Source: a virus. From it: DNA of 39,205 nt. The notes beneath the pieces were generated by a model. That model made no database searches. It was given only the letters and a program-made list of their open reading frames with translations, and had not been told where the DNA came from. Positions 1 through 39,205 of this stretch are shown here, piece by piece (positions within the stretch are counted from its first letter, which is position 1; every line of letters starts with the position of its first letter). The stretch is taken from positions 1-39,205 of IMG/VR virus record IMGVR_UViG_3300017917_003960; one strand, written 5' to 3'. Made by a program: the position numbers and the translations under genes.

Positions 1-14
1 TCCTCTCGGGGGTA
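1..14 (+). tRNA. tRNA 3' end, isotype unknown (partial)
   Basis: The first bases look like the end of a T-stem followed by an acceptor 3' strand and discriminator A, the same ending (gggta then c) as the tRNA-Arg at 11.2 kb. The anticodon lies outside the window, so the isotype cannot be read. It suggests that the tRNA cluster continues to the left. Confidence 0.5.
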
Positions 15-25
15 CTAAATAAAAT

Positions 26-97
26 GGCCCGGTCGTCTATCGGTCAGGACACGTCCCTTTCACGGATGAAAGCGGGGTTCGATTCCCCGTCGGGCTA
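26..97 (+). tRNA. tRNA-Glu(UUC)
   Basis: This 72-nt cloverleaf has acceptor GGCCCGG paired with TCGGGCT (two G-U pairs), T-stem CGGGG/CCCCG and anticodon loop CTTTCAC, giving UUC. CCA is not encoded; the discriminator A is followed by CAA. It lies 22 nt upstream of the first protein gene. Confidence 0.95.
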
Positions 98-119
98 CAA
101 CACATTACCTTAGATATAC

Positions 120-473
120 ATGGCACATCCGTTACAACACGCAAAGTCTTCGGTAAAAAAGTTCGGAGGAAAACCTGAAGATTATATTCACCTTCATAAT
201 TGGTTAGACGAAACCAAAGCGTGGTTTGGACATTCCTTCCACAGAATGTTCCGTCACCACTCTGAAGGAATATTTGAAATGGAGAAGGTCTTCGGTGCCG
301 AGTTCAAAAACAGTGATGGTAAAACCGTTTATACCCGATACGTTGGTGAACAACATGTCAGGGAGGATTGTAATAACTACATCCCTACAGCCAAAGAGTG
401 GATTGATGGACTTACGGCTGAAAAAAAACCTATGTGGATGATCCGTACTATGGAACTAAACATTGAGGATTAG
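120..473 (+). CDS. DUF6915-like small phage protein
   Basis: A 117-residue protein that resembles the DUF6915 family as I remember it: an N-terminal MAHPxxHAxSSVKKFGG stretch, a central FRHHSEGIFxxExxFG segment and a YVGEQHVREDCN motif (residues about 75-87), ending in a PTAKEWI..W..R segment. The family is common in phages and has no known function. The many His and acidic residues are suggestive but no catalytic role can be assigned. There is no Shine-Dalgarno sequence; the upstream region is A/T-rich. The next gene has its own TATTTATA promoter, so this gene probably belongs to a unit with the upstream tRNA. Confidence 0.75.
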   Translation: MAHPLQHAKSSVKKFGGKPEDYIHLHNWLDETKAWFGHSFHRMFRHHSEGIFEMEKVFGAEFKNSDGKTVYTRYVGEQHVREDCNNYIPTAKEWIDGLTAEKKPMWMIRTMELNIED

Positions 474-481
474 TATTTATA
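474..481 (+). promoter_or_regulatory. Putative late promoter TATTTATA
   Basis: Exact TATTTATA octamer overlapping the end of the preceding gene and only 3 nt before the ATG at 485. It belongs to the strand-oriented series of this octamer found before late-type genes across the window. Confidence 0.6.
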
Positions 482-484
482 GAT

Positions 485-1165
485 ATGACACAAAAAGAAA
501 AAACAGTATTCAAAATGATGGCTTCATACGTCCAAAAGATGGGGTGTGACAAAGCCGAGATGATGGGTGACTATTGGGACGACGAACTTTTCAATGACCG
601 ATCTTTTAATTGCCAAGGTGGTGGAAGTTTTAAATTCCCATTTGATCCAACTGAAATTATTAACGAATGGATTGATAGTTTGAATTTGTATATTAGATCT
701 TATGAGGATGAAGGTATGAATTCAGTGTGGTTGGAAATCAATCCTAAAGATAATAGTATATCGGTAGTTGTCGGTTTTTCTGAAATTGAAATGGGTGAAG
801 AGCAATTAGTTGTTGAATCATTATCTGATAATTTAAATGTTGAAGAACTAAAAAAACAACTTGAGAAGGAATTCGGTGATTTCAAATTTATTGAAGTTCA
901 ATTTAATGGTTATGGTGATTCAGGTAGTTTGGAAGGTATAAAAGTTGACGGTGAAGACTACGGATCAGACCAAATTCCAACTTCATTAGAGAACTTACTT
1001 TATGAAATGTTGAGTCAGTTTGGTGGATGGGAAATTGATTCGGGATCTGAAGGATTTTTTGATATTGATTTGGAAAATGACAAGGTTGTATTACACTTCC
1101 ATTGGAACGAACAAGTTGATAGACCTGAAACACTACACCGAGAAGAAATAGATGGCACTGTATAA
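485..1165 (+). CDS. Acidic protein, C-terminal half DUF6878-like
   Basis: A 226-residue, strongly acidic protein. The C-terminal half (about residues 125-215) has the pattern FIEVQFNGYGDSGS..., a helix, then GGWEIDSGSEGFFDIDL and a closing beta strand LHFHWNEQ, which resembles my memory of the DUF6878 family. Function is unknown. The N-terminal half, with a short Gly-rich turn near residue 45, is unrecognised. The start follows a TATTTATA motif by 3 nt, and the next gene overlaps its end by 14 nt, implying a translationally coupled operon with the two following genes. Confidence 0.6.
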   Translation: MTQKEKTVFKMMASYVQKMGCDKAEMMGDYWDDELFNDRSFNCQGGGSFKFPFDPTEIINEWIDSLNLYIRSYEDEGMNSVWLEINPKDNSISVVVGFSEIEMGEEQLVVESLSDNLNVEELKKQLEKEFGDFKFIEVQFNGYGDSGSLEGIKVDGEDYGSDQIPTSLENLLYEMLSQFGGWEIDSGSEGFFDIDLENDKVVLHFHWNEQVDRPETLHREEIDGTV

Positions 1166-1778
1166 TTCAAACATTCCGAGCTTCAAAGCTCTTGTTAGAA
1201 AATCACATTTTACAAAAAATGTTGAGGATAAGGACATTTTTTTAGACATTTATGTTTTTGCATTACAATCCGTTGATTTCAAGATTCTTACATTCCATGT
1301 GATGACTGATGATGGTATGGTAAGAAGTAGAGTACCACTCTCTGAGATCTATACTAAAATACCTGAAAATGATATTCCATTCCATTTCAAACAGTTATGG
1401 GATTGTTTTTCCACTAATGTGTCGGTTATTAAATACGATTTTTTGAATTCACACAGAGCCCAAATAGTTCTTCGTGATGGTTCCAAAGTATGGGGGACAT
1501 ATATGTTTACAGTGGATTGGTTTGATAATCCATTTAGTGATGAACCATCTGATTATAAGTGTGGACATATATTCAAATCTGATGACGGGTACTTGTTATG
1601 TCAACCAAACAATCGTATATTTTGGAGAGACTCAAATTGGGTGACAAAAAAACTTCCTGAAGATTTGAAACAATTCAAGGTAGATACTGAACTACCTTCA
1701 GTGGAAAATTTGTCAGATAGATGGGTTACAGAAGATACTAACAACTTTTATTACGACATCAAAAATGTTTCCGAATAG
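1152..1778 (+). CDS. Hypothetical phage protein
   Basis: A 208-residue protein that I do not recognise. It is rich in aromatic residues and beta-strand-like segments (for example VDFKILTFHVMTDDG and YMFTVDWFDNPF) with no signal peptide, membrane segment or obvious catalytic motif. It overlaps the preceding gene by 14 nt and the following one by 14 nt, so the three are probably co-transcribed. The ATG at 1152 is preferred because it keeps the short overlap typical of this phage. Confidence 0.75.
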   Translation: MALYNSNIPSFKALVRKSHFTKNVEDKDIFLDIYVFALQSVDFKILTFHVMTDDGMVRSRVPLSEIYTKIPENDIPFHFKQLWDCFSTNVSVIKYDFLNSHRAQIVLRDGSKVWGTYMFTVDWFDNPFSDEPSDYKCGHIFKSDDGYLLCQPNNRIFWRDSNWVTKKLPEDLKQFKVDTELPSVENLSDRWVTEDTNNFYYDIKNVSE

Positions 1779-1989
1779 AAAAGATTTACGAGAGGAAAAC
1801 CCTTGGGTAAGGGTTGATAAACAAACTTGGGAAATACTCCAAGTTGGTACATTTGAGTTTATCAATAAATCAAAAATGGAAGGTCATACTATGACCCTGT
1901 CACTCTACAATCAAATATTGGAGGAGAGATATGATCAAGATACTTTCCAAGTTGCAACAACTATTGAAAATGGAGAGATTTCTAAATAA
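1765..1989 (+). CDS. Small hypothetical protein
   Basis: A 74-residue ORF that starts 14 nt inside the preceding gene. It has two aromatic-rich segments and no recognised domain. Its 3' end overlaps the start of the GH16-like gene in another frame, by 20 nt if that gene starts at 1970. The tight chain of overlaps on both sides supports it being real, but the length leaves some doubt. Confidence 0.55.
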   Translation: MFPNRKDLREENPWVRVDKQTWEILQVGTFEFINKSKMEGHTMTLSLYNQILEERYDQDTFQVATTIENGEISK

Positions 1990-2761
1990 TCTAAGGGGGA
2001 TCCGACTTTGGGGATTACTCAAATTTGGATTCAAAATTAAAGATAAATCACTTGATAACTTTGAATTAGTCAAGGAGTGGGATTTTACCAAAATAGATTT
2101 CCCCACACTATCAAAAGATTTTAGATTTCAACCACCTTGGGGTGAAAAGATAAATAAAACACACAGTTGTCGGTTTGACATGAACAATGTCAAACTTACC
2201 TCTGAAGGAATTGAGTTTTGGAATTCAAGAAACAATGATCCCGATACTCCGTACAATACGGGTGGTATTATCTCAAGAAATGCAACGTCTATTCCTTCTT
2301 TCGGTAGAATTGAAACTGAGGTGATCATCCCAAGGTATGAAGGTCAATTTCCGGCATTTTGGACCACAGACATAGAAGCGGCTATGCCGGAATTTGATAT
2401 TTTTGAATATATGTGGGGTGCAGGTGAAAAAGCTACAATTGCTGGAAACATGCACTATGGTACTTCTTACAAGTCAAAAAAATGGAAATTTGAATTACCT
2501 TCAAAATATTATATCCCTTCAGAATGTTTTGAAAAACCAATTAAGTTTGTTTGTGAGTTTTATCCTAATAAAACAATTTATTATGTCAATAACATAAAAG
2601 TTTGGGAAAGTGTCAGAGGTTACACTCCAAACAACAAACTTGTTTGGTTGAATGGTGGAACACGATATAAGGGTCCTTTGGGAAATGGTCCATGGTTGAG
2701 TATGAAATCTACTTATTTGAAGTTCTACAAACTTAAGGACATTTTGCCAGACAAAGTTTGA
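1970..2761 (+). CDS. GH16-fold (concanavalin-like glucanase) protein
   Basis: About 263 residues. The segment PEFDIFEY (residues 140-147) fits the glycoside hydrolase family 16 signature E-x-D-x-x-E, placing both predicted catalytic glutamates, and it follows GQFPAFWTTD, typical of the preceding strand of the sandwich. The upstream FGRIETEVIIP and the later WLNGGTRY...GPW fit a jelly-roll lectin/glucanase fold. Family members hydrolyse beta-glucans, laminarin, agar or carrageenan, so the protein could cut host or algal polysaccharide; the substrate cannot be read. No signal peptide is visible. ATG 1931 is an alternative start 13 codons upstream; 1970 is chosen because it reduces overlap with the previous gene. 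Confidence 0.7.
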   Translation: MERFLNNLRGIRLWGLLKFGFKIKDKSLDNFELVKEWDFTKIDFPTLSKDFRFQPPWGEKINKTHSCRFDMNNVKLTSEGIEFWNSRNNDPDTPYNTGGIISRNATSIPSFGRIETEVIIPRYEGQFPAFWTTDIEAAMPEFDIFEYMWGAGEKATIAGNMHYGTSYKSKKWKFELPSKYYIPSECFEKPIKFVCEFYPNKTIYYVNNIKVWESVRGYTPNNKLVWLNGGTRYKGPLGNGPWLSMKSTYLKFYKLKDILPDKV

Positions 2762-2790
2762 TTTTACTTTTTTTATAAATTTGTTTGGCA

Positions 2791-2798
2791 TATCTTTG
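2791..2798 (+). promoter_or_regulatory. Host-like -7 element TATCTTTG, 5 nt from ATG
   Basis: TATCTTTG matches the Bacteroidota -7 consensus TAnnTTTG. The ATG of the HAD gene follows after only 5 nt (CCCCT), so transcription would begin at or near the start codon. The -33 box is weak. Confidence 0.65.
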
Positions 2799-2803
2799 CC
2801 CCT

Positions 2804-3397
2804 ATGAAAGTTATATTCTTAGATAACGACGGTGTAATCTGTCTTGCCAACAATTGGGGTACTAGAAACAAGAAACGACAAAAAGCGGGTCTTTCTACCA
2901 AGGTGCCTCTTAAAGAATTACCTCTTGAGGTGAGGTTTGATAATTTTGACAAAAAGGCGGTCAAAATCCTAAATGAGGTATTAGAAGAAAGTGGTGCTGA
3001 ACTTGTTGTAAGTTCAGATTGGAGATTTTACGCCACTTTGGAAGAATTGGGTGATTACTATCAGTCTCAAGGAATCTCAAAAAGACCGATTGATACAACT
3101 GAGAAGTTTTCAGAAGTATTCCCAAGAGAGTGGAGTGCGCTCAGGTTCAGGGCAGAACTTGAACTTGAACGTTATATGGAAATTAATCGTTGGATTGAAG
3201 ATCATCCTGAAGTAACTAATTGGGTTGCTGTGGATGATTTGGATATGAGTGTTGAGTTTCTTGCCCCAAGATTCACTAATCAAGATGATGTTGATAAAAA
3301 ACCTGGATTGACTAATTTTGTTCTAACACCAAAATCTACCGAAGGTATCAAACAAAGTGGTGTCAAAGATAAACTTTTATACTACTTATCATTATGA
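2804..3397 (+). CDS. HAD-like phosphatase of the SAK-repair type
   Basis: A 197-residue protein beginning MKVIFLDNDGV, the HAD motif I with the two aspartates D7 and D9, followed by motif II-like VVSSDWR near residue 70 and a motif IV-like WVAVDDLD near residue 145. This order and the short cap fit the HAD family found in Swiss-army-knife RNA-repair proteins and many phages. Members are phosphohydrolases that may act on nucleotides or nucleic-acid ends; the substrate is unknown. The next gene starts within its stop region (4-nt overlap). Confidence 0.75.
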   Translation: MKVIFLDNDGVICLANNWGTRNKKRQKAGLSTKVPLKELPLEVRFDNFDKKAVKILNEVLEESGAELVVSSDWRFYATLEELGDYYQSQGISKRPIDTTEKFSEVFPREWSALRFRAELELERYMEINRWIEDHPEVTNWVAVDDLDMSVEFLAPRFTNQDDVDKKPGLTNFVLTPKSTEGIKQSGVKDKLLYYLSL

Positions 3398-3999
3398 TAG
3401 TATATGATAATTTCATCAAAGATTTGGATTTGTTAGATAAGATATCTAATGATGATAATTTTTGGAAACCAGGTTACCGTTGGTGGGACGGTTGGTGGGA
3501 GTCCGCAATTGAGGACCTACGTCACCAACTAATCAAAGAGATATGGAGTGAAAATTCACCCCACGAATCAATTACTTGTAAAGGATTTGAGCATTGGATT
3601 GGTGATTATAATGGTGAAGAGGATCCACACATGATCTTTGATCTCCCGTGGAGTCTCAAACCTCATTTTGACAAAGATGAAGAACATTACCAAAAGACTA
3701 AGAAAATTCTTGGTCCTAAGATGGGAACCGTTTTTTATCCATGTCGTGAGATTGAGGATATGGAAGGTGGTGATCTATGGTATTGGGATTATTATAGTTC
3801 CGATTATCTCACACCTGAAGGTATGTTGAGTTATCCCGAAAGGGAACCTGAGGTGATCAAAGCCAAATTCAATAGATTGATTATCTTTGATGCATCCAAA
3901 CTACACGCAGTATCAAAAGTAACAAAAGGTCGTCGTAGAGCAATTGCCATAAATCTGTGGGATCAGAAACCATTAGAGTTTAGGGATGATAAGTACTGA
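3394..3999 (+). CDS. 2OG-Fe(II) oxygenase family protein
   Basis: A 201-residue protein. KPHFDKD (H91, D93) supplies the HxD iron ligands, and FDASKLHAVSKVTKGRRR supplies the distal iron ligand H171 and the 2-oxoglutarate-binding Arg about ten residues later (R181). This is the layout of prolyl-4-hydroxylase-like dioxygenases, which hydroxylate protein or nucleic-acid substrates; the substrate is not visible. It overlaps the HAD gene by 4 nt and the next small gene by 14 nt. A second, distinct enzyme of the same superfamily lies at 21.3 kb. Confidence 0.8.
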   Translation: MIVYDNFIKDLDLLDKISNDDNFWKPGYRWWDGWWESAIEDLRHQLIKEIWSENSPHESITCKGFEHWIGDYNGEEDPHMIFDLPWSLKPHFDKDEEHYQKTKKILGPKMGTVFYPCREIEDMEGGDLWYWDYYSSDYLTPEGMLSYPEREPEVIKAKFNRLIIFDASKLHAVSKVTKGRRRAIAINLWDQKPLEFRDDKY

Positions 4000-4114
4000 T
4001 AGTTTGGTTTGTGGTATATGTGGAAATAAGATCGGTGATCACATATCTACTGAATACATCCTCAATGGTAATCACCTAAGTTGTGAAATTGAAAAAATTA
4101 ATTTGACAGTATAA
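3986..4114 (+). CDS. Small Cys-rich protein (possible zinc ribbon)
   Basis: A 42-codon ORF starting 14 nt inside the preceding gene. Near the N-terminus it has CGICGNK (Cys pair C-x-x-C) and further on HLSC, a possible third and fourth metal ligand, as in one-knuckle zinc-binding microproteins. The overlap style matches its neighbours. The TTGACA box of the next promoter lies inside its last codons. Confidence 0.6.
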   Translation: MISTDSLVCGICGNKIGDHISTEYILNGNHLSCEIEKINLTV

Positions 4115-4132
4115 GATTTTTTCGTATCTTTG
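4103..4132 (+). promoter_or_regulatory. Strong host-like promoter TTGACA-16-TATCTTTG
   Basis: TTGACA at 4103-4108 and TATCTTTG at 4125-4132 give a near-ideal Bacteroidota vegetative promoter. It fires toward a 30-codon ORF and a strong terminator, defining a very short transcription unit. Confidence 0.8.
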
Positions 4133-4151
4133 TAGTAATTATTAGAAAGTC

Positions 4152-4244
4152 ATGAAAACACTCGTTTATAATATTAATCAACCACAACACGGAGTCATTT
4201 GTCAAAAATGGTTTCAGCGTGGTGTATTATGTTCGGGAGTTTGA
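4152..4244 (+). CDS. 30-residue micropeptide or leader ORF
   Basis: ATG-initiated 30-codon ORF (MKTLVYNINQPQHG..., two Cys near the end) alone between a strong host-like promoter and an intrinsic terminator. The transcript would be about 165 nt. It may encode a small early host-takeover peptide, or the transcript may be a small RNA in which the ORF is incidental. No homologue is recognised. Confidence 0.45.
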   Translation: MKTLVYNINQPQHGVICQKWFQRGVLCSGV

Positions 4245-4270
4245 TGTAAACTAATAAGCCTTTATAAAGC

Positions 4271-4310
4271 AAAACCCCGAACTCTGAAGAGGATCGGGGT
4301 TTTTTGTTTT
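4271..4310 (+). terminator. Intrinsic terminator
   Basis: A 10-bp stem AAAACCCCGA/TCGGGGTTTT with a 13-nt loop runs into a T-rich tail (TTTTTTGTTTT). It closes the short unit that starts at 4103. Confidence 0.9.
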
Positions 4311-4338
4311 ATACGTACTTTGACATATTGGTAGCCTT

Positions 4339-4411
4339 GGGGCAGTGGCAGATGAGGTCATTGCGGCGGACTGAAAATCCGTAGGAACAGGTTCGATACC
4401 TGTCTGCCCCA
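4339..4411 (+). tRNA. tRNA-Phe(GAA)
   Basis: Acceptor GGGGCAG/CTGCCCC, T-stem ACAGG/CCTGT and anticodon loop CTGAAAA, giving GAA. The discriminator is A; CCA is not encoded. Confidence 0.93.
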
Positions 4412-4420
4412 CAATCGGTC

Positions 4421-4582
4421 TTACTTCTTAGAGAAGATAGACCAAAGGGTTCCTGCTAATGCGACTGCACCACCAATGAGTTCGTTTAGAAGGGATTCCT
4501 CAACAACACCTTGGATCACCAAGATACCACCTACGAAAGTAAGAACGTGTCTTACAATTCCTTGAATTTGTTCTTTTGTCAT
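4421..4582 (-). CDS. Putative small holin (Pam3-gp28-like)
   Basis: A 53-residue protein with a short charged N-terminus (MTKEQIQGIVRH), a first hydrophobic segment at about residues 13-27 (VLTFVGGILVIQGVV), a loop with acidic residues, a second hydrophobic segment at about 35-50 (ELIGGAVALAGTLWSIF) and a basic SKK tail. This is the pattern of small two-segment phage holins of the Pam3-gp28 type, which permeabilise the inner membrane at lysis. An oriented TATTTATA lies 28 nt upstream on the minus strand, fitting late expression. The M23 peptidase at 16.4 kb could be its partner enzyme. Assignment is by pattern only. Confidence 0.65.
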   Translation of the reverse strand: MTKEQIQGIVRHVLTFVGGILVIQGVVEESLLNELIGGAVALAGTLWSIFSKK

Positions 4583-4610
4583 AACATAAATTTTTATTAG
4601 GTTTATTCAC

Positions 4611-4618
4611 TATAAATA
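4611..4618 (-). promoter_or_regulatory. Putative late promoter (minus strand)
   Basis: TATAAATA on the plus strand reads TATTTATA on the minus strand, 28 nt before the start of the minus-strand holin candidate. This is the same orientation rule as the plus-strand copies. Confidence 0.6.
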
Positions 4619-4640
4619 TCTAACTTTGTCGTCACAAAAC

Positions 4641-4714
4641 AGGCATTTAGCTCAGTTGGTTAGAGCGCCTCTCTGATACGGAGGAAGTCGTAGGTTCGAG
4701 TCCTACATTGCCTA
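4641..4714 (+). tRNA. tRNA-Ile(GAU)
   Basis: Acceptor AGGCATT/ATTGCCT with one T-T mismatch, D-stem GCTC/GAGC, anticodon loop CTGATAC (GAU), T-stem GTAGG/CCTAC, discriminator A. Confidence 0.93.
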
Positions 4715-4718
4715 CAAT

Positions 4719-4791
4719 GATCTCTTAGCTCAGCTGGTAGAGCAATACACTTTTAATGTATGGGTCCCGAGTTCGAATCTCGGAGGGATCA
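4719..4791 (+). tRNA. tRNA-Lys(UUU)
   Basis: Acceptor GATCTCT/AGGGATC, anticodon stem ATACA/TGTAT with loop CTTTTAA (UUU), canonical D and T arms, discriminator A. It starts 5 nt after tRNA-Ile. Confidence 0.95.
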
Positions 4792-4826
4792 CATCCGATG
4801 TGTTTACCGAGCTAGGTCGGTTATTT

Positions 4827-4901
4827 GCACCCTTAGCTCAGTTGGTTCAGAGCATCTCGTTTACACCGAGAGGGTCGGAGGTTCGAATCCTTCAGGGTGT
4901 A
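4827..4901 (+). tRNA. tRNA-Val(UAC)
   Basis: Acceptor GCACCCT/AGGGTGT, anticodon stem TCTCG/CGAGA with loop TTTACAC (UAC), T-arm GGAGG-TTCGAAT-CCTTC. The 35-nt spacer before it can form a small ACCGA/TCGGT hairpin. Confidence 0.94.
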
Positions 4902-4906
4902 CAAAT

Positions 4907-4981
4907 GGTGGATATAGTTCAGTTGGTTAGAACGTCTGATTGTGGTTCAGAAGGTCGTGGGTTCGAACCCCATTATTCACC
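4907..4981 (+). tRNA. tRNA-His(GUG)
   Basis: Anticodon loop TTGTGGT (GUG). The extra 5' G (G-1) facing a C discriminator, the His identity feature, is present before acceptor GTGGATA/TATTCAC. Confidence 0.94.
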
Positions 4982-4987
4982 CAAAAA

Positions 4988-5061
4988 GGTCCTGTACCCA
5001 AGTGGTTTAAGGGGGTGCTCTGCAAAAGCATTATTCATCAGTTCGAATCTGATCGGGACCT
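4988..5061 (+). tRNA. tRNA-Cys(GCA)
   Basis: Acceptor GGTCCTG/CGGGACC, anticodon stem GTGCT/AGCAT with loop CTGCAAA (GCA), T-stem ATCAG/CTGAT and the U discriminator characteristic of tRNA-Cys. Confidence 0.94.
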
Positions 5062-5067
5062 CAACAT

Positions 5068-5138
5068 TACCCCATCGTCTAACGGCAGGACAAGTGGTTT
5101 TGGTCCACTTAATGGTAGTTCGAATCTATCTGGGGTAA
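5068..5138 (+). tRNA. tRNA-Gln(UUG)
   Basis: Acceptor TACCCCA/TGGGGTA, anticodon stem AGTGG/CCACT with loop TTTTGGT (UUG), short D-loop, discriminator A. Confidence 0.93.
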
Positions 5139-5143
5139 CAAAT

Positions 5144-5214
5144 GCGTCCATAGTGTAATGGTAACATCACGGTCTCCAAAACCGTTGTTCTAGGTTCGAG
5201 TCCTAGTGGGCGTG
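5144..5214 (+). tRNA. tRNA-Trp(CCA)
   Basis: Acceptor GCGTCCA/TGGGCGT, anticodon stem ACGGT/ACCGT with loop CTCCAAA (CCA), discriminator G. The anticodon reads UGG only, so it gives no support for UGA being read as Trp. Confidence 0.94.
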
Positions 5215-5221
5215 CTAAGAA

Positions 5222-6379
5222 TTAAAAATTCAGAGCTTGCTTGATTCTGATGACAAAGTTATTAACCACGGTCTGACATTCAGATGAAGTTACTAACTGT
5301 CCACTGTTTTTGGATAATAATGTTTTGATTGCTAAAATGTTTTTGGTTCCAGCACCTGTTGTGTATAAATAACCACCACAACCACCTACGTTAGTGGGTT
5401 GTGCATATGAGTTAATTGTACCGAATGTTGAATCCCAATTACTATGTCCCAACAAAATGTATAAATCACAGTGAGATGGATCACTTGCGTTATATGTCTC
5501 TCGGTAAAATGCGTAAGTTGTGAATCCACTTAAATCAGTTCCGTTGTAAATCGTACCACTTGCTAATGTACCACCACCATCAGCACCTGAATTACCTGCG
5601 GTTTGGAATCCGATTGGGAATCCATCACCATAAATTAGATTATCACGAGCACCTAAAACTGTGAGTGGTAGATAAGTTGGACTTTGAACACCACTTGTAA
5701 ATTGTTGGTATCCCAAACTAATATAACCAAAACTTGTGTCCAAATTCACACTTGTCGCCGAGTTTGTGTAATCCACCGCAAATGGATATGTACCTGGGCT
5801 GTATCCATCTGTTGAACTATAATAATCGGTGTTGGCGATAACCCATGGTGAACTTATGTTTCCATTATCATACATGTCTCCACCACCATCACTAATTTCA
5901 TACCCATTACCATCTAACTGATAGTTATAGAAATTAGGATTTCTGAAATCTGGCATGTAGTTTCTAAGGTATTCAGCAATTAATTGAAGATCATTGTAAG
6001 GATTACTTGGAACAAAGGAAGTCCAAAAACCATTGTTATTCAACCAAGTTTTGGCATCAGTTCCACCTGTAAATGTTTGTGGGTCCCCTTCTTGTTGTGA
6101 AATATAATCGGATAATTCTAAAAAAGATTCTTCAGTTTTGAATTCTGATCTCCAAAAAGTTACGGTACCTATATTTCCTACAGGGGTTGGTTGGTCGCCA
6201 GCCGGCACTGATGTACCAATACAATAACCTAATTCTTCATCTGGGCCCTGCCACCATTGTAATCCTCCATAGTTGTTATCATAAGGATTATCCCCTGTTC
6301 CGACAGCTATAGTACCGTATTGTTGGGTACCTGAAAGAACTGAACCGGGATTGTATGCAAAAGGTCGTGCAGTCGCCAT
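5222..6379 (-). CDS. Putative virion surface/tail protein
   Basis: A 385-residue protein, rich in Gly, Asn, Tyr, Ser and Thr, with little charge, predicted to be all-beta. It begins MATARPFAYNPGSVLSGTQQYG, a kind of N-terminus I associate with structural proteins of Bacteroidota phages. It contains repeated aromatic-Gly turns (GGLQWWQG, SFGYISLGYQQF) and a C-terminal helix-like tail. No signal peptide is present. A minus-strand TATTTATA lies 13 nt upstream, so it is probably late. It may be a tail-fibre or receptor-binding protein, but the evidence is compositional only. It sits inside the tRNA cluster, facing against it. Confidence 0.55.
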   Translation of the reverse strand: MATARPFAYNPGSVLSGTQQYGTIAVGTGDNPYDNNYGGLQWWQGPDEELGYCIGTSVPAGDQPTPVGNIGTVTFWRSEFKTEESFLELSDYISQQEGDPQTFTGGTDAKTWLNNNGFWTSFVPSNPYNDLQLIAEYLRNYMPDFRNPNFYNYQLDGNGYEISDGGGDMYDNGNISSPWVIANTDYYSSTDGYSPGTYPFAVDYTNSATSVNLDTSFGYISLGYQQFTSGVQSPTYLPLTVLGARDNLIYGDGFPIGFQTAGNSGADGGGTLASGTIYNGTDLSGFTTYAFYRETYNASDPSHCDLYILLGHSNWDSTFGTINSYAQPTNVGGCGGYLYTTGAGTKNILAIKTLLSKNSGQLVTSSECQTVVNNFVIRIKQALNF

Positions 6380-6392
6380 AGTTTTTTTTTTC

Positions 6393-6400
6393 TATAAATA
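6393..6400 (-). promoter_or_regulatory. Putative late promoter (minus strand)
   Basis: Minus-strand TATTTATA, 13 nt upstream of the ATG of the 385-residue virion-type protein. Confidence 0.6.
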
Positions 6401-6423
6401 GTTGGAAATATTTATTAGTCCCA

Positions 6424-6455
6424 TTTGGATTGATGATAAAGTCATTGTATCTTTG
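6424..6455 (+). promoter_or_regulatory. Host-like promoter for second tRNA group
   Basis: TTTGG at 6424-6428 and TATCTTTG at 6448-6455, spaced by 19 nt. It fires toward tRNA-Leu(UAG) and the RNAs that follow. Confidence 0.75.
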
Positions 6456-6501
6456 TGGTGTTGAAAGACAAATGATCTTTGAAATGTTGGTGAAAATAGT
6501 T

Positions 6502-6581
6502 GCCGAGGTGGTGGAATGGTAGACACGCTGGTCTTAGGAACCAGTGCCTTGTGTGTGTGGGTTCGAGTCCCACCCTCGGTA
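6502..6581 (+). tRNA. tRNA-Leu(UAG)
   Basis: Class II tRNA: acceptor GCCGAGG/CCTCGGT, anticodon stem CTGGT/ACCAG with loop CTTAGGA (UAG), a variable arm and T-arm GTGGG/CCCAC, discriminator A. Confidence 0.94.
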
Positions 6582-6587
6582 CAATTT

Positions 6588-6685
6588 GATGTAGTAGCTC
6601 AGGAGGAATGCCCATATGACATTCCCATGGTAGAGCAGAGTCCTGAAAAAACTTGTGCCACGTGGTTCGAACCCCGTCTACATCA
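6588..6685 (+). tRNA. Aberrant tRNA-like gene with D-loop hairpin insert
   Basis: Acceptor GATGTAG/CTACATC is perfect and the D-stem GCTC/GAGC is present, but the D-loop holds an extra hairpin (GGAATG/CATTCC around CCCATATGA). The anticodon stem pairs only four of five positions around CTGAAAA (would read GAA, Phe), and the T-stem needs a bulged T (ACG-T-GG with CCCGT). At 98 nt it is about 22 nt too long. It may be a decayed tRNA, an intron-like insertion or a non-decoding tRNA-like RNA. A normal tRNA-Phe exists at 4.3 kb. Confidence 0.55.
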
Positions 6686-6691
6686 CAACCT

Positions 6692-6774
6692 TGGAAGGTG
6701 GGTGAGTGGTTAAAACCGGCAGACTGTAAATCTGCTCCCTTACGGGTACGGCGGTTCGAATCCGTCCCTTCCAA
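6692..6774 (+). tRNA. tRNA-Tyr(GUA)
   Basis: Class II tRNA: acceptor TGGAAGG/CCTTCCA, anticodon stem GCAGA/TCTGC with loop CTGTAAA (GUA), variable arm and T-stem GGCGG/CCGTC. Confidence 0.94.
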
Positions 6775-6777
6775 CAA

Positions 6778-6977
6778 AATGGAAAACTCCTTACAGAAGA
6801 CAGATTAGCACTGTTGAAAGGAACCTTGGCTTATGGGAGTAATTACCTAATAAGTGTAAAATGACCCAAGGTACTCTGTGATGGACCCTGCTCTATGGTG
6901 CACTCATAACAGGTGGACAGTAAATTATGTCCTGTCAAATCTACAACTACGGTGATCGTAGAAGGAGGGTTTCCATT
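6778..6977 (+). ncRNA. Unassigned structured RNA A (about 200 nt)
   Basis: No ORF fits. The ends are complementary: AATGGAAA pairs with TTTCCATT and, after a small internal loop, CTCCTT pairs with AAGGAG. Inside are a 7-bp stem ACCTTGG/CCAAGGT that encloses CTTAT/ATAAG, and the hairpins GGACA/TGTCC and CTACG/CGTAG. It lies between tRNA-Tyr and a tRNA-like gene, so RNase P and 3' processing of its neighbours could release it. I recognise no known RNA family. By position it recalls the stable RNAs C and D of T4, which also sit by the tRNAs. Confidence 0.6.
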
Positions 6978-6984
6978 TTATTAT

Positions 6985-7074
6985 AGTCAGGTGGCAATTG
7001 GTGTCACAGGTGCTTCGGGGCCTGTATCACGCTCCCTGTAGTGGGGGGTACAGGTTCGAATCCTGTCCTGACTT
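6985..7074 (+). tRNA. Aberrant class II tRNA-like gene, 8-nt anticodon loop
   Basis: Acceptor AGTCAGG/CCTGACT and a canonical T-arm (ACAGG-TTCGAAT-CCTGT) are clear. The D-arm could form up to six pairs (GTGGCA/TGTCAC) around ATTGG. The anticodon arm CAGGT/GCCTG leaves an 8-nt loop GCTTCGGG, and a long variable arm (CTCCC/GGGGG) follows. The nearest reading is UCG, which does not suit a class II tRNA (Leu, Ser, Tyr, Sec). Isotype is unassigned. Confidence 0.55.
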
Positions 7075-7079
7075 CAAAG

Positions 7080-7188
7080 AACAAATCAGTTAGGTGACGT
7101 ATACATCCTAACACTCAACACGAACTAAGGTGTACCTGCAGGGCATCAATAAAATCGTCTGATGCAGAGTCCGAGTTGAGGATTTGTT
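7080..7188 (+). ncRNA. Unassigned structured RNA B (about 109 nt)
   Basis: Closing stem AACAAATC/GATTTGTT, then a hairpin GTTAGG/CCTAAC, then a stem CTCAAC/GTTGAG enclosing a hairpin GCATCA/TGATGC. This multi-branched fold fills almost the whole gap between two tRNAs and is followed by a T-rich stretch. It does not show the marks of 5S rRNA or SRP RNA. No ORF is present. Confidence 0.55.
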
Positions 7189-7196
7189 TTATTATT

Positions 7197-7276
7197 GTCA
7201 GAGTGGCGGAATAGGTAGACGCGCACGACTCAAACTCGTGTACTCCGGTGTGTGGGTTCGATTCCCACCTCTGATA
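7197..7276 (+). tRNA. tRNA-Leu(CAA)
   Basis: Class II tRNA: acceptor GTCAGAG/CTCTGAT, anticodon stem CACGA/TCGTG with loop CTCAAAC (CAA), T-stem GTGGG/CCCAC, discriminator A. Confidence 0.94.
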
Positions 7277-7287
7277 CTTATATATAA

Positions 7288-7361
7288 GGGCTGTTAGCTC
7301 AGCTGGCTAGAGCACCTGCTTTGCACGCAGGGGGTCAACGGTTCGAATCCGTTACGGTCCA
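7288..7361 (+). tRNA. tRNA-Ala(UGC)
   Basis: Acceptor GGGCTGT/ACGGTCC, anticodon stem CCTGC/GCAGG with loop TTTGCAC (UGC), canonical D and T arms. Confidence 0.95.
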
Positions 7362-7386
7362 CAATAAAAACTTGCATGCCATGCAT

Positions 7387-7460
7387 TCTCCCTTAGCTCA
7401 GTCGGTTAGAGCATTTGACTGTTAATCAAAGGGTCCTTGGTTCGAGTCCAAGAGGGAGAG
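7387..7460 (+). tRNA. tRNA-Asn(GUU)
   Basis: Acceptor TCTCCCT/AGGGAGA, anticodon stem TTTGA/TCAAA with loop CTGTTAA (GUU), T-stem CTTGG/CCAAG, discriminator G. Confidence 0.95.
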
Positions 7461-7464
7461 CAGT

Positions 7465-7570
7465 ATAGTCGGGTGGCTGAATTGAAAAAGGCACATCCTT
7501 TTTGGGTGGAGAACGTGAAGACCTATTAGGGGTTGTTCTCAACTGTAGGTGGGATTCCTACCCCGACTAT
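7465..7570 (+). tRNA. Aberrant class II tRNA-like gene with T5 anticodon loop
   Basis: The ends pair over nine bases (ATAGTCGGG/CCCGACTAT), longer than a normal acceptor. The anticodon arm CATCC-TTTTT-GGGTG is 15 nt, two shorter than canonical. A variable arm GAGAAC/GTTCTC is long. The T-loop is TGGGATT rather than TTCGAAT, and the D-loop lacks the usual GG, so the D-loop/T-loop contacts would be lost. It may be non-decoding. The same T5 anticodon arm recurs at 11.8 kb. Confidence 0.55.
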
Positions 7571-7576
7571 CGTGTG

Positions 7577-7767
7577 GGTTGGTAGTAAGAAGCGTAGGTC
7601 AACGGTATGGGAGAGCATATCGCAAGGGTACACACTAAGGATAGGTCGTTTGTTTTGGAACTCACGTCTGATTTTATGATAAGACCCGTCTCTCTGAGGG
7701 TGTGTGAAGCCGAATTCGTGAGTGAGGTTAGATTCCTGATAAAGTTGATCACTACCAACCTTTTTTT
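7577..7767 (+). ncRNA. Unassigned structured RNA C with terminator-like tail
   Basis: A perfect 10-bp closing stem GGTTGGTAGT/ACTACCAACC (7577-7586 with 7751-7760) is followed by seven T, so the RNA could end by intrinsic termination. A second helix GGTCAAC/GTTGATC stacks directly on it. Inside, TACACAC/GTGTGTG and ACTCACG/CGTGAGT cross each other, suggesting a pseudoknot, and GTCT/AGAC forms a hairpin. It is about 184 nt, has no credible ORF and lies between the tRNAs and a convergent sulfotransferase gene. No known family is recognised. Confidence 0.6.
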
Positions 7768-8371
7768 ATTTCACCAATGTTTTCCAAGAATCTCGGTGAT
7801 AACCTCCAAGTTCAAACTCGGATTGTTTTTGATTGTACACAATATCTGCGAGTTCTTGATTGTAAAATTCATAATAAGGTTTTGTCAATTCCTTTGGACG
7901 ATCTTTCCTCCAAGGTAGGTTACCCAAACCAAAGATCGAAAGTTCGTCGTGTAACTCCAATTCGTTTTCCTTAATGTAAGAAATTTTGAGTAAATCTTCC
8001 AATAGAGATTCGTATTTTACAAGATTGTAATTCGTAATGTTTTGTGAATTCAACACCCCCGATGGATTTTTAAAGTCATTATCTCTGATGTCGGTCAAGT
8101 AATCGTGTGAGTGGTAGACACTGTTTGAAAATTCAATAAAGTTTTTTGTGTTGTAATTTTTTTCGTTATTGAGTAACCAATAGGATACTGCACGTGAATA
8201 TGGATTTCTGATTAAAATGTTCAAATCCCAATTTGGATCTTTGATTGTCAGTGTGTGATGTCCATCATGATCAATGAATTCCAAACGTTCAAGAATTTGT
8301 TTTACCATTCTGCTGGCGGTTCTTGGGGGTAACCACCATTGAGATTTATATTTTTCTGAATAATACATCAC
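7766..8371 (-). CDS. Sulfotransferase family protein
   Basis: A 201-residue protein. LPPRTASRMV (residues about 14-23) is the 5'-phosphosulfate-binding loop, corresponding to the PKTGSTS motif of PAPS-dependent sulfotransferases, and IRNPYSRAVSYWL (about 55-67) is the 3'-phosphate-binding motif. The end DIVYNQKQSEFELGGY fits the closing helix of the family. Such enzymes transfer sulfate from PAPS to carbohydrates or small molecules, and phages could use one to alter a surface glycan. It points against the tRNA cluster. The stop codon sits in the T-run after structured RNA C. No TATTTATA is seen upstream. Confidence 0.75.
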   Translation of the reverse strand: MMYYSEKYKSQWWLPPRTASRMVKQILERLEFIDHDGHHTLTIKDPNWDLNILIRNPYSRAVSYWLLNNEKNYNTKNFIEFSNSVYHSHDYLTDIRDNDFKNPSGVLNSQNITNYNLVKYESLLEDLLKISYIKENELELHDELSIFGLGNLPWRKDRPKELTKPYYEFYNQELADIVYNQKQSEFELGGYHRDSWKTLVK

Positions 8372-8387
8372 GATAATATAAGTTTTT

Positions 8388-8419
8388 TTTGGTTATTTGG
8401 AAAGATTGTTATATATTTG
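8388..8419 (+). promoter_or_regulatory. Host-like promoter TTTGG-19-TATATTTG
   Basis: TTTGG at 8388-8392 and TATATTTG at 8412-8419, spaced by 19 nt, with a 20-nt leader to the ATG at 8440. It supports that start over an upstream in-frame codon at 8389, which lies inside the promoter. Confidence 0.8.
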
Positions 8420-8439
8420 TAGTAAACAAATTAAAACTC

Positions 8440-9084
8440 ATGGCAAAATATAAACTACTTGTGAACGGTTTGGGACTTGATGGTTCCGCTCACGTTCTTA
8501 CTGACGCAGAAGTTCAAACGATTCTTTCTCACAAAGAAAAGGAAGGTCATAAAACTTTGGACGAAATGTACATGGATCTTCCCGAGATTTTGGAAGATTA
8601 TGATCATTACATGACAAACTATTGGGTTACCACAACTGCAATTGGTTCAGAAAGTCTTCATTTCGTTTTAGTGAATGAAAACGACGAAGTTGTTTGGGAT
8701 GCAAAATCTGAAGAGTTGGATCGTTTTATGGATAAGTTTGAATATCCTGACAATGAAGACCAACATGAAAAAGAGATTGATGCTTTTCCCCACGAAGGGA
8801 AGGAGAATATCCTACTTGTTTACGAAACCATCAAAGGTACTATGTTCGGGTTTGACATTGAGTCTGACGAGGAACCCAAACCCACGGATTTTGCGGTAAA
8901 TTTCCAGACTATGGAGACTCCTGACTACGAAGAGTCGTTGGTGTCAAAGATGTTCTTCAAAGGTCAAGAGTTGGAACGCAACTACGATGAGGAGACTTAC
9001 CGTGGTAAGAACCTTACTGTTGAATTGTTCACCATGGATGACATTGATTCCGATAATGATTGGGATGAGGACGAAGAAGAATAA
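8440..9084 (+). CDS. Acidic hypothetical protein (early-type)
   Basis: A 214-residue acidic protein beginning MAKYKLLVNGLGLDG and ending in a run of Asp and Glu (DSDNDWDEDEEE). No domain, signal peptide or membrane segment is recognised. The start at 8440 is chosen because the host-like promoter covers the longer frame. Strong acidity and expression from a host-type promoter are common in early phage proteins that bind host factors, but no partner can be named. Confidence 0.75.
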   Translation: MAKYKLLVNGLGLDGSAHVLTDAEVQTILSHKEKEGHKTLDEMYMDLPEILEDYDHYMTNYWVTTTAIGSESLHFVLVNENDEVVWDAKSEELDRFMDKFEYPDNEDQHEKEIDAFPHEGKENILLVYETIKGTMFGFDIESDEEPKPTDFAVNFQTMETPDYEESLVSKMFFKGQELERNYDEETYRGKNLTVELFTMDDIDSDNDWDEDEEE

Positions 9085-9105
9085 TTTATAAACAACATAA
9101 ACACC

Positions 9106-9597
9106 ATGGGAACTAACTACTACCGTGTACCGAAGAGTCACGAAATGATCAAGAGGGAGCAAAAACTCCGTATGAGAATTGACGCTATGGATACCATAAA
9201 TCCTGGTCAGATCGAACGTGGATTCCGTTCAATCTCGGTTGGTGAGTGGGATTCTATTTCTCCATGGGAGGAGTTCTTGGATGGAACCAAAGTTCATTTG
9301 GGTAAGCGAAGTTCTGGTTGGAAATTTCTTTGGAATTGGAATGATTCAAAATACTACAAGAACAAACAAGAACTTTTTGAGTTTATCCGAAGTGGTCGTG
9401 TGGTGAATGAGTATGGTGACCAGATGGATCAAGAGGAGTTTATCCAAATGGCTCTTCAGTGGGGTCAAGAGGATGGATGGGATATTGAAACATATTACAA
9501 GGAAAATCCTTCGCACCGTATTAGTTTTATTCACGAAAAAAAACACGAGGAGTATCTCGATGGACTACGTGTCTCAACCTCAACGGAGTTTTGTTAG
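9106..9597 (+). CDS. Conserved phage protein of the MGTNYY type
   Basis: A 163-residue protein starting MGTNYYRVP. It contains VHLGKRSSGWKFLW near residue 65 and a VVNEYGD segment near residue 100, a combination I associate with a widespread family of small phage proteins of unknown function. It lies 21 nt after the previous acidic gene, probably in the same transcript, and is followed by a strong terminator. Confidence 0.75.
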   Translation: MGTNYYRVPKSHEMIKREQKLRMRIDAMDTINPGQIERGFRSISVGEWDSISPWEEFLDGTKVHLGKRSSGWKFLWNWNDSKYYKNKQELFEFIRSGRVVNEYGDQMDQEEFIQMALQWGQEDGWDIETYYKENPSHRISFIHEKKHEEYLDGLRVSTSTEFC

Positions 9598-9612
9598 TTG
9601 TTATTTATCGTG

Positions 9613-9637
9613 ACGGGGATTTAGGTCCCCGTTTTTC
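9613..9637 (+). terminator. Intrinsic terminator
   Basis: Stem ACGGGG/CCCCGT (9613-9618 with 9627-9632) followed by TTTTC, 16 nt after the stop at 9597 and 3 nt before tRNA-Met. Confidence 0.85.
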
Positions 9638-9639
9638 AT

Positions 9640-9713
9640 GGCAAGGTAGTTCAGTCGGCTAGAACATCGGATTCATAACCCGAAGGTCGGGAGTTCGATT
9701 CTCCCCCTTGCTA
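9640..9713 (+). tRNA. tRNA-Met(CAU), elongator type
   Basis: Acceptor GGCAAGG/CCTTGCT fully paired, anticodon stem TCGGA/CCCGA (one A-C mismatch at the loop-closing pair) with loop TTCATAA (CAU), T-stem GGGAG/CTCCC. The paired acceptor end and the ATTCATAAC context favour elongator Met over initiator or Ile2. Confidence 0.88.
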
Positions 9714-9740
9714 CAATTCGGATCACAATAAATCAATAAT

Positions 9741-9768
9741 TGGCTCAGAAATTGATATCTTTGAGCCA
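9741..9768 (+). promoter_or_regulatory. Host-like promoter overlapped by an inverted repeat
   Basis: The -7 element TATCTTTG (9756-9763) overlaps the right arm of a perfect 7-bp inverted repeat TGGCTCA (9741-9747) / TGAGCCA (9762-9768). The left arm covers the TTGG that could serve as -33. The layout fits an operator for a dimeric repressor; a transcript hairpin is possible only if transcription starts upstream. Confidence 0.5.
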
Positions 9769-9792
9769 CAAATCAAATAAACTTGACCCATA

Positions 9793-10374
9793 ATGAAAAT
9801 CGATAGGAAAAAACTCGAATGGTTCATCAAAAACATCCGAACACACTTGGAAGGTAAGGAACTCACCGATGAACAATTGGTGGACGAACTTGCTACATAC
9901 ATGGAGAGAAATCCAAGGTGTATTGATATTCATGGAGTAAGTGATCCAGGTCGGTTCTATTACTCAACCGTTGGATATGGGGTATTTTCTCTGTTTGGAG
10001 AAAAATACCGAATGGGAAGAATTGAAATCTTTGATAGTCAAGATGAATCGGGGTATGCGGTTGATGAGGGTATTTACACAATGCCGTTCGTAGCTGCTAA
10101 TCAATTTGAAGACTTCATGGATTCACTTGAGACCGATTTACCGATTCATATCTCAATCGGATCTCATGAGTGGTGTGAAAAAGAGTGTGCCAAGTCTCTC
10201 GGATTTGAAAACTCCGATGAGATGAGGGATCCTGAAAAAATCAAAGAGTTCCAGAAAAAGAAAAACGATGAATACGCCGTGGAACGTGGATTCAAAGATT
10301 TTGATGACTTGTGGGCAAATAGTAAATTCGGTGGGAAATCACCAAAACATTTAGAAGAAAATGAAAACAGTTGA
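9793..10374 (+). CDS. Hypothetical phage protein
   Basis: A 193-residue protein with a Lys-rich helical N-terminus (about residues 1-35), a central aromatic beta-rich part (GRFYYSTVGYGVFSLFGEKY) and a charged helical C-terminus. No family is recognised. It lies 24 nt downstream of a host-like promoter and overlaps the following gene by 14 nt, so three genes and the RNase P RNA may share a transcript. Confidence 0.75.
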   Translation: MKIDRKKLEWFIKNIRTHLEGKELTDEQLVDELATYMERNPRCIDIHGVSDPGRFYYSTVGYGVFSLFGEKYRMGRIEIFDSQDESGYAVDEGIYTMPFVAANQFEDFMDSLETDLPIHISIGSHEWCEKECAKSLGFENSDEMRDPEKIKEFQKKKNDEYAVERGFKDFDDLWANSKFGGKSPKHLEENENS

Positions 10375-10645
10375 AGAAATTGAAAAAGAAGTTAGTGGAT
10401 TCTTGATGAAGAATCACAATGAACTTGGTTTAGGTGAATTTGATTTTATCTACAACGAAGAAGTTATGGAACACGTTCACAATATGTGTGTGAGTATTTT
10501 GTGTACCAAATATGGTGTTGGTTACCCTGGTGGAGGTTTTGTTCAGGCTGTTGTCAACAACGACTTGATGGGATCTTTTGGTCGGGCGGATCACATCAAT
10601 AAAAAGTACATTGGTCTATATGTAAAACTTTTATACAACTACTAA
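10361..10645 (+). CDS. Small conserved-type phage protein
   Basis: A 94-residue protein with a helical N-terminal half and a central GVGYPGGGFVQAVVNNDLMG segment that looks conserved-type. No enzyme motif is visible. Its start overlaps the preceding gene by 14 nt and its stop codon shares a base with the next ATG (TAATG), indicating translational coupling. Confidence 0.75.
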   Translation: MKTVEEIEKEVSGFLMKNHNELGLGEFDFIYNEEVMEHVHNMCVSILCTKYGVGYPGGGFVQAVVNNDLMGSFGRADHINKKYIGLYVKLLYNY

Positions 10646-10863
10646 TGAAAGTCTATAACGTAATTGCATACCTTCACGGTGATGTGAATCAACACTCCTA
10701 TCCTGTGGGTGTTTTTGGTACACAAATGATTGCTGAAATGGTTGCCCATGAAGAATCACTTGAACGTGGTGGTAAGTATAATATAAAAGTTTACGAAATG
10801 TCTTTTGATGAAACTTATTATTCATTTGATCCAATTGTAGTTTACGAAACCGAATCAAAATAA
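10645..10863 (+). CDS. Small hypothetical protein
   Basis: A 72-residue protein, MKVYNVIAYLHGDVNQHSY..., with alternating beta-like segments and no recognised domain. The start is coupled to the previous stop by TAATG. Its stop codon TAA overlaps the first bases of the RNase P RNA gene, so the two must be cut apart or made from different transcripts. Confidence 0.7.
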   Translation: MKVYNVIAYLHGDVNQHSYPVGVFGTQMIAEMVAHEESLERGGKYNIKVYEMSFDETYYSFDPIVVYETESK

Positions 10864-11126
10864 TCAACAAAATGGTGTCGCTCTAAGGAGAGGAAACTCA
10901 GGACATCTCAGCTTAAGGTGGTAGGTATAAGGCAACAAATTTATAATGATTAGTTATAAGTCCTGATCCTTATATCGGTTGAACCACCGAGGATGCAACC
11001 CAAAACAGTCCATGACGGTGAGCTGGTCGGACAAGGTGGGGGCCAATAGACTAATGACACTATCATCAAAACTTGCATTTTTTACAAGTTTGGATGTTAC
11101 AGAATCCTGGTTATACTTTGTTGATT
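10862..11126 (+). ncRNA. rnpB: RNase P RNA (phage-encoded, reduced)
   Basis: The catalytic RNA that removes 5' leaders from pre-tRNAs. Conserved blocks appear in the right order: GAGGAAACTC (10890-10899, CR I), ACAGTCC...ACGGTGA (from 11005), GGACAAGG (11029-11036), GCCAATAG (11042-11049), TAGACTAATGAC (11047-11058) and ACAGAA (11099-11104, CR V). Core helix P4 pairs CAGGA (10899-10903) with TCCTG (11105-11109). Terminal helix P1 is a 10-bp match, AATCAACAAA with TTTGTTGATT. At 265 nt it is well below the usual 350-400 nt, so peripheral helices are reduced; an extra hairpin ACTTG/CAAGT sits before CR V. It ends 4 nt before tRNA-Arg. I could not check secondary structure by covariance. Confidence 0.88.
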
Positions 11127-11130
11127 GAAC

Positions 11131-11202
11131 GCCCCCTTAGGCTAATGGATAAACCACTTCACTACGGATGAAGTTTTGGGAGTTCGAATCTCTCAGGGGG
11201 TA
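11131..11202 (+). tRNA. tRNA-Arg(ACG)
   Basis: Acceptor GCCCCCT/AGGGGGT, anticodon stem CTTCA/TGAAG with loop CTACGGA (ACG, needing A34 deamination to read CGN fully), T-stem GGGAG/CTCTC. It starts 4 nt after the RNase P RNA. Confidence 0.94.
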
Positions 11203-11212
11203 CAAAATAATA

Positions 11213-11244
11213 TTTGGTAGTTATAAATTTTTGTAGTATCTTTG
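11213..11244 (+). promoter_or_regulatory. Host-like promoter TTTGG-19-TATCTTTG
   Basis: TTTGG at 11213-11217 and TATCTTTG at 11237-11244 with 19-nt spacing. The leader to the ATG at 11265 is about 15 nt. Confidence 0.75.
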
Positions 11245-11264
11245 AAGTATCAAAACGAAAAAAC

Positions 11265-11507
11265 ATGTACACAGTAGATAAAGAAAAAGAACAAGGTGCT
11301 TTAGTTCATACCGTTGAGACTCGTGAGTACCACCTGAAAACTCAAGAAGGTCTTGAATTCACCGTACGAATTGAAGATTGTTGGGATTGGACAAATTACT
11401 TTACCGATCTGACTGAAGATGGTACCGCAGTTGACACAATGCGTCAAGTGTGGGACAACGAACCACTCTACGACTTCTTGATGGAAGTTGATTGGGATCA
11501 AGAATAG
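11265..11507 (+). CDS. Small acidic protein (early-type)
   Basis: An 80-residue acidic protein, MYTVDKEKEQGALVHTVET..., with an EFTVRIEDCWDW segment and an acidic C-terminus. No family is recognised. The start is set by the promoter directly upstream, which covers a longer in-frame extension to 11214. It stands alone between a tRNA and the promoter of the next tRNA. Confidence 0.7.
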   Translation: MYTVDKEKEQGALVHTVETREYHLKTQEGLEFTVRIEDCWDWTNYFTDLTEDGTAVDTMRQVWDNEPLYDFLMEVDWDQE

Positions 11508-11508
11508 A

Positions 11509-11539
11509 TTTGGAAATAAAATATATTTTCATATATTTG
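11509..11539 (+). promoter_or_regulatory. Host-like promoter abutting initiator tRNA
   Basis: TTTGG (11509-11513) and TATATTTG (11532-11539) lie just before tRNA-fMet at 11546. The predicted start would be within a few bases of the mature 5' end, so very little leader is left for RNase P to remove. Confidence 0.75.
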
Positions 11540-11545
11540 TAGTAT

Positions 11546-11618
11546 AGCGGGGTAGAGCAGAGGTTAGCTTACAAGGCTCATAACCTTGGGGTCGGGGGTT
11601 CGAATCCCTCCCCCGCAA
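11546..11618 (+). tRNA. Initiator tRNA-fMet(CAU)
   Basis: Anticodon loop CTCATAA (CAU). Initiator marks are the unpaired first position (A1 facing A72), the D-arm AGAGCAG...AGCT and the GGGGTCGGGGGTTCGAATCC body. Only two of the three classic anticodon-stem G-C pairs are present. The sequence after the discriminator A is CT, so CCA is not encoded. Confidence 0.88.
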
Positions 11619-11647
11619 CTAGTGGATCCTTCAGTTGAAGGAAACCA

Positions 11648-11686
11648 ATCCAAATACGTCCCACAAGATTGGAAACGTATTTGGAT
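11648..11686 (+). repeat. Perfect 12-bp hairpin between tRNAs
   Basis: ATCCAAATACGT (11648-11659) and ACGTATTTGGAT (11675-11686) are exact inverted repeats with a 15-nt loop. CCAATC/GATTGG could form an alternative pairing across one arm. A smaller hairpin CCTTCA/TGAAGG precedes it. It may guide processing between tRNA-fMet and tRNA-Gly. Confidence 0.6.
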
Positions 11687-11688
11687 TT

Positions 11689-11761
11689 GCGAAAGTAGCT
11701 CAGTTGGTAGAGCGTCTGCTTGCCAAGCAGAAGGCCGGGGGTTCGAATCCCCTCTTTCGCT
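11689..11761 (+). tRNA. tRNA-Gly(GCC)
   Basis: Acceptor GCGAAAG/CTTTCGC, anticodon stem TCTGC/GCAGA with loop TTGCCAA (GCC), discriminator T. Confidence 0.95.
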
Positions 11762-11766
11762 CAAAG

Positions 11767-11839
11767 AGTCGTGTAGCTCAGTGGTAGAGCAGTCCCTTTT
11801 TGGGATGTGACGCGATAGGTTCAATTCCTGCCACGACTC
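11767..11839 (+). tRNA. Aberrant tRNA-like gene with T5 anticodon loop
   Basis: Acceptor AGTCGTG/CACGACT and D-arm GCTC-AGTGGTA-GAGC are good. The anticodon arm GTCCC-TTTTT-GGGAT is 15 nt, two shorter than normal. If the closing C-G pair opened, the loop would be CTTTTTG and could offer UUU (Lys), but with an unusual U at position 37. The T-stem has an A-C mismatch at its base and the T-loop is TTCAATT. A normal tRNA-Lys exists at 4.7 kb, so this one is either a diverged duplicate or a non-standard RNA. Confidence 0.6.
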
Positions 11840-11848
11840 TTTATTTTT

Positions 11849-11925
11849 GGTGCGGTAGTTCAGTTGGTCAGAATACAGGCCTGTCACGCCTGGGGTCGCG
11901 GGTTCGAGCCCCGTCCGCACCGCCA
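11849..11925 (+). tRNA. tRNA-Asp(GUC)
   Basis: Acceptor GGTGCGG/CCGCACC, anticodon stem CAGGC/GCCTG with loop CTGTCAC (GUC), discriminator G. The 3' CCA is encoded, unlike most tRNAs in this window. Confidence 0.95.
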
Positions 11926-11946
11926 AAATAAATAAAATCAAAAGTC

Positions 11947-12171
11947 ATGAAAGCAGTTTTAGAGTTTAATTTACCCGAAGATGATCACGAGTTCGAAATG
12001 GCAACAAGTGGTTCTAAGTTCCACTCTGTATTGTGGGATATGGATCAGTATCTTCGTGCTAAGATCAAGTACGCACCTGATGATATGAGTGATGATACTT
12101 TACAAGCTTTTGAACAATGTCGTAGTCAACTACACGAATTCATGGGTAGTTATAACGTTTCATTTGACTAA
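11947..12171 (+). CDS. Small conserved-type phage protein (MKAxLEFxLPE type)
   Basis: A 74-residue protein, MKAVLEFNLPEDDHEFEMA..., followed by SKFHSVLWDMDQYLRAKIKY. I recognise this as a common type of small phage protein (ExxLxLPE start, acidic helix, WxxDxxLRxxxK) with unknown function. It sits between tRNA-Asp and tRNA-Pro and may be read from their transcript. Confidence 0.75.
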   Translation: MKAVLEFNLPEDDHEFEMATSGSKFHSVLWDMDQYLRAKIKYAPDDMSDDTLQAFEQCRSQLHEFMGSYNVSFD

Positions 12172-12201
12172 AGAGAAATCTATAGTATAATTTAAACTCA
12201 T

Positions 12202-12274
12202 AGGGATGTAGCGCAGATGGTAGCGCACCTGGTTTGGGACCAGGGGGTCGCAGGTTCGAGCCCTGTCATCCCTA
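12202..12274 (+). tRNA. tRNA-Pro(UGG)
   Basis: Acceptor AGGGATG/CATCCCT, anticodon stem CCTGG/CCAGG with loop TTTGGGA (UGG), T-stem GCAGG/CCTGT, discriminator A. Confidence 0.94.
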
Positions 12275-12293
12275 CAACTTTTCTAAGTTTGTA

Positions 12294-12896
12294 ATGTCTA
12301 ATCTGAAGTTTGTACACATTCCTAAAACAGGGGGAACCTCAATTGAAAATGCCGCCAAAGAACTCGGTATAAATTGGGGTAAGTACGAAAGACAAAACAA
12401 ATATCTAATCCACGGAATAAATAAATGGCACACACCCCAACGTATTGAGGGTATTGTTTTCTGTGTTGTTAGAAATCCATATGATAGAATCTTATCAAAT
12501 TTTCGTCACGTACATCCTGTCAACCAATATCACGTAGATAAACTCAACGAGTGGATCCCACAGATTTTATCACAGGCCAAAGACAATCCGTATCTAAGAG
12601 ACGCTCATTTCTTACCTCAATCTGAATTTGCCCAACATTGTGATATTCACCTTTTGTATAATGATTTACAAAGAGAGTTGGATTGGGTTTGTGAACTTCA
12701 TGGTGTACCAAACATGGTTTTGCCACATCATTACTGAGGACCTGAACAGGATGTCAAACGAGAAGGTAGAGAATACTATAAATTTGTGATTGAAGATATT
12801 ACTTCAGAAAACCAAAAACTTATCAAGGAATTCTATGAAAAGGATTTTGAATTATATGAAAAGGTTTTCCAAGAATGGTTGAAAAGACACGTTTGA
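12294..12896 (+). pseudogene. Sulfotransferase gene split by in-frame TGA
   Basis: The ATG at 12294 opens a sulfotransferase: KFVHIPKTGGTSIENA (residues about 4-19) is the phosphosulfate-binding loop, and FCVVRNPYDRILSNF (about 60-74) is the 3'-phosphate motif. A TGA at 12735-12737 stops it after residue 147. The same frame then continues with sense codons to TGA 12894-12896. That extension (REYYKFVIED..., then EFYEKDFELYEKVFQEW) is the expected closing region of the family. The simplest view is a nonsense mutation or sequencing error; readthrough is less likely because UGA is a normal stop elsewhere here. The truncated product lacks the last 53 codons. Confidence 0.7.
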
Positions 12897-12931
12897 CACC
12901 AATCAATAATCTATTATATTTTAAATAAAAA

Positions 12932-13114
12932 ATGCCGTACGTAGTATTCAAAGAAGGAAACCTGTTAGGTAAACAAATGACCATTTTGGTAAACGATAGT
13001 GAAGGAATTCCTATGGAGTTTGATACATTTGAGGGTGCACAGAAAATCGCCACACTCTTTGAAACCAACTCCACCCAAGGAAACAAATATTATGTAAGAG
13101 AGATCAAGTCATGA
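12932..13114 (+). CDS. Small hypothetical protein
   Basis: A 60-residue protein (MPYVVFKEGNLLGKQ...) with alternating beta strands and one helix (FEGAQKIATLFE). No family is recognised. It overlaps the next gene by 4 nt (ATGA), starting a run of four tightly packed small genes. Confidence 0.65.
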   Translation: MPYVVFKEGNLLGKQMTILVNDSEGIPMEFDTFEGAQKIATLFETNSTQGNKYYVREIKS

Positions 13115-13302
13115 ACATAGATTTGTCAAACCAAAAGTATAATAAATTCAAGGGTACATCTCCTGAGGGTTTTGTTTTGGTTCCATACGAGATGTTGGAG
13201 GAACTCAAAAATTTTGAAACTTGGGTTGAATTCAAGAACTCTGATCTTGGATGGATGGAGAGAAAATCTGCGGAAATTTATTCAACAAGAAATCAAGAAT
13301 GA
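13111..13302 (+). CDS. Small hypothetical protein
   Basis: A 63-residue protein with a central VPYEMLEELKNFETWVEF helix and a basic, polar tail. No function can be assigned. Both ends overlap neighbours by 4 nt, which supports it as a true gene in a coupled operon. Confidence 0.6.
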   Translation: MNIDLSNQKYNKFKGTSPEGFVLVPYEMLEELKNFETWVEFKNSDLGWMERKSAEIYSTRNQE

Positions 13303-13454
13303 ACTCAAAACCGACTTGTGTAATTTGTGGTAAGAAAGCCGTCCATAAAATAACGCCAGGTTATGAGGAAGGTTTTATGTACTCTTGTGATGATGAGTTT
13401 TGTAAACACTCAATCAAGATTCAGTTACAAGGGGCGATCAAAAATCAAAATTGA
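13299..13454 (+). CDS. Zinc-ribbon microprotein
   Basis: A 51-residue protein. TCVICGKKA provides a C-x-x-C pair near residue 7-10, and MYSCDDEFCKHS provides a second Cys pair (C-x4-C) near 30-35, so a four-Cys zinc site is likely. Such phage microproteins often bind nucleic acid or host proteins; the target is unknown. The start overlaps the previous stop by 4 nt (ATGA). Confidence 0.65.
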   Translation: MNSKPTCVICGKKAVHKITPGYEEGFMYSCDDEFCKHSIKIQLQGAIKNQN

Positions 13455-13455
13455 A

Positions 13456-13686
13456 ATGAAACGTAAGATCAAGGAACTTGATTTACATGGAGTTCCACAC
13501 TCGGAGGTTGAAATGTTTTTGGAGAACTTCTTTTTTGTAGGAAACATCGCTCAGGGTACCGTCATCACAGGAAATTCAAAAGAAATGAAGAATATTGTTT
13601 TGAGTTGGTTAGATCAAAATGATTTCTATTATTATGTTCCCACGGGTAATTTGGGACGTATTGAAGTTCAGGATAATCTTTTGTAA
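13456..13686 (+). CDS. Smr-domain protein
   Basis: A 76-residue protein that is essentially a single Smr (small MutS-related) domain: ELDLHGVPHSEVEMFLENFF at residues 7-26 gives the DLHG motif and first helix, and GTVITGNSKEMKNIV (about 35-50) is the strand and turn corresponding to the usual H-G-x-G region, here T-G-N-S. Smr domains are DNA- or RNA-nicking nucleases, some acting on stalled ribosomes. Loss of the His in the second motif could weaken activity. ATG 13456 follows the previous stop by 1 nt. Confidence 0.7.
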   Translation: MKRKIKELDLHGVPHSEVEMFLENFFFVGNIAQGTVITGNSKEMKNIVLSWLDQNDFYYYVPTGNLGRIEVQDNLL

Positions 13687-13693
13687 AAAAGTA

Positions 13694-13724
13694 TTTGACA
13701 GAATATATATTTTATGTATATTTG
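13694..13724 (+). promoter_or_regulatory. Host-like promoter TTTGACA-16-TATATTTG
   Basis: TTTGACA at 13694-13700 and TATATTTG at 13717-13724. The predicted start is about 6-12 nt before tRNA-Thr. Confidence 0.8.
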
Positions 13725-13735
13725 TATACTCAAAG

Positions 13736-13808
13736 GCTTGAGTAATTCAGTTGGTAGAATGGCTGATTTGTAATCAGCTCGTCGGGGGTTCGAGTCCCTC
13801 CTCAAGCT
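13736..13808 (+). tRNA. tRNA-Thr(UGU)
   Basis: Acceptor GCTTGAG/CTCAAGC, D-arm ATTC/GAAT, anticodon stem GCTGA/TCAGC with loop TTTGTAA (UGU), discriminator T. Confidence 0.94.
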
Positions 13809-13832
13809 CAAAATTTATAAACATCATTTTAA

Positions 13833-13961
13833 ATGAGTAAATTTGATTGGCGACACGCAGACCTTGAAGGTGATGAAAAACCTAAAGGTCGTAATGTCAA
13901 AAAAGAAATGAAACAACCTAAGTTGACAAATAAAAAAAATAAAGGGAAGAACAAAGAGTAA
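13833..13961 (+). CDS. Small basic protein
   Basis: A 42-codon ORF, MSKFDWRHADLEGDEKPKG..., with a very basic C-terminal half (Lys/Asn-rich). It may bind nucleic acid, but no family is known. The stop codon overlaps the next ATG (TAATG), so it is probably translated together with that gene. Confidence 0.6.
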   Translation: MSKFDWRHADLEGDEKPKGRNVKKEMKQPKLTNKKNKGKNKE

Positions 13962-14149
13962 TGGAAACTCACCCAACTGATAAGAATTTGGATAATCTGA
14001 AAGCTATGCTGATGATGACAGATGAGTTGGGTGCCCTGAAAGAAGAGTTGTCAACTGAAATCACACTTGATGAACGAATACCTGAGAACAATTCTGTGTT
14101 CAATTGTCCATGGGACAATCAACACGGAGATGTTACCTATTTCCGCTAA
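13961..14149 (+). CDS. Small acidic hypothetical protein
   Basis: A 62-residue acidic protein with an N-terminal helix (NLDNLKAMLMMTDELGALKEEL) and a polar C-terminus. No family is recognised. It is coupled to the preceding basic microprotein by TAATG; the opposite charges of the pair may be meaningful. Confidence 0.55.
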   Translation: METHPTDKNLDNLKAMLMMTDELGALKEELSTEITLDERIPENNSVFNCPWDNQHGDVTYFR

Positions 14150-14156
14150 GAAATTC

Positions 14157-14232
14157 AGACGGATAGCTCAGGGGTGAGAGCAGGATGCTTATACCATCAA
14201 GGTCGTGGGTTCGATTCCCATTCCGTCTACCA
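14157..14232 (+). tRNA. tRNA-Ile(UAU)
   Basis: Acceptor AGACGGA/TCCGTCT, anticodon loop CTTATAC (UAU) on a stem with one G-A mismatch at its base, T-stem GTGGG/CCCAT, discriminator A and encoded CCA. UAU reads AUA, a job usually done in bacteria by lysidine-modified tRNA-Ile2, which is also present here. Confidence 0.85.
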
Positions 14233-14240
14233 ATAAGTAA

Positions 14241-14272
14241 TTTTGATAATTAACAAATTTTTTGTATCTTTG
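14241..14272 (+). promoter_or_regulatory. Host-like promoter 4 nt from ATG
   Basis: TTTTG at 14241-14245 and TATCTTTG at 14265-14272. Only TCCC separates the -7 element from the ATG at 14277, so a leaderless mRNA is predicted. Confidence 0.75.
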
Positions 14273-14276
14273 TCCC

Positions 14277-14849
14277 ATGGAACACAAGAAACTTTCTTTT
14301 TGGGGAAAACTTAAACTTTTTTGGAAGCATGAATATCGTTATTACCCACGAAACTTCGTCCGTGGCGTTAGAAACCTAATCAAATGGGGTCCGGTAATTT
14401 GGAAGGACCGTGATTGGGATGACACTTTTTTGTTCGAGATTATCAAATTCAAAATCTCTAAGATGTCGGAATCTCACGGTAAAATATTTCCTCACATGGG
14501 GTCGGAGAGAAACGTCGAAATTATGAAGACGGTTGTTCGATTGATTGAGAAATTTCAATCAGAGGAGTATCTACATGAGTATTTTACCTATGTTGATGAT
14601 GAATATACATTCGTAAAAATCGAAGGGACGGACTATTTTGAGGTAAAAACGAAAAATCTTCGTGATGACTTGGATCTATATTTTGCAAAGTATCCCTCCC
14701 TAAAAAGACGGGCTATCAATCACAAAATCTACAAAGAAAATCCAAGTTCAGTAAGTTTGGCGATGGCTATGGGATTTGTGCAGCACGAACGAGCAAAACG
14801 ACTTATCTTTGACCTACTGAACCGTCATGTAGACAAGTGGTGGGAATGA
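14277..14849 (+). CDS. Conserved-type phage protein (HEYRYYPRNF..NLIKW type)
   Basis: A 190-residue protein. The N-terminal stretch FWKHEYRYYPRNFVRGVRNLIKWGPVIWKDRDWDD, quoted here only through its key residues HE..YPRNF, NLIKW and WKDRDWD, is a pattern I recall from many unrelated large phages, where its function is unknown. The C-terminal half is helical, ending in a conserved-looking RAKRLIFDLLNRHVDKWWE. No signal or membrane segment is seen. The start is set by the promoter 4 nt upstream. Confidence 0.75.
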   Translation: MEHKKLSFWGKLKLFWKHEYRYYPRNFVRGVRNLIKWGPVIWKDRDWDDTFLFEIIKFKISKMSESHGKIFPHMGSERNVEIMKTVVRLIEKFQSEEYLHEYFTYVDDEYTFVKIEGTDYFEVKTKNLRDDLDLYFAKYPSLKRRAINHKIYKENPSSVSLAMAMGFVQHERAKRLIFDLLNRHVDKWWE

Positions 14850-14858
14850 AATAAAAAA

Positions 14859-14931
14859 GGGCCCATAGCTCAGCGGTAAGAGCAGTTGACTCATAATCAA
14901 TTGGTCGGGGGTTCAAATCCCTCTGGGCCCA
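14859..14931 (+). tRNA. tRNA-Ile2(CAU), probably lysidine-modified
   Basis: Acceptor GGGCCCA/TGGGCCC, anticodon stem GTTGA/TCAAT with loop CTCATAA. The GACTCATAATC core and the GGTCG variable region resemble bacterial tRNA-Ile(CAU), whose C34 is changed to lysidine by TilS to read AUA. A second elongator Met is the alternative. Confidence 0.8.
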
Positions 14932-14945
14932 CAAAACATTTGGAA

Positions 14946-14953
14946 TATTTATA
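14946..14953 (+). promoter_or_regulatory. Putative late promoter TATTTATA
   Basis: Exact octamer, 4 nt (AATT) before the ATG of the PspC gene. Confidence 0.65.
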
Positions 14954-14957
14954 AATT

Positions 14958-15155
14958 ATGAAAGAAGAAACAAAAATGTACCGTCCCAAAGGTGATCGTG
15001 TGGTTGGTGGGGTGTGTAGTGGTATTGCGTATGACATGAATGTAGATCCACTTATTTTTCGTGTCATAGCTTTTTGCTTGATTTTTTCACCTGTACCTAT
15101 AATTTTGATTTATATTCTTCTTTGGCTTTTGATTCCAGGAGAAAAAGACGAATAA
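14958..15155 (+). CDS. PspC-domain membrane protein
   Basis: A 65-residue protein covering one PspC domain: MYRPKGDRVVGGVCSGIAYDMNVDP carries the R.....GGVC.GIA....+DP signature, followed by one long hydrophobic segment (about residues 35-58) and an acidic tail. PspC takes part in the phage-shock envelope-stress response by sensing inner-membrane damage with PspB in some bacteria. A phage copy made late could protect or manipulate the membrane before lysis. It has the TATTTATA motif 4 nt upstream. Confidence 0.85.
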   Translation: MKEETKMYRPKGDRVVGGVCSGIAYDMNVDPLIFRVIAFCLIFSPVPIILIYILLWLLIPGEKDE

Positions 15156-15163
15156 TCTACCAA

Positions 15164-15236
15164 GCGGAAGTAGCTCAGTTGGTAGAGCATCAGCCTTCCA
15201 AGCTGAGGGTCGCGAGTTCGAATCTCGTTTTCCGCT
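15164..15236 (+). tRNA. tRNA-Gly(UCC)
   Basis: Acceptor GCGGAAG/TTTCCGC, anticodon stem TCAGC/GCTGA with loop CTTCCAA (UCC), discriminator T. It is the last tRNA of the window. Confidence 0.94.
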
Positions 15237-15242
15237 CCAATT

Positions 15243-15464
15243 ATGATAAAAGATTTATCTGTTTATCGACATTTAGCTAAGACAATTTCTTGGCGTATAG
15301 TGGGGACCATAGATACTATGGTCCTCGGTTTTTTGGTGACAGGTGATTTCAAAATGGCACTTACCCTCGGCGGGTTAGAAGTTTTTTCTAAAATGATTTT
15401 GTATTTCATCCACGAAAGAGTGTGGTATAAGATCAATTTTGGTATCAAAAATAGACAAGAATAG
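15243..15464 (+). CDS. DUF2061 small membrane protein
   Basis: A 73-residue protein matching the DUF2061 pattern: KTISWRIVGTIDTMVLGFLVTG, then ALTLGGLEVFSKMILYFIHERVW. Two hydrophobic segments (about residues 18-33 and 38-56) predict a small inner-membrane protein. In bacteria the family is often linked to sulfate-assimilation genes, but its function is unknown. It starts 7 nt after tRNA-Gly and could be read from the tRNA or PspC transcript. Confidence 0.85.
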   Translation: MIKDLSVYRHLAKTISWRIVGTIDTMVLGFLVTGDFKMALTLGGLEVFSKMILYFIHERVWYKINFGIKNRQE

Positions 15465-15486
15465 TCTTAAATGTAATCTTTGACTG

Positions 15487-15494
15487 TATTTATA
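15487..15494 (+). promoter_or_regulatory. Putative late promoter TATTTATA
   Basis: Exact octamer 18 nt before the ATG at 15513, inside TGTATTTATAGTTTATA. Confidence 0.65.
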
Positions 15495-15512
15495 GTTTAT
15501 ATAAAATAACTG

Positions 15513-16139
15513 ATGGATTTCACAACAATTTTGACGACCTTAATTACAGCTCTGTCTTCAGTATTTGTAGCACTTATCTCGGCAGGTTTTTTTAGAAGGT
15601 GGCAAGACAAGAACAAAGAAAAAAAGAGTCGTCAACAACTAATGGCTCAAATTCAGAAAGATGAGTTGATTCATTTTACACTAAGGGAGATAAGAAGAAA
15701 ATATAATGCGGATCGTGTTTATATAACGCAGTTTCATAATGGAGGAAGTTTTTATACAAACGCTCCGATGCAGAAAGCATCCGTTACCTATGAACGTAAT
15801 TCAGATGGTTTAGAGAGGATCTCCGATAGGTTTCAGAACGTTTTGGTGTCCAACTACAATTGGATTATCACTGAGACCTTGGCAAACAGAATGTTCTATA
15901 ATGACATTGATCACCAAATGAATGATCTTCCATCGAAAAGTTTGCTCAAAGCATATGGTAATTATGCCCACGCGATGTGTCCCATATTTGATGACTCCAA
16001 AAATTTAATTGCTACATTATCACTCTCGTGGGTGTTTTCTGATATTGCCGATGGATGGATCTCTGAAGGAATGTTTACATCAGAATTCAAACAAGAAATG
16101 TATGAGGATTCAAACTCATTGAAAAACTATCTCCTATGA
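15513..16139 (+). CDS. Membrane-anchored GAF-like domain protein
   Basis: A 208-residue protein with an N-terminal transmembrane segment (about residues 5-27), a basic juxtamembrane coil (RRWQDKNKEKKSRQQ) and a soluble domain. The stretch DRVYITQFHNGGSFYTNAPMQ (its key parts are RVYITQFHNGG and a following MQKASVTYE) is typical of GAF-like sensor domains in phage and bacterial membrane proteins. The ligand is unknown. It overlaps the next gene by 4 nt and is late by promoter type, so it may act in the envelope around lysis. Confidence 0.65.
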   Translation: MDFTTILTTLITALSSVFVALISAGFFRRWQDKNKEKKSRQQLMAQIQKDELIHFTLREIRRKYNADRVYITQFHNGGSFYTNAPMQKASVTYERNSDGLERISDRFQNVLVSNYNWIITETLANRMFYNDIDHQMNDLPSKSLLKAYGNYAHAMCPIFDDSKNLIATLSLSWVFSDIADGWISEGMFTSEFKQEMYEDSNSLKNYLL

Positions 16140-16417
16140 TTGATTTTTGGGATATAACTTTTGATGATGAGACCTTGGCGGACAACGAGGATTTTATTGA
16201 GGGAATCCTGAAATTGGGTTTTGAAAAGGTAAATGACGTTCTGTATGTAAAGGAGATCATCAACAACTATGGAAATAAGGTAAAAGACGGGATCTTAATA
16301 GACCTCAAAGAAAAAAAATTGGTGTATTATCCTGAACCTGAATGTTCCATCAAGATTGATTTGGAAGATGGTGACGTAGAAAAAGTAGATAATTTTCTCC
16401 GAAACAACATTATTTGA
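16136..16417 (+). CDS. Hypothetical protein
   Basis: A 93-residue acidic protein with no recognised domain. It overlaps the GAF-like gene by 4 nt (ATGA) and ends at the base before the next TATTTATA motif. It is probably co-translated with the membrane protein upstream and may interact with it. Confidence 0.65.
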   Translation: MIDFWDITFDDETLADNEDFIEGILKLGFEKVNDVLYVKEIINNYGNKVKDGILIDLKEKKLVYYPEPECSIKIDLEDGDVEKVDNFLRNNII

Positions 16418-16425
16418 TATTTATA
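16418..16425 (+). promoter_or_regulatory. Putative late promoter TATTTATA
   Basis: Exact octamer, 3 nt (GTC) before the ATG of the M23 peptidase gene. It decides that start over an in-frame TTG at 16414. Confidence 0.65.
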
Positions 16426-16428
16426 GTC

Positions 16429-17103
16429 ATGAAAATTCAGTATCCATTACTTGGTAAGTCATATGAAGGGTTGGGAAAAAACCAATCTTGGGGTCAAAGG
16501 TGGGGTAGAAAACACAAGGGTGTGGATCTATCTGCGGACTCTGGAACAAGAGTTGTCAGTGTTTTGGACGGTAAGGTAATAAAAGCTGGTAATTTCAATG
16601 ACAACTACGGAGGACAAGTTTTAATCCAACACGATACTCCAGATGGAACGTACTACTCAAGATACGCACACCTTAGAAAATGGTATGTAAGACCTAACCA
16701 AAAAGTTTCTCAAGGAGAAAAAATTGGTGAAAGTGGTGGTGAAAAAGGGGATCCAAATGCTGGTAGATCAACTGGTCCACATTTACACTTTGAGTTTTTG
16801 GATAAAGGTCAAAACGATTTGGATCCAGCACCATTTTTGGCGGGAGCTGGTGCTGCAGCGGTAGTTGCTGACACTTCTGATGATGAAAATGATGATGAAA
16901 ATGATGAGGATAAACCAAAGGATAAACCAAGTGGAAAGGTAAAACCACAAAAAACTACAGGAAATCTTGTGGCAAAAATCGTAGGGACAGCGGCACCATT
17001 TGCGGCGTTAGCTGCAGTTCCAGGTTTGACACTTCCTGAAGGTGAAGAAGAAAAACAGAACTTGGTTGAGGAAATTGAAAGGATAAAACAATTGTTAAAG
17101 TAA
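16429..17103 (+). CDS. M23 family peptidoglycan endopeptidase
   Basis: A 224-residue protein with a LytM/M23 domain in the first 130 residues. Zinc ligands are H29 and D33 (RKHKGVDLS) and H120 of GPHLHFEF; H81 (YAHL) and H118 are the usual catalytic partners. The enzyme cuts peptide cross-links of peptidoglycan. After the domain comes an Asp/Asn/Lys linker, an Ala/Val-rich stretch (about 190-205) that might touch the membrane, and a helical tail. There is no N-terminal signal peptide, so release would need a holin such as the candidate at 4.4 kb, or the protein is virion-borne. Confidence 0.85.
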   Translation: MKIQYPLLGKSYEGLGKNQSWGQRWGRKHKGVDLSADSGTRVVSVLDGKVIKAGNFNDNYGGQVLIQHDTPDGTYYSRYAHLRKWYVRPNQKVSQGEKIGESGGEKGDPNAGRSTGPHLHFEFLDKGQNDLDPAPFLAGAGAAAVVADTSDDENDDENDEDKPKDKPSGKVKPQKTTGNLVAKIVGTAAPFAALAAVPGLTLPEGEEEKQNLVEEIERIKQLLK

Positions 17104-17105
17104 TA

Positions 17106-17113
17106 TATTTATT
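17106..17113 (+). promoter_or_regulatory. Putative late promoter variant TATTTATT
   Basis: One-base variant of the octamer, 3 nt before the ATG at 17117. The string TATTTATTGTTATG nearly recurs before bS21 on the minus strand. Confidence 0.5.
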
Positions 17114-17116
17114 GTT

Positions 17117-17416
17117 ATGAAAGATCTGAAAAAAGCGCTTAGAGAAGGTTTACTTCAATACGTAAACGAAGCCGAAAAAAAGAAAGAAGATGTTATGGTT
17201 CCACAAGGTTGTTTCGGTGGCCCAAAACACGGTATCGGTGCATTGGTAACAATCGTTGAACTTCTGATGAGAGAAAAAGATGACGATGGATCAAGAGCCG
17301 TAAATGATCTGAAACAATTCTTGAAAGGGAGTAGTAAGGTGGATCCAAAAGTAGTGGTTCAGATTCTTAGAAAACACAACAAACCACAGTTTATAAGTTT
17401 TACAGGATGTTTGTAA
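17117..17416 (+). CDS. Hypothetical late protein
   Basis: A 99-residue protein with a Lys-rich helical N-terminus (MKDLKKALREGLLQYVNEAEKK), a Gly-rich turn with a Cys (QGCFGGPKHGIG) and a helical C-terminal half ending in TGCL. No family is recognised. The N-terminal helix ending in V-N-E weakly resembles the capsid-targeting peptides proposed for the next two late genes. A bidirectional terminator follows. Confidence 0.7.
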   Translation: MKDLKKALREGLLQYVNEAEKKKEDVMVPQGCFGGPKHGIGALVTIVELLMREKDDDGSRAVNDLKQFLKGSSKVDPKVVVQILRKHNKPQFISFTGCL

Positions 17417-17423
17417 AATAAAA

Positions 17424-17452
17424 AACCCCTCCCGAAAGAGGGGTTCTTTTTT
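17424..17452. terminator. Bidirectional intrinsic terminator
   Basis: Stem AACCCCTC/GAGGGGTT with loop CCGAAA, a T-run on the plus-strand side and an A-run (T on the minus strand) on the other. It can end the 99-residue gene on the plus strand and the tmRNA on the minus strand. Confidence 0.9.
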
Positions 17453-17863
17453 TGGTGGAGGTGGCGGGAATCGAACCCGCGTCTTGCTCAGTTTACCCAT
17501 AAAGGACTACATGCTTAGGTCAGGGTTTTTCACACCCTCCGAACTATTTGGTTTCTATTTTGCCATCGTCACCAACAACTGTGGGGTGTTCACTCAAATC
17601 GGTAGAACACCAAACATGACCTCCATTCCTTTTAAGGTAGAAACCACACCGTAGGGACTTCTGTTTCTAGGTTACATGTCCACCGACCCATTGTTGCTGA
17701 AGCCTTAGGCTACAGTAACTTCCTCAGCTTGGATAAGACCCAAAGCCTCGAGTGTTGCGAAAGTTTCGCCGTTTGATTTTTGCCCCCGTAGATTAAAGTG
17801 ATAGGAAACTTCTCACTGCATGCCCCGTATGATTAACCCTGCCAATCAATACCGGTCACCCCC
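17453..17863 (-). ncRNA. ssrA: tmRNA (phage-encoded, atypical tag)
   Basis: A 411-nt minus-strand tmRNA. The tRNA-like domain has acceptor GGGGGTG/CACCTCC, discriminator A and encoded CCA, with T-arm GCGGG-TTCGATT-CCCGC. It rescues stalled ribosomes by adding a tag and ending translation. The likely tag frame runs 17776 to 17705: it aligns SNGETFA with the ANDENYA start of the E. coli tag, but then continues to 23 residues and ends EEVTVA before TAA, not ALAA. The resume codon (UCA) is inferred from this alignment. SmpB is not in the window and is presumably the host's. Confidence 0.92.
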
Positions 17864-17881
17864 ATAATTCAAAGAACACTA

Positions 17882-17893
17882 CAAATATAAATA
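17882..17893 (-). promoter_or_regulatory. Composite promoter for tmRNA (minus strand)
   Basis: On the minus strand the sequence reads TATTTATATTTG, so a late octamer TATTTATA (17886-17893) overlaps a host-like TATATTTG (17882-17889). It lies 18 nt before the tmRNA 5' end. Either or both could drive the tmRNA, giving expression through the infection. Confidence 0.6.
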
Positions 17894-17913
17894 CTTTTTT
17901 TTGAATGACAAAC

Positions 17914-17921
17914 TATTTATA
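17914..17921 (+). promoter_or_regulatory. Putative late promoter TATTTATA
   Basis: Exact octamer 14 nt before the GTG start at 17936, divergent from the tmRNA promoter. Confidence 0.65.
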
Positions 17922-17935
17922 TAGTAAAAATTTGT

Positions 17936-19033
17936 GTGAAAAGGGTTATACGGTTATCTGAATTAGATTTAGAAAATATTGTAAGACGAGTAATTTCGGA
18001 ACAGAATGGTTTTGAGGTTATCAAAGGTACTACGTCTTCAGAACCAATCAGAGGTAATGCGTTAAGTAATTACGGGTTGCCTGTTAACGAAAAAAACTCA
18101 AATAGTGTTTGGGAGATTGTTGGTTGGGGAGATTCTATTTTACCTACTTTCACTAAAACCAAAAATTTATCATTGTTCAAACCTGTTGAAAGGGGAAATG
18201 AACCACAAGATTTCATTGAATTTTATGTCTATAAAACAACTAAAGACGGTGATTATAGAAAATTGAGATTGGATGAAAAGGGAACCCTAAAGGCTAACAT
18301 TTTCTATAAGGAAAATAATGTTTTGTGGAAGGTCTTGAAAGTTAGAGGATCGGGTAACGGTTTATTGGCTTTGGGACGAGCACTCAAGACGGATTCGACA
18401 CCGAATTTTCCAAATCAAATTATTATTACGATGGGTTCTGACACTCGTGAAAGTGGTATGTTGAATTGGAATCCGAAAAATATTAATTCAATACAGACGG
18501 GATTGAATACAGTTCTCAGACTAATTGCCGCGTCCATTCTGACTAAATCTAATGTTAAGAGTCAGGATCCTATTTTTAATAAATACGTTGGTCTATCCAA
18601 TCAGGACATTTCCGAAGAGATTGGTAACGTAATTAAAAGTTTGGATAATAAATTCTCAAATGGATCGTACGACAGGTCAAAATTGGGGGAAATTAACGTG
18701 ACACCGATAGTTAGTTCATTGGAATCTCTTCCAAAAATTTCTTTAAATGATTTGAAGAAAGATGAGAATTATTTTCAAAGTGTTTATGGAAAAAAGATGG
18801 ACCCGTTTTTTCAGTTTGTGGTAACTGAATATAAAAAACGTATAGGTACATTTCTCAAAGATGTTTCACCTGATAACTACACTCAACTCATGTCGTCAGT
18901 GGATCCAAAGGGTGTTATGTCGATCGGAAATTCAATCATCAAACATTTATCAGGTACCAAATATGGTCAGATGACCCCAACAACAAGTGCCACACGAACC
19001 ACCACGAGAGGTGAGTATGAACTAGGTAAATAA
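17936..19033 (+). CDS. Late protein with capsid-targeting-like N-terminus
   Basis: A 365-residue protein starting at GTG. The first 21 residues, with IRLSELDLENIVRRVISE, form an amphipathic helix ending I-S-E, which fits the [I/L]-x-E cleavage rule of the T4 gp21 protease and recalls the T4 capsid-targeting sequence. The rest is unrecognised, mixed alpha/beta, with no membrane segment and a Thr-rich tail (TPTTSATRTTTRG). By analogy it may be packaged in the head, trimmed by the prohead protease and injected. This is an inference; N-terminal helices of this sort may also serve assembly. Confidence 0.6.
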   Translation: MKRVIRLSELDLENIVRRVISEQNGFEVIKGTTSSEPIRGNALSNYGLPVNEKNSNSVWEIVGWGDSILPTFTKTKNLSLFKPVERGNEPQDFIEFYVYKTTKDGDYRKLRLDEKGTLKANIFYKENNVLWKVLKVRGSGNGLLALGRALKTDSTPNFPNQIIITMGSDTRESGMLNWNPKNINSIQTGLNTVLRLIAASILTKSNVKSQDPIFNKYVGLSNQDISEEIGNVIKSLDNKFSNGSYDRSKLGEINVTPIVSSLESLPKISLNDLKKDENYFQSVYGKKMDPFFQFVVTEYKKRIGTFLKDVSPDNYTQLMSSVDPKGVMSIGNSIIKHLSGTKYGQMTPTTSATRTTTRGEYELGK

Positions 19034-19051
19034 GGGATTGCAAAACCTATC

Positions 19052-19294
19052 TTATTTCAGGTTTTCGTAGTTGTCATATGAGTAGAAGTACTCGGCTTGG
19101 CCTTCATTATTCAATACTACAACAGTGTCGTGGACTACCCTCAATGTGTCATTAATCCAAATTGGATTACTTTGTGTGGTATCAACTTCCGTTGACTTTG
19201 ACTCAACAGAATCGTTTTGTTCACCACAAGAGAATAGAGTCAGGAGTGGAAATACGATCAAAAAGTTTTTCATGATGTTTTTAGTTCTTTTCAT
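19052..19294 (-). CDS. Phage lipoprotein
   Basis: An 80-residue protein with a type II signal peptide: basic start (MKRTKNIMKN), hydrophobic FLIVFPLLTLFS and lipobox LFSC followed by GEQND. The mature part is about 60 polar residues, ending in a Tyr/Asn-rich tail. It would be lipidated and placed in the envelope. A host-like TATATTTG lies 4 nt before the first ATG, so it is likely expressed early, which fits a superinfection-exclusion lipoprotein such as T5 Llp; no target is shown. A second ATG seven codons in (MKNFL) is an alternative start. Confidence 0.75.
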   Translation of the reverse strand: MKRTKNIMKNFLIVFPLLTLFSCGEQNDSVESKSTEVDTTQSNPIWINDTLRVVHDTVVVLNNEGQAEYFYSYDNYENLK

Positions 19295-19298
19295 ATTT

Positions 19299-19306
19299 CA
19301 AATATA
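19299..19306 (-). promoter_or_regulatory. Host-like -7 element for lipoprotein gene
   Basis: Minus-strand TATATTTG, 4 nt (AAAT) before the ATG, preceded by T-rich sequence with TTG. A leaderless or near-leaderless transcript is predicted. Confidence 0.65.
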
Positions 19307-19331
19307 CAACAAAAAATTGAATTCTTCGTGG

Positions 19332-19339
19332 TATTTATA
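19332..19339 (+). promoter_or_regulatory. Putative late promoter TATTTATA
   Basis: Exact octamer 6 nt before the ATG at 19346. It sets the start there instead of at an in-frame GTG at 19328. Confidence 0.65.
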
Positions 19340-19345
19340 AAAAAT

Positions 19346-20395
19346 ATGAAACTATCTAAGTTTTTACTTGAGGACGATGAAAGACCTAACGGTAATGTGG
19401 AAGCCATTAAGGATTATTTGGATGGTAAAATATCTGCCGAAGATATTATTGATGAAATCCCTGAGATTATTGAAGTAAAAGGTAGGGGAGCTCTTTTGGA
19501 GTTTGACGAATATTGGGATTTATTTGATTTGGATGACAATACTAGATGGGTAGTAAATGCGGTCACTTCGAACAGGTATGCTCATGACTATTTCATTGAT
19601 TACGACTCAATGAACACTGATTGGGAAGAAGGATGGGGTTTTAATTGGTTCACGACTCCTCAAAAGGAAAGGTTATTGAATTTGATGTCCAACATGATAC
19701 CTGAAATAAAAAAAGGTGAATGTGATTTGGAGGGTGAATCACCTTGCTCAAAAAAAATTACAACTTTTTTGGATAATGAGTTTGGTCGGTATACCTCAGA
19801 CATTGTTGATAGTGTGACTGAGGAAAGAAACCAAAAAATAGCGGAAGAAATAGAACAAGAATTATTCAAAGATTATTCAATCCCACTTCCAAGAAAGGTC
19901 TTACAGATGGTTCCAGTAAAAACAAGAGAAACTTTTTTGGTGAGTTTGGCACAATTGGCCAATTTCATTGAAACCTATGGAGTTGAAGTTAAAGATCAGA
20001 GTATTACTGATATTATTAAAGATGTAATTTATAAAGAAGGTCATCATCCAAACTATGAAGATGGTTTTTGGGACTATGGTCAAGACTGGGATGTGGAACC
20101 TGTTCGTAGGTATATTGATAGACTTTTGGACGCGGTTGAGGAAGACTTTGGAGGTAGGGATTTTACACCCGACCAAGAATATTATAAGTTATTACAAGAT
20201 TTTGGGGTAACGCCAGGTTTGTGGAAAAAATTTCCTGAGGGAGGTCAATATGATTCATTTATGATTGAAAAGTTTGACAACGAAACTGAAAAAGTGGATG
20301 TTAGGGTCACAAGATCAGGTGATTGGAAAAGTGAAAGATTTAGATTACCAATTGACGATGTCAGAAATTTGTTGACAAATTATACGTTATTTTGA
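19346..20395 (+). CDS. Acidic late protein, possible internal head protein
   Basis: A 349-residue, acidic, aromatic-rich protein. It begins MKLSKFLLEDD: nine residues ending L-L-E, similar in size and ending to the T4 internal-protein targeting peptide MKTYQEFIAE, which gp21 removes. The body contains acidic and Trp-rich segments (WEEGWGFNWF, DGFWDYGQDWD) and helices, without a recognised domain. It may be co-packaged and injected. The start follows the late octamer by 6 nt. Confidence 0.6.
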   Translation: MKLSKFLLEDDERPNGNVEAIKDYLDGKISAEDIIDEIPEIIEVKGRGALLEFDEYWDLFDLDDNTRWVVNAVTSNRYAHDYFIDYDSMNTDWEEGWGFNWFTTPQKERLLNLMSNMIPEIKKGECDLEGESPCSKKITTFLDNEFGRYTSDIVDSVTEERNQKIAEEIEQELFKDYSIPLPRKVLQMVPVKTRETFLVSLAQLANFIETYGVEVKDQSITDIIKDVIYKEGHHPNYEDGFWDYGQDWDVEPVRRYIDRLLDAVEEDFGGRDFTPDQEYYKLLQDFGVTPGLWKKFPEGGQYDSFMIEKFDNETEKVDVRVTRSGDWKSERFRLPIDDVRNLLTNYTLF

Positions 20396-20397
20396 TA

Positions 20398-20425
20398 TCA
20401 ACAAATATTTTCGTATCTTTGTTGA
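20398..20425 (+). promoter_or_regulatory. Host-like promoter with operator-like inverted repeat
   Basis: Perfect 8-bp inverted repeat TCAACAAA (20398-20405) / TTTGTTGA (20418-20425). The right arm overlaps the -7 element TATCTTTG (20414-20421). A partial third copy (TATCAACA) lies at 20431-20438. It may be a repressor site controlling the peptidase operon. Confidence 0.55.
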
Positions 20426-20437
20426 AAACTTATCAAC

Positions 20438-20491
20438 ATGAAAACGTATCTATTCTTTCAAATTATTGTAAATCAATCGGAAAATGAATGA
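20438..20491 (+). CDS. 17-residue leader ORF
   Basis: An ATG-initiated ORF, MKTYLFFQIIVNQSENE, just downstream of the promoter. Its TGA lies within the first codons of the peptidase gene (ATGAATGA), a layout for translational coupling. It could be a leader that helps ribosomes load, or chance. Confidence 0.3.
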   Translation: MKTYLFFQIIVNQSENE

Positions 20492-21317
20492 TTTTGAATT
20501 TTTGAAAGAACTGCTATCAGTTCGTACTGCGACTTATAATGAAGAACTTATGGTCCAATACATTTGTGATTGGTTGGACAAAGAGGGTATCCCTTATGTT
20601 GTTGATGAGATGATGAATGTTTATGCTACCAAGACCACGCAAGGGTATGAGGATAAACTTTACCCTTGTATGGTTGCACATACTGATACGGTTCACCATT
20701 TTGAAGATGAGATTATCGTTCATGAGGAAATATTACCAAATCGTCAGAAACAAGGAAAGTTGTCTCTGAAAGGGTACGATCCAAAAGGTAAACCTGTTGG
20801 TATTGGTGGTGATGATAAGTGTGGTGTATATGGTGCTTTGGTTTCACTCCGTGACCTACCCCACCTCAAAGCGGCATTCTTCGTTTCAGAAGAAACTGGA
20901 TGTTGGGGATCTCGTAAGGCTAGTCCAGAGTTTTTCTCTGATGTTGCTTACGCAATTCAATTGGATGCCCCAAGTAATTACATGGTGACTGAAGTCTGTT
21001 CAGGTATTAGGTTATTTGATCGTAATTCGGAATTTTTCCGAATTGCTGATGAAGTTTTGACAGAAAAGTTTGCTCATCATGAATTTCAGATCCATCCTTA
21101 CACGGATGTTTCACAATTGAAAATGAAATTTGATTTTTCCTGTATAAATTTTTCTTGTGGTTATTATAATTATCATACAATGCACGAGTATGTTGTTGTG
21201 GAGGATCTTCAAAATGCCATCCATACTGCACACGAGATGATAAACAGATTAGGATATACAAAACACGAATATGAACGTCAAGGATACCATCGGAGTTTAC
21301 CCTGGGGCTCTGTCTGA
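20484..21317 (+). CDS. M20/M28-type metallopeptidase or deacylase
   Basis: A 277-residue protein with the di-zinc hydrolase signature: H66 and D68 (MVAHTDT), D110/D111 (IGGDDKCG), the catalytic pair E136-E137 (VSEETGCWGS) and D161 (QLDAP), with a final His in TMHEYV. This resembles PepT-like M20 exopeptidases, without the full dimerisation domain. Substrates are short peptides or acylated amino acids; the phage role is unknown, possibly supplying amino acids. It overlaps the next gene by 47 nt. Confidence 0.8.
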   Translation: MNDFEFLKELLSVRTATYNEELMVQYICDWLDKEGIPYVVDEMMNVYATKTTQGYEDKLYPCMVAHTDTVHHFEDEIIVHEEILPNRQKQGKLSLKGYDPKGKPVGIGGDDKCGVYGALVSLRDLPHLKAAFFVSEETGCWGSRKASPEFFSDVAYAIQLDAPSNYMVTEVCSGIRLFDRNSEFFRIADEVLTEKFAHHEFQIHPYTDVSQLKMKFDFSCINFSCGYYNYHTMHEYVVVEDLQNAIHTAHEMINRLGYTKHEYERQGYHRSLPWGSV

Positions 21318-21861
21318 GGAGTTATGTGATCGTCTCATAGAGGCTTTTCATCAGTACGAAGGTCACCACTACCAAGGAGTAACTGCAAGTGGTTTAGATA
21401 AGAGATTTAAGGACACCACCGATTTTGATTTGATGAAAGTCCCTGAACTTGAGGATTTGGTTGATCAGGTGGTAGAGGCTGCAAACGAAAAGATTGATTT
21501 GTACGTCCGTAGATACAGAACCACCGATGAGTTCAACACCCACGAATATCTATTCGGTAATGGTACTTACTACCCTGTTTGGCAATTACAGAGATACGAA
21601 AAAGGTGTTGGACACTTCAAATCTTTCCATACCGAGGGTGAATACAGTGAGTTCTACAACAGACTGTTCGCAGTTATGTTCTATCTGAATGATGTTGAAG
21701 AAGGTGGTGAGACGGAATTCCTACATCAGAGTTTGATGATCAAACCAACGAAGGGAACCTTTTTAGTTTGGCCGGCACCTTGGCCTTATGTTCACAGAGG
21801 TCATGTACCTTTGTCCAACGATAAATACATCTTAACAACTTGGTTATTGAGAGAAGATTAA
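21271..21861 (+). CDS. 2OG-Fe(II) oxygenase (prolyl-4-hydroxylase-like)
   Basis: A 196-residue protein. FHTEGE supplies H120 and E122 in place of the usual HxD, VHRGH supplies the distal iron ligand H175, and K185 sits ten residues later to bind 2-oxoglutarate. GGETEF (residues 145-150) is typical of prolyl-4-hydroxylase-like folds. It would hydroxylate an unknown protein or nucleic-acid target. The 47-nt overlap with the peptidase gene is unusually long for this phage but both frames are well supported. A terminator follows. Confidence 0.85.
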   Translation: MNVKDTIGVYPGALSEELCDRLIEAFHQYEGHHYQGVTASGLDKRFKDTTDFDLMKVPELEDLVDQVVEAANEKIDLYVRRYRTTDEFNTHEYLFGNGTYYPVWQLQRYEKGVGHFKSFHTEGEYSEFYNRLFAVMFYLNDVEEGGETEFLHQSLMIKPTKGTFLVWPAPWPYVHRGHVPLSNDKYILTTWLLRED

Positions 21862-21866
21862 TTATT

Positions 21867-21890
21867 GAGGTCGTAAGACCTCTTTTTTTT
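21867..21890 (+). terminator. Intrinsic terminator
   Basis: Stem GAGGTC/GACCTC with a GTAA tetraloop followed by eight T, 5 nt after the oxygenase stop. Confidence 0.92.
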
Positions 21891-21909
21891 GCCCAAATTT
21901 TTTTTGCCC

Positions 21910-22083
21910 ATGAGTGAGAACGATATAATAAAAAGAATTGTTGAAATAGAATACGAACTATTTCTGTCCATCAGGAACGGACATAAAGCAACCGTTGGTG
22001 ACCAATACCATGATAAAAGGGTTGAGGCTGCACTTTTACGTTGTTTGCTTTATGGTGAGGATTCAAAGTATTGTAAAAAATAA
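21910..22083 (+). CDS. Small hypothetical protein
   Basis: A 57-residue helical protein, MSENDIIKRIVEIEYELFL..., with two Cys in the last half. No family is recognised. Translation from the upstream codon at 21889 would start within the terminator T-run, so ATG 21910 is preferred. No clear promoter is seen; readthrough from the upstream unit is likely. Confidence 0.55.
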   Translation: MSENDIIKRIVEIEYELFLSIRNGHKATVGDQYHDKRVEAALLRCLLYGEDSKYCKK

Positions 22084-22110
22084 AAGGGGGTCAATTGACC
22101 CCCTTTCTTT
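22083..22110. terminator. Bidirectional intrinsic terminator
   Basis: AAAGGGGGTCAATTGACCCCCTTT is a perfect palindrome with T-rich sequence on each side. It lies between the 57-residue gene and the convergent clpC-like gene and can end both. Confidence 0.9.
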
Positions 22111-24104
22111 TACTTGATAACCACTTTCTCATCTTCCACGGAGAGGGTGTAGGTTCCACCTTCTTTTACTGTGTCAGATAGGACGGATTCGGAAACCAAG
22201 TCCTCCACTTCGTCTTGAATTGCTCGTTTGATAGGTCGGGCACCGTACACTTCATCAAACCCTACTTTTGAGATGTGTTCTACGAGTTTATCATCAAAAC
22301 TGAAGTTTAGTTTTAGATCACCAAGACGCTTCATCAACTTGTTGAGTTCAATGGATACAATCTTTTTCAGGGATTCTTGATCCAAAGAATTGAAGATGAT
22401 GGTTTCGTCAATACGGTTGAGGAATTCAGGTGAGAAGTAATTCTTCATTTCCTTCTTCAGGATCTCCTTCTTCTGTTCCTCCGTTGAGTATGAAGAACCA
22501 CCAAAACCGATACCAGTACCAAAGTCTTGAAGTTTCTTCACACCAATGTTGGAGGTCATGATAATGAGGGTGTTTTTGAAGTTGATCTTACGACCCAAAG
22601 AGTCAGTAAGATGACCTTCATCCAACATTTGAAGAAGGGTATGAAAGATCTCCTTATTTGCCTTTTCAACCTCGTCAAAAAGAACAACCGAGTATGGTTT
22701 GTTCTTCACCTGTTCGGTGAGTTGGCCACCCTCATCATAACCTACGTATCCCGGAGGCGCTCCAATCAAACGAGATACGGTGTGTTTTTCTTGGTATTCA
22801 GACATATCAACTCGGATCAAGTTGTCAGCTGAACCGAAGATCTGCTTGGCGAGTTGTTTTGCCAGGTGAGTCTTACCAACACCAGTTGAACCCAAGAAGA
22901 TAAATGAACCAATTGGTTTGTTTGGATCCTTGATACCAAGACGGTTACGACGCATTGCCCGAGCGATTTTACTAACCGCATCGTCCTGACCAATAACCTC
23001 TTGTTTGAGAGATTCTTCCAAACCAACAAGTGCAGCCTTGTCATCAAGAGAGAGTTTGTTCACAGGGATTTTGGTCATGGATGCAACCACTGTGAGAACC
23101 AACTCAGGATCAATTGGTTTTTTGTTTTCGGCTTGTTCCTTTTCAAACTTAGCCTTTTCCTTCTCCAAACGTTCCAAGAGTTTCTTCTCCTTATCACGAA
23201 TCTCAGCCGCTTGTTCGTAGTCTTGTTTCTTTACCACGTCCAACTTCTGTTGTTTGAGTTCAGCTGCTTTAGTCTTAAGGATCTCAATTGACTCGGGCAT
23301 CTTCACCTCCACTTGACTACGAGCTCCGACTTCATCCAAGATGTCAAACGCTTTATCCGGAAACTCACGATCGGTGATGTAACGATCGGCAAGATTGACA
23401 CACATCTCCAAGATCTCTTCGGTGTAGAGAACCTTGTGGAAATCTTCATAACGTGATTTGGATTGTTGAAGGATCAGTAAGGTTTCCTCCTTGGAAGGAG
23501 AATCAATACTTACCTTTTGGAATCGTCGCTCAAGTGCTCCGTCTTTTTCAAAATTGGTACGGTACTCATCAAGAGTGGTTGCACCAATACATTGGATTTC
23601 ACCACGGGCGAGAGCTGGTTTGAAGATGTTGGATGCGTCCATAGAACCAGATGCGTTACCAGCACCTACGATCGTGTGGATTTCGTCAATAAAGACAATG
23701 ATGTCTGGATTCTCAGACAGTTCCTCAATGATAACCTTCATACGTTCTTCAAATTGTCCACGGTACTTTGTACCAGCAACAATTGAGGTAAGGTCCAAAA
23801 GAACGATTCGTTTATCACGAAGATTTCGGGGACAATCGCCTTGTACGATTTTGTTGGCTAGCCCCTCCACGATAGCGGTCTTACCACTACCAGGTTCCCC
23901 CACGATAATGGGGTTATTCTTTTTCCTACGGGATAGGATTTGAGCAATACGATGGATTTCCATCTCACGTCCGATGACGGGATCAAGTTTACCCTCAGCG
24001 GCCATCTTGTTTAGGTCTTTGGAGAAGTTATCCAAGACTGGAGTACCACTTTGCTTTTGACGGGATTTTGCTCCCTTTTCGTTATCGTCCATAGATTCAA
24101 TCAT
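22110..24104 (-). CDS. clpC: ClpC-type AAA+ unfoldase lacking the N-domain
   Basis: A 664-residue Hsp100 protein with two AAA+ modules: Walker A GEPGSGKT (69-76) and later GSTGVGKT, Walker B VFIDE and VLFDE, and sensor regions. A UVR-like helix pair (about 280-312, DYEQAAEIRDKEKK) forms the ClpC M-domain. IGF in GTGIGFGG lies where the ClpP-docking loop is expected, so it could feed a host ClpP. The two N-terminal Clp repeats that bind adaptors (about 150 residues in cellular ClpC) are absent; the N-terminus is only about 25 polar residues. It likely unfolds phage or host substrates, possibly tmRNA-tagged ones. Confidence 0.92.
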   Translation of the reverse strand: MIESMDDNEKGAKSRQKQSGTPVLDNFSKDLNKMAAEGKLDPVIGREMEIHRIAQILSRRKKNNPIIVGEPGSGKTAIVEGLANKIVQGDCPRNLRDKRIVLLDLTSIVAGTKYRGQFEERMKVIIEELSENPDIIVFIDEIHTIVGAGNASGSMDASNIFKPALARGEIQCIGATTLDEYRTNFEKDGALERRFQKVSIDSPSKEETLLILQQSKSRYEDFHKVLYTEEILEMCVNLADRYITDREFPDKAFDILDEVGARSQVEVKMPESIEILKTKAAELKQQKLDVVKKQDYEQAAEIRDKEKKLLERLEKEKAKFEKEQAENKKPIDPELVLTVVASMTKIPVNKLSLDDKAALVGLEESLKQEVIGQDDAVSKIARAMRRNRLGIKDPNKPIGSFIFLGSTGVGKTHLAKQLAKQIFGSADNLIRVDMSEYQEKHTVSRLIGAPPGYVGYDEGGQLTEQVKNKPYSVVLFDEVEKANKEIFHTLLQMLDEGHLTDSLGRKINFKNTLIIMTSNIGVKKLQDFGTGIGFGGSSYSTEEQKKEILKKEMKNYFSPEFLNRIDETIIFNSLDQESLKKIVSIELNKLMKRLGDLKLNFSFDDKLVEHISKVGFDEVYGARPIKRAIQDEVEDLVSESVLSDTVKEGGTYTLSVEDEKVVIK

Positions 24105-24130
24105 GTTATTACTGTTTTTGATTTACACCA

Positions 24131-24160
24131 CAAATATACAATTATTTTTCCAAATACCAA
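24131..24160 (-). promoter_or_regulatory. Host-like promoter for clpC (minus strand)
   Basis: Minus-strand TTGG (24157-24160), 18 nt, TATATTTG (24131-24138). The leader to the ATG is about 26 nt. It suggests early or middle expression. Confidence 0.7.
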
Positions 24161-24222
24161 TATTGACAATATGACAGGTGATAATATTTTTGATTTGACA
24201 TTTTGTCAGGATATACGGTGAT

Positions 24223-24253
24223 TTTGGTATTGGCACATTATTTACTAATATTG
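24223..24253 (+). promoter_or_regulatory. Host-like promoter for UVR-motif gene
   Basis: TTTGG at 24223-24227 and TAATATTG at 24246-24253 (one mismatch to TAnnTTTG), spaced by 18 nt. It is divergent from the clpC promoter; the 190-nt region between the two genes is A/T-rich. Confidence 0.5.
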
Positions 24254-24293
24254 GGACAAAGATAACAAATAAAAATCTAAAAAAGAAAAAAAT

Positions 24294-24764
24294 ATGTTTG
24301 GAAGAGGAGATTCTTTTGATGACTTGTTCAATGAACTAAACAATATGTTTGGTCGTAATAATCCGTTCGGTGGGCGATTTGGTATTCACGGAAAAAATAA
24401 CGTAGAAAAAGGAAAAGATGAAAATGGTGAATGGAACAAAGAAACCTTCACATCTGATGATGGTAAAATTGTCATTACTAGTTTTGTTCGTACCTCAGGA
24501 TTTGATGACGACATGCTGACCAGTATGTTCAAAAACAAAAAACAAAAAGATAGTGGTGTTGAAGGACTCAAGAAAGAACTTCAACGAGCAATTGAAAATG
24601 AAGATTACGAATTGGCAATTGCCATCCGTGATAAGATCAAACAACGAGAAAACTCTCAAGAAACAATTGACAAACTTGAAGCGGAACTCAAACAAGTAAT
24701 TTCAGATCACAACTTTGAAAGAGCGATTGAGATCCGTGAAGAACTTAAAAAACTGAAGATGTAA
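24294..24764 (+). CDS. UVR-motif protein, possible Clp adaptor
   Basis: A 156-residue protein. The C-terminal half has two UVR (UvrB/UvrC-type) motifs in tandem: LKKELQRAIENEDYELAIAI... (about 90-115) and LEAELKQVISDHNFERAIEI... (about 128-153). UVR motifs mediate binding in UvrB/UvrC, McsA and ClpC. The N-terminal half is Gly/Asn/Phe-rich (MFGRGDSFDDLFNELNNMFG) and then beta-like; McsA-type zinc Cys are absent. It is divergent from the N-domain-less clpC, suggesting a partner that pairs with the ClpC M-domain. That role is inferred. Confidence 0.7.
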   Translation: MFGRGDSFDDLFNELNNMFGRNNPFGGRFGIHGKNNVEKGKDENGEWNKETFTSDDGKIVITSFVRTSGFDDDMLTSMFKNKKQKDSGVEGLKKELQRAIENEDYELAIAIRDKIKQRENSQETIDKLEAELKQVISDHNFERAIEIREELKKLKM

Positions 24765-24771
24765 TTCAAAG

Positions 24772-24797
24772 CCCCCACCCAAAAGTGGGGGTTTTAT
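24772..24797 (+). terminator. Intrinsic terminator
   Basis: Stem CCCCCAC/GTGGGGG with a CCAAAA loop followed by TTTTATTTT, 8 nt after the UVR-protein stop. Confidence 0.9.
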
Positions 24798-24865
24798 TTT
24801 TCCGTAAAACTGAAACGGATTTTGGTTATAATCCGTAATAAAGTTTTTATTTGGAATTTCCACCT

Positions 24866-24873
24866 TATTTATT
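24866..24873 (+). promoter_or_regulatory. Putative late promoter variant TATTTATT
   Basis: One-base variant of the octamer, 14 nt before the ATG of the secreted protein. Confidence 0.45.
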
Positions 24874-24887
24874 AAGAAAAATAGAAT

Positions 24888-25613
24888 ATGAAAAAACTAT
24901 TATTTATTTTCGGAATTATGATGTCGTTTTTGACATCCGCTCAAACATCCAACGGTCACGCATCAAGATATGTTTTCTCTCCCTCGGGATTTGGTATTGA
25001 AAAAGATAGTGCGTACCTGAACGTTGTTGGACCCTTAATTGATTTTCAGTACGGTATAACTGATAAGGTTTCAATTGGTATTGGTACACCTTTATTCTTA
25101 GGTGTATATGGAACCGCATCATACCACACCCAAGTCACTGACAAAGTATTTGTAAAAACAGGATTGCTAGCTGGTGTACCAACGGTAGGTCGTGGGACGT
25201 TCCTTCTTCCCTTTGCGGTAGGAACCTACGGAAACCCTGACAACCAATTCAGTTTGGGGGTAGGATACTCAAGTTTCAACAGTGAAGACATTGAAATTAA
25301 CGGAACCGCTCTGAACATCGGTGGGTATCACAAGATGGGAAGTAGAATAGGTTTTGTTTATGAGGTTTGGTATCTTCCTAACTCAGAAACTGCGATTGTA
25401 AGTCCCAACTTCAGAATCTACACAAACAGAGACAAAAGATATTGGAATTTTGGATTTGCCAACTTCTCCCAAAAAGTCTATGACTATGAATATCCGATTA
25501 TTGGATATGATGAGTGGGGATACCCAATTTATGACTATGACAATCCAATCAAATTAGGTGTAAGTTGGGAACGATTAATTCTACCCACAATAACATTTGC
25601 AATGTATCTGTAA
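24888..25613 (+). CDS. Secreted outer-membrane beta-barrel-like protein
   Basis: A 241-residue protein with a clear type I signal peptide (MKKLLFIFGIMMSFLTSAQT, cleavage likely after SAQ or nearby). The mature part is built of alternating, Gly/aromatic-rich beta strands (VSIGIGTPLFLGVYG, NQFSLGVGYSSF, YWNFGFANFS) and ends with an aromatic-rich strand TFAMYL, as in small outer-membrane barrels of Bacteroidota. A phage-encoded barrel could modify the cell surface, for example to block other phages, or may have been acquired from a host. It stands alone between two terminators. Confidence 0.75.
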   Translation: MKKLLFIFGIMMSFLTSAQTSNGHASRYVFSPSGFGIEKDSAYLNVVGPLIDFQYGITDKVSIGIGTPLFLGVYGTASYHTQVTDKVFVKTGLLAGVPTVGRGTFLLPFAVGTYGNPDNQFSLGVGYSSFNSEDIEINGTALNIGGYHKMGSRIGFVYEVWYLPNSETAIVSPNFRIYTNRDKRYWNFGFANFSQKVYDYEYPIIGYDEWGYPIYDYDNPIKLGVSWERLILPTITFAMYL

Positions 25614-25620
25614 AACAAAA

Positions 25621-25645
25621 CCCTCACCAAAAGTGGGGGTTTGTT
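25621..25645 (+). terminator. Intrinsic terminator
   Basis: Stem CCCTCAC/GTGGGGG (one T-G pair) with a CAAAA loop followed by TTTGTTG, 8 nt after the barrel-gene stop. Confidence 0.8.
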
Positions 25646-25646
25646 G

Positions 25647-25654
25647 TATTTATA
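25647..25654 (+). promoter_or_regulatory. Putative late promoter TATTTATA
   Basis: Exact octamer, 4 nt (TACT) before ATG 25659, which it favours over an in-frame TTG at 25641. Confidence 0.65.
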
Positions 25655-25658
25655 TACT

Positions 25659-25955
25659 ATGATACCACAACTGAAAAGATTTTTAACCCTGAAAAATTCT
25701 GATGTAAATTATATTTTACGTGAGTACATTAGAATGAGAAAAATGTTCATTGAAAACGGAATCAAAGATCGTCAGTTGGAACGTGGTGAAGGAATGACCC
25801 ACAACATGTATATGCAAAGGGAGTTAATTATTTACGCCATAAAAAAAATCAAAAGTGATGCTCGTAGGTTTGGGCTCATTGGAGATGGTGGATTTGAAAT
25901 TGATGATTACTTTACCAAATTATTGGGTAGAATTGATGAAAAAACCCCTTTGTAA
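25659..25955 (+). CDS. Hypothetical late protein
   Basis: A 98-residue, Arg/Lys-rich, largely helical protein (MIPQLKRFLTLKNSD..., IRMRKMFIENGIKDRQ). No family is recognised. The start is set by the octamer upstream; only one base separates its stop codon from the next ATG, so the pair is coupled. Confidence 0.65.
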   Translation: MIPQLKRFLTLKNSDVNYILREYIRMRKMFIENGIKDRQLERGEGMTHNMYMQRELIIYAIKKIKSDARRFGLIGDGGFEIDDYFTKLLGRIDEKTPL

Positions 25956-25956
25956 C

Positions 25957-26202
25957 ATGGCTGTAAAATCACAAACAATAGACGGAACAAAAATTATCAA
26001 CGAGATTGAATCATCAAACATCAATAGAACCGAATACGATACGGCAACTAAGAAGTTGATTGCAGAGTTCAAGAACGGTGCTAAGTACGAATATGAGAAC
26101 GTACCTCACAACATTTATGCTGAGTTCAGAATGGCTGAATCACAAGGAAAATACTTCACCACGAAAATTTCCAAGGCATTCAAATACAACAAACTCCCTT
26201 AA
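25957..26202 (+). CDS. KTSC-domain protein
   Basis: An 81-residue protein that matches the KTSC domain from about residue 18 to the end: IESSNINRTEYDTATKKL, then AEFKNGAKYEYENVPHNIYAEF and SQGKYFTTKI. The domain is frequent in phages and sometimes fused to lysyl-tRNA synthetase-like proteins; its function is unknown. It is translated in tandem with the preceding gene. Confidence 0.85.
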   Translation: MAVKSQTIDGTKIINEIESSNINRTEYDTATKKLIAEFKNGAKYEYENVPHNIYAEFRMAESQGKYFTTKISKAFKYNKLP

Positions 26203-26214
26203 TTAATATCGGAG

Positions 26215-26222
26215 TATTTATA
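26215..26222 (+). promoter_or_regulatory. Putative late promoter TATTTATA
   Basis: Exact octamer, 4 nt (GTTT) before the ATG of the nucleotidyltransferase gene. Confidence 0.65.
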
Positions 26223-26226
26223 GTTT

Positions 26227-26979
26227 ATGGACAAATACTCTGAAATATTGATGTCATTTGGTACGAAACCGACTCTAAATCCTAAGATTTGGAATGACGT
26301 TGATACTGATAACCCTGTCTTAAAGAATGGTATCCGTGTTGCTCTGTTGAGAATTGCGGGTGAATTCATGGATTTTTTGGGTGAGGATTTGTTTGTAGAT
26401 GACATTAGATTTACAGGATCTTTGGCAAACTTCAACTGGTCTGAGTTCTCGGATATTGATCTACATTTGTATGTGGACTTTTCTCAGTTTGATCCGAAAG
26501 ACAGAGCGGTATATAAGGAATTATTTCAACTAAAGAAAACTTTATTCAACACCACCCATAAAATAACCGTGAAAGGTTATGAGGTGGAACTCTACGCAGA
26601 GGACATCAACGAGACACACTTCTCAACAGGAGTATATTCAGTATTGTTTGATGAGTGGGTTCACAAACCCGAAAAGGAACAAGTAAAAATTGATAGAGAA
26701 TTTTTGATCAAAAAAGTAAGTGGTGTTATGGATACTATTGATAATTTGATGGAGGATATCGTTGATGACGACTTGGATGTAGCCTTGGAGAAAATAGAAA
26801 AATTTAAGGACAAACTGAAAAAGTATAGGAGTTCAGGTTTGGAAAAAGATGGTGAATTTTCTTATGAAAATTTGGTATTCAAATTCTTAAGACGCAATCA
26901 ATATATTGATAAATTATACGATTTCAAAAATAAACTGATGGATAAAAAGCTGTCTTTAGAAAATCAAGAGGTTGAATAA
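26227..26979 (+). CDS. Nucleotidyltransferase-fold protein
   Basis: A 250-residue protein. FTGSLANFNWSEFSDIDLHLYVD (key parts FTGSLA and SDIDLHL) gives the polymerase-beta-type signature G-S-x(9,10)-D-x-D (G64, S65, D76, D78), and VKGYEVELYAED supplies a third acidic residue about 45 residues later. The C-terminal third is helical. Members transfer nucleotides to RNA, proteins or small molecules; the substrate is not shown. Late promoter type and neighbours suggest action late in infection or in the virion. Confidence 0.75.
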   Translation: MDKYSEILMSFGTKPTLNPKIWNDVDTDNPVLKNGIRVALLRIAGEFMDFLGEDLFVDDIRFTGSLANFNWSEFSDIDLHLYVDFSQFDPKDRAVYKELFQLKKTLFNTTHKITVKGYEVELYAEDINETHFSTGVYSVLFDEWVHKPEKEQVKIDREFLIKKVSGVMDTIDNLMEDIVDDDLDVALEKIEKFKDKLKKYRSSGLEKDGEFSYENLVFKFLRRNQYIDKLYDFKNKLMDKKLSLENQEVE

Positions 26980-27002
26980 ATAAAGATTTGGTAATATCCG
27001 TA

Positions 27003-27010
27003 TATTTATA
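27003..27010 (+). promoter_or_regulatory. Putative late promoter TATTTATA
   Basis: Exact octamer 12 nt before the ATG at 27023. No further octamer is seen until 35027, so it may drive the whole run up to the portal gene. Confidence 0.65.
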
Positions 27011-27022
27011 AAGAAAAAAATT

Positions 27023-27190
27023 ATGGCAGTATTAAGTGCAGGAACATACAATTATGAGGATTGTATTAATTGTGGTGGATCAGTAACTACTGCTCCTTTG
27101 CCTCACCCCGTCTACTCAACAGCTCAAAATGAACCCGTTGTACAACTAACGGCCGTGGCTCTCGGTGGATTCAATGGGTTAAACAACTAA
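27023..27190 (+). CDS. Small virion-type protein
   Basis: A 55-residue protein beginning MAVLSAGTYNYEDCINCGG, with two Cys (C-x-x-C) near residue 15 and a hydrophobic, Gly-rich C-terminus (TAVALGGFNG). The start resembles short structural proteins in related phages, but no family is known. It opens the long late operon that leads to the terminase. Confidence 0.65.
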   Translation: MAVLSAGTYNYEDCINCGGSVTTAPLPHPVYSTAQNEPVVQLTAVALGGFNGLNN

Positions 27191-27205
27191 AATTATATTA
27201 TCAAA

Positions 27206-28717
27206 ATGGCTGACCTAAAACCTATCGGAAGTGAAAAATTACAAGGACAAGACAAGATCAATAGAATCCTTGAAATTGCTAGATACAAAGAAACTAGACC
27301 TTCTTCAATTAATGAAACATCACGTGTAGAGTTTGGAAAAACTTTGGCGGACGGAGTTCAATATGAAATTGTAAAAGAAAAACTTGGTTATATTATCAAG
27401 AAAAGAATTGATGAATCATTGGACTACATTGAGCCAATGAAGAACAGAAAATACTACAAGTCATATTCACAAGCACTAAAGAGAATGAATCTTTTGGCAG
27501 GTGAGTTGAACAGACTCAACGAAAACGAAGAGGAGGTGTCTATGTTCACTTTGGAAGAGCAAAAGAAATTTACATTGAAGCTTCCAAAACAAGAAGTACC
27601 AACTCCTGAACCAGCACCGGCACCTGCTCCTGAGGAAGCACCTGCTGATGACATGGAAATGGATATGGACATGAGTATGGATACCGAAGGTGGTGACGAA
27701 ACCATGGACATGGATATGGAAATGGATACTGAAACACCTGATATGGGAGCTGAGGAAGAAGTTGACTTCAAAGTAATCCAAAAACTTACAGGTAAATTAG
27801 GTCAGAAAATTCGTACAATGAACGACGCTGTTGGTATGACATCTGAAGACATCAAATATGTTCTAAATTCAATTTTGTCAGCATTGGATTTGGAAAAATT
27901 AGATGATGAGGACAAAGAGGATATCATAGCGAAACTTGAAGAAGTTGAAACTGATTATGATTCAGACGAGTTAGATTTTGAAATGACTGGTGATGAAGAA
28001 ATGGACATGGATATGACCTCAGATGAACCTGTTGAAGGTGAAATGGGTGAGCAAGACGACATGTATTTAGGAATTGGTGACCACGGTTTTTATGACCAAA
28101 ATGATAGACAAATGAGAGACTTTGATTTTGATTACGACGAAGAAGAATATGATGACTTCAATGAATTCGTATCAAAATATCCAAATCAAAGATGGTTCCA
28201 AACAGACGGTGGTGAAGATTTACCATTTGACATGAGACCAACACCTAAATTTTGGGACTTATACAAAGAAAAATTCGGTGGACCATACAAACTTCGTAAG
28301 AGAAGAAAAAATGAAATGGGTGAAGGAGATCTTCGTGACAAATATGATGGAAGAGATAGTAAGGTAATTGGTGTTTACTCAAACATTAAAAACCAACGTA
28401 ACGAAGAAATGAGCGAAGAAGAAAAAGCACATTCTTCAATCTCCAAGATTATGGACGGAATTTTCTCTGAATCAAAAGTAGACAAGGTTTTGGAAAAATA
28501 CTTTGTAGTTTCTGAATCAGAAAAGAAAGAACCAAAAAAAGTATCAAAAAAATCTTTTGAAAAACTATCTGAAAGTGTTGAACAAAAATTGGCGGCTGAA
28601 TTCATTGTAAGTGAAAATTCAGAAATCAAATTTCTTGGTAAGACAAACAAAGGTAATTTAGTTTTTGAACATAACGGAGAACAAATCAAAATATCTACCA
28701 AAGGTGAAGTGTTATGA
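27206..28717 (+). CDS. Acidic, Met/Asp-repeat structural-type protein
   Basis: A 503-residue protein. A basic, helical N-terminus (1-130) is followed by a Pro/Ala stretch (TPEPAPAPAPEEAP, near 135) and an acidic repeat built on D-M-D/E-M units (about 148-185, again near 265-275). A mixed middle region and a Lys-rich coiled C-terminus (SEKKEPKKVSKKSFEKL...) follow. The composition recalls head-core or scaffold proteins and shares the acidic Met-Asp repeat with the 498-residue core protein at 37.6 kb. No enzyme motif is seen. It overlaps the next gene by 4 nt. Confidence 0.6.
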   Translation: MADLKPIGSEKLQGQDKINRILEIARYKETRPSSINETSRVEFGKTLADGVQYEIVKEKLGYIIKKRIDESLDYIEPMKNRKYYKSYSQALKRMNLLAGELNRLNENEEEVSMFTLEEQKKFTLKLPKQEVPTPEPAPAPAPEEAPADDMEMDMDMSMDTEGGDETMDMDMEMDTETPDMGAEEEVDFKVIQKLTGKLGQKIRTMNDAVGMTSEDIKYVLNSILSALDLEKLDDEDKEDIIAKLEEVETDYDSDELDFEMTGDEEMDMDMTSDEPVEGEMGEQDDMYLGIGDHGFYDQNDRQMRDFDFDYDEEEYDDFNEFVSKYPNQRWFQTDGGEDLPFDMRPTPKFWDLYKEKFGGPYKLRKRRKNEMGEGDLRDKYDGRDSKVIGVYSNIKNQRNEEMSEEEKAHSSISKIMDGIFSESKVDKVLEKYFVVSESEKKEPKKVSKKSFEKLSESVEQKLAAEFIVSENSEIKFLGKTNKGNLVFEHNGEQIKISTKGEVL

Positions 28718-29112
28718 GTTATCTTATCTATGTGAATGGGTTGGGCCCTAACTATAGAGGTGATAATATGTACGAATTCATTTTCGGTAAAGAACTTGAT
28801 GTGTGGGGTGAGAATTGGGATGCAAAACCGTCAAACGGTTATCCTGAACCACCCCACATCAATTTTATAGAAAAGGTCGCAACTCTCAGAAATACCTCAG
28901 TTGATTTGGAATTGATTCAGAAATCTGATTATATGGGAATGACCGATGCCATGGAAGACATTATCGCTTTAGCTTGGGAGACCGATGATAGTTCTGAAAA
29001 TAATGAAAGACTTGTTTTTAGATACGGAGATACCGAAGAAAAAGTAAAAGATAAATTGTACGCAAGGGACCTAATTTTAGAATTTGAAAAAAATACAGTT
29101 TATGAAAACTAA
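28714..29112 (+). CDS. Conserved-type phage protein (MSYLIYVNGLGPNY type)
   Basis: A 132-residue protein beginning MSYLIYVNGLGPNYRGDN and containing DVWGENWDAKP and PEPPHINFIEKV. It reads like a conserved phage family, but I can give no function. The ATG overlaps the previous stop (ATGA), and the next gene starts 11 nt before its stop, so it is tightly coupled to its neighbours in the operon upstream of the terminase. Confidence 0.75.
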   Translation: MSYLIYVNGLGPNYRGDNMYEFIFGKELDVWGENWDAKPSNGYPEPPHINFIEKVATLRNTSVDLELIQKSDYMGMTDAMEDIIALAWETDDSSENNERLVFRYGDTEEKVKDKLYARDLILEFEKNTVYEN

Positions 29113-30106
29113 AAAAGAAACTAAGGAACAAATACCGACTACAACAACTCAGACCAAAACGGTAAAGACAACTAAGATACCTAGATCAGCGGCTGAAAAG
29201 GGTGTGTCAATTGATGGTCATACGGTGACATTGAAGGGTAATGAAATAATCATGACACAAACCGAGGCTGAGATGAAAGAGCAAGAAAATGTTACCGTGA
29301 AGGTAAAAAAAGGTTCGCCTGACGAAATTAAGTTACAACAAAAAGGAGCAACTTACCAAGTCTATGAAAAAGAAATGAAAGAGGGTGATGATGATCCACT
29401 GAATCCTTATGGGTCTGGTGAAACAACCCAACAACCACATCAGGTTGGTCCTGACACCAACGATGGTTTTGGTGTTGATCCTGGTAAAACACCAGGAATG
29501 TACCAAGATGGTATGGATGAGTCAGAAGATTTAGAAGAGAAAAAAGATGGTAAATACAACCCTTGGGCTGTGTGTACCAGTTCATTAGGTCTTGAAGGTA
29601 GAGACAGGGATACCTACTCTAAATCAGAAAAGAAAAAATATGAGAGATGTGTTATGGACGTAAAGAAATCCATGAAAGAGGGTAAAAACCCTGTACAAGC
29701 ACTCTTGGAAAATACCTTGGGGGATATGGTAAAAAAACACCTTACTCCAAGAATGACAAAAAAAGATTTGATAAATACTTTGTCTGAACAAGGTATTATC
29801 CGTAAGGCACTCAAAACAGGATTGGCTGACAAACTAGTTGGGACTCAAAAAATGGACAAACCCATCGGAAAGCTTTATACTTTGACAAAAAAAGAAGCAA
29901 TGGAACAGGCACCCACTACAGCACCACCCAAAGTAAAACCCGGTACAAAGCCTGGTACAAGTGATCCTTTCAAGAATCCAAAACACAAACCAAAACCAAA
30001 GGCTGGTAAAAATATGGTTGATGATAATCCTAAAGCACCTGTAACCAAAATCCCTGATTACATCACTTTTGATCAATTGGGAATCACTTTTGAAAACAAG
30101 AAATAA
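29102..30106 (+). CDS. Lys/Pro/Thr-rich late protein
   Basis: A 334-residue protein of low complexity: Lys/Thr-rich N-terminus (residues 1-35), Gln/Gly/Pro linkers, a short Cys-containing compact segment (NPWAVCTSSLGLEGRD...ERCVMDVKKS) near 155-195 that resembles a small conserved phage domain, then helices and a Lys-Pro tail (KHKPKPKAGK). It may be a flexible virion or neck protein, but nothing proves it. ATG 29102 is preferred over an in-frame TTG at 29084. The stop overlaps the next ATG (TAATG). Confidence 0.65.
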   Translation: MKTKKETKEQIPTTTTQTKTVKTTKIPRSAAEKGVSIDGHTVTLKGNEIIMTQTEAEMKEQENVTVKVKKGSPDEIKLQQKGATYQVYEKEMKEGDDDPLNPYGSGETTQQPHQVGPDTNDGFGVDPGKTPGMYQDGMDESEDLEEKKDGKYNPWAVCTSSLGLEGRDRDTYSKSEKKKYERCVMDVKKSMKEGKNPVQALLENTLGDMVKKHLTPRMTKKDLINTLSEQGIIRKALKTGLADKLVGTQKMDKPIGKLYTLTKKEAMEQAPTTAPPKVKPGTKPGTSDPFKNPKHKPKPKAGKNMVDDNPKAPVTKIPDYITFDQLGITFENKK

Positions 30107-31398
30107 TGAAAAAAAATCTACAGGAACAAGACCCTCAAAACAGAGGTGAGTTTGAAAAACAAACCAAAGGAATGTCATCCGACATCAAAAGGAAAATGGA
30201 AAAGGGTGAGACACCACTTTCCAAAAATCCTGCATTTCCCGATATAAAATCGGAGGATATTCCTGTTTCGTTTGAAGAAAAAATTGCTTCAAAAAGATTC
30301 AAAGATGTTGTAGAAAAAGTTAAGAGATACACCGGTCAAGAAGACATTACTAGTCAAAACGCCCTCGGAGGTTTACAAATGGCTATGATGGGTGCAGTCA
30401 GAGACGTTTTTGGTATTCAACGTGAAAACAAAGAATACTTAGAAAATTTGGCGGTTGATTTAGTTCGTAAGGAAATGGGTGTAAGACCTGATCAAGTTCA
30501 GTATGATGCTAAGTTAGTCGGTATGGGAGAAATTGGTATGGAAGGTTTTTCCAAACAAGGTGAAGAACCTGAGCAAGAAGAAATTGAACAAAATTTCCAA
30601 CAACAAGAAGAAGACATTGAAGATTTTATTACAGCTTTTGAAAGATATGACATTGAGAAGGCTAAAAGACGATTTATAAACGCTTTGATACAAGGATCCT
30701 CCAAGAAAGGACATTACATGTTTGAATTGGTAAGGGATGAATTAGACAGATTGGATCCACGTTTATTGAACCTATATGGAGTTCTTATGTCTGTGAATGA
30801 TTTATTGTATTGGGTTCTTCCTGATCAGGTTATGGATAGTATGATGGGTCAAGGAGGAATTGCAGGTAAAGAAGAAGTTGATGTTGAAACTGATCCACCT
30901 ACAGTAAAAGCTCGTGGAGTATTCTTTCCTGTACTTGTTCACGAATTGATTAAAGGCACAATGGAAATTCTTGGAACCCAAGGATTACCTGATGATCCAA
31001 AACAAGCCGAAATGGTTATGGCGTCAACAGATACTTTGGCAAATGAAATTTGGGATTTGAGACTTGGACCTGTTTTGTGGGAAAAGTTTATTGAAGCTTA
31101 TCCTGAGAAATTATTTGATGAAGATAAACGATGGATACAGAACTACCTATTTGCTCGTTTTTCGGCACTCACTGCCGAAGAATTTTTCAAATTAGCAAAG
31201 GCAATTCTTAGAGGTGATGCTAAGGCGACCCAAATCTTAGATAGAATGGTTACAGATATTGTGGACCATTTGAAGGAAACTCATGATGATGAAGATTATG
31301 GTTCTGAAGAACCTGATTCAGATAGTGATTCACCTGATGACGACGATATGGGTGATTTGGATGACTTTTTAGGTAGTTTGGGTATCAGTAGATCCTAA
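30106..31398 (+). CDS. Late protein upstream of terminase
   Basis: A 430-residue protein, mostly helical. Segments such as NALGGLQMAMMGAVRDVFGIQRENKEYLENLAVDLVRKEMGVRP (key parts GGLQMAMMGAVRD and LAVDLVRKEMG) look conserved, and the tail is acidic (EEPDSDSDSPDDDDMGDLDDFLGSLG), ending in a short hydrophobic helix like tail peptides that bind partner proteins. I recall similar proteins next to the terminase in T4-like phages of marine bacteria but cannot assign a role. It is coupled to the previous gene by TAATG. Confidence 0.65.
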   Translation: MKKNLQEQDPQNRGEFEKQTKGMSSDIKRKMEKGETPLSKNPAFPDIKSEDIPVSFEEKIASKRFKDVVEKVKRYTGQEDITSQNALGGLQMAMMGAVRDVFGIQRENKEYLENLAVDLVRKEMGVRPDQVQYDAKLVGMGEIGMEGFSKQGEEPEQEEIEQNFQQQEEDIEDFITAFERYDIEKAKRRFINALIQGSSKKGHYMFELVRDELDRLDPRLLNLYGVLMSVNDLLYWVLPDQVMDSMMGQGGIAGKEEVDVETDPPTVKARGVFFPVLVHELIKGTMEILGTQGLPDDPKQAEMVMASTDTLANEIWDLRLGPVLWEKFIEAYPEKLFDEDKRWIQNYLFARFSALTAEEFFKLAKAILRGDAKATQILDRMVTDIVDHLKETHDDEDYGSEEPDSDSDSPDDDDMGDLDDFLGSLGISRS

Positions 31399-31406
31399 AC
31401 TACTTT

Positions 31407-33179
31407 ATGGGTTTAAGTAAAGAACAATTACTATTAGAATACTCAAAGTGTATGGCCAGTACGGCTTATGCTTTGAGAACTTATTTGCAGACATACGACA
31501 ACACACAGTCAAGATATGTTCCTTTAGAACTGTTCCCTGACCAAGTACGTTTGGTTGAAGACTATGATTCTCATAACGAAAACATTGCTCTGAAATATAG
31601 ACAGGCGGGTGTATCAACAGTAACCGCTGCTTGGGCGAGTAAAAAACTTGTTTTTGCAAGAAAAAACAAACCTGAAAAGGTTCTGATAATTGCGAACAAA
31701 CAAGATACCTCAATTGAATTTGCAAATAAAATACGTGAATTTACACTTCAGTGGCCTGAGTGGGTTGGAGTTGGTTTTTCACCAGACAAAAACGCTGCCA
31801 AACATTACAAACTAACAAATGGTTGTGAGGTAAAGGCGGTTGCGACTTCTAAAGACGCACTCCGTGGTTATACCCCCACCATTCTTATCTTTGACGAGGC
31901 GGCCTTTATTGACGCCGACAGTGATTTTTGGGCTGCCTGTATGGCGTCTCTATCTACGGGTGGTAAAGTAATTGTAATTTCCACCCCCAACGGATACGAT
32001 CCAATTTATTACGAAATTTACGATCAAGCCCTTCGTGGTATGAACGACTTCAAGATTACCGAGATGTATTGGTATCGTGATCCTCGTTATACCAAAGATT
32101 TGTATTTGGTAAAAACCAAAGATATTATCCATTATTTCTTGAATCGTGATGAATATGATGACAAAGAAGTTGTTATAGATTATTCGGGAACGGATCCGTT
32201 TGAGCGAAATTTTGAGGAAATAGTATCCAAGTTCCAAGAGGGTTATAAGCCGTCATCTTCGTGGTTTGAAGCGATGGTGAAAAAACTAAAGTACGACAAG
32301 AGAAAGGTTGCTCAGGAATTGGAGTGTAATTTCTTGGGATCAGGTGATAATGTATTTGATTCTAATTTGATTCAGACAATAACCGAAAATACCATCAAAG
32401 ACCCTATCAGTAAAATGATGGGTGGAACTTTTTGGATATGGAAGGAACCTGAGATGGGTCACAAATATATTATGGGTGTTGACGTTTCAAGGGGTGACTC
32501 TGAAGACTACTCCACCATCCAAATTTATGATTTTGATGAAAGAGAACAAGTAGCCGAATATTTGGGTAAAGTTCCACCTGATGTCTTGGCCGAAATTGCA
32601 TTCAAATGGGGTACGATGTATTCAGCATTTATTGTGATTGATATCACGGGAGGTATGGGTGTTGCCACTTCAAGAAAACTCCAAGAATTGGGTTACAAAG
32701 ATTTGTATGTTGAGGGTGTTGAGTATGGTAATAAATGGAAGTACGATCCTAAATTACTTGAAAAGATTCCTGGTTTGAACTTCAGCCAAAAAAGGGTTCA
32801 AATTGTTGCTGCTTATGAGGAAGCACTTAGACACGGACTCAAGGTTAGATCTAACCGTTTGTTGAATGAAATGAATACATTTGTTTATATCAACGGTAGA
32901 CCAGACCATATGAAGGGTCAACACGACGATTTGATTATGGCAATTGCCATGGCGGTTTATGTTGGAGAATCTTCATTCTCACAACTCACAAAGGTAAATG
33001 AACAAGCAAAAACAATGCTTGAATCATGGCAAGTAGAGAGTTATCAAGCCCCCACCCAACAGTTTTTCAATCCACAAGTTCCAAACAAAATGTTTGATAA
33101 TAACCCTGTCTATAGAAATCAACCAACTAAAAGGGATTATCAAGACTATTTATGGGTATTCGGAGGAATAAGGCGTTGA
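31407..33179 (+). CDS. terL: Large terminase subunit (gp17-like)
   Basis: A 590-residue packaging motor and nuclease, close to the 610 residues of T4 gp17. The N-terminal ATPase has a variant Walker A, YRQAGVST (about 64-71), and Walker B ILIFDEAA (about 159-166). The C-terminal RNase-H-fold nuclease shows its acidic residues in GVDVSRGDSEDYS (about 355), VIDITGGMG (about 415) and HDDLIMAIA (about 511). It cuts concatemeric DNA and drives it into the prohead through the portal encoded next. The tail is Gln/Pro/Asn-rich. No small terminase subunit is seen upstream within the window. Confidence 0.93.
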   Translation: MGLSKEQLLLEYSKCMASTAYALRTYLQTYDNTQSRYVPLELFPDQVRLVEDYDSHNENIALKYRQAGVSTVTAAWASKKLVFARKNKPEKVLIIANKQDTSIEFANKIREFTLQWPEWVGVGFSPDKNAAKHYKLTNGCEVKAVATSKDALRGYTPTILIFDEAAFIDADSDFWAACMASLSTGGKVIVISTPNGYDPIYYEIYDQALRGMNDFKITEMYWYRDPRYTKDLYLVKTKDIIHYFLNRDEYDDKEVVIDYSGTDPFERNFEEIVSKFQEGYKPSSSWFEAMVKKLKYDKRKVAQELECNFLGSGDNVFDSNLIQTITENTIKDPISKMMGGTFWIWKEPEMGHKYIMGVDVSRGDSEDYSTIQIYDFDEREQVAEYLGKVPPDVLAEIAFKWGTMYSAFIVIDITGGMGVATSRKLQELGYKDLYVEGVEYGNKWKYDPKLLEKIPGLNFSQKRVQIVAAYEEALRHGLKVRSNRLLNEMNTFVYINGRPDHMKGQHDDLIMAIAMAVYVGESSFSQLTKVNEQAKTMLESWQVESYQAPTQQFFNPQVPNKMFDNNPVYRNQPTKRDYQDYLWVFGGIRR

Positions 33180-33209
33180 TAAAAAATGCAGATGAATTAA
33201 TATTGTAAC

Positions 33210-35024
33210 ATGGCGGAGCAAGATAAGAACTTAACAATATGGCAGAGGTTATCCCAAACCTTTGGACCTAACTCATTATTGGGTCAGGATGTACCTACGT
33301 ACAAATACGACAAAAAGGAATTACTCAGAACCACTGATAAGGCTGAGTATGAACGTGAAAAATTACAAGCCCGACAAACATCTTATATCACCCAACAATG
33401 GGCTAAGATTGAGAATAACTTATATTCACAGGCTGTTTATTATGAACCAACCCGACTCGCTTCTTACTATGACTATGAGTCTATGGAATATACTCCTGAG
33501 ATCTCTGCAGCGTTGGATACCTATGCTGAGGAATCTACAACGGTAGATGAGAACGGGTACATGTTACAAATCTATTCTGACTCCCCGAGAATCAAATCCA
33601 TATTGGGTGATCTCTTCAATAATGCCTTGGACATCAATACCAACTTACCGATGTGGACAAGAAACACCGCCAAGTACGGTGATAACTTTGTCTTCTTGAA
33701 ATTAGATCCTGAGAAGGGGGTCGTTGGTTGTCTTCAATTACCAAACATTGAAATTGAAAGAATTGAGGTTGGTATGAGAGGTAGAGCTACCTCAGGTGCT
33801 GCTCTTGCTGGAACAAGTGACAAAGTTTCAAGTCTTACCTTCACATGGAAAAACAAACAACTTGATTTCAAGAGTTGGGAAATAGCTCACTTCAGATTGT
33901 TGGGTGACGACAGAAAACTTCCTTATGGTACTTCCATGTTGGAAAAAGCAAGAAGGATTTGGAAACAGTTGGTATTGGGTGAGGACGCCATGTTGGTGTA
34001 TCGTGTATCAAGAGCTCCTGAGAGACGTGTATTCAAGGTTTACGTGGGTAACATGGATGACGGTGATATCCAACCATACGTACAAAGATTTGCGGCTCAG
34101 TTCAAGAAGGATATGGTTACAGATCCGGCAACAGGTAACGTTGACATGAGATTCAACCAAATGGCTGTGGACCAAGACTTCTTTATTCCAGTTCGTGACC
34201 CATCGGCTCCGAACCCTATTGAAACACTACAAGGTGCACAGAATCTATCTGAGATTGCTGATATTGAATACATTCAGAAAAAATTATTGACCGCTCTGAG
34301 AATACCAAAAGCATTCCTTGGTTTTGAAGAGGTTGTTGGTGATGGAAGAAACTTGTCTCTACAAGACATTCGTTTTGCTCGTACAATCAACCGTATTCAG
34401 AAATCTATGATTGCTGAACTAAACAAGATTGCTATCATTCACTTATTCCTACTTGGATTTGAAGATGAATTAGGATCATTCCAATTGAGTTTGACAAACC
34501 CTTCTAAACAAGCTGATTTGTTGACAATTGACGTTTGGAAAGAAAAAATGTTGTTGTACAAAGATGCGGTGATGCCGATTGAGGGAATTGCTCCTGTATC
34601 ACAATCATGGGCTAAGAAACACATCTTAGGATTCTCTGATGAAGAAATCAAACTTGATCTACAACAACAGAGAATTGAAAAAGCGGTTGCTACTGAAATT
34701 CAGAATACTCCTAACGTTATTACTAAGACTGGTCTATTTGATAACGTTGATAACCTATACGGTGGTGGAGTTGTTGCAACTGGTGAGACGGAAACCACTG
34801 AATTCGGAACCGAGGGTGGTGAGTTTGGAGCTCCTGAGGCAACAGCGTTAGAGACACCTGGTGGGGAAGTACCACCGGCTGAGGTAACTCCTGAGAGTAG
34901 AACCAAGAAAATGAATATCATTTTAGAGAGTGGTGAATCAACAGGTATTGACGAATTAGATTTGGAAAAAGGTAGACGTTCGTTAGGTGAAATGGAGAAA
35001 GTATTGGGCAATTTGATAAACTAA
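33210..35024 (+). CDS. Portal protein (gp20-like)
   Basis: A 604-residue protein, directly after the terminase, as in T4-like phages. It has the expected layout: TKAEYEREKLQARQTSY-like helical N-terminus, a wing region with YYEPTRLASYYDYESMEYTPEISAALDTYAEE (key parts YYDYESM and PEISAALD), a stem with VYRVSRAPERRVFKVYVG and the crown-side helices containing LTALRIPKAFLGFEE. The C-terminal 80 residues are a Glu/Pro/Thr/Gly-rich flexible tail. It forms the DNA-entry ring and the base for head assembly. Confidence 0.9.
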   Translation: MAEQDKNLTIWQRLSQTFGPNSLLGQDVPTYKYDKKELLRTTDKAEYEREKLQARQTSYITQQWAKIENNLYSQAVYYEPTRLASYYDYESMEYTPEISAALDTYAEESTTVDENGYMLQIYSDSPRIKSILGDLFNNALDINTNLPMWTRNTAKYGDNFVFLKLDPEKGVVGCLQLPNIEIERIEVGMRGRATSGAALAGTSDKVSSLTFTWKNKQLDFKSWEIAHFRLLGDDRKLPYGTSMLEKARRIWKQLVLGEDAMLVYRVSRAPERRVFKVYVGNMDDGDIQPYVQRFAAQFKKDMVTDPATGNVDMRFNQMAVDQDFFIPVRDPSAPNPIETLQGAQNLSEIADIEYIQKKLLTALRIPKAFLGFEEVVGDGRNLSLQDIRFARTINRIQKSMIAELNKIAIIHLFLLGFEDELGSFQLSLTNPSKQADLLTIDVWKEKMLLYKDAVMPIEGIAPVSQSWAKKHILGFSDEEIKLDLQQQRIEKAVATEIQNTPNVITKTGLFDNVDNLYGGGVVATGETETTEFGTEGGEFGAPEATALETPGGEVPPAEVTPESRTKKMNIILESGESTGIDELDLEKGRRSLGEMEKVLGNLIN

Positions 35025-35026
35025 TA

Positions 35027-35034
35027 TATTTATA
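35027..35034 (+). promoter_or_regulatory. Putative late promoter TATTTATA
   Basis: Exact octamer starting 3 nt after the portal stop and 14 nt before the ATG at 35049. Confidence 0.65.
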
Positions 35035-35048
35035 GAAAAATATATCAA

Positions 35049-35750
35049 ATGAAGTTCGGAGAAATTTTATCAAAAATTGAGTCAAAGTTGGTATCATCAT
35101 ACGTGAATGGTACCATGAAAGAAGATATGGCAAGCTTCAAAAAATTTGTTTTGGAGAACAAGACCATTAGTAACTTGACACACCTTTATAATCAACTTGA
35201 AACCAAACAAGGTTTGGATAAGGAAACCGCCGAACTATACATTACTGAGTCTATAAGACAAATTGAGAAATTTTTGCCAAACTTAGATTCATCTAAGATT
35301 GAGAGTTGGACTAAAGATATTGTTGCTGAAAACAAGTATCAGAATATTGATAACTTGGTTTACACAAAACCAACAACAATTTTGGAGACTGTGGAAAGTA
35401 GAAAAAAGATTATGAATTCTTTGATTGAAAAACCACAAGTACAAGAGTCAATCAATCTACCTATTGAATCTATCTTCAAAATTGCAGGAAAACAATTAGA
35501 AAATTACATTGAAACTTTGGATGAATCTTCTAAGACAGATTTGGCTAAAGTTCTTATGACGGAAGATACCCAATTGGAGGTAGAATATAAGGAACTTAAA
35601 GACAAGACAATTTCATCTCTCAATTTGATTGAAAGTGGGGATGAAATTACTAAAACAAAACTCCAAGAGACTATCAACCAAATACAGAAAGATGAATACA
35701 GTAAAATAAATTACGTTCGTCTTTTTGCTCTCTACAACAACATTCAGTAA
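35049..35750 (+). CDS. Helical late protein between portal and protease
   Basis: A 233-residue, Lys/Glu/Thr/Ile-rich, all-helical protein (MKFGEILSKIESKLVSSYVNG..., many heptad-like stretches). T4 has small head-core genes (67, 68) between portal and protease, so by position it may be a core or assembly protein. The sequence gives no family. Its stop converges with the bS21 gene, overlapping it by 7 nt. Confidence 0.6.
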   Translation: MKFGEILSKIESKLVSSYVNGTMKEDMASFKKFVLENKTISNLTHLYNQLETKQGLDKETAELYITESIRQIEKFLPNLDSSKIESWTKDIVAENKYQNIDNLVYTKPTTILETVESRKKIMNSLIEKPQVQESINLPIESIFKIAGKQLENYIETLDESSKTDLAKVLMTEDTQLEVEYKELKDKTISSLNLIESGDEITKTKLQETINQIQKDEYSKINYVRLFALYNNIQ

Positions 35751-35935
35751 GATTCGGAATCTTTTTTGGTCTGAACGTATTTTGCGTTATTGATCTGAGT
35801 TCTTCTTGTAACAGACTTCTTCTGAAACTCTTTTCTGCTTCTTAGAATATCCAATTGTTTTGTCTTAATAACTTTACCTTTGAGCACTTTGAGTGCTTTT
35901 TCAATATTGTTATTTTTGACTTCTACTATTAGCAT
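35744..35935 (-). CDS. rpsU: Ribosomal protein bS21
   Basis: A 63-residue protein matching bS21 end to end: MLIVEVKNNNIEKALKVLKG, then RSRKEFQKKSVTRRTQINNA and KYVQTKKDSESY. bS21 binds the 30S platform near the 16S rRNA 3' end. In Bacteroidota it helps to sequester the anti-Shine-Dalgarno sequence; Y53 here aligns with the Tyr (Y54 in Flavobacterium johnsoniae, from memory) described as contacting it. The ATG at 35935 is used; an upstream in-frame extension to 36007 lacks family similarity. A TATTTATT lies 5 nt upstream and no Shine-Dalgarno is present, although host rpsU of this phylum often has one. Confidence 0.92.
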   Translation of the reverse strand: MLIVEVKNNNIEKALKVLKGKVIKTKQLDILRSRKEFQKKSVTRRTQINNAKYVQTKKDSESY

Positions 35936-35940
35936 ATAAC

Positions 35941-35948
35941 AATAAATA
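35941..35948 (-). promoter_or_regulatory. Putative late promoter variant TATTTATT (minus strand)
   Basis: Minus-strand TATTTATT, 5 nt before the bS21 ATG, in the string TATTTATTGTTATATG, which closely matches that before the gene at 17117. Confidence 0.5.
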
Positions 35949-35965
35949 ATACAAATGTTGATAAA

Positions 35966-35998
35966 ATTTGACATGAGGTCAAATACGTGATATATTTT
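35966..35998. promoter_or_regulatory. Palindromic -33 region between divergent genes
   Basis: ATTTGAC-ATGAG-GTCAAAT (35966-35984) is a perfect 7-bp inverted repeat. On the plus strand its TTTGAC lies 18 nt before TATATTTT (35991-35998); on the minus strand the other arm's TTTGAC lies 18 nt before AACATTTG. It could be a bidirectional promoter or an operator between bS21 and the gene at 36034. Confidence 0.45.
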
Positions 35999-36033
35999 TA
36001 TCATCAATAAACATTTTGTATGTCAACTAATAT

Positions 36034-36474
36034 ATGAAAAAAGGCAAAACCTCACGAATCATTGGATTCCCTGAGGCCAAAATTAACTACGGCACAGTAG
36101 ATGCCAAAACACTCAAATCAATCTATCTAAACATCCAAAGTTGGGTAACACCAAAACAAGAATTTACAAACCCTGATAGAGTTGTTTCAGATTTTAGCAA
36201 ATCTATAAAAAACTCTGTCTATGAGATGATTGATTTGGGAATCTTCAAATCAAATTATATTGTAGATCTTGATCTAAGAACAAGTGGAATTACCTACGGG
36301 AAAAAAAGTTTTATGAACTTGGAAATTACTTTTTTCCTTAGTTGTGAGATTGATTTCAAAGACCCCAAAATTAAACTTTCTCTCAAGAGAATCTGTCGGG
36401 AAATCTACAACAAGAACTTTATGCAAAACCCCAATTTTGAGTTTACGGTTTCAAAAAAAGTAAAAGAACTATAA
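36034..36474 (+). CDS. Hypothetical protein near prohead protease
   Basis: A 146-residue protein, MKKGKTSRIIGFPEAKINYG..., with alternating helices and strands and a basic character. No family is recognised. It lies between the head-assembly genes, 31 nt before the protease start, and may belong to the head core or connector. No exact late octamer precedes it; a weaker host-like promoter (TTTGAC-18-TATATTTT) does. Confidence 0.6.
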   Translation: MKKGKTSRIIGFPEAKINYGTVDAKTLKSIYLNIQSWVTPKQEFTNPDRVVSDFSKSIKNSVYEMIDLGIFKSNYIVDLDLRTSGITYGKKSFMNLEITFFLSCEIDFKDPKIKLSLKRICREIYNKNFMQNPNFEFTVSKKVKEL

Positions 36475-36480
36475 TCAGTA

Positions 36481-36488
36481 TATTTATA
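36481..36488 (+). promoter_or_regulatory. Putative late promoter TATTTATA
   Basis: Exact octamer 16 nt before the ATG of the prohead protease. Confidence 0.65.
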
Positions 36489-36504
36489 TCTAAAAGATAT
36501 CTAT

Positions 36505-37236
36505 ATGCGAATTTTAGGTCCAAGTGAAACTGGTAAGGGTATACTCATAGAAATGGATGCGGGACACATCTCCCCAAACGATGATTTCAACAAAAAAATT
36601 ATTGAAGAATCCCACAAAACAATGTTGGATTATTCAAAACCATTTGAGTTTTATGCCGTACTTCAGAAGTATAATACACCAAACAGAAATGGTCGTGTAT
36701 ATCCCGAGAGAATCCTCAAGAGAGAAGCCGAGAACTACAAAAAGATGATTGATAAGGGTGTTGCTCTATCTGAGCTAAATCACCCTGAATCGTCTCTAAT
36801 TGATTTGGACCGTGTATCCCACGCCATCACAGAGATATGGTGGGACGGACACATTCTAATGGGTAAACTCAAACTTCTGACATCTCCTGGCTTCCACGAA
36901 AGAGGAGTTGTATCAACAAAGGGTGACCAAGCGGCAAACCTACTTCGTCAAGGTGTAACCTTAGGTATTTCATCACGTGGTGTAGGATCCCTAAAAAAGG
37001 TCGGAGAACAAAACGAAGTACAAGATGATTTTGAACTTATCTGTTTTGACTTGGTATCATCTCCATCTACTCCAGGCGCTTACCTATTTACCGATGTGAA
37101 AGACAGAAACAACTTTGAGGAGAACTTGGAGGAAGAAAAAATGTCAAGAATGTCCTCTACGAGTACAGAAACAGGAAAAGGAATGAACCGCTCTATTGAC
37201 TTATTACAAAAACTTAACCATTATTTGGGAAAATAA
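36505..37236 (+). CDS. Prohead protease (gp21-like)
   Basis: A 243-residue serine protease of the T4 gp21 type (MEROPS S80). RNGRVYP (residues 61-67) is typical of the family; SELNHPESS contains the catalytic His (H93), LGISSRGVGS contains the nucleophile (S156 or S157), and FELICFDLVSSPSTPGA contributes a following Asp. It cleaves scaffold, core and capsid proteins during head maturation, usually after [I/L]-x-E. The last 40 residues are polar and probably removed by self-cleavage. Position between portal and core/capsid genes is as in T4. Confidence 0.92.
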   Translation: MRILGPSETGKGILIEMDAGHISPNDDFNKKIIEESHKTMLDYSKPFEFYAVLQKYNTPNRNGRVYPERILKREAENYKKMIDKGVALSELNHPESSLIDLDRVSHAITEIWWDGHILMGKLKLLTSPGFHERGVVSTKGDQAANLLRQGVTLGISSRGVGSLKKVGEQNEVQDDFELICFDLVSSPSTPGAYLFTDVKDRNNFEENLEEEKMSRMSSTSTETGKGMNRSIDLLQKLNHYLGK

Positions 37237-37248
37237 TTTTTACACACC

Positions 37249-37461
37249 ATGGAAGAGAAGTATTTCGTAGCTAAGATCATGTATGATCTCCCTGATGAGA
37301 ATTCAGGTAAAATTAAGAAAATCAGAGAAGAAAAACTCGTTAGAGGTTACAACGTGACCGATATTGAGGCCAAAGTTACCAAAAGGTACGAAGGATTTCC
37401 CCACGATTGGAGAATCACTTCAGTCTTTGAAAGTAAGATTGATGAAGTAGTAGAAAAGTAA
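37249..37461 (+). CDS. DUF4494-like small protein
   Basis: A 70-residue protein: MEEKYFVAKIMYDLPDEN..., a turn, KKIREEKLVRGYNVTDIEAKV, then WRITSVFESKIDEVV. The strand-strand-helix-strand pattern with a mid helix that starts VTDIEAKV resembles DUF4494, a family from Bacteroidota genomes and their phages with unknown function. It starts 12 nt after the protease and is followed by a terminator. Confidence 0.6.
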   Translation: MEEKYFVAKIMYDLPDENSGKIKKIREEKLVRGYNVTDIEAKVTKRYEGFPHDWRITSVFESKIDEVVEK

Positions 37462-37481
37462 TTTTTACAATAACTCAAATG

Positions 37482-37509
37482 AATCCCCCATCAAAAGTGG
37501 GGGATTTTT
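37482..37509 (+). terminator. Intrinsic terminator
   Basis: A 9-bp stem AATCCCCCA/TGGGGGATT with a 7-nt loop TCAAAAG, followed by TTT. It ends the protease unit before the core-protein promoter. Confidence 0.9.
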
Positions 37510-37561
37510 CATTTAATTTCGGTTCTAACCACTAAAAAAATAACTTTTTTCTTTTTGGATA

Positions 37562-37569
37562 TATTTATA
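37562..37569 (+). promoter_or_regulatory. Putative late promoter TATTTATA
   Basis: Exact octamer 24 nt before the ATG at 37594, after the terminator. It probably drives the core protein and the capsid gene. Confidence 0.7.
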
Positions 37570-37593
37570 GTGTAAAAATAATCATTTTAACAA

Positions 37594-39090
37594 ATGGCAG
37601 AAAACAAATCTCTAGTAGAAGAAGCACTACTCCAAATGAAAAATTTGGAACAAGTAGTAGCGGAGAATGCAAAAGGAATACTTGCTTCAACAATGAAGGA
37701 AGAAATCTCTGAACTAGTAAAAGAGTCTCTAAAGGAGGCTGAACACGCTGAGGAAATGGATGAGCAAGAAGAAGATATCTTAGCTTTAGACATGGACTCG
37801 GAGGAATCTGACGAAGAAGGTGATGAAATGGAAATGGATTCCGAAGAGGATGAAATGGAAATGGACTTCGATTCTGAGGAAGAAGATGAACTACCTATTG
37901 ATCTTACAGGAGCATCTGATGAGGAGATCTTGAAAGTCTTCAAAGCGATGAGTGATGAAGACGGAATTATCGTAAAACAAGACCATGATCAAGTTCATAT
38001 CGAAGATGAAGATGCGGACGTGGAATATATCATTCAAATGGAAGGCGAAGAAGAGGAAGACTCTATGGCTGAAGAAATGGATGAGCAAATGGACATGGAC
38101 GTTGATGTAGAAGAAGATGAGATCTCTGACGAAGAATTGGATGCAATGATTGCAGACATCTTCAATGAATCTGAGCATTCAGAAATGGATGAAGAAATGG
38201 ATGAGGTAGTTTACGAAATCGAAATGGACGAACAGGAAGAAGAGGATGAAGAGGAAGAAATCGACGAGATGACTGAATCTAAAATGACTATTAAACCAGT
38301 TATGGGTCACACCAAACCAGCTAAACTAACAACTAAAGCAGAAACCAAAGAAGGTGCTATTGAACCAAAAGGAAATGCTAAGGGAGTTGGTATGAACCTA
38401 AAACCAAAGAAATTCGAATTTACCGAAGAAGAAATGGAAGAGGCTAAGAAGAAGCAGGGTTATGATGACCGTGAAGACGAAAGAGAAGCTATGAAGCACG
38501 GAAAGATTGCTAAGAAGGACTTAAAAACTACAAAGGCAAGAAGAGACGATGCTGGTTTTGAAACTCGTAAGAAGGGTGAACATAAAGAAGCTGCGAGAAC
38601 TTACGGAATGGGTTCTAAAGAAGGTCGTGGTTTGAGAAAAGGTATCACTAATAATCGTAACTACGTTTATGGTGATAACGGAGTCAAAGTTGAATCTATC
38701 AATAATGAAGTCCAAAGATTGAGAGAGAAAAACGAAGAATATCGTAAGGCTCTTAACGTGTTCAGAGAAAAATTGAATGAAGTTGCAGTGTTCAATTCCA
38801 ATTTAGCATACGCTACAAGATTGTTTACAGAACATACAACTACGAAGCAAGAGAAAATTAACATACTTAGAAGATTTGACGATGTTGAATCTTTGAAGGA
38901 GTCAAAGTCTCTTTACAATTCTATCAAGAATGAACTAAACAACACGACTCAGAATGTTGTGACTGAATCAGTAAGTAAGATTGAAAAATCACCAGCTTCA
39001 GGTTCAGCTCAGAATTTGATTGAGTCAAAAACGTATGAGAATCCTCAGTTCTTGAGAATGAAGGATATCATGCAAAAAATCAATAAATAA
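37594..39090 (+). CDS. Acidic prohead core/scaffold protein (gp22-like by position)
   Basis: A 498-residue protein immediately before the capsid gene, where T4 has scaffold gene 22. The N-terminus is helical (residues 1-55). A very acidic repeat region rich in E-M-D units (about 50-230) follows, then a Lys-rich middle (about 230-360) and a helical C-terminus with coiled-coil character (VQRLREKNEEYRKALNVFREKLNEV, key part RLREKNEEYRKAL). Many L/I-x-E sites could serve the prohead protease. It would shape the prohead and be degraded during maturation. Assignment is from position and composition. Confidence 0.75.
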   Translation: MAENKSLVEEALLQMKNLEQVVAENAKGILASTMKEEISELVKESLKEAEHAEEMDEQEEDILALDMDSEESDEEGDEMEMDSEEDEMEMDFDSEEEDELPIDLTGASDEEILKVFKAMSDEDGIIVKQDHDQVHIEDEDADVEYIIQMEGEEEEDSMAEEMDEQMDMDVDVEEDEISDEELDAMIADIFNESEHSEMDEEMDEVVYEIEMDEQEEEDEEEEIDEMTESKMTIKPVMGHTKPAKLTTKAETKEGAIEPKGNAKGVGMNLKPKKFEFTEEEMEEAKKKQGYDDREDEREAMKHGKIAKKDLKTTKARRDDAGFETRKKGEHKEAARTYGMGSKEGRGLRKGITNNRNYVYGDNGVKVESINNEVQRLREKNEEYRKALNVFREKLNEVAVFNSNLAYATRLFTEHTTTKQEKINILRRFDDVESLKESKSLYNSIKNELNNTTQNVVTESVSKIEKSPASGSAQNLIESKTYENPQFLRMKDIMQKINK

Positions 39091-39112
39091 AACCTAAAAA
39101 AAATATATTAAA

Positions 39113-39205
39113 ATGGGTGCATTATTAGAAAGTGGTCTTGTTGGTAACATCGGCATGAAGCATTTGAAAGTTATCAAAGAAGACACAATCAACAAATGGG
39201 ACAAA
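39113..39205 (+). CDS. Major capsid protein, N-terminus (partial)
   Basis: The window ends 31 codons into this gene. The start MGALLESGLVGNIGMKHLKV, followed by KEDTINKWDK, is typical of the removable N-terminus of T4 gp23-like capsid proteins, and the gene is where gp23 should be, after protease and core protein. No TATTTATA lies in the 22-nt gap, so it is probably read from the promoter at 37562. Confidence 0.75.
   Translation, partial: MGALLESGLVGNIGMKHLKVIKEDTINKWDK

Follow-up and report, generated by a model that had tools for sequence, protein, structure and literature searches.

Can a phage carry, among its tRNA genes, the enzyme that matures them? Few ribozymes are as conserved as RNase P, the RNA enzyme that trims tRNAs in almost all cells, and it is cells that it is known from. 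An earlier note had proposed an RNase P RNA within a tRNA cluster in the stretch of viral DNA analysed here (the window: 39,205 nucleotides, IMG/VR record IMGVR_UViG_3300017917_003960). We found all the RNase P blocks that it had named, in the order and at the places it had given (Table 1). The two ends of the element pair perfectly over 10 bp as P1, as proposed. The proposed P4 pairing is also present, as an 8-bp long-range helix between CR-I (GAGGAA) and CR-V (ACAGAA) that leaves U10898 bulged; P4 and P1 form together, and both covary among relatives. P2, P5, P15 and CR-IV (GCAA and AGAnnAAU) complete the catalytic core. We take the P4 register to be exactly that of E. coli, with U10898 equivalent to U69, and the GCAA to hold the equivalents of A248/A249.

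Table 1. Features of the phage RNase P RNA gene and its surroundings, in positions of the window.
Feature	Position	Strand	Evidence or remark
Phage RNase P RNA gene, catalytic domain only, 265 nt	10862..11126	+	R2 E 2.6e-27, RNaseP_arch E 4.1e-8
P1 5' strand AATCAACAAA	10862..10871	+	partner 11117-11126; relatives have P1 of other sequence
P1 3' strand TTTGTTGATT	11117..11126	+	complementary to 10862-10871
P2 5' strand	10872..10879	+	partner 11056-11063; permutation test, 45 sequences
Short P3-like hairpin	10881..10890	+	sequence; most relatives have a hairpin here
CR-I and P4 5' strand	10890..10903	+	bulged U at 10898; P4 covariation
CR-I GAGGAAACTC	10890-10899	+	read from sequence
P5 5' strand	10904..10907	+	partner 10992-10995; covariation
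P6 pseudoknot 5' strand CAGCT	10909..10913	+	partner 11021-11025; covariation and permutations
P7 5' strand	10917..10921	+	partner 10984-10988; covariation
Variable hairpin in place of S domain	10922..10983	+	10924-10932/10968-10976, inner 10939-10946/10954-10961
GCAA, P15, AGAnnAAU (J18/2-like)	10995..11055	+	invariant columns; P15 covariation
P15 pairs	10999-11001/11039-11041, 11008-11010/11030-11032, 11014-11016/11026-11028	+	all covary
GGU of P15 loop	11017..11019	+	expected pairing with tRNA 3' CCA
P19-like hairpin insertion	11064..11096	+	CATC/GATG, AAACTTG/CAAGTTT complementarity
CR-V and P4 3' strand	11099..11112	+	invariant ACA..A; pairs with CR-I
CR-V ACAGAA	11099-11104	+	followed by P4 3' strand TCCTGGTT
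tRNA-Arg(ACG)	11131..11203	+	ARAGORN and Rfam; likely substrate
tRNA array enclosing the RNase P RNA gene, 25 ARAGORN tRNAs	4339..15239	+	ARAGORN
Phage tmRNA, likely RNase P substrate	17453..17863	-	RF00023, 88.9 bits, E 2e-33

Is the element homologous to RNase P RNA? An Rfam scan of the window at gathering thresholds returned the tRNAs and the tmRNA and no RNase P match, and RF00010, the bacterial class A model, had no match in the window at E≤0.001. The search with the standard class A and B models that had been suggested as a check would thus fail at curated thresholds. In a permissive scan, RNaseP_arch aligned along the whole element (263 nt, 34.3 bits) and was the best model of the Rfam clan for the window, rather than the type T model. 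Across 28 phage records, RF00373 and RF00010 each matched 13 at E≤0.01, and the curated cut-off of either model was exceeded by none. Since the gathering-level scan and RF00010 both miss the element, standard annotation overlooks phage RNase P RNA; Rfam thresholds hide a whole class of these RNAs.

We built a covariance model, R2, from 25 phage relatives, leaving out the window and its four closest relatives. This held-out model picked up the window at 128 bits and the RNA of the cultured Stenotrophomonas phage DLP6 at E 3e-12. R2 also detected true class A rnpB genes (E 2e-11 to 9e-7): of nine bacterial rnpB matched, the eight checked with Rfam all exceeded the RNaseP_bact_a cut-off, and the ninth (L201) was judged on motifs alone. 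In these bacterial genes, about 100–173 nt fall between the two P5 strands, as an insert at P7 that corresponds to the S-domain stretch. Because a model made of phage sequences alone also detects true bacterial rnpB, the homology of the window RNA to RNase P RNA is secure.

Covariation supports the same fold. In 27 aligned sequences, a scheme of P4, P5, P6, P7 and P15 was paired in 97.8% of cells, and 27 of its 31 pairs showed two-sided change. Shuffling left 13.4 such pairs on average, and slid registers no more than 14, with only 24–44% of cells paired in those registers. Two-sided change was seen in 5/8 pairs of P4 (99.5% of cells paired), 4/4 of P5 (100% paired), 5/5 of P6 and 4/5 of P7. 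P6 lay outside the covariance model, so the 18 sequences unused for R1, a second model described below, provided an independent test of this pseudoknot: none of 2000 permutations was as good as the complementarity of each strand to its own partner (for example CTGCT/AGCAG, AAACC/GGTTT, CCACC/GGTGG, GAGAC/GTCTC and GGAGAG/CTCTCC). Likewise, P2 complementarity within a sequence was matched by none of 2000 sets of permuted partners in 45 sequences, and a P1 helix of differing sequence occurs in nearly all relatives. P1, P2, P4 with its bulged U, P5, the P6 pseudoknot, P7 and P15 are therefore supported by compensatory changes in the aligned sequences. Minimum free energy folding of the window RNA was only modestly better than that of shuffles (z −1.84), which is what long-range helices and a pseudoknot lead one to expect.

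Which parts are missing? The specificity (S) domain, P8–P14 with CR-II and CR-III, is absent and replaced by a short variable hairpin after P7, which differs in most lineages and ranges from 16 nt (L004) through 62 nt in the window to more than 100 nt (L042 and L114); GAGA and UCGUU-like residues flank it in most copies. P18 is absent as well: the window and most relatives go from P15 straight into the AGAnnAAU segment, and a few relatives (L069, L400 and L411) have a different insertion there. The collapse of P16/P17 brings J5/7 into direct pairing with the P15 loop, beside GGU. The motif GGUGAGC is kept in most of the window's clade and not in all held-out relatives, and the P19-like hairpin insertion is particular to the window copy, being absent in most relatives. 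As had been noted, the RNA is smaller than cellular forms, because the S domain and P18 are missing.

By these sequence features, the phage RNAs are a distinct reduced type, homologous to bacterial class A RNA. They share P1, P2, P4 with its bulged U, P5, P6, P7, P15 and CR-I, CR-IV and CR-V with class A rnpB, yet measure about 180–310 nt, lack P8–P14 and P18, have a collapsed P16/P17 and score below the Rfam cut-offs. The archaeal type T RNA of Pyrobaculum (Lai et al. 2010), according to PMC5839562 and PMC4919922, likewise has a degenerate S domain, a modelled P6 and no P18. In contrast to type T, the phage RNAs are phage-borne and have bacterial-type surroundings (tmRNA, bacterial phages), whereas archaeal RNAs work with several proteins; the resemblance looks like independent reduction. 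The phage RNAs also recall engineered ribozymes in which the C domain alone is active (E. coli CP RPR, P. furiosus C domain), and the engineered E. coli form shares their combination of a missing S domain, a P6 and no P18. Whether or not C5 is present, this E. coli construct still cuts, about 100-fold slower than the full-length RNA, and a P6-mimic contributes to its efficient cleavage (PMC5839562). The phage RNAs differ from these laboratory constructs in being natural and in retaining a P7 stem, which ends in a hairpin cap.

How widespread is this form? The earlier note had thought an RNase P RNA in a phage rare, which was not borne out: pattern scans in one virus collection plus a phage collection brought the total to about 57 phage records with 46 distinct sequences. 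A scan of IMG/VR with the CR-I pattern and a check for downstream blocks gave about 20 homologs; more relatives came from further pattern scans and from BLAST leads into huge phages. BLASTN of the 265 nt against phages returned only fragments, but the top one, in LR756501, pointed to the huge phages. The carriers are IMG/VR contigs, five huge phages of 462–735 kb, among them LR756501 (735 kb), and DLP6. The covariance model R1 found one copy in each of 29 phage records, one of them, LR756500, being outside its training set (E 5.9e-12). It also matched LR756508 (E 7e-18), LR756511 (E 1e-27) and DLP6 (E 4e-13), and of 40 loci collected with an independent pattern it matched 19 (E 1e-33 to 2e-6). 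The pattern GACGGTGAGCTGGTC returned many unrelated loci, 85 of which, with 85 non-homologous loci of earlier scans, formed a negative control of 170 phage loci (1.4 Mb) in which R1 had no match and no false hit. The proposal had been staked on a significant covariance-model match and on conservation in related phages; R2 and RNaseP_arch gave the former, and conservation extends beyond related phages to unrelated ones. These results confirm the proposal and go further than it did: RNase P RNAs with a catalytic domain only form a class that is widespread in phages, and catalysis by them is predicted.

The LR756500.1 copy (L238:4854-5048) is very A+T-rich (GC 0.30) and highly diverged, with CR-I altered to GAGAAAATTGG, and could reveal how far the RNase P core can drift. 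In DLP6, the RNA lies at KU682439.2 105771-106025 (L411:2795-3049), in an unannotated gap directly before a tRNA-Arg. The Flavobacterium phage closest to the window by terminase is without RNase P RNA, as is Phage C48C1. Flavobacterium phages and huge phages have the terminases closest to that of the window (27% identity), a weak hint at a Bacteroidota host. The tmRNA and the relative cultured on a bacterium speak for bacteria as hosts.

The genomic setting links the RNA to tRNAs. ARAGORN found 26 tRNAs in the window, one with an unclear anticodon, and Rfam added the tmRNA, which ARAGORN did not report; the placement in a tRNA cluster thus stood, and the count of about 28 tRNA-type genes came down to about 27. 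The tRNA-Arg begins four bases past the end of P1. Nearly all copies lie among phage tRNAs, with a tRNA beginning within 17 bases downstream in about half of the relatives and ending within 10 bases upstream in several; LR756502, LR756511 and L397 have no tRNA nearby. No promoter stands out near the gene in the window. These close tRNA neighbours suggest that the RNase P RNA is co-transcribed with tRNAs and that its 3' end arises when RNase P cuts the tRNA that follows.

Which protein would the RNA work with? The earlier note had allowed that it may do without the host's protein subunit. In RNase P RNA, the surface that binds the protein subunit RnpA is located in the C domain. We searched for RnpA (PF00825) and found none in 28 of the 29 records of the first set, in 19 records of a second set or in DLP6, several of these records being fragments. 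The exception is the huge phage LR756502 (642 kb), in which a 101-residue RnpA at 525189-525473 of LR756502.1 (L239:1498-1803) scores above the TIGR00188 equivalog cut-off and matches solved RnpA structures (E 4e-6). This phage appears to encode both RNase P subunits and may thus have an RNase P entirely of its own. Close to its RnpA gene lies an ORF that weakly matches the head of CCA-adding/poly(A) polymerases. Since most of the phages are without RnpA, they presumably borrow that of the host.

What is the function of the phage RNA? We consider it highly probable that it is a C-domain-only RNase P that matures phage pre-tRNAs, the best explanation of these data. The RNA is probably transcribed within the phage tRNA operons. 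It folds into the standard core of P1, P2, P4, P5, P6 and P15, complete with the P4 metal site, CR-IV and CR-V, and most likely binds host RnpA. It is predicted to remove the 5' leaders from the many pre-tRNAs of the phage and from its tmRNA. Reading of the T-loop is the task of the S domain; in its absence, recognition would rely on the cleavage site and, in the window's clade, on contact between the tRNA 3' CCA and the GGU of the P15 loop. As the gene sits among tRNAs, the cut that frees the 5' end of the following tRNA would release the ribozyme's own 3' end as well. Given the 100-fold cost of removing the S domain from the E. coli RNA, the phage form must compensate or be weak.

Could the element be cellular DNA, or a remnant of it? 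Many of the records are metagenomic, as would be expected if the contig or the gene were bacterial, but the contig also carries T4-type genes for terminase, portal and protease, and the complete genome of the cultured phage DLP6 carries the RNA, so that we reject contamination as exceedingly improbable. Cellular genomes agree with this: R1 matched only 2 of 296 sampled Bacteroidota, weakly, both being ordinary class A rnpB, and the S-domain-less form was absent from every cellular genome examined. Among the matches listed in a pattern scan of genome contigs, a motif check recognised a single ordinary type A rnpB, and the phage form was absent from them. We also considered that CPR bacteria might carry the phage form, as R1 matched 26 of 287 CPR genomes; the idea was dropped when the best six of the 26 matches proved to be ordinary class A rnpB. 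Two CPR genomes (L415 and L420) have compact class A RNase P RNAs of about 270 nt, with the top cellular scores for the phage model. A decaying, functionless relic of a captured host rnpB would account for the lost S domain and the Rfam scores under the cut-off. Such decay is contradicted by the strong compensatory change across about 46 divergent sequences, by the single copy per phage and by the invariant catalytic residues; we regard it as very improbable and reject it.

Two further alternatives grant the RNA a function. As a decoy, it would bind host RnpA, or pre-tRNA, and divert RNase P from the host with no need to cut; the location of the protein-binding surface and the scarcity of RnpA genes would suit this role. 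A decoy, however, has no need to keep P4, and the strictest conservation is seen in the catalytic centre, with CR-I, the bulged U, GCAA, AGAnnAAU and ACAGAA retained as the rest drifts; moreover, the gene is placed with tRNAs, the substrates, and one phage brings its own RnpA. We therefore hold the decoy to be quite unlikely. Alternatively, the RNA could mainly process phage mRNAs or other phage transcripts, because RNase P has non-tRNA substrates, recognition without the S domain no longer requires a T-loop and the LR756502 copy has no tRNA within 5 kb. The tRNA-array setting in most relatives argues against such a preference, which seems to us quite improbable.

Maturation of phage pre-tRNAs by the phage RNA thus being our preferred reading, a bolder version is conceivable, and we advance it tentatively, as somewhat doubtful: phages of several lineages would run their own minimal RNase P, independently reduced from the bacterial form, placed in a tRNA operon, self-freeing and needing neither T-loop recognition nor host rnpB. 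If so, tRNA maturation would continue when the host RNase P RNA is lost or inhibited, and at least one huge phage would supply the protein subunit too. The phage form without a specificity domain is a natural analogue of the minimal ribozymes examined in vitro, and its many divergent sequences may tell which RNase P parts are truly needed. DLP6 makes a phage RNase P RNA testable in the laboratory now.

In several of the largest phage genomes, the RNA also accounts for a gap in the annotation, and tRNA 5' maturation would join the translation functions carried by phages. For the same genomes, Al-Shayeb et al. 2020 describe a translation kit of tRNA arrays, tmRNA, tRNA synthetases and CCA-adding enzyme; the main text of their paper, in which the 735-kb phage was reported, is silent on RNase P. 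The subject of a paper on GOLLD and RNase P in Mycobacterium (PMC6582537) is not phage RNase P. Our search of the open-access literature found no report of a phage RNase P RNA; an earlier description in subscription papers or preprints is possible.

Other genes of the window deserve mention. A tRNA-like gene at 6985-7075, for which two anticodon bases were reported, has an unclear anticodon and may be either a tRNA-like RNA or a tRNA that contains an insertion. At 2804-3397, ahead of the tRNA array, is a HAD domain (PF18143) of the RNA repair kind known as 'Swiss Army Knife', which may belong to tRNA repair. A ClpA/ClpC-like AAA+ ATPase at 22110-24104 (−) neighbours an ORF with UvrB/UvrC motifs at 24294-24764 (+), a McsA-like arrangement that is unusual in a phage.

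Follow-up and report, generated by a model that had tools for sequence, protein, structure and literature searches.

A Conserved Long tmRNA Tag Inherited with a ClpC-like Unfoldase in a Lineage of Bacteroidota Phages

Which protease, if any, would read the tag of a phage tmRNA when that tag is long and does not end in ALAA? The question is raised by IMG/VR record IMGVR_UViG_3300017917_003960, a 39.2 kb viral fragment encoding a T4-type terminase, portal, and prohead protease, which we analyzed over its full 39,205 nucleotides (hereafter the window). The initial annotation described a complete tmRNA with an encoded CCA here, and the Rfam covariance model agrees; RF00023 covers the gene end to end (model positions 1-374) at 88.9 bits (E = 2e-33), where the gathering cut-off is 47 bits. 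The tRNA-like domain, as read from the sequence, contains a T arm, an acceptor stem GGGGGUG/CACCUCC with the alanine identity pair G3-U70, and CCA, and the RNA further contains a tag frame, a resume signal with A at -4, and a stop codon. Compensatory changes back 27 of 44 consensus pairs in an RNAalifold analysis of 20 diverged relatives, including pairs of the T stem and of the long stem adjoining the tRNA-like domain. Among 72 distinct sequences upstream of tmRNAs in relatives, 58 contain a motif like the promoter element of Table 1, where shuffles expect 6.2, and many relatives likewise have hairpins after the tmRNA. When run with default settings on the window, ARAGORN did not call the tmRNA. 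It called 26 tRNA genes, all on the plus strand between 26 and 15239, one of which (6985-7075) has an undetermined anticodon.

Table 1. Positions in the window of the tmRNA gene, its signals, and the neighboring protein genes.
Feature	Position	Strand	Remarks
One-piece tmRNA (ssrA)	17453..17863	-	411 nt, encoded CCA; RF00023 match
Predicted tag frame, 21 codons from GGC (GETFATLEALGLIQAEEVTVA), closed by TAA	17705..17770	-	Resume motif, -4 A, conserved frame
Promoter element TATATTTG, Bacteroidota type TAnnTTTG	17882..17889	-	Lies upstream of the tmRNA 5' end by about 19 nt
Hairpin plus T run, like an intrinsic terminator	17420..17452	-	Directly after CCA; read from sequence
M20-family peptidase (PepT-like)	20484..21317	+	Between clpC and tmRNA; in 77/80 clpC loci
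ClpC-like double AAA+ unfoldase, 664 aa	22110..24104	-	No N-terminal domain; GIGF ClpP-docking loop
Small UVR-motif protein (McsA/UvrB-type motif)	24294..24764	+	Divergent from clpC; beside clpC in 38/80 loci

Relatives were drawn from IMG/VR, with 80 loci fetched by the clpC-like gene of the window and 16 more by the tag end AEEVTVA-stop. A regular expression for tmRNA ends recovered only 14 of these 96 loci; iterative nhmmer, used in its place, yielded 72 full-length tmRNAs (the window and 71 more), with further ones coming from Rfam searches over entire records. A tmRNA is found in 62 of the 80 clpC loci, invariably on the clpC strand, and the remaining 18 contigs stop 5.6 kb or less from clpC. 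Wherever a related contig is long enough to show it, the tmRNA sits downstream of the phage clpC on the same strand. Contigs selected by terminase were added to avoid choosing by clpC, and those extending to the region carry clpC, together with the tmRNA where they are long enough. The long-tag tmRNA and clpC are thus co-inherited in strict synteny across the phage lineage. We also note two features of the T-loop in these relatives. The loop reads GGGAGGCGGTATCCC or similar, instead of GGGTTCGANTCCC, at the 3' ends of otherwise complete tmRNAs in loci L012, L019, L038, L048, L056, and L061. In several others a group I intron (RF00028; 76.5 bits in L097) splits the T-loop after GGGTT, with sites at L097 7420-7637, L103 7158-7373, and L099 9098-9274 and at the tmRNA ends in L050, L088, L015, and L076. 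The intron site looks like the T-loop subsite reported from class Bacteroidia only (PMC11915505), now in phages.

The tag most likely begins at the Gly codon of the motif TTAAAC/GGC, which aligns between the phage tmRNAs and those of Bacteroidota hosts. The bases before the resume codon are TTAAAC or close in 30 Bacteroidota genomes, and the phage resume codon is Gly, rarely Asp, behind a host-like base pattern across 84 tmRNAs. An A occupies position -4 in 30/30 host and 84/84 phage tmRNAs, where this base served as a filter in collecting the phage set and no phage tmRNA failed it. The two codons before the Gly vary freely; among the relatives the first would encode L, S, I, T, V, or P and the second N, D, T, K, or others. 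From an alignment with E. coli, the initial annotation had proposed a 23-residue tag starting SNGETFA and ending EEVTVA rather than ALAA. We rejected a resume point at its Ser on the strength of the host-shared motif and of the freely varying codons before the Gly. With the resume point most likely at the Gly and the two extra residues preceding it, the window tag has 21 codons rather than 23, or 22 residues when the Ala from the tRNA part is counted. The long tag and its EEVTVA ending both hold in this frame. The tag differs from the canonical proteolysis tag of about 10 residues ending in ALAA or a close variant.

This departure is a property of the whole lineage. Among the 84 related phage tmRNAs there are 58 different tags, every one 21-22 residues long and none ending in ALAA, whereas the host tags have 9 residues and end in LAA or MAA in 30 of the 30 Bacteroidota genomes sampled (for example GENNYALAA, GNTQYAMAA, and DNTSYRLAA). 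The commonest tag length in a 2025 database paper is 10 residues (PMC11915505). Relative to the one-piece tmRNA of Bacteroidota cells (RF00023; GENNYALAA), the phage RNA shares the architecture, the TTAAAC/GGC motif, and the Ala identity pair but differs in tag length, in tag sequence, and in C-terminus. Among the 49 distinct 21-residue tags, G11 and L12 are invariant, A21 is changed once, 42 tags have K6, and only Met or Leu occurs at position 7. The family accordingly combines a conserved middle of the KMxxLGL type, which in the window reads TLEALGL, with a hydrophobic C-terminus, VxVA, that is likewise conserved.

Could the long tag nonetheless be a neutral relic, a pseudogene, or the product of a wrong reading frame? 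Such a reading could appeal to ARAGORN, which makes no call by default and with relaxed thresholds proposes unrelated tag frames. However, the tag frame has no internal stop, whereas the other two frames are interrupted in 55 and 53 of the 57 distinct sequences. Third-position differences in the tag frame are synonymous in 5187 cases versus 901 otherwise, although these pair counts across sequences are non-independent events and RNA structure may add constraint. The mean BLOSUM score between tags is 2.4 in the tag frame and 0.5 in both other frames. Reasoning from the most conserved frame has been applied earlier to Carsonella tags (PMC4131195). By far the best reading of this conservation pattern is a peptide selected at the protein level. 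The frames from relaxed ARAGORN runs are ruled out by frame conservation across the relatives, and a chance or pseudogene tmRNA by the selection on the tag together with the compensatory pairing. With the conserved resume motif, its invariant -4 A, and the promoter motif also weighing against it, the relic reading is largely refuted at the sequence level, and we regard it as very improbable.

We then asked what the phage ClpC could contribute. The window protein contains AAA, AAA_lid_9, AAA_2, and ClpB_D2-small domains with a UVR-type middle region, and it aligns with a Staphylococcus-type ClpC (6em8) from ClpC residue 150 on. Across 79 phage loci, the D1 pore loop follows the in-frame stop by about 115 residues (186 in two loci) versus about 285 in hosts, which leaves hardly any locus with space for the adaptor-binding N domain. 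We call the window protein ClpC-like and N-domain-less because this N-terminal domain, which belongs to a full ClpC, is missing. The ClpP-docking loop G[IV]GF, identical to that of hosts, is present in 68 of the 79 phage proteins and reads GTGIGFGG in the window. In a quick tree, 29 phage ClpCs form a single clade (support 100) separate from 28 host and three huge-phage proteins. The small UVR-motif protein encoded next to clpC is a possible ClpC partner. In one relative (contig G067 of locus L288, 45288-50772), clpC lies in three parts, with two insertions of about 1.8 kb near the Walker motifs that are possibly inteins or introns.

The peptidase that such an unfoldase would require is encoded in 14 of 20 long related contigs. 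Each of the 13 phage ClpPs that were aligned has an intact Ser-His-Asp triad, and clpP is invariably on the tmRNA strand, 14-27 kb further downstream. The phage ClpPs are 71-83% identical to the protein of the nearest relative of the window (G001), which is itself 43-47% identical to the main Bacteroidota ClpP. No ClpP was found within the 39.2 kb of the window. Colinearity with G001, in which positions 120-473 of the window correspond to L312 5711-6094 and clpP lies at L312 4113-4640, leads us to predict a clpP of the window phage about 1 kb past the left end. Since several long relatives, such as contigs of 242 kb and 294 kb, lack ClpP, the phage enzyme is not universal in the lineage; the ClpP-less long contigs carry tags of the same kind (L301, L304). 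SmpB is encoded in just 2 of the 20 long relatives (L104 and L105, contigs G009 and G006).

Taken with the synteny, these genes suggest to us that the phage ClpC, acting with phage or host ClpP, uses the tag as a degron, a reading to which we assign a probability of about 0.5. A host-type promoter would drive the phage tmRNA, AlaRS would charge it via G3-U70, and SmpB, the host's or in a few relatives the phage's own, would deliver it to stalled ribosomes, where translation would resume at GGC and append Ala plus 21 residues. The N-domain-less phage ClpC would then recognize the tag and thread tagged proteins into ClpP, which would be phage-encoded in most long relatives and supplied by the host otherwise. 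The phage would thereby free ribosomes and recycle truncated proteins without relying on the host ClpX route. The E. coli tag has two parts, an adaptor part and a ClpX part, and the conserved middle and conserved C-terminus of the phage tag may be said to resemble it in layout. With its N domain missing, the phage ClpC should not use host adaptors that bind this domain; as an idea only, this would suit an enzyme that reads its own tag directly or works through the UVR protein. That the lineage owns a host-orthogonal pathway, made up of the tmRNA degron, its own N-domain-less ClpC, ClpP in most members, and SmpB in some, is a stronger statement that we hold more tentatively, at a little under even odds. 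Linkage among phage genes on the kilobase scale is weak evidence for joint function.

The same tag might instead spare its products, so that truncated phage proteins avoid host ClpXP and survive, or are recruited elsewhere, while ribosomes are still freed. The phage tag is unlike the host tag over almost its entire length, and several unrelated phages bear long, differing tags. Avoidance, however, requires few C-terminal changes rather than 21 conserved residues, and a co-inherited unfoldase with ClpP suggests degradation. We consider sparing a rather improbable role for the tag.

Long tags also occur in other phages of Bacteroidota. Cellulophaga phages phi38:1 and Calle (L360, L368) have a 30-residue tag, GNNTNAVNAQIEANMEAVNAILNLEVAVGV, and the crAss-like Cellulophaga phage phi14:2 (L367) has a 38-residue tag, GNDTDNTQLKANMTVVHNILNGSDALIGSSVQKLAMVA, both predicted behind the same resume motif; the phi14:2 tmRNA scores 46.0 bits, slightly below the RF00023 cut-off. 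phi38:1 and phi14:2 are cultured phages of two families, and the tmRNA gene is unannotated in both records. The two tags show a relationship with one another (0 of 2000 shuffles score as high), and their comparison with the present family gives p values of 0.03 and 0.48. An early ungapped comparison had appeared positive for homology with the present family, but it used a wrongly started tag, and with the proper start the similarity is unconvincing. Because the Cellulophaga tags are not convincingly related to the present family, long tags probably arose more than once among Bacteroidota phages. Neither AAA_2 nor the ClpP family is matched in Calle_3, and phi14:2 has no tblastn match to ClpC or ClpP; long phage tags can thus exist without a phage Clp system.

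These cases bear on the proposal that the tag is still read by proteases of the host, either ClpXP or, as in Mollicutes, Lon. Its long middle would then serve for spacing or for a host adaptor, and the phage ClpC would have another task, for example degrading host or defense proteins. In favor of this proposal, the long tags of other Bacteroidota phages come without detected Clp genes. At their C-termini the phage tags have small hydrophobic residues (VA, AA), and the LVA variant AANDENYALVA serves as a degradation tag in E. coli (PMC3439342), so that the C-terminal VA may engage host ClpX. In Mesoplasma florum, the 27-residue tag of mf-ssrA is read by Lon (PMC3439342). Two observations stand against host reading. 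ClpX reads only the last residues of a tag, which would not explain why Gly-Leu never varies midway through 49 distinct 21-residue tags, and the strict co-inheritance of the tag with clpC would likewise go unexplained. On balance we find host reading unlikely, but worth keeping in mind. The initial annotation had suggested that a changed tag sends rescued peptides to another protease. The syntenic phage ClpC, and ClpP in 14 of 20 long relatives, lend this circumstantial support, whereas the lack of ALAA proves little by itself because tags ending in VA can be read by ClpX.

The shift of a long tag to a different protease has a precedent in Mesoplasma, whose tag is also unlike the ALAA type (PMC3439342). 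The two tag sequences are unrelated, and the candidate reader here is ClpC with ClpP, in a phage, rather than Lon. Phage-encoded tmRNAs are known from mycobacteriophage Bxz1, Bacillus phage G, Streptomyces phages, and Melnitz (PMC4131195, PMC9004378). The annotated tags examined from such phages have 11-13 residues and end in ALAA or AVGA, and the accounts consulted report no linked clpC. Huge phages with tmRNA and SmpB have also been described (PMC7162821). Like the present lineage, they combine genes for translation and ribosome rescue in a large phage genome, and the records searched also contain ClpC and ClpP. A ClpP encoded by LR745206 shares 72% identity with that of the present lineage. 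Huge phage LR756511, unlike the present lineage, has an ordinary tag, ANPEFAMAA. In the loci of LR745206 and LR756502 searched with the lineage model, no long-tag tmRNA was found near ClpC, and both gave only weak, short RF00023 matches. A 484 kb uncultured huge phage, LR756508 (L319, about 1600-1710), has a tmRNA with a different candidate tag of 36 residues, GVNNADYESAGFTAEDFAQMDGESLYHGSERKPAAV, behind TATAACT/GGC, known from a single sequence.

Taken separately, tmRNA, phage tmRNA, long tags, and phage ClpP are already known. A literature search that covered few subscription journals gave no paper describing phages in which a conserved long tag of the lineage's own is linked with ClpC and ClpP. 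Known phage tmRNAs mostly resemble copies of cellular genes with ordinary tags; here the tag is rewritten, and dozens of diverged phages keep it under selection and inherit it together with a phage unfoldase and often also a protease. Other long tags in cultured Cellulophaga phages bring the wider question within reach of the bench. A private tag-and-destroy pathway may operate during infection in a large family of Bacteroidota viruses. If that pathway is orthogonal to the host, it would give one answer to the question of why tmRNA occurs in phages, as well as a new degron-protease pair for Bacteroidota.

Follow-up and report, generated by a model that had tools for sequence, protein, structure and literature searches.

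A conserved phage locus linking a tmRNA gene with a long tag to an N-domain-less ClpC-like unfoldase

Phage tmRNAs have been known for years without a clear purpose, and the question of what such an RNA does for a virus is raised by a 39.2-kb virus fragment (IMG/VR record IMGVR_UViG_3300017917_003960) that encodes a T4-type terminase, a portal and a prohead protease. Within this fragment, analysed over its whole length of 39,205 nucleotides and referred to here as the window, a tmRNA gene lies near genes for an M20-family peptidase, a ClpC-like unfoldase and a small protein with UVR motifs. Across dozens of related contigs the viral tmRNA is tied to this dedicated unfoldase, mostly to a ClpP and to a distinct tag, which makes its purpose testable. 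These viruses carry their own version of the ribosome-rescue and tagging system, with a tag unlike that of the host, near protease genes, which suggests that they have taken over this pathway on their own terms.

The host of this phage group is very probably a member of the Bacteroidota, because the cellular ClpCs listed as nearest to the phage ClpC (55-59% identity) come from Bacteroidota wherever the record title names a phylum, and because the promoter of the tmRNA gene follows the pattern TTTG-N19-TAnnTTTG, known as the Bacteroidota consensus. Flavobacterium phage terminases, at 27% identity, are among the closest to the terminase of the window in annotated records. The window also carries 26 tRNA genes, a near-complete set, in 15 kb (26-15239). 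Two sulfotransferase-like genes lie in this tRNA region, one (12234-12737) with a match to the galactose-3-O-sulfotransferase family and the other (7766-8371) judged by eye and without a PHROG match. The product of 17936-19033 begins with MKRVIRLSELDLENIVRRVISE, a leader of the type MKKVIRLTESDLxKIVKRVINE that also opens many proteins in relatives (L020, L068 and L070) and may be a common signal for targeting or assembly in this phage group.

The tmRNA gene and its tag

The one-piece tmRNA gene (ssrA; 17453-17863, minus strand) matched the Rfam covariance model RF00023 from end to end (model positions 1-374, tRNA-like domain included), scoring 88.9 bits against a cut-off of 47 (E 2.1e-33). ARAGORN, run on the window, did not call the tmRNA at 17863-17453, so that a negative ARAGORN result carries little weight for phages of this kind. 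The acceptor stem (GGG...CUCC-ACCA) combines an encoded CCA end with G3.U70, the alanine identity pair, and the U70 pattern was seen in 55 of 59 related tmRNAs. Upstream on the same strand (17869-17912), a predicted promoter consists of TTTG (17909-17912), a 19-nucleotide spacer and TATATTTG (17882-17889), followed by the boxA-like motif GTTCTTTGA (17869-17877). Of 60 phage tmRNA upstream regions, 31 contain the promoter pattern and 50 the boxA-like motif, against 0.7% and 0.9% of random stretches, respectively. The boxA-like motif is not phage-specific: it also occurs in host tmRNA leaders, in 3 of 29 under a strict definition and in more under a relaxed one. Downstream, an intrinsic terminator hairpin with a T run (17420-17449, minus strand; -18.4 kcal/mol, z -3.9) closes the gene. 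Read from its sequence, the tmRNA gene is thus intact, with a predicted promoter and terminator of its own, and encodes a conserved phage-type tag.

In relatives, and not in the window, a structured leader RNA of about 80 nucleotides lies between promoter and tmRNA (for example L007:14312-14400, L017:15403-15490 and L078:15497-15583), with the sequence AAATCACrGGTGGCTCCCTTAATAGTTAAGGCTGACCTTAAGCATC...TATACAGGGGGCGAAAGTGATTT. It was found in 55 viral contigs; the tmRNA follows 25-29 nucleotides further on in 37 of the 51 that could be tested, and in 11 of the remaining 14 a tRNA gene lies no more than about 300 nucleotides away. Alignment folding gave compensatory changes in 6 of 24 pairs, and an Rfam search with the leader RNA from relatives returned no family.

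The tag reading frame, internal to the tmRNA (17705-17770, minus strand), opens with the resume codon GGC in the context AAAC and runs for 21 codons, GETFATLEALGLIQAEEVTVA, to a TAA stop. It is conserved in 57 related tmRNAs as the pattern G[NDE][VTI][LFI]xK[ML]xx[ILV]GLx...VxVA, 21-22 residues long and with GL invariant. The C-terminal residue is alanine in nearly all of the 57 loci, and an Ala-Ala end, which is what E. coli ClpX uses, occurs in 5 of 37 distinct 21-residue tags and in none of the 22-residue tags. Over the same 57 loci pN/pS was 0.53-0.59 in the tag frame and 0.82-1.85 in the other two; of the three frames, the tag frame alone has its substitutions mainly at synonymous positions, so the peptide itself matters. 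The Bacteroidota host tags that we read were nine residues long (GENNYALAA, GESNYALAA, GETRYAMAA and similar), and the phage tag differs sharply from these YALAA- or YAMAA-ending peptides. Long tags do occur elsewhere, that of Chlamydia trachomatis having 22 residues. When the phage proteins in these loci were compared with the tag, none was similar outside the tmRNA itself. For ClpAP to engage GFP, the substrate must end in some 20 unstructured residues (PMC12493166), and a 21-residue tag would by itself be expected to suffice.

The unfoldase and its linkage to the tmRNA

The unfoldase gene (22110-24104, minus strand) encodes 664 amino acids that comprise, by Pfam, two AAA+ modules, a lid, a D2-small domain and one UVR match (residues 279-309) that marks the M-domain (about 23124-23285). 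Its Walker motifs are kept. In an alignment of 81 phage ClpCs the ClpP-docking loop reads GIGF in the window protein (residues 531-534, about 22497-22514) and IGF or VGF variants in relatives. No match to Clp_N (PF02861) was found in the window and 24 related contigs, nor did these 25 contigs encode a stand-alone Clp_N protein that might act in trans. We therefore call the protein ClpC-like and N-less rather than a full ClpC, as the N-terminal Clp_N double repeat is absent. This absence is not an assembly artefact, because the best 80 clpC relatives either start at the same place (D1) or are cut by the contig end, and the host-type ClpCs examined are longer, 17 of 17 having about 160-190 extra N-terminal residues. 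One relative with a 226-kb contig (G080) provides a natural contrast to the N-less clade, its ClpC of 827 amino acids having an N-domain (L443:1320-3800). The distant huge phages LR745206 and LR756502 encode an N-less ClpC together with a ClpP homologue, and a search of both found no recognisable tmRNA; the tmRNA-clpC module thus belongs to one clade and not to all N-less ClpCs.

We tested co-occurrence from three starting points, namely clpC, a tmRNA pattern ignorant of clpC, and the UVR protein. Starting from clpC, with counts that rest on the best 80 loci among IMG/VR relatives, an over-threshold tmRNA was present in 36 of the 49 contigs that are whole, in each case 2.0-4.9 kb downstream of clpC and on its strand; a phage-trained tmRNA profile detected the gene in most of the remaining clpC loci with room, L046 being the clear exception, so that almost all clpC loci with room have a tmRNA. 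Starting from the tmRNA, clpC lay upstream in 27 of 33 new loci having at least 5.5 kb, and among the six exceptions one contig, G080, holds its N-domain-bearing clpC elsewhere. Starting from the UVR protein, an N-less clpC was divergently adjacent in 76 of 76 loci with room and a tmRNA was present in 38 of 38 loci with at least 5 kb; the loci behind all of these counts share descent (clpC 68-92% identical), and so the counts are not independent.

Between clpC and the tmRNA, other genes of the window recur in only 1-12 of the best 80 loci, whereas the M20-family peptidase (20484-21317, plus strand; Pfam M20 E 7e-6, PHROG 4191 E 3e-36) is present in 77. Its metal-ligand motifs are kept in the window copy and largely kept in relatives, and it is plausibly the end of the pathway, a candidate peptide-recycling step. 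A terminase gene (67) and a nucleotidyltransferase-like gene (73) are also retained around the best 80 loci. On gene content, clpC and the tmRNA are a real, conserved module among IMG/VR relatives. The genes that drew attention to the locus in a sequence-only reading, a tmRNA with a non-standard tag, a ClpC keeping the IGF loop without the N-domain and a divergent small protein with two UVR motifs, all proved to be what that reading took them for; independent distribution was not seen for clpC and the tmRNA, nor for the UVR protein given clpC.

A phage ClpP is encoded in 15 of the 25 contigs, 18-30 kb downstream of clpC (distances taken from coordinates); 19 contigs are long enough to tell, and four of these have none nearby. 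About 25 kb separate clpP from clpC in G003, a close relative, and the window ends short of the place where clpP would lie. Of 11 phage ClpPs that were aligned, 10 have the complete S-H-D catalytic triad (GMAASMGS or GLAASMGS, MLHQ and RDxW), the L193 protein being a diverged copy (GMCASMGS, MTHM). SmpB is encoded in the contigs of two relatives; in one of them (G019) the gene (L195:1482-1964) is a near neighbour of the phage tmRNA and is read from the other strand. Judging from these inventories, host ClpP and SmpB must serve where a phage lacks its own. The earlier idea that such a module redirects host ClpP needs revision, because most relatives with enough sequence encode an intact ClpP of their own.

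The divergent slot beside clpC and the M-domain

The UVR protein (24294-24764, plus strand; 156 amino acids) is encoded divergently from clpC and has two Pfam UVR matches (48 bits, E 8e-13) and, in Pfam, nothing beyond them, including no YccV domain. An AlphaFold2 model places an N-terminal helix and a beta-meander ahead of two UVR hairpins at the C-terminus (about 24561-24644 and 24663-24758); it is confident only in the helical UVR part, most of which has a pLDDT of 82-88, against 69 for the whole model. A Foldseek search of the PDB with this model (pLDDT 69) gave nothing below E 0.001, and an INPHARED search with the protein gave no match. A reading of its N-terminal part as a degenerate small heat-shock protein did not hold up in a profile comparison (7% probability) and was dropped. 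The protein contains no cysteine, and McsA-type zinc sites are therefore absent.

In the best 80 clpC loci the divergent slot holds a UVR protein in 38, a small heat-shock protein in 19 and neither in 21, is cut off in 2 and never holds both, so that 42 of these N-less clpCs have no UVR protein beside them. One of the loci counted as neither has DnaK (Hsp70) in the slot (L074:7973-9841), identified by inspection of its N-terminal sequence. On the clpC tree, branches with good support require at least nine gains or losses of the UVR gene. In G080 the UVR protein (L249:1840-2319) is unlinked to the N-domain-bearing ClpC. Tag distance correlated with clpC distance (r 0.50) and showed no association with slot type (UVR, small heat-shock protein or neither) beyond clpC relatedness (permutation p 0.67). 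The UVR protein is thus unlikely to read the tag, whose sequence shows no dependence on which gene fills the slot.

The M-domain offers a different role. A S. aureus ClpC without its N-domain and with the M-domain intact does not degrade GFP-SsrA, and M-domain mutants do (PMC5699869). The phage ClpC keeps the M-domain residues that hold the S. aureus protein inactive: Y/F436, E437 and R443 are kept in 81 of 81 phage ClpCs. With Y/F and R at the equivalent positions in all 81, a ClpC that lacks the N-domain and keeps its M-domain is expected to be latent; N-domain adaptors could not reach it, and it would need something acting on the M-domain. Plant ClpF and ClpC have been suggested to meet through their UVR motifs (PMC7966870), and plant ClpC traps are enriched for UVR proteins (PMC8889267). 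By analogy with these systems, the UVR protein is probably an M-domain-directed activator of ClpC, the role that we prefer, and activation through the M-domain would fit published work better than the UVR protein as a substitute for the N-domain.

We had predicted that ClpCs lacking a UVR neighbour would have lost the repressive M-domain residues; the prediction failed, as these residues are invariant in the 81 phage ClpCs. The UVR protein hence cannot be the sole solution, and, if release of the M-domain is needed, relatives without a UVR protein would use another way.

A proposed pathway, competing readings and known systems

With moderate confidence, we read the locus as a phage-encoded trans-translation and proteolysis module made up of the tmRNA, N-less ClpC, ClpP, M20 peptidase and UVR protein, with a function that we infer from gene content. 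During infection the phage tmRNA, mostly with host SmpB, would rescue ribosomes stalled on broken mRNAs and add the phage tag to the unfinished chains. That tag, which mostly lacks a terminal Ala-Ala, is probably long enough for a two-ring Clp unfoldase to grip it directly, with no adaptor needed, whereupon phage ClpC, with phage or host ClpP, would degrade the tagged chains and the M20 peptidase would recycle the resulting peptides. In keeping with this reading, Leptospira ClpA still binds ClpP and processes an SsrA substrate when its N-domain is missing (PMC12493166). The UVR protein would activate the latent N-less ClpC, its UVR hairpins pairing with the UVR of the M-domain, and in other relatives a small heat-shock protein would take its position. 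More tentatively, the tag and protease may form an orthogonal degron-protease pair, the tag being unused by host ClpXP and used by N-less ClpC-ClpP, with a UVR or small heat-shock activator replacing the adaptor logic of the N-domain; we lean somewhat against this stronger form. If the pair is orthogonal, the virus rewrites the degradation signal of its host, the system reveals how ClpC works without an N-domain, and an independent degron and protease become usable as a tool.

The tmRNA might instead be only a translation aid within a large stable-RNA set, rescuing ribosomes once host mRNA has been destroyed, its tag altered so that tagged phage proteins escape host ClpXP, and ClpC doing other work. 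The 26 tRNA genes of the window and the general lack of a terminal Ala-Ala in the tags are in keeping with such a role, as is the host-maintenance function proposed for the tmRNA of Melnitz-like phages (PMC9004378). A mere escape tag, however, need not keep a 21-residue pattern (GL and a V-x-V-A end) under purifying selection, and clpC and the tmRNA stay together amid variable neighbours; we consider this account unlikely. Quite improbable, in our view, is that ClpC, together with a small heat-shock protein, UVR protein or DnaK, serves virion assembly or heat stress as a chaperone or disaggregase and that the tmRNA is no functional partner: head and packaging genes do lie nearby, and small heat-shock proteins fill the divergent slot in 19 of 80 loci, with DnaK in one more, but the conserved ClpP-docking loop and the ClpP genes in 15 of the 19 informative contigs speak against it.

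Shared descent of one phage lineage could keep these neighbours together without any functional link, as the retention of the terminase and nucleotidyltransferase-like genes around the same loci might indicate. Yet the genes between clpC and the tmRNA turn over while the M20 peptidase and tmRNA stay, and the slot beside clpC switches repeatedly between proteostasis genes, which leaves descent alone a very improbable explanation. Least probable of all, we judge, is the role first proposed for the UVR protein in the sequence-only reading, in which it stands in for the N-domain, recognises the phage tag and passes substrates to ClpC on host ClpP. UVR proteins do bind or co-purify with ClpC (PMC8889267 and PMC7966870) and, where found, always sit beside an N-less clpC given room, but roughly half of the N-less clpCs lack an adjacent UVR gene, that gene has been gained or lost repeatedly, tag sequence is independent of its presence and relatives carry their own ClpP.

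The phage-encoded module that we favour resembles several known systems in part. Complete tmRNA genes are also found in phages of the mycobacteriophage Bxz1 group, Bacillus phage G and Melnitz (PMC4131195 and PMC9004378); that of Melnitz is permuted and two-piece (PMC9004378), whereas the window tmRNA is one-piece, and the passages of both papers drawn on here describe no linked ClpC-UVR-ClpP set and no conserved phage-type tag. Sinorhizobium phage AP-J-162 combines, as here, a tmRNA, six Clp open reading frames, Hsp20 and many tRNAs in one phage, with a host of another phylum, and the corresponding passages of its description (PMC11242549) mention no linked module or loss of the N-domain. The open literature searched yielded phage tmRNAs and phage Clp genes, and neither the linked module nor the tag.

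The UVR protein has in common with McsA, plant ClpF and BFN(DUF151)-UVR proteins a UVR motif of the ClpC M-domain kind. It differs from McsA in having no cysteines and hence no zinc-binding motif, from ClpF and HspQ in lacking the YccV domain, and from host BFN-UVR proteins in lacking DUF151, with only the UVR motif in common; unlike McsA, ClpF and BFN-UVR proteins, it is a tandem UVR joined to a new N-terminal part. As for bacterial trans-translation and Clp proteolysis (tmRNA, SmpB and ClpXP or ClpAP), the phage set has the same kind of elements, with an Ala-type acceptor, a tag and stop, a Clp unfoldase and ClpP. In contrast to the bacterial system, it is phage-encoded, its tag is 21-22 residues long and without YALAA, and its unfoldase is an N-less, ClpC-type protein linked to the tmRNA gene.
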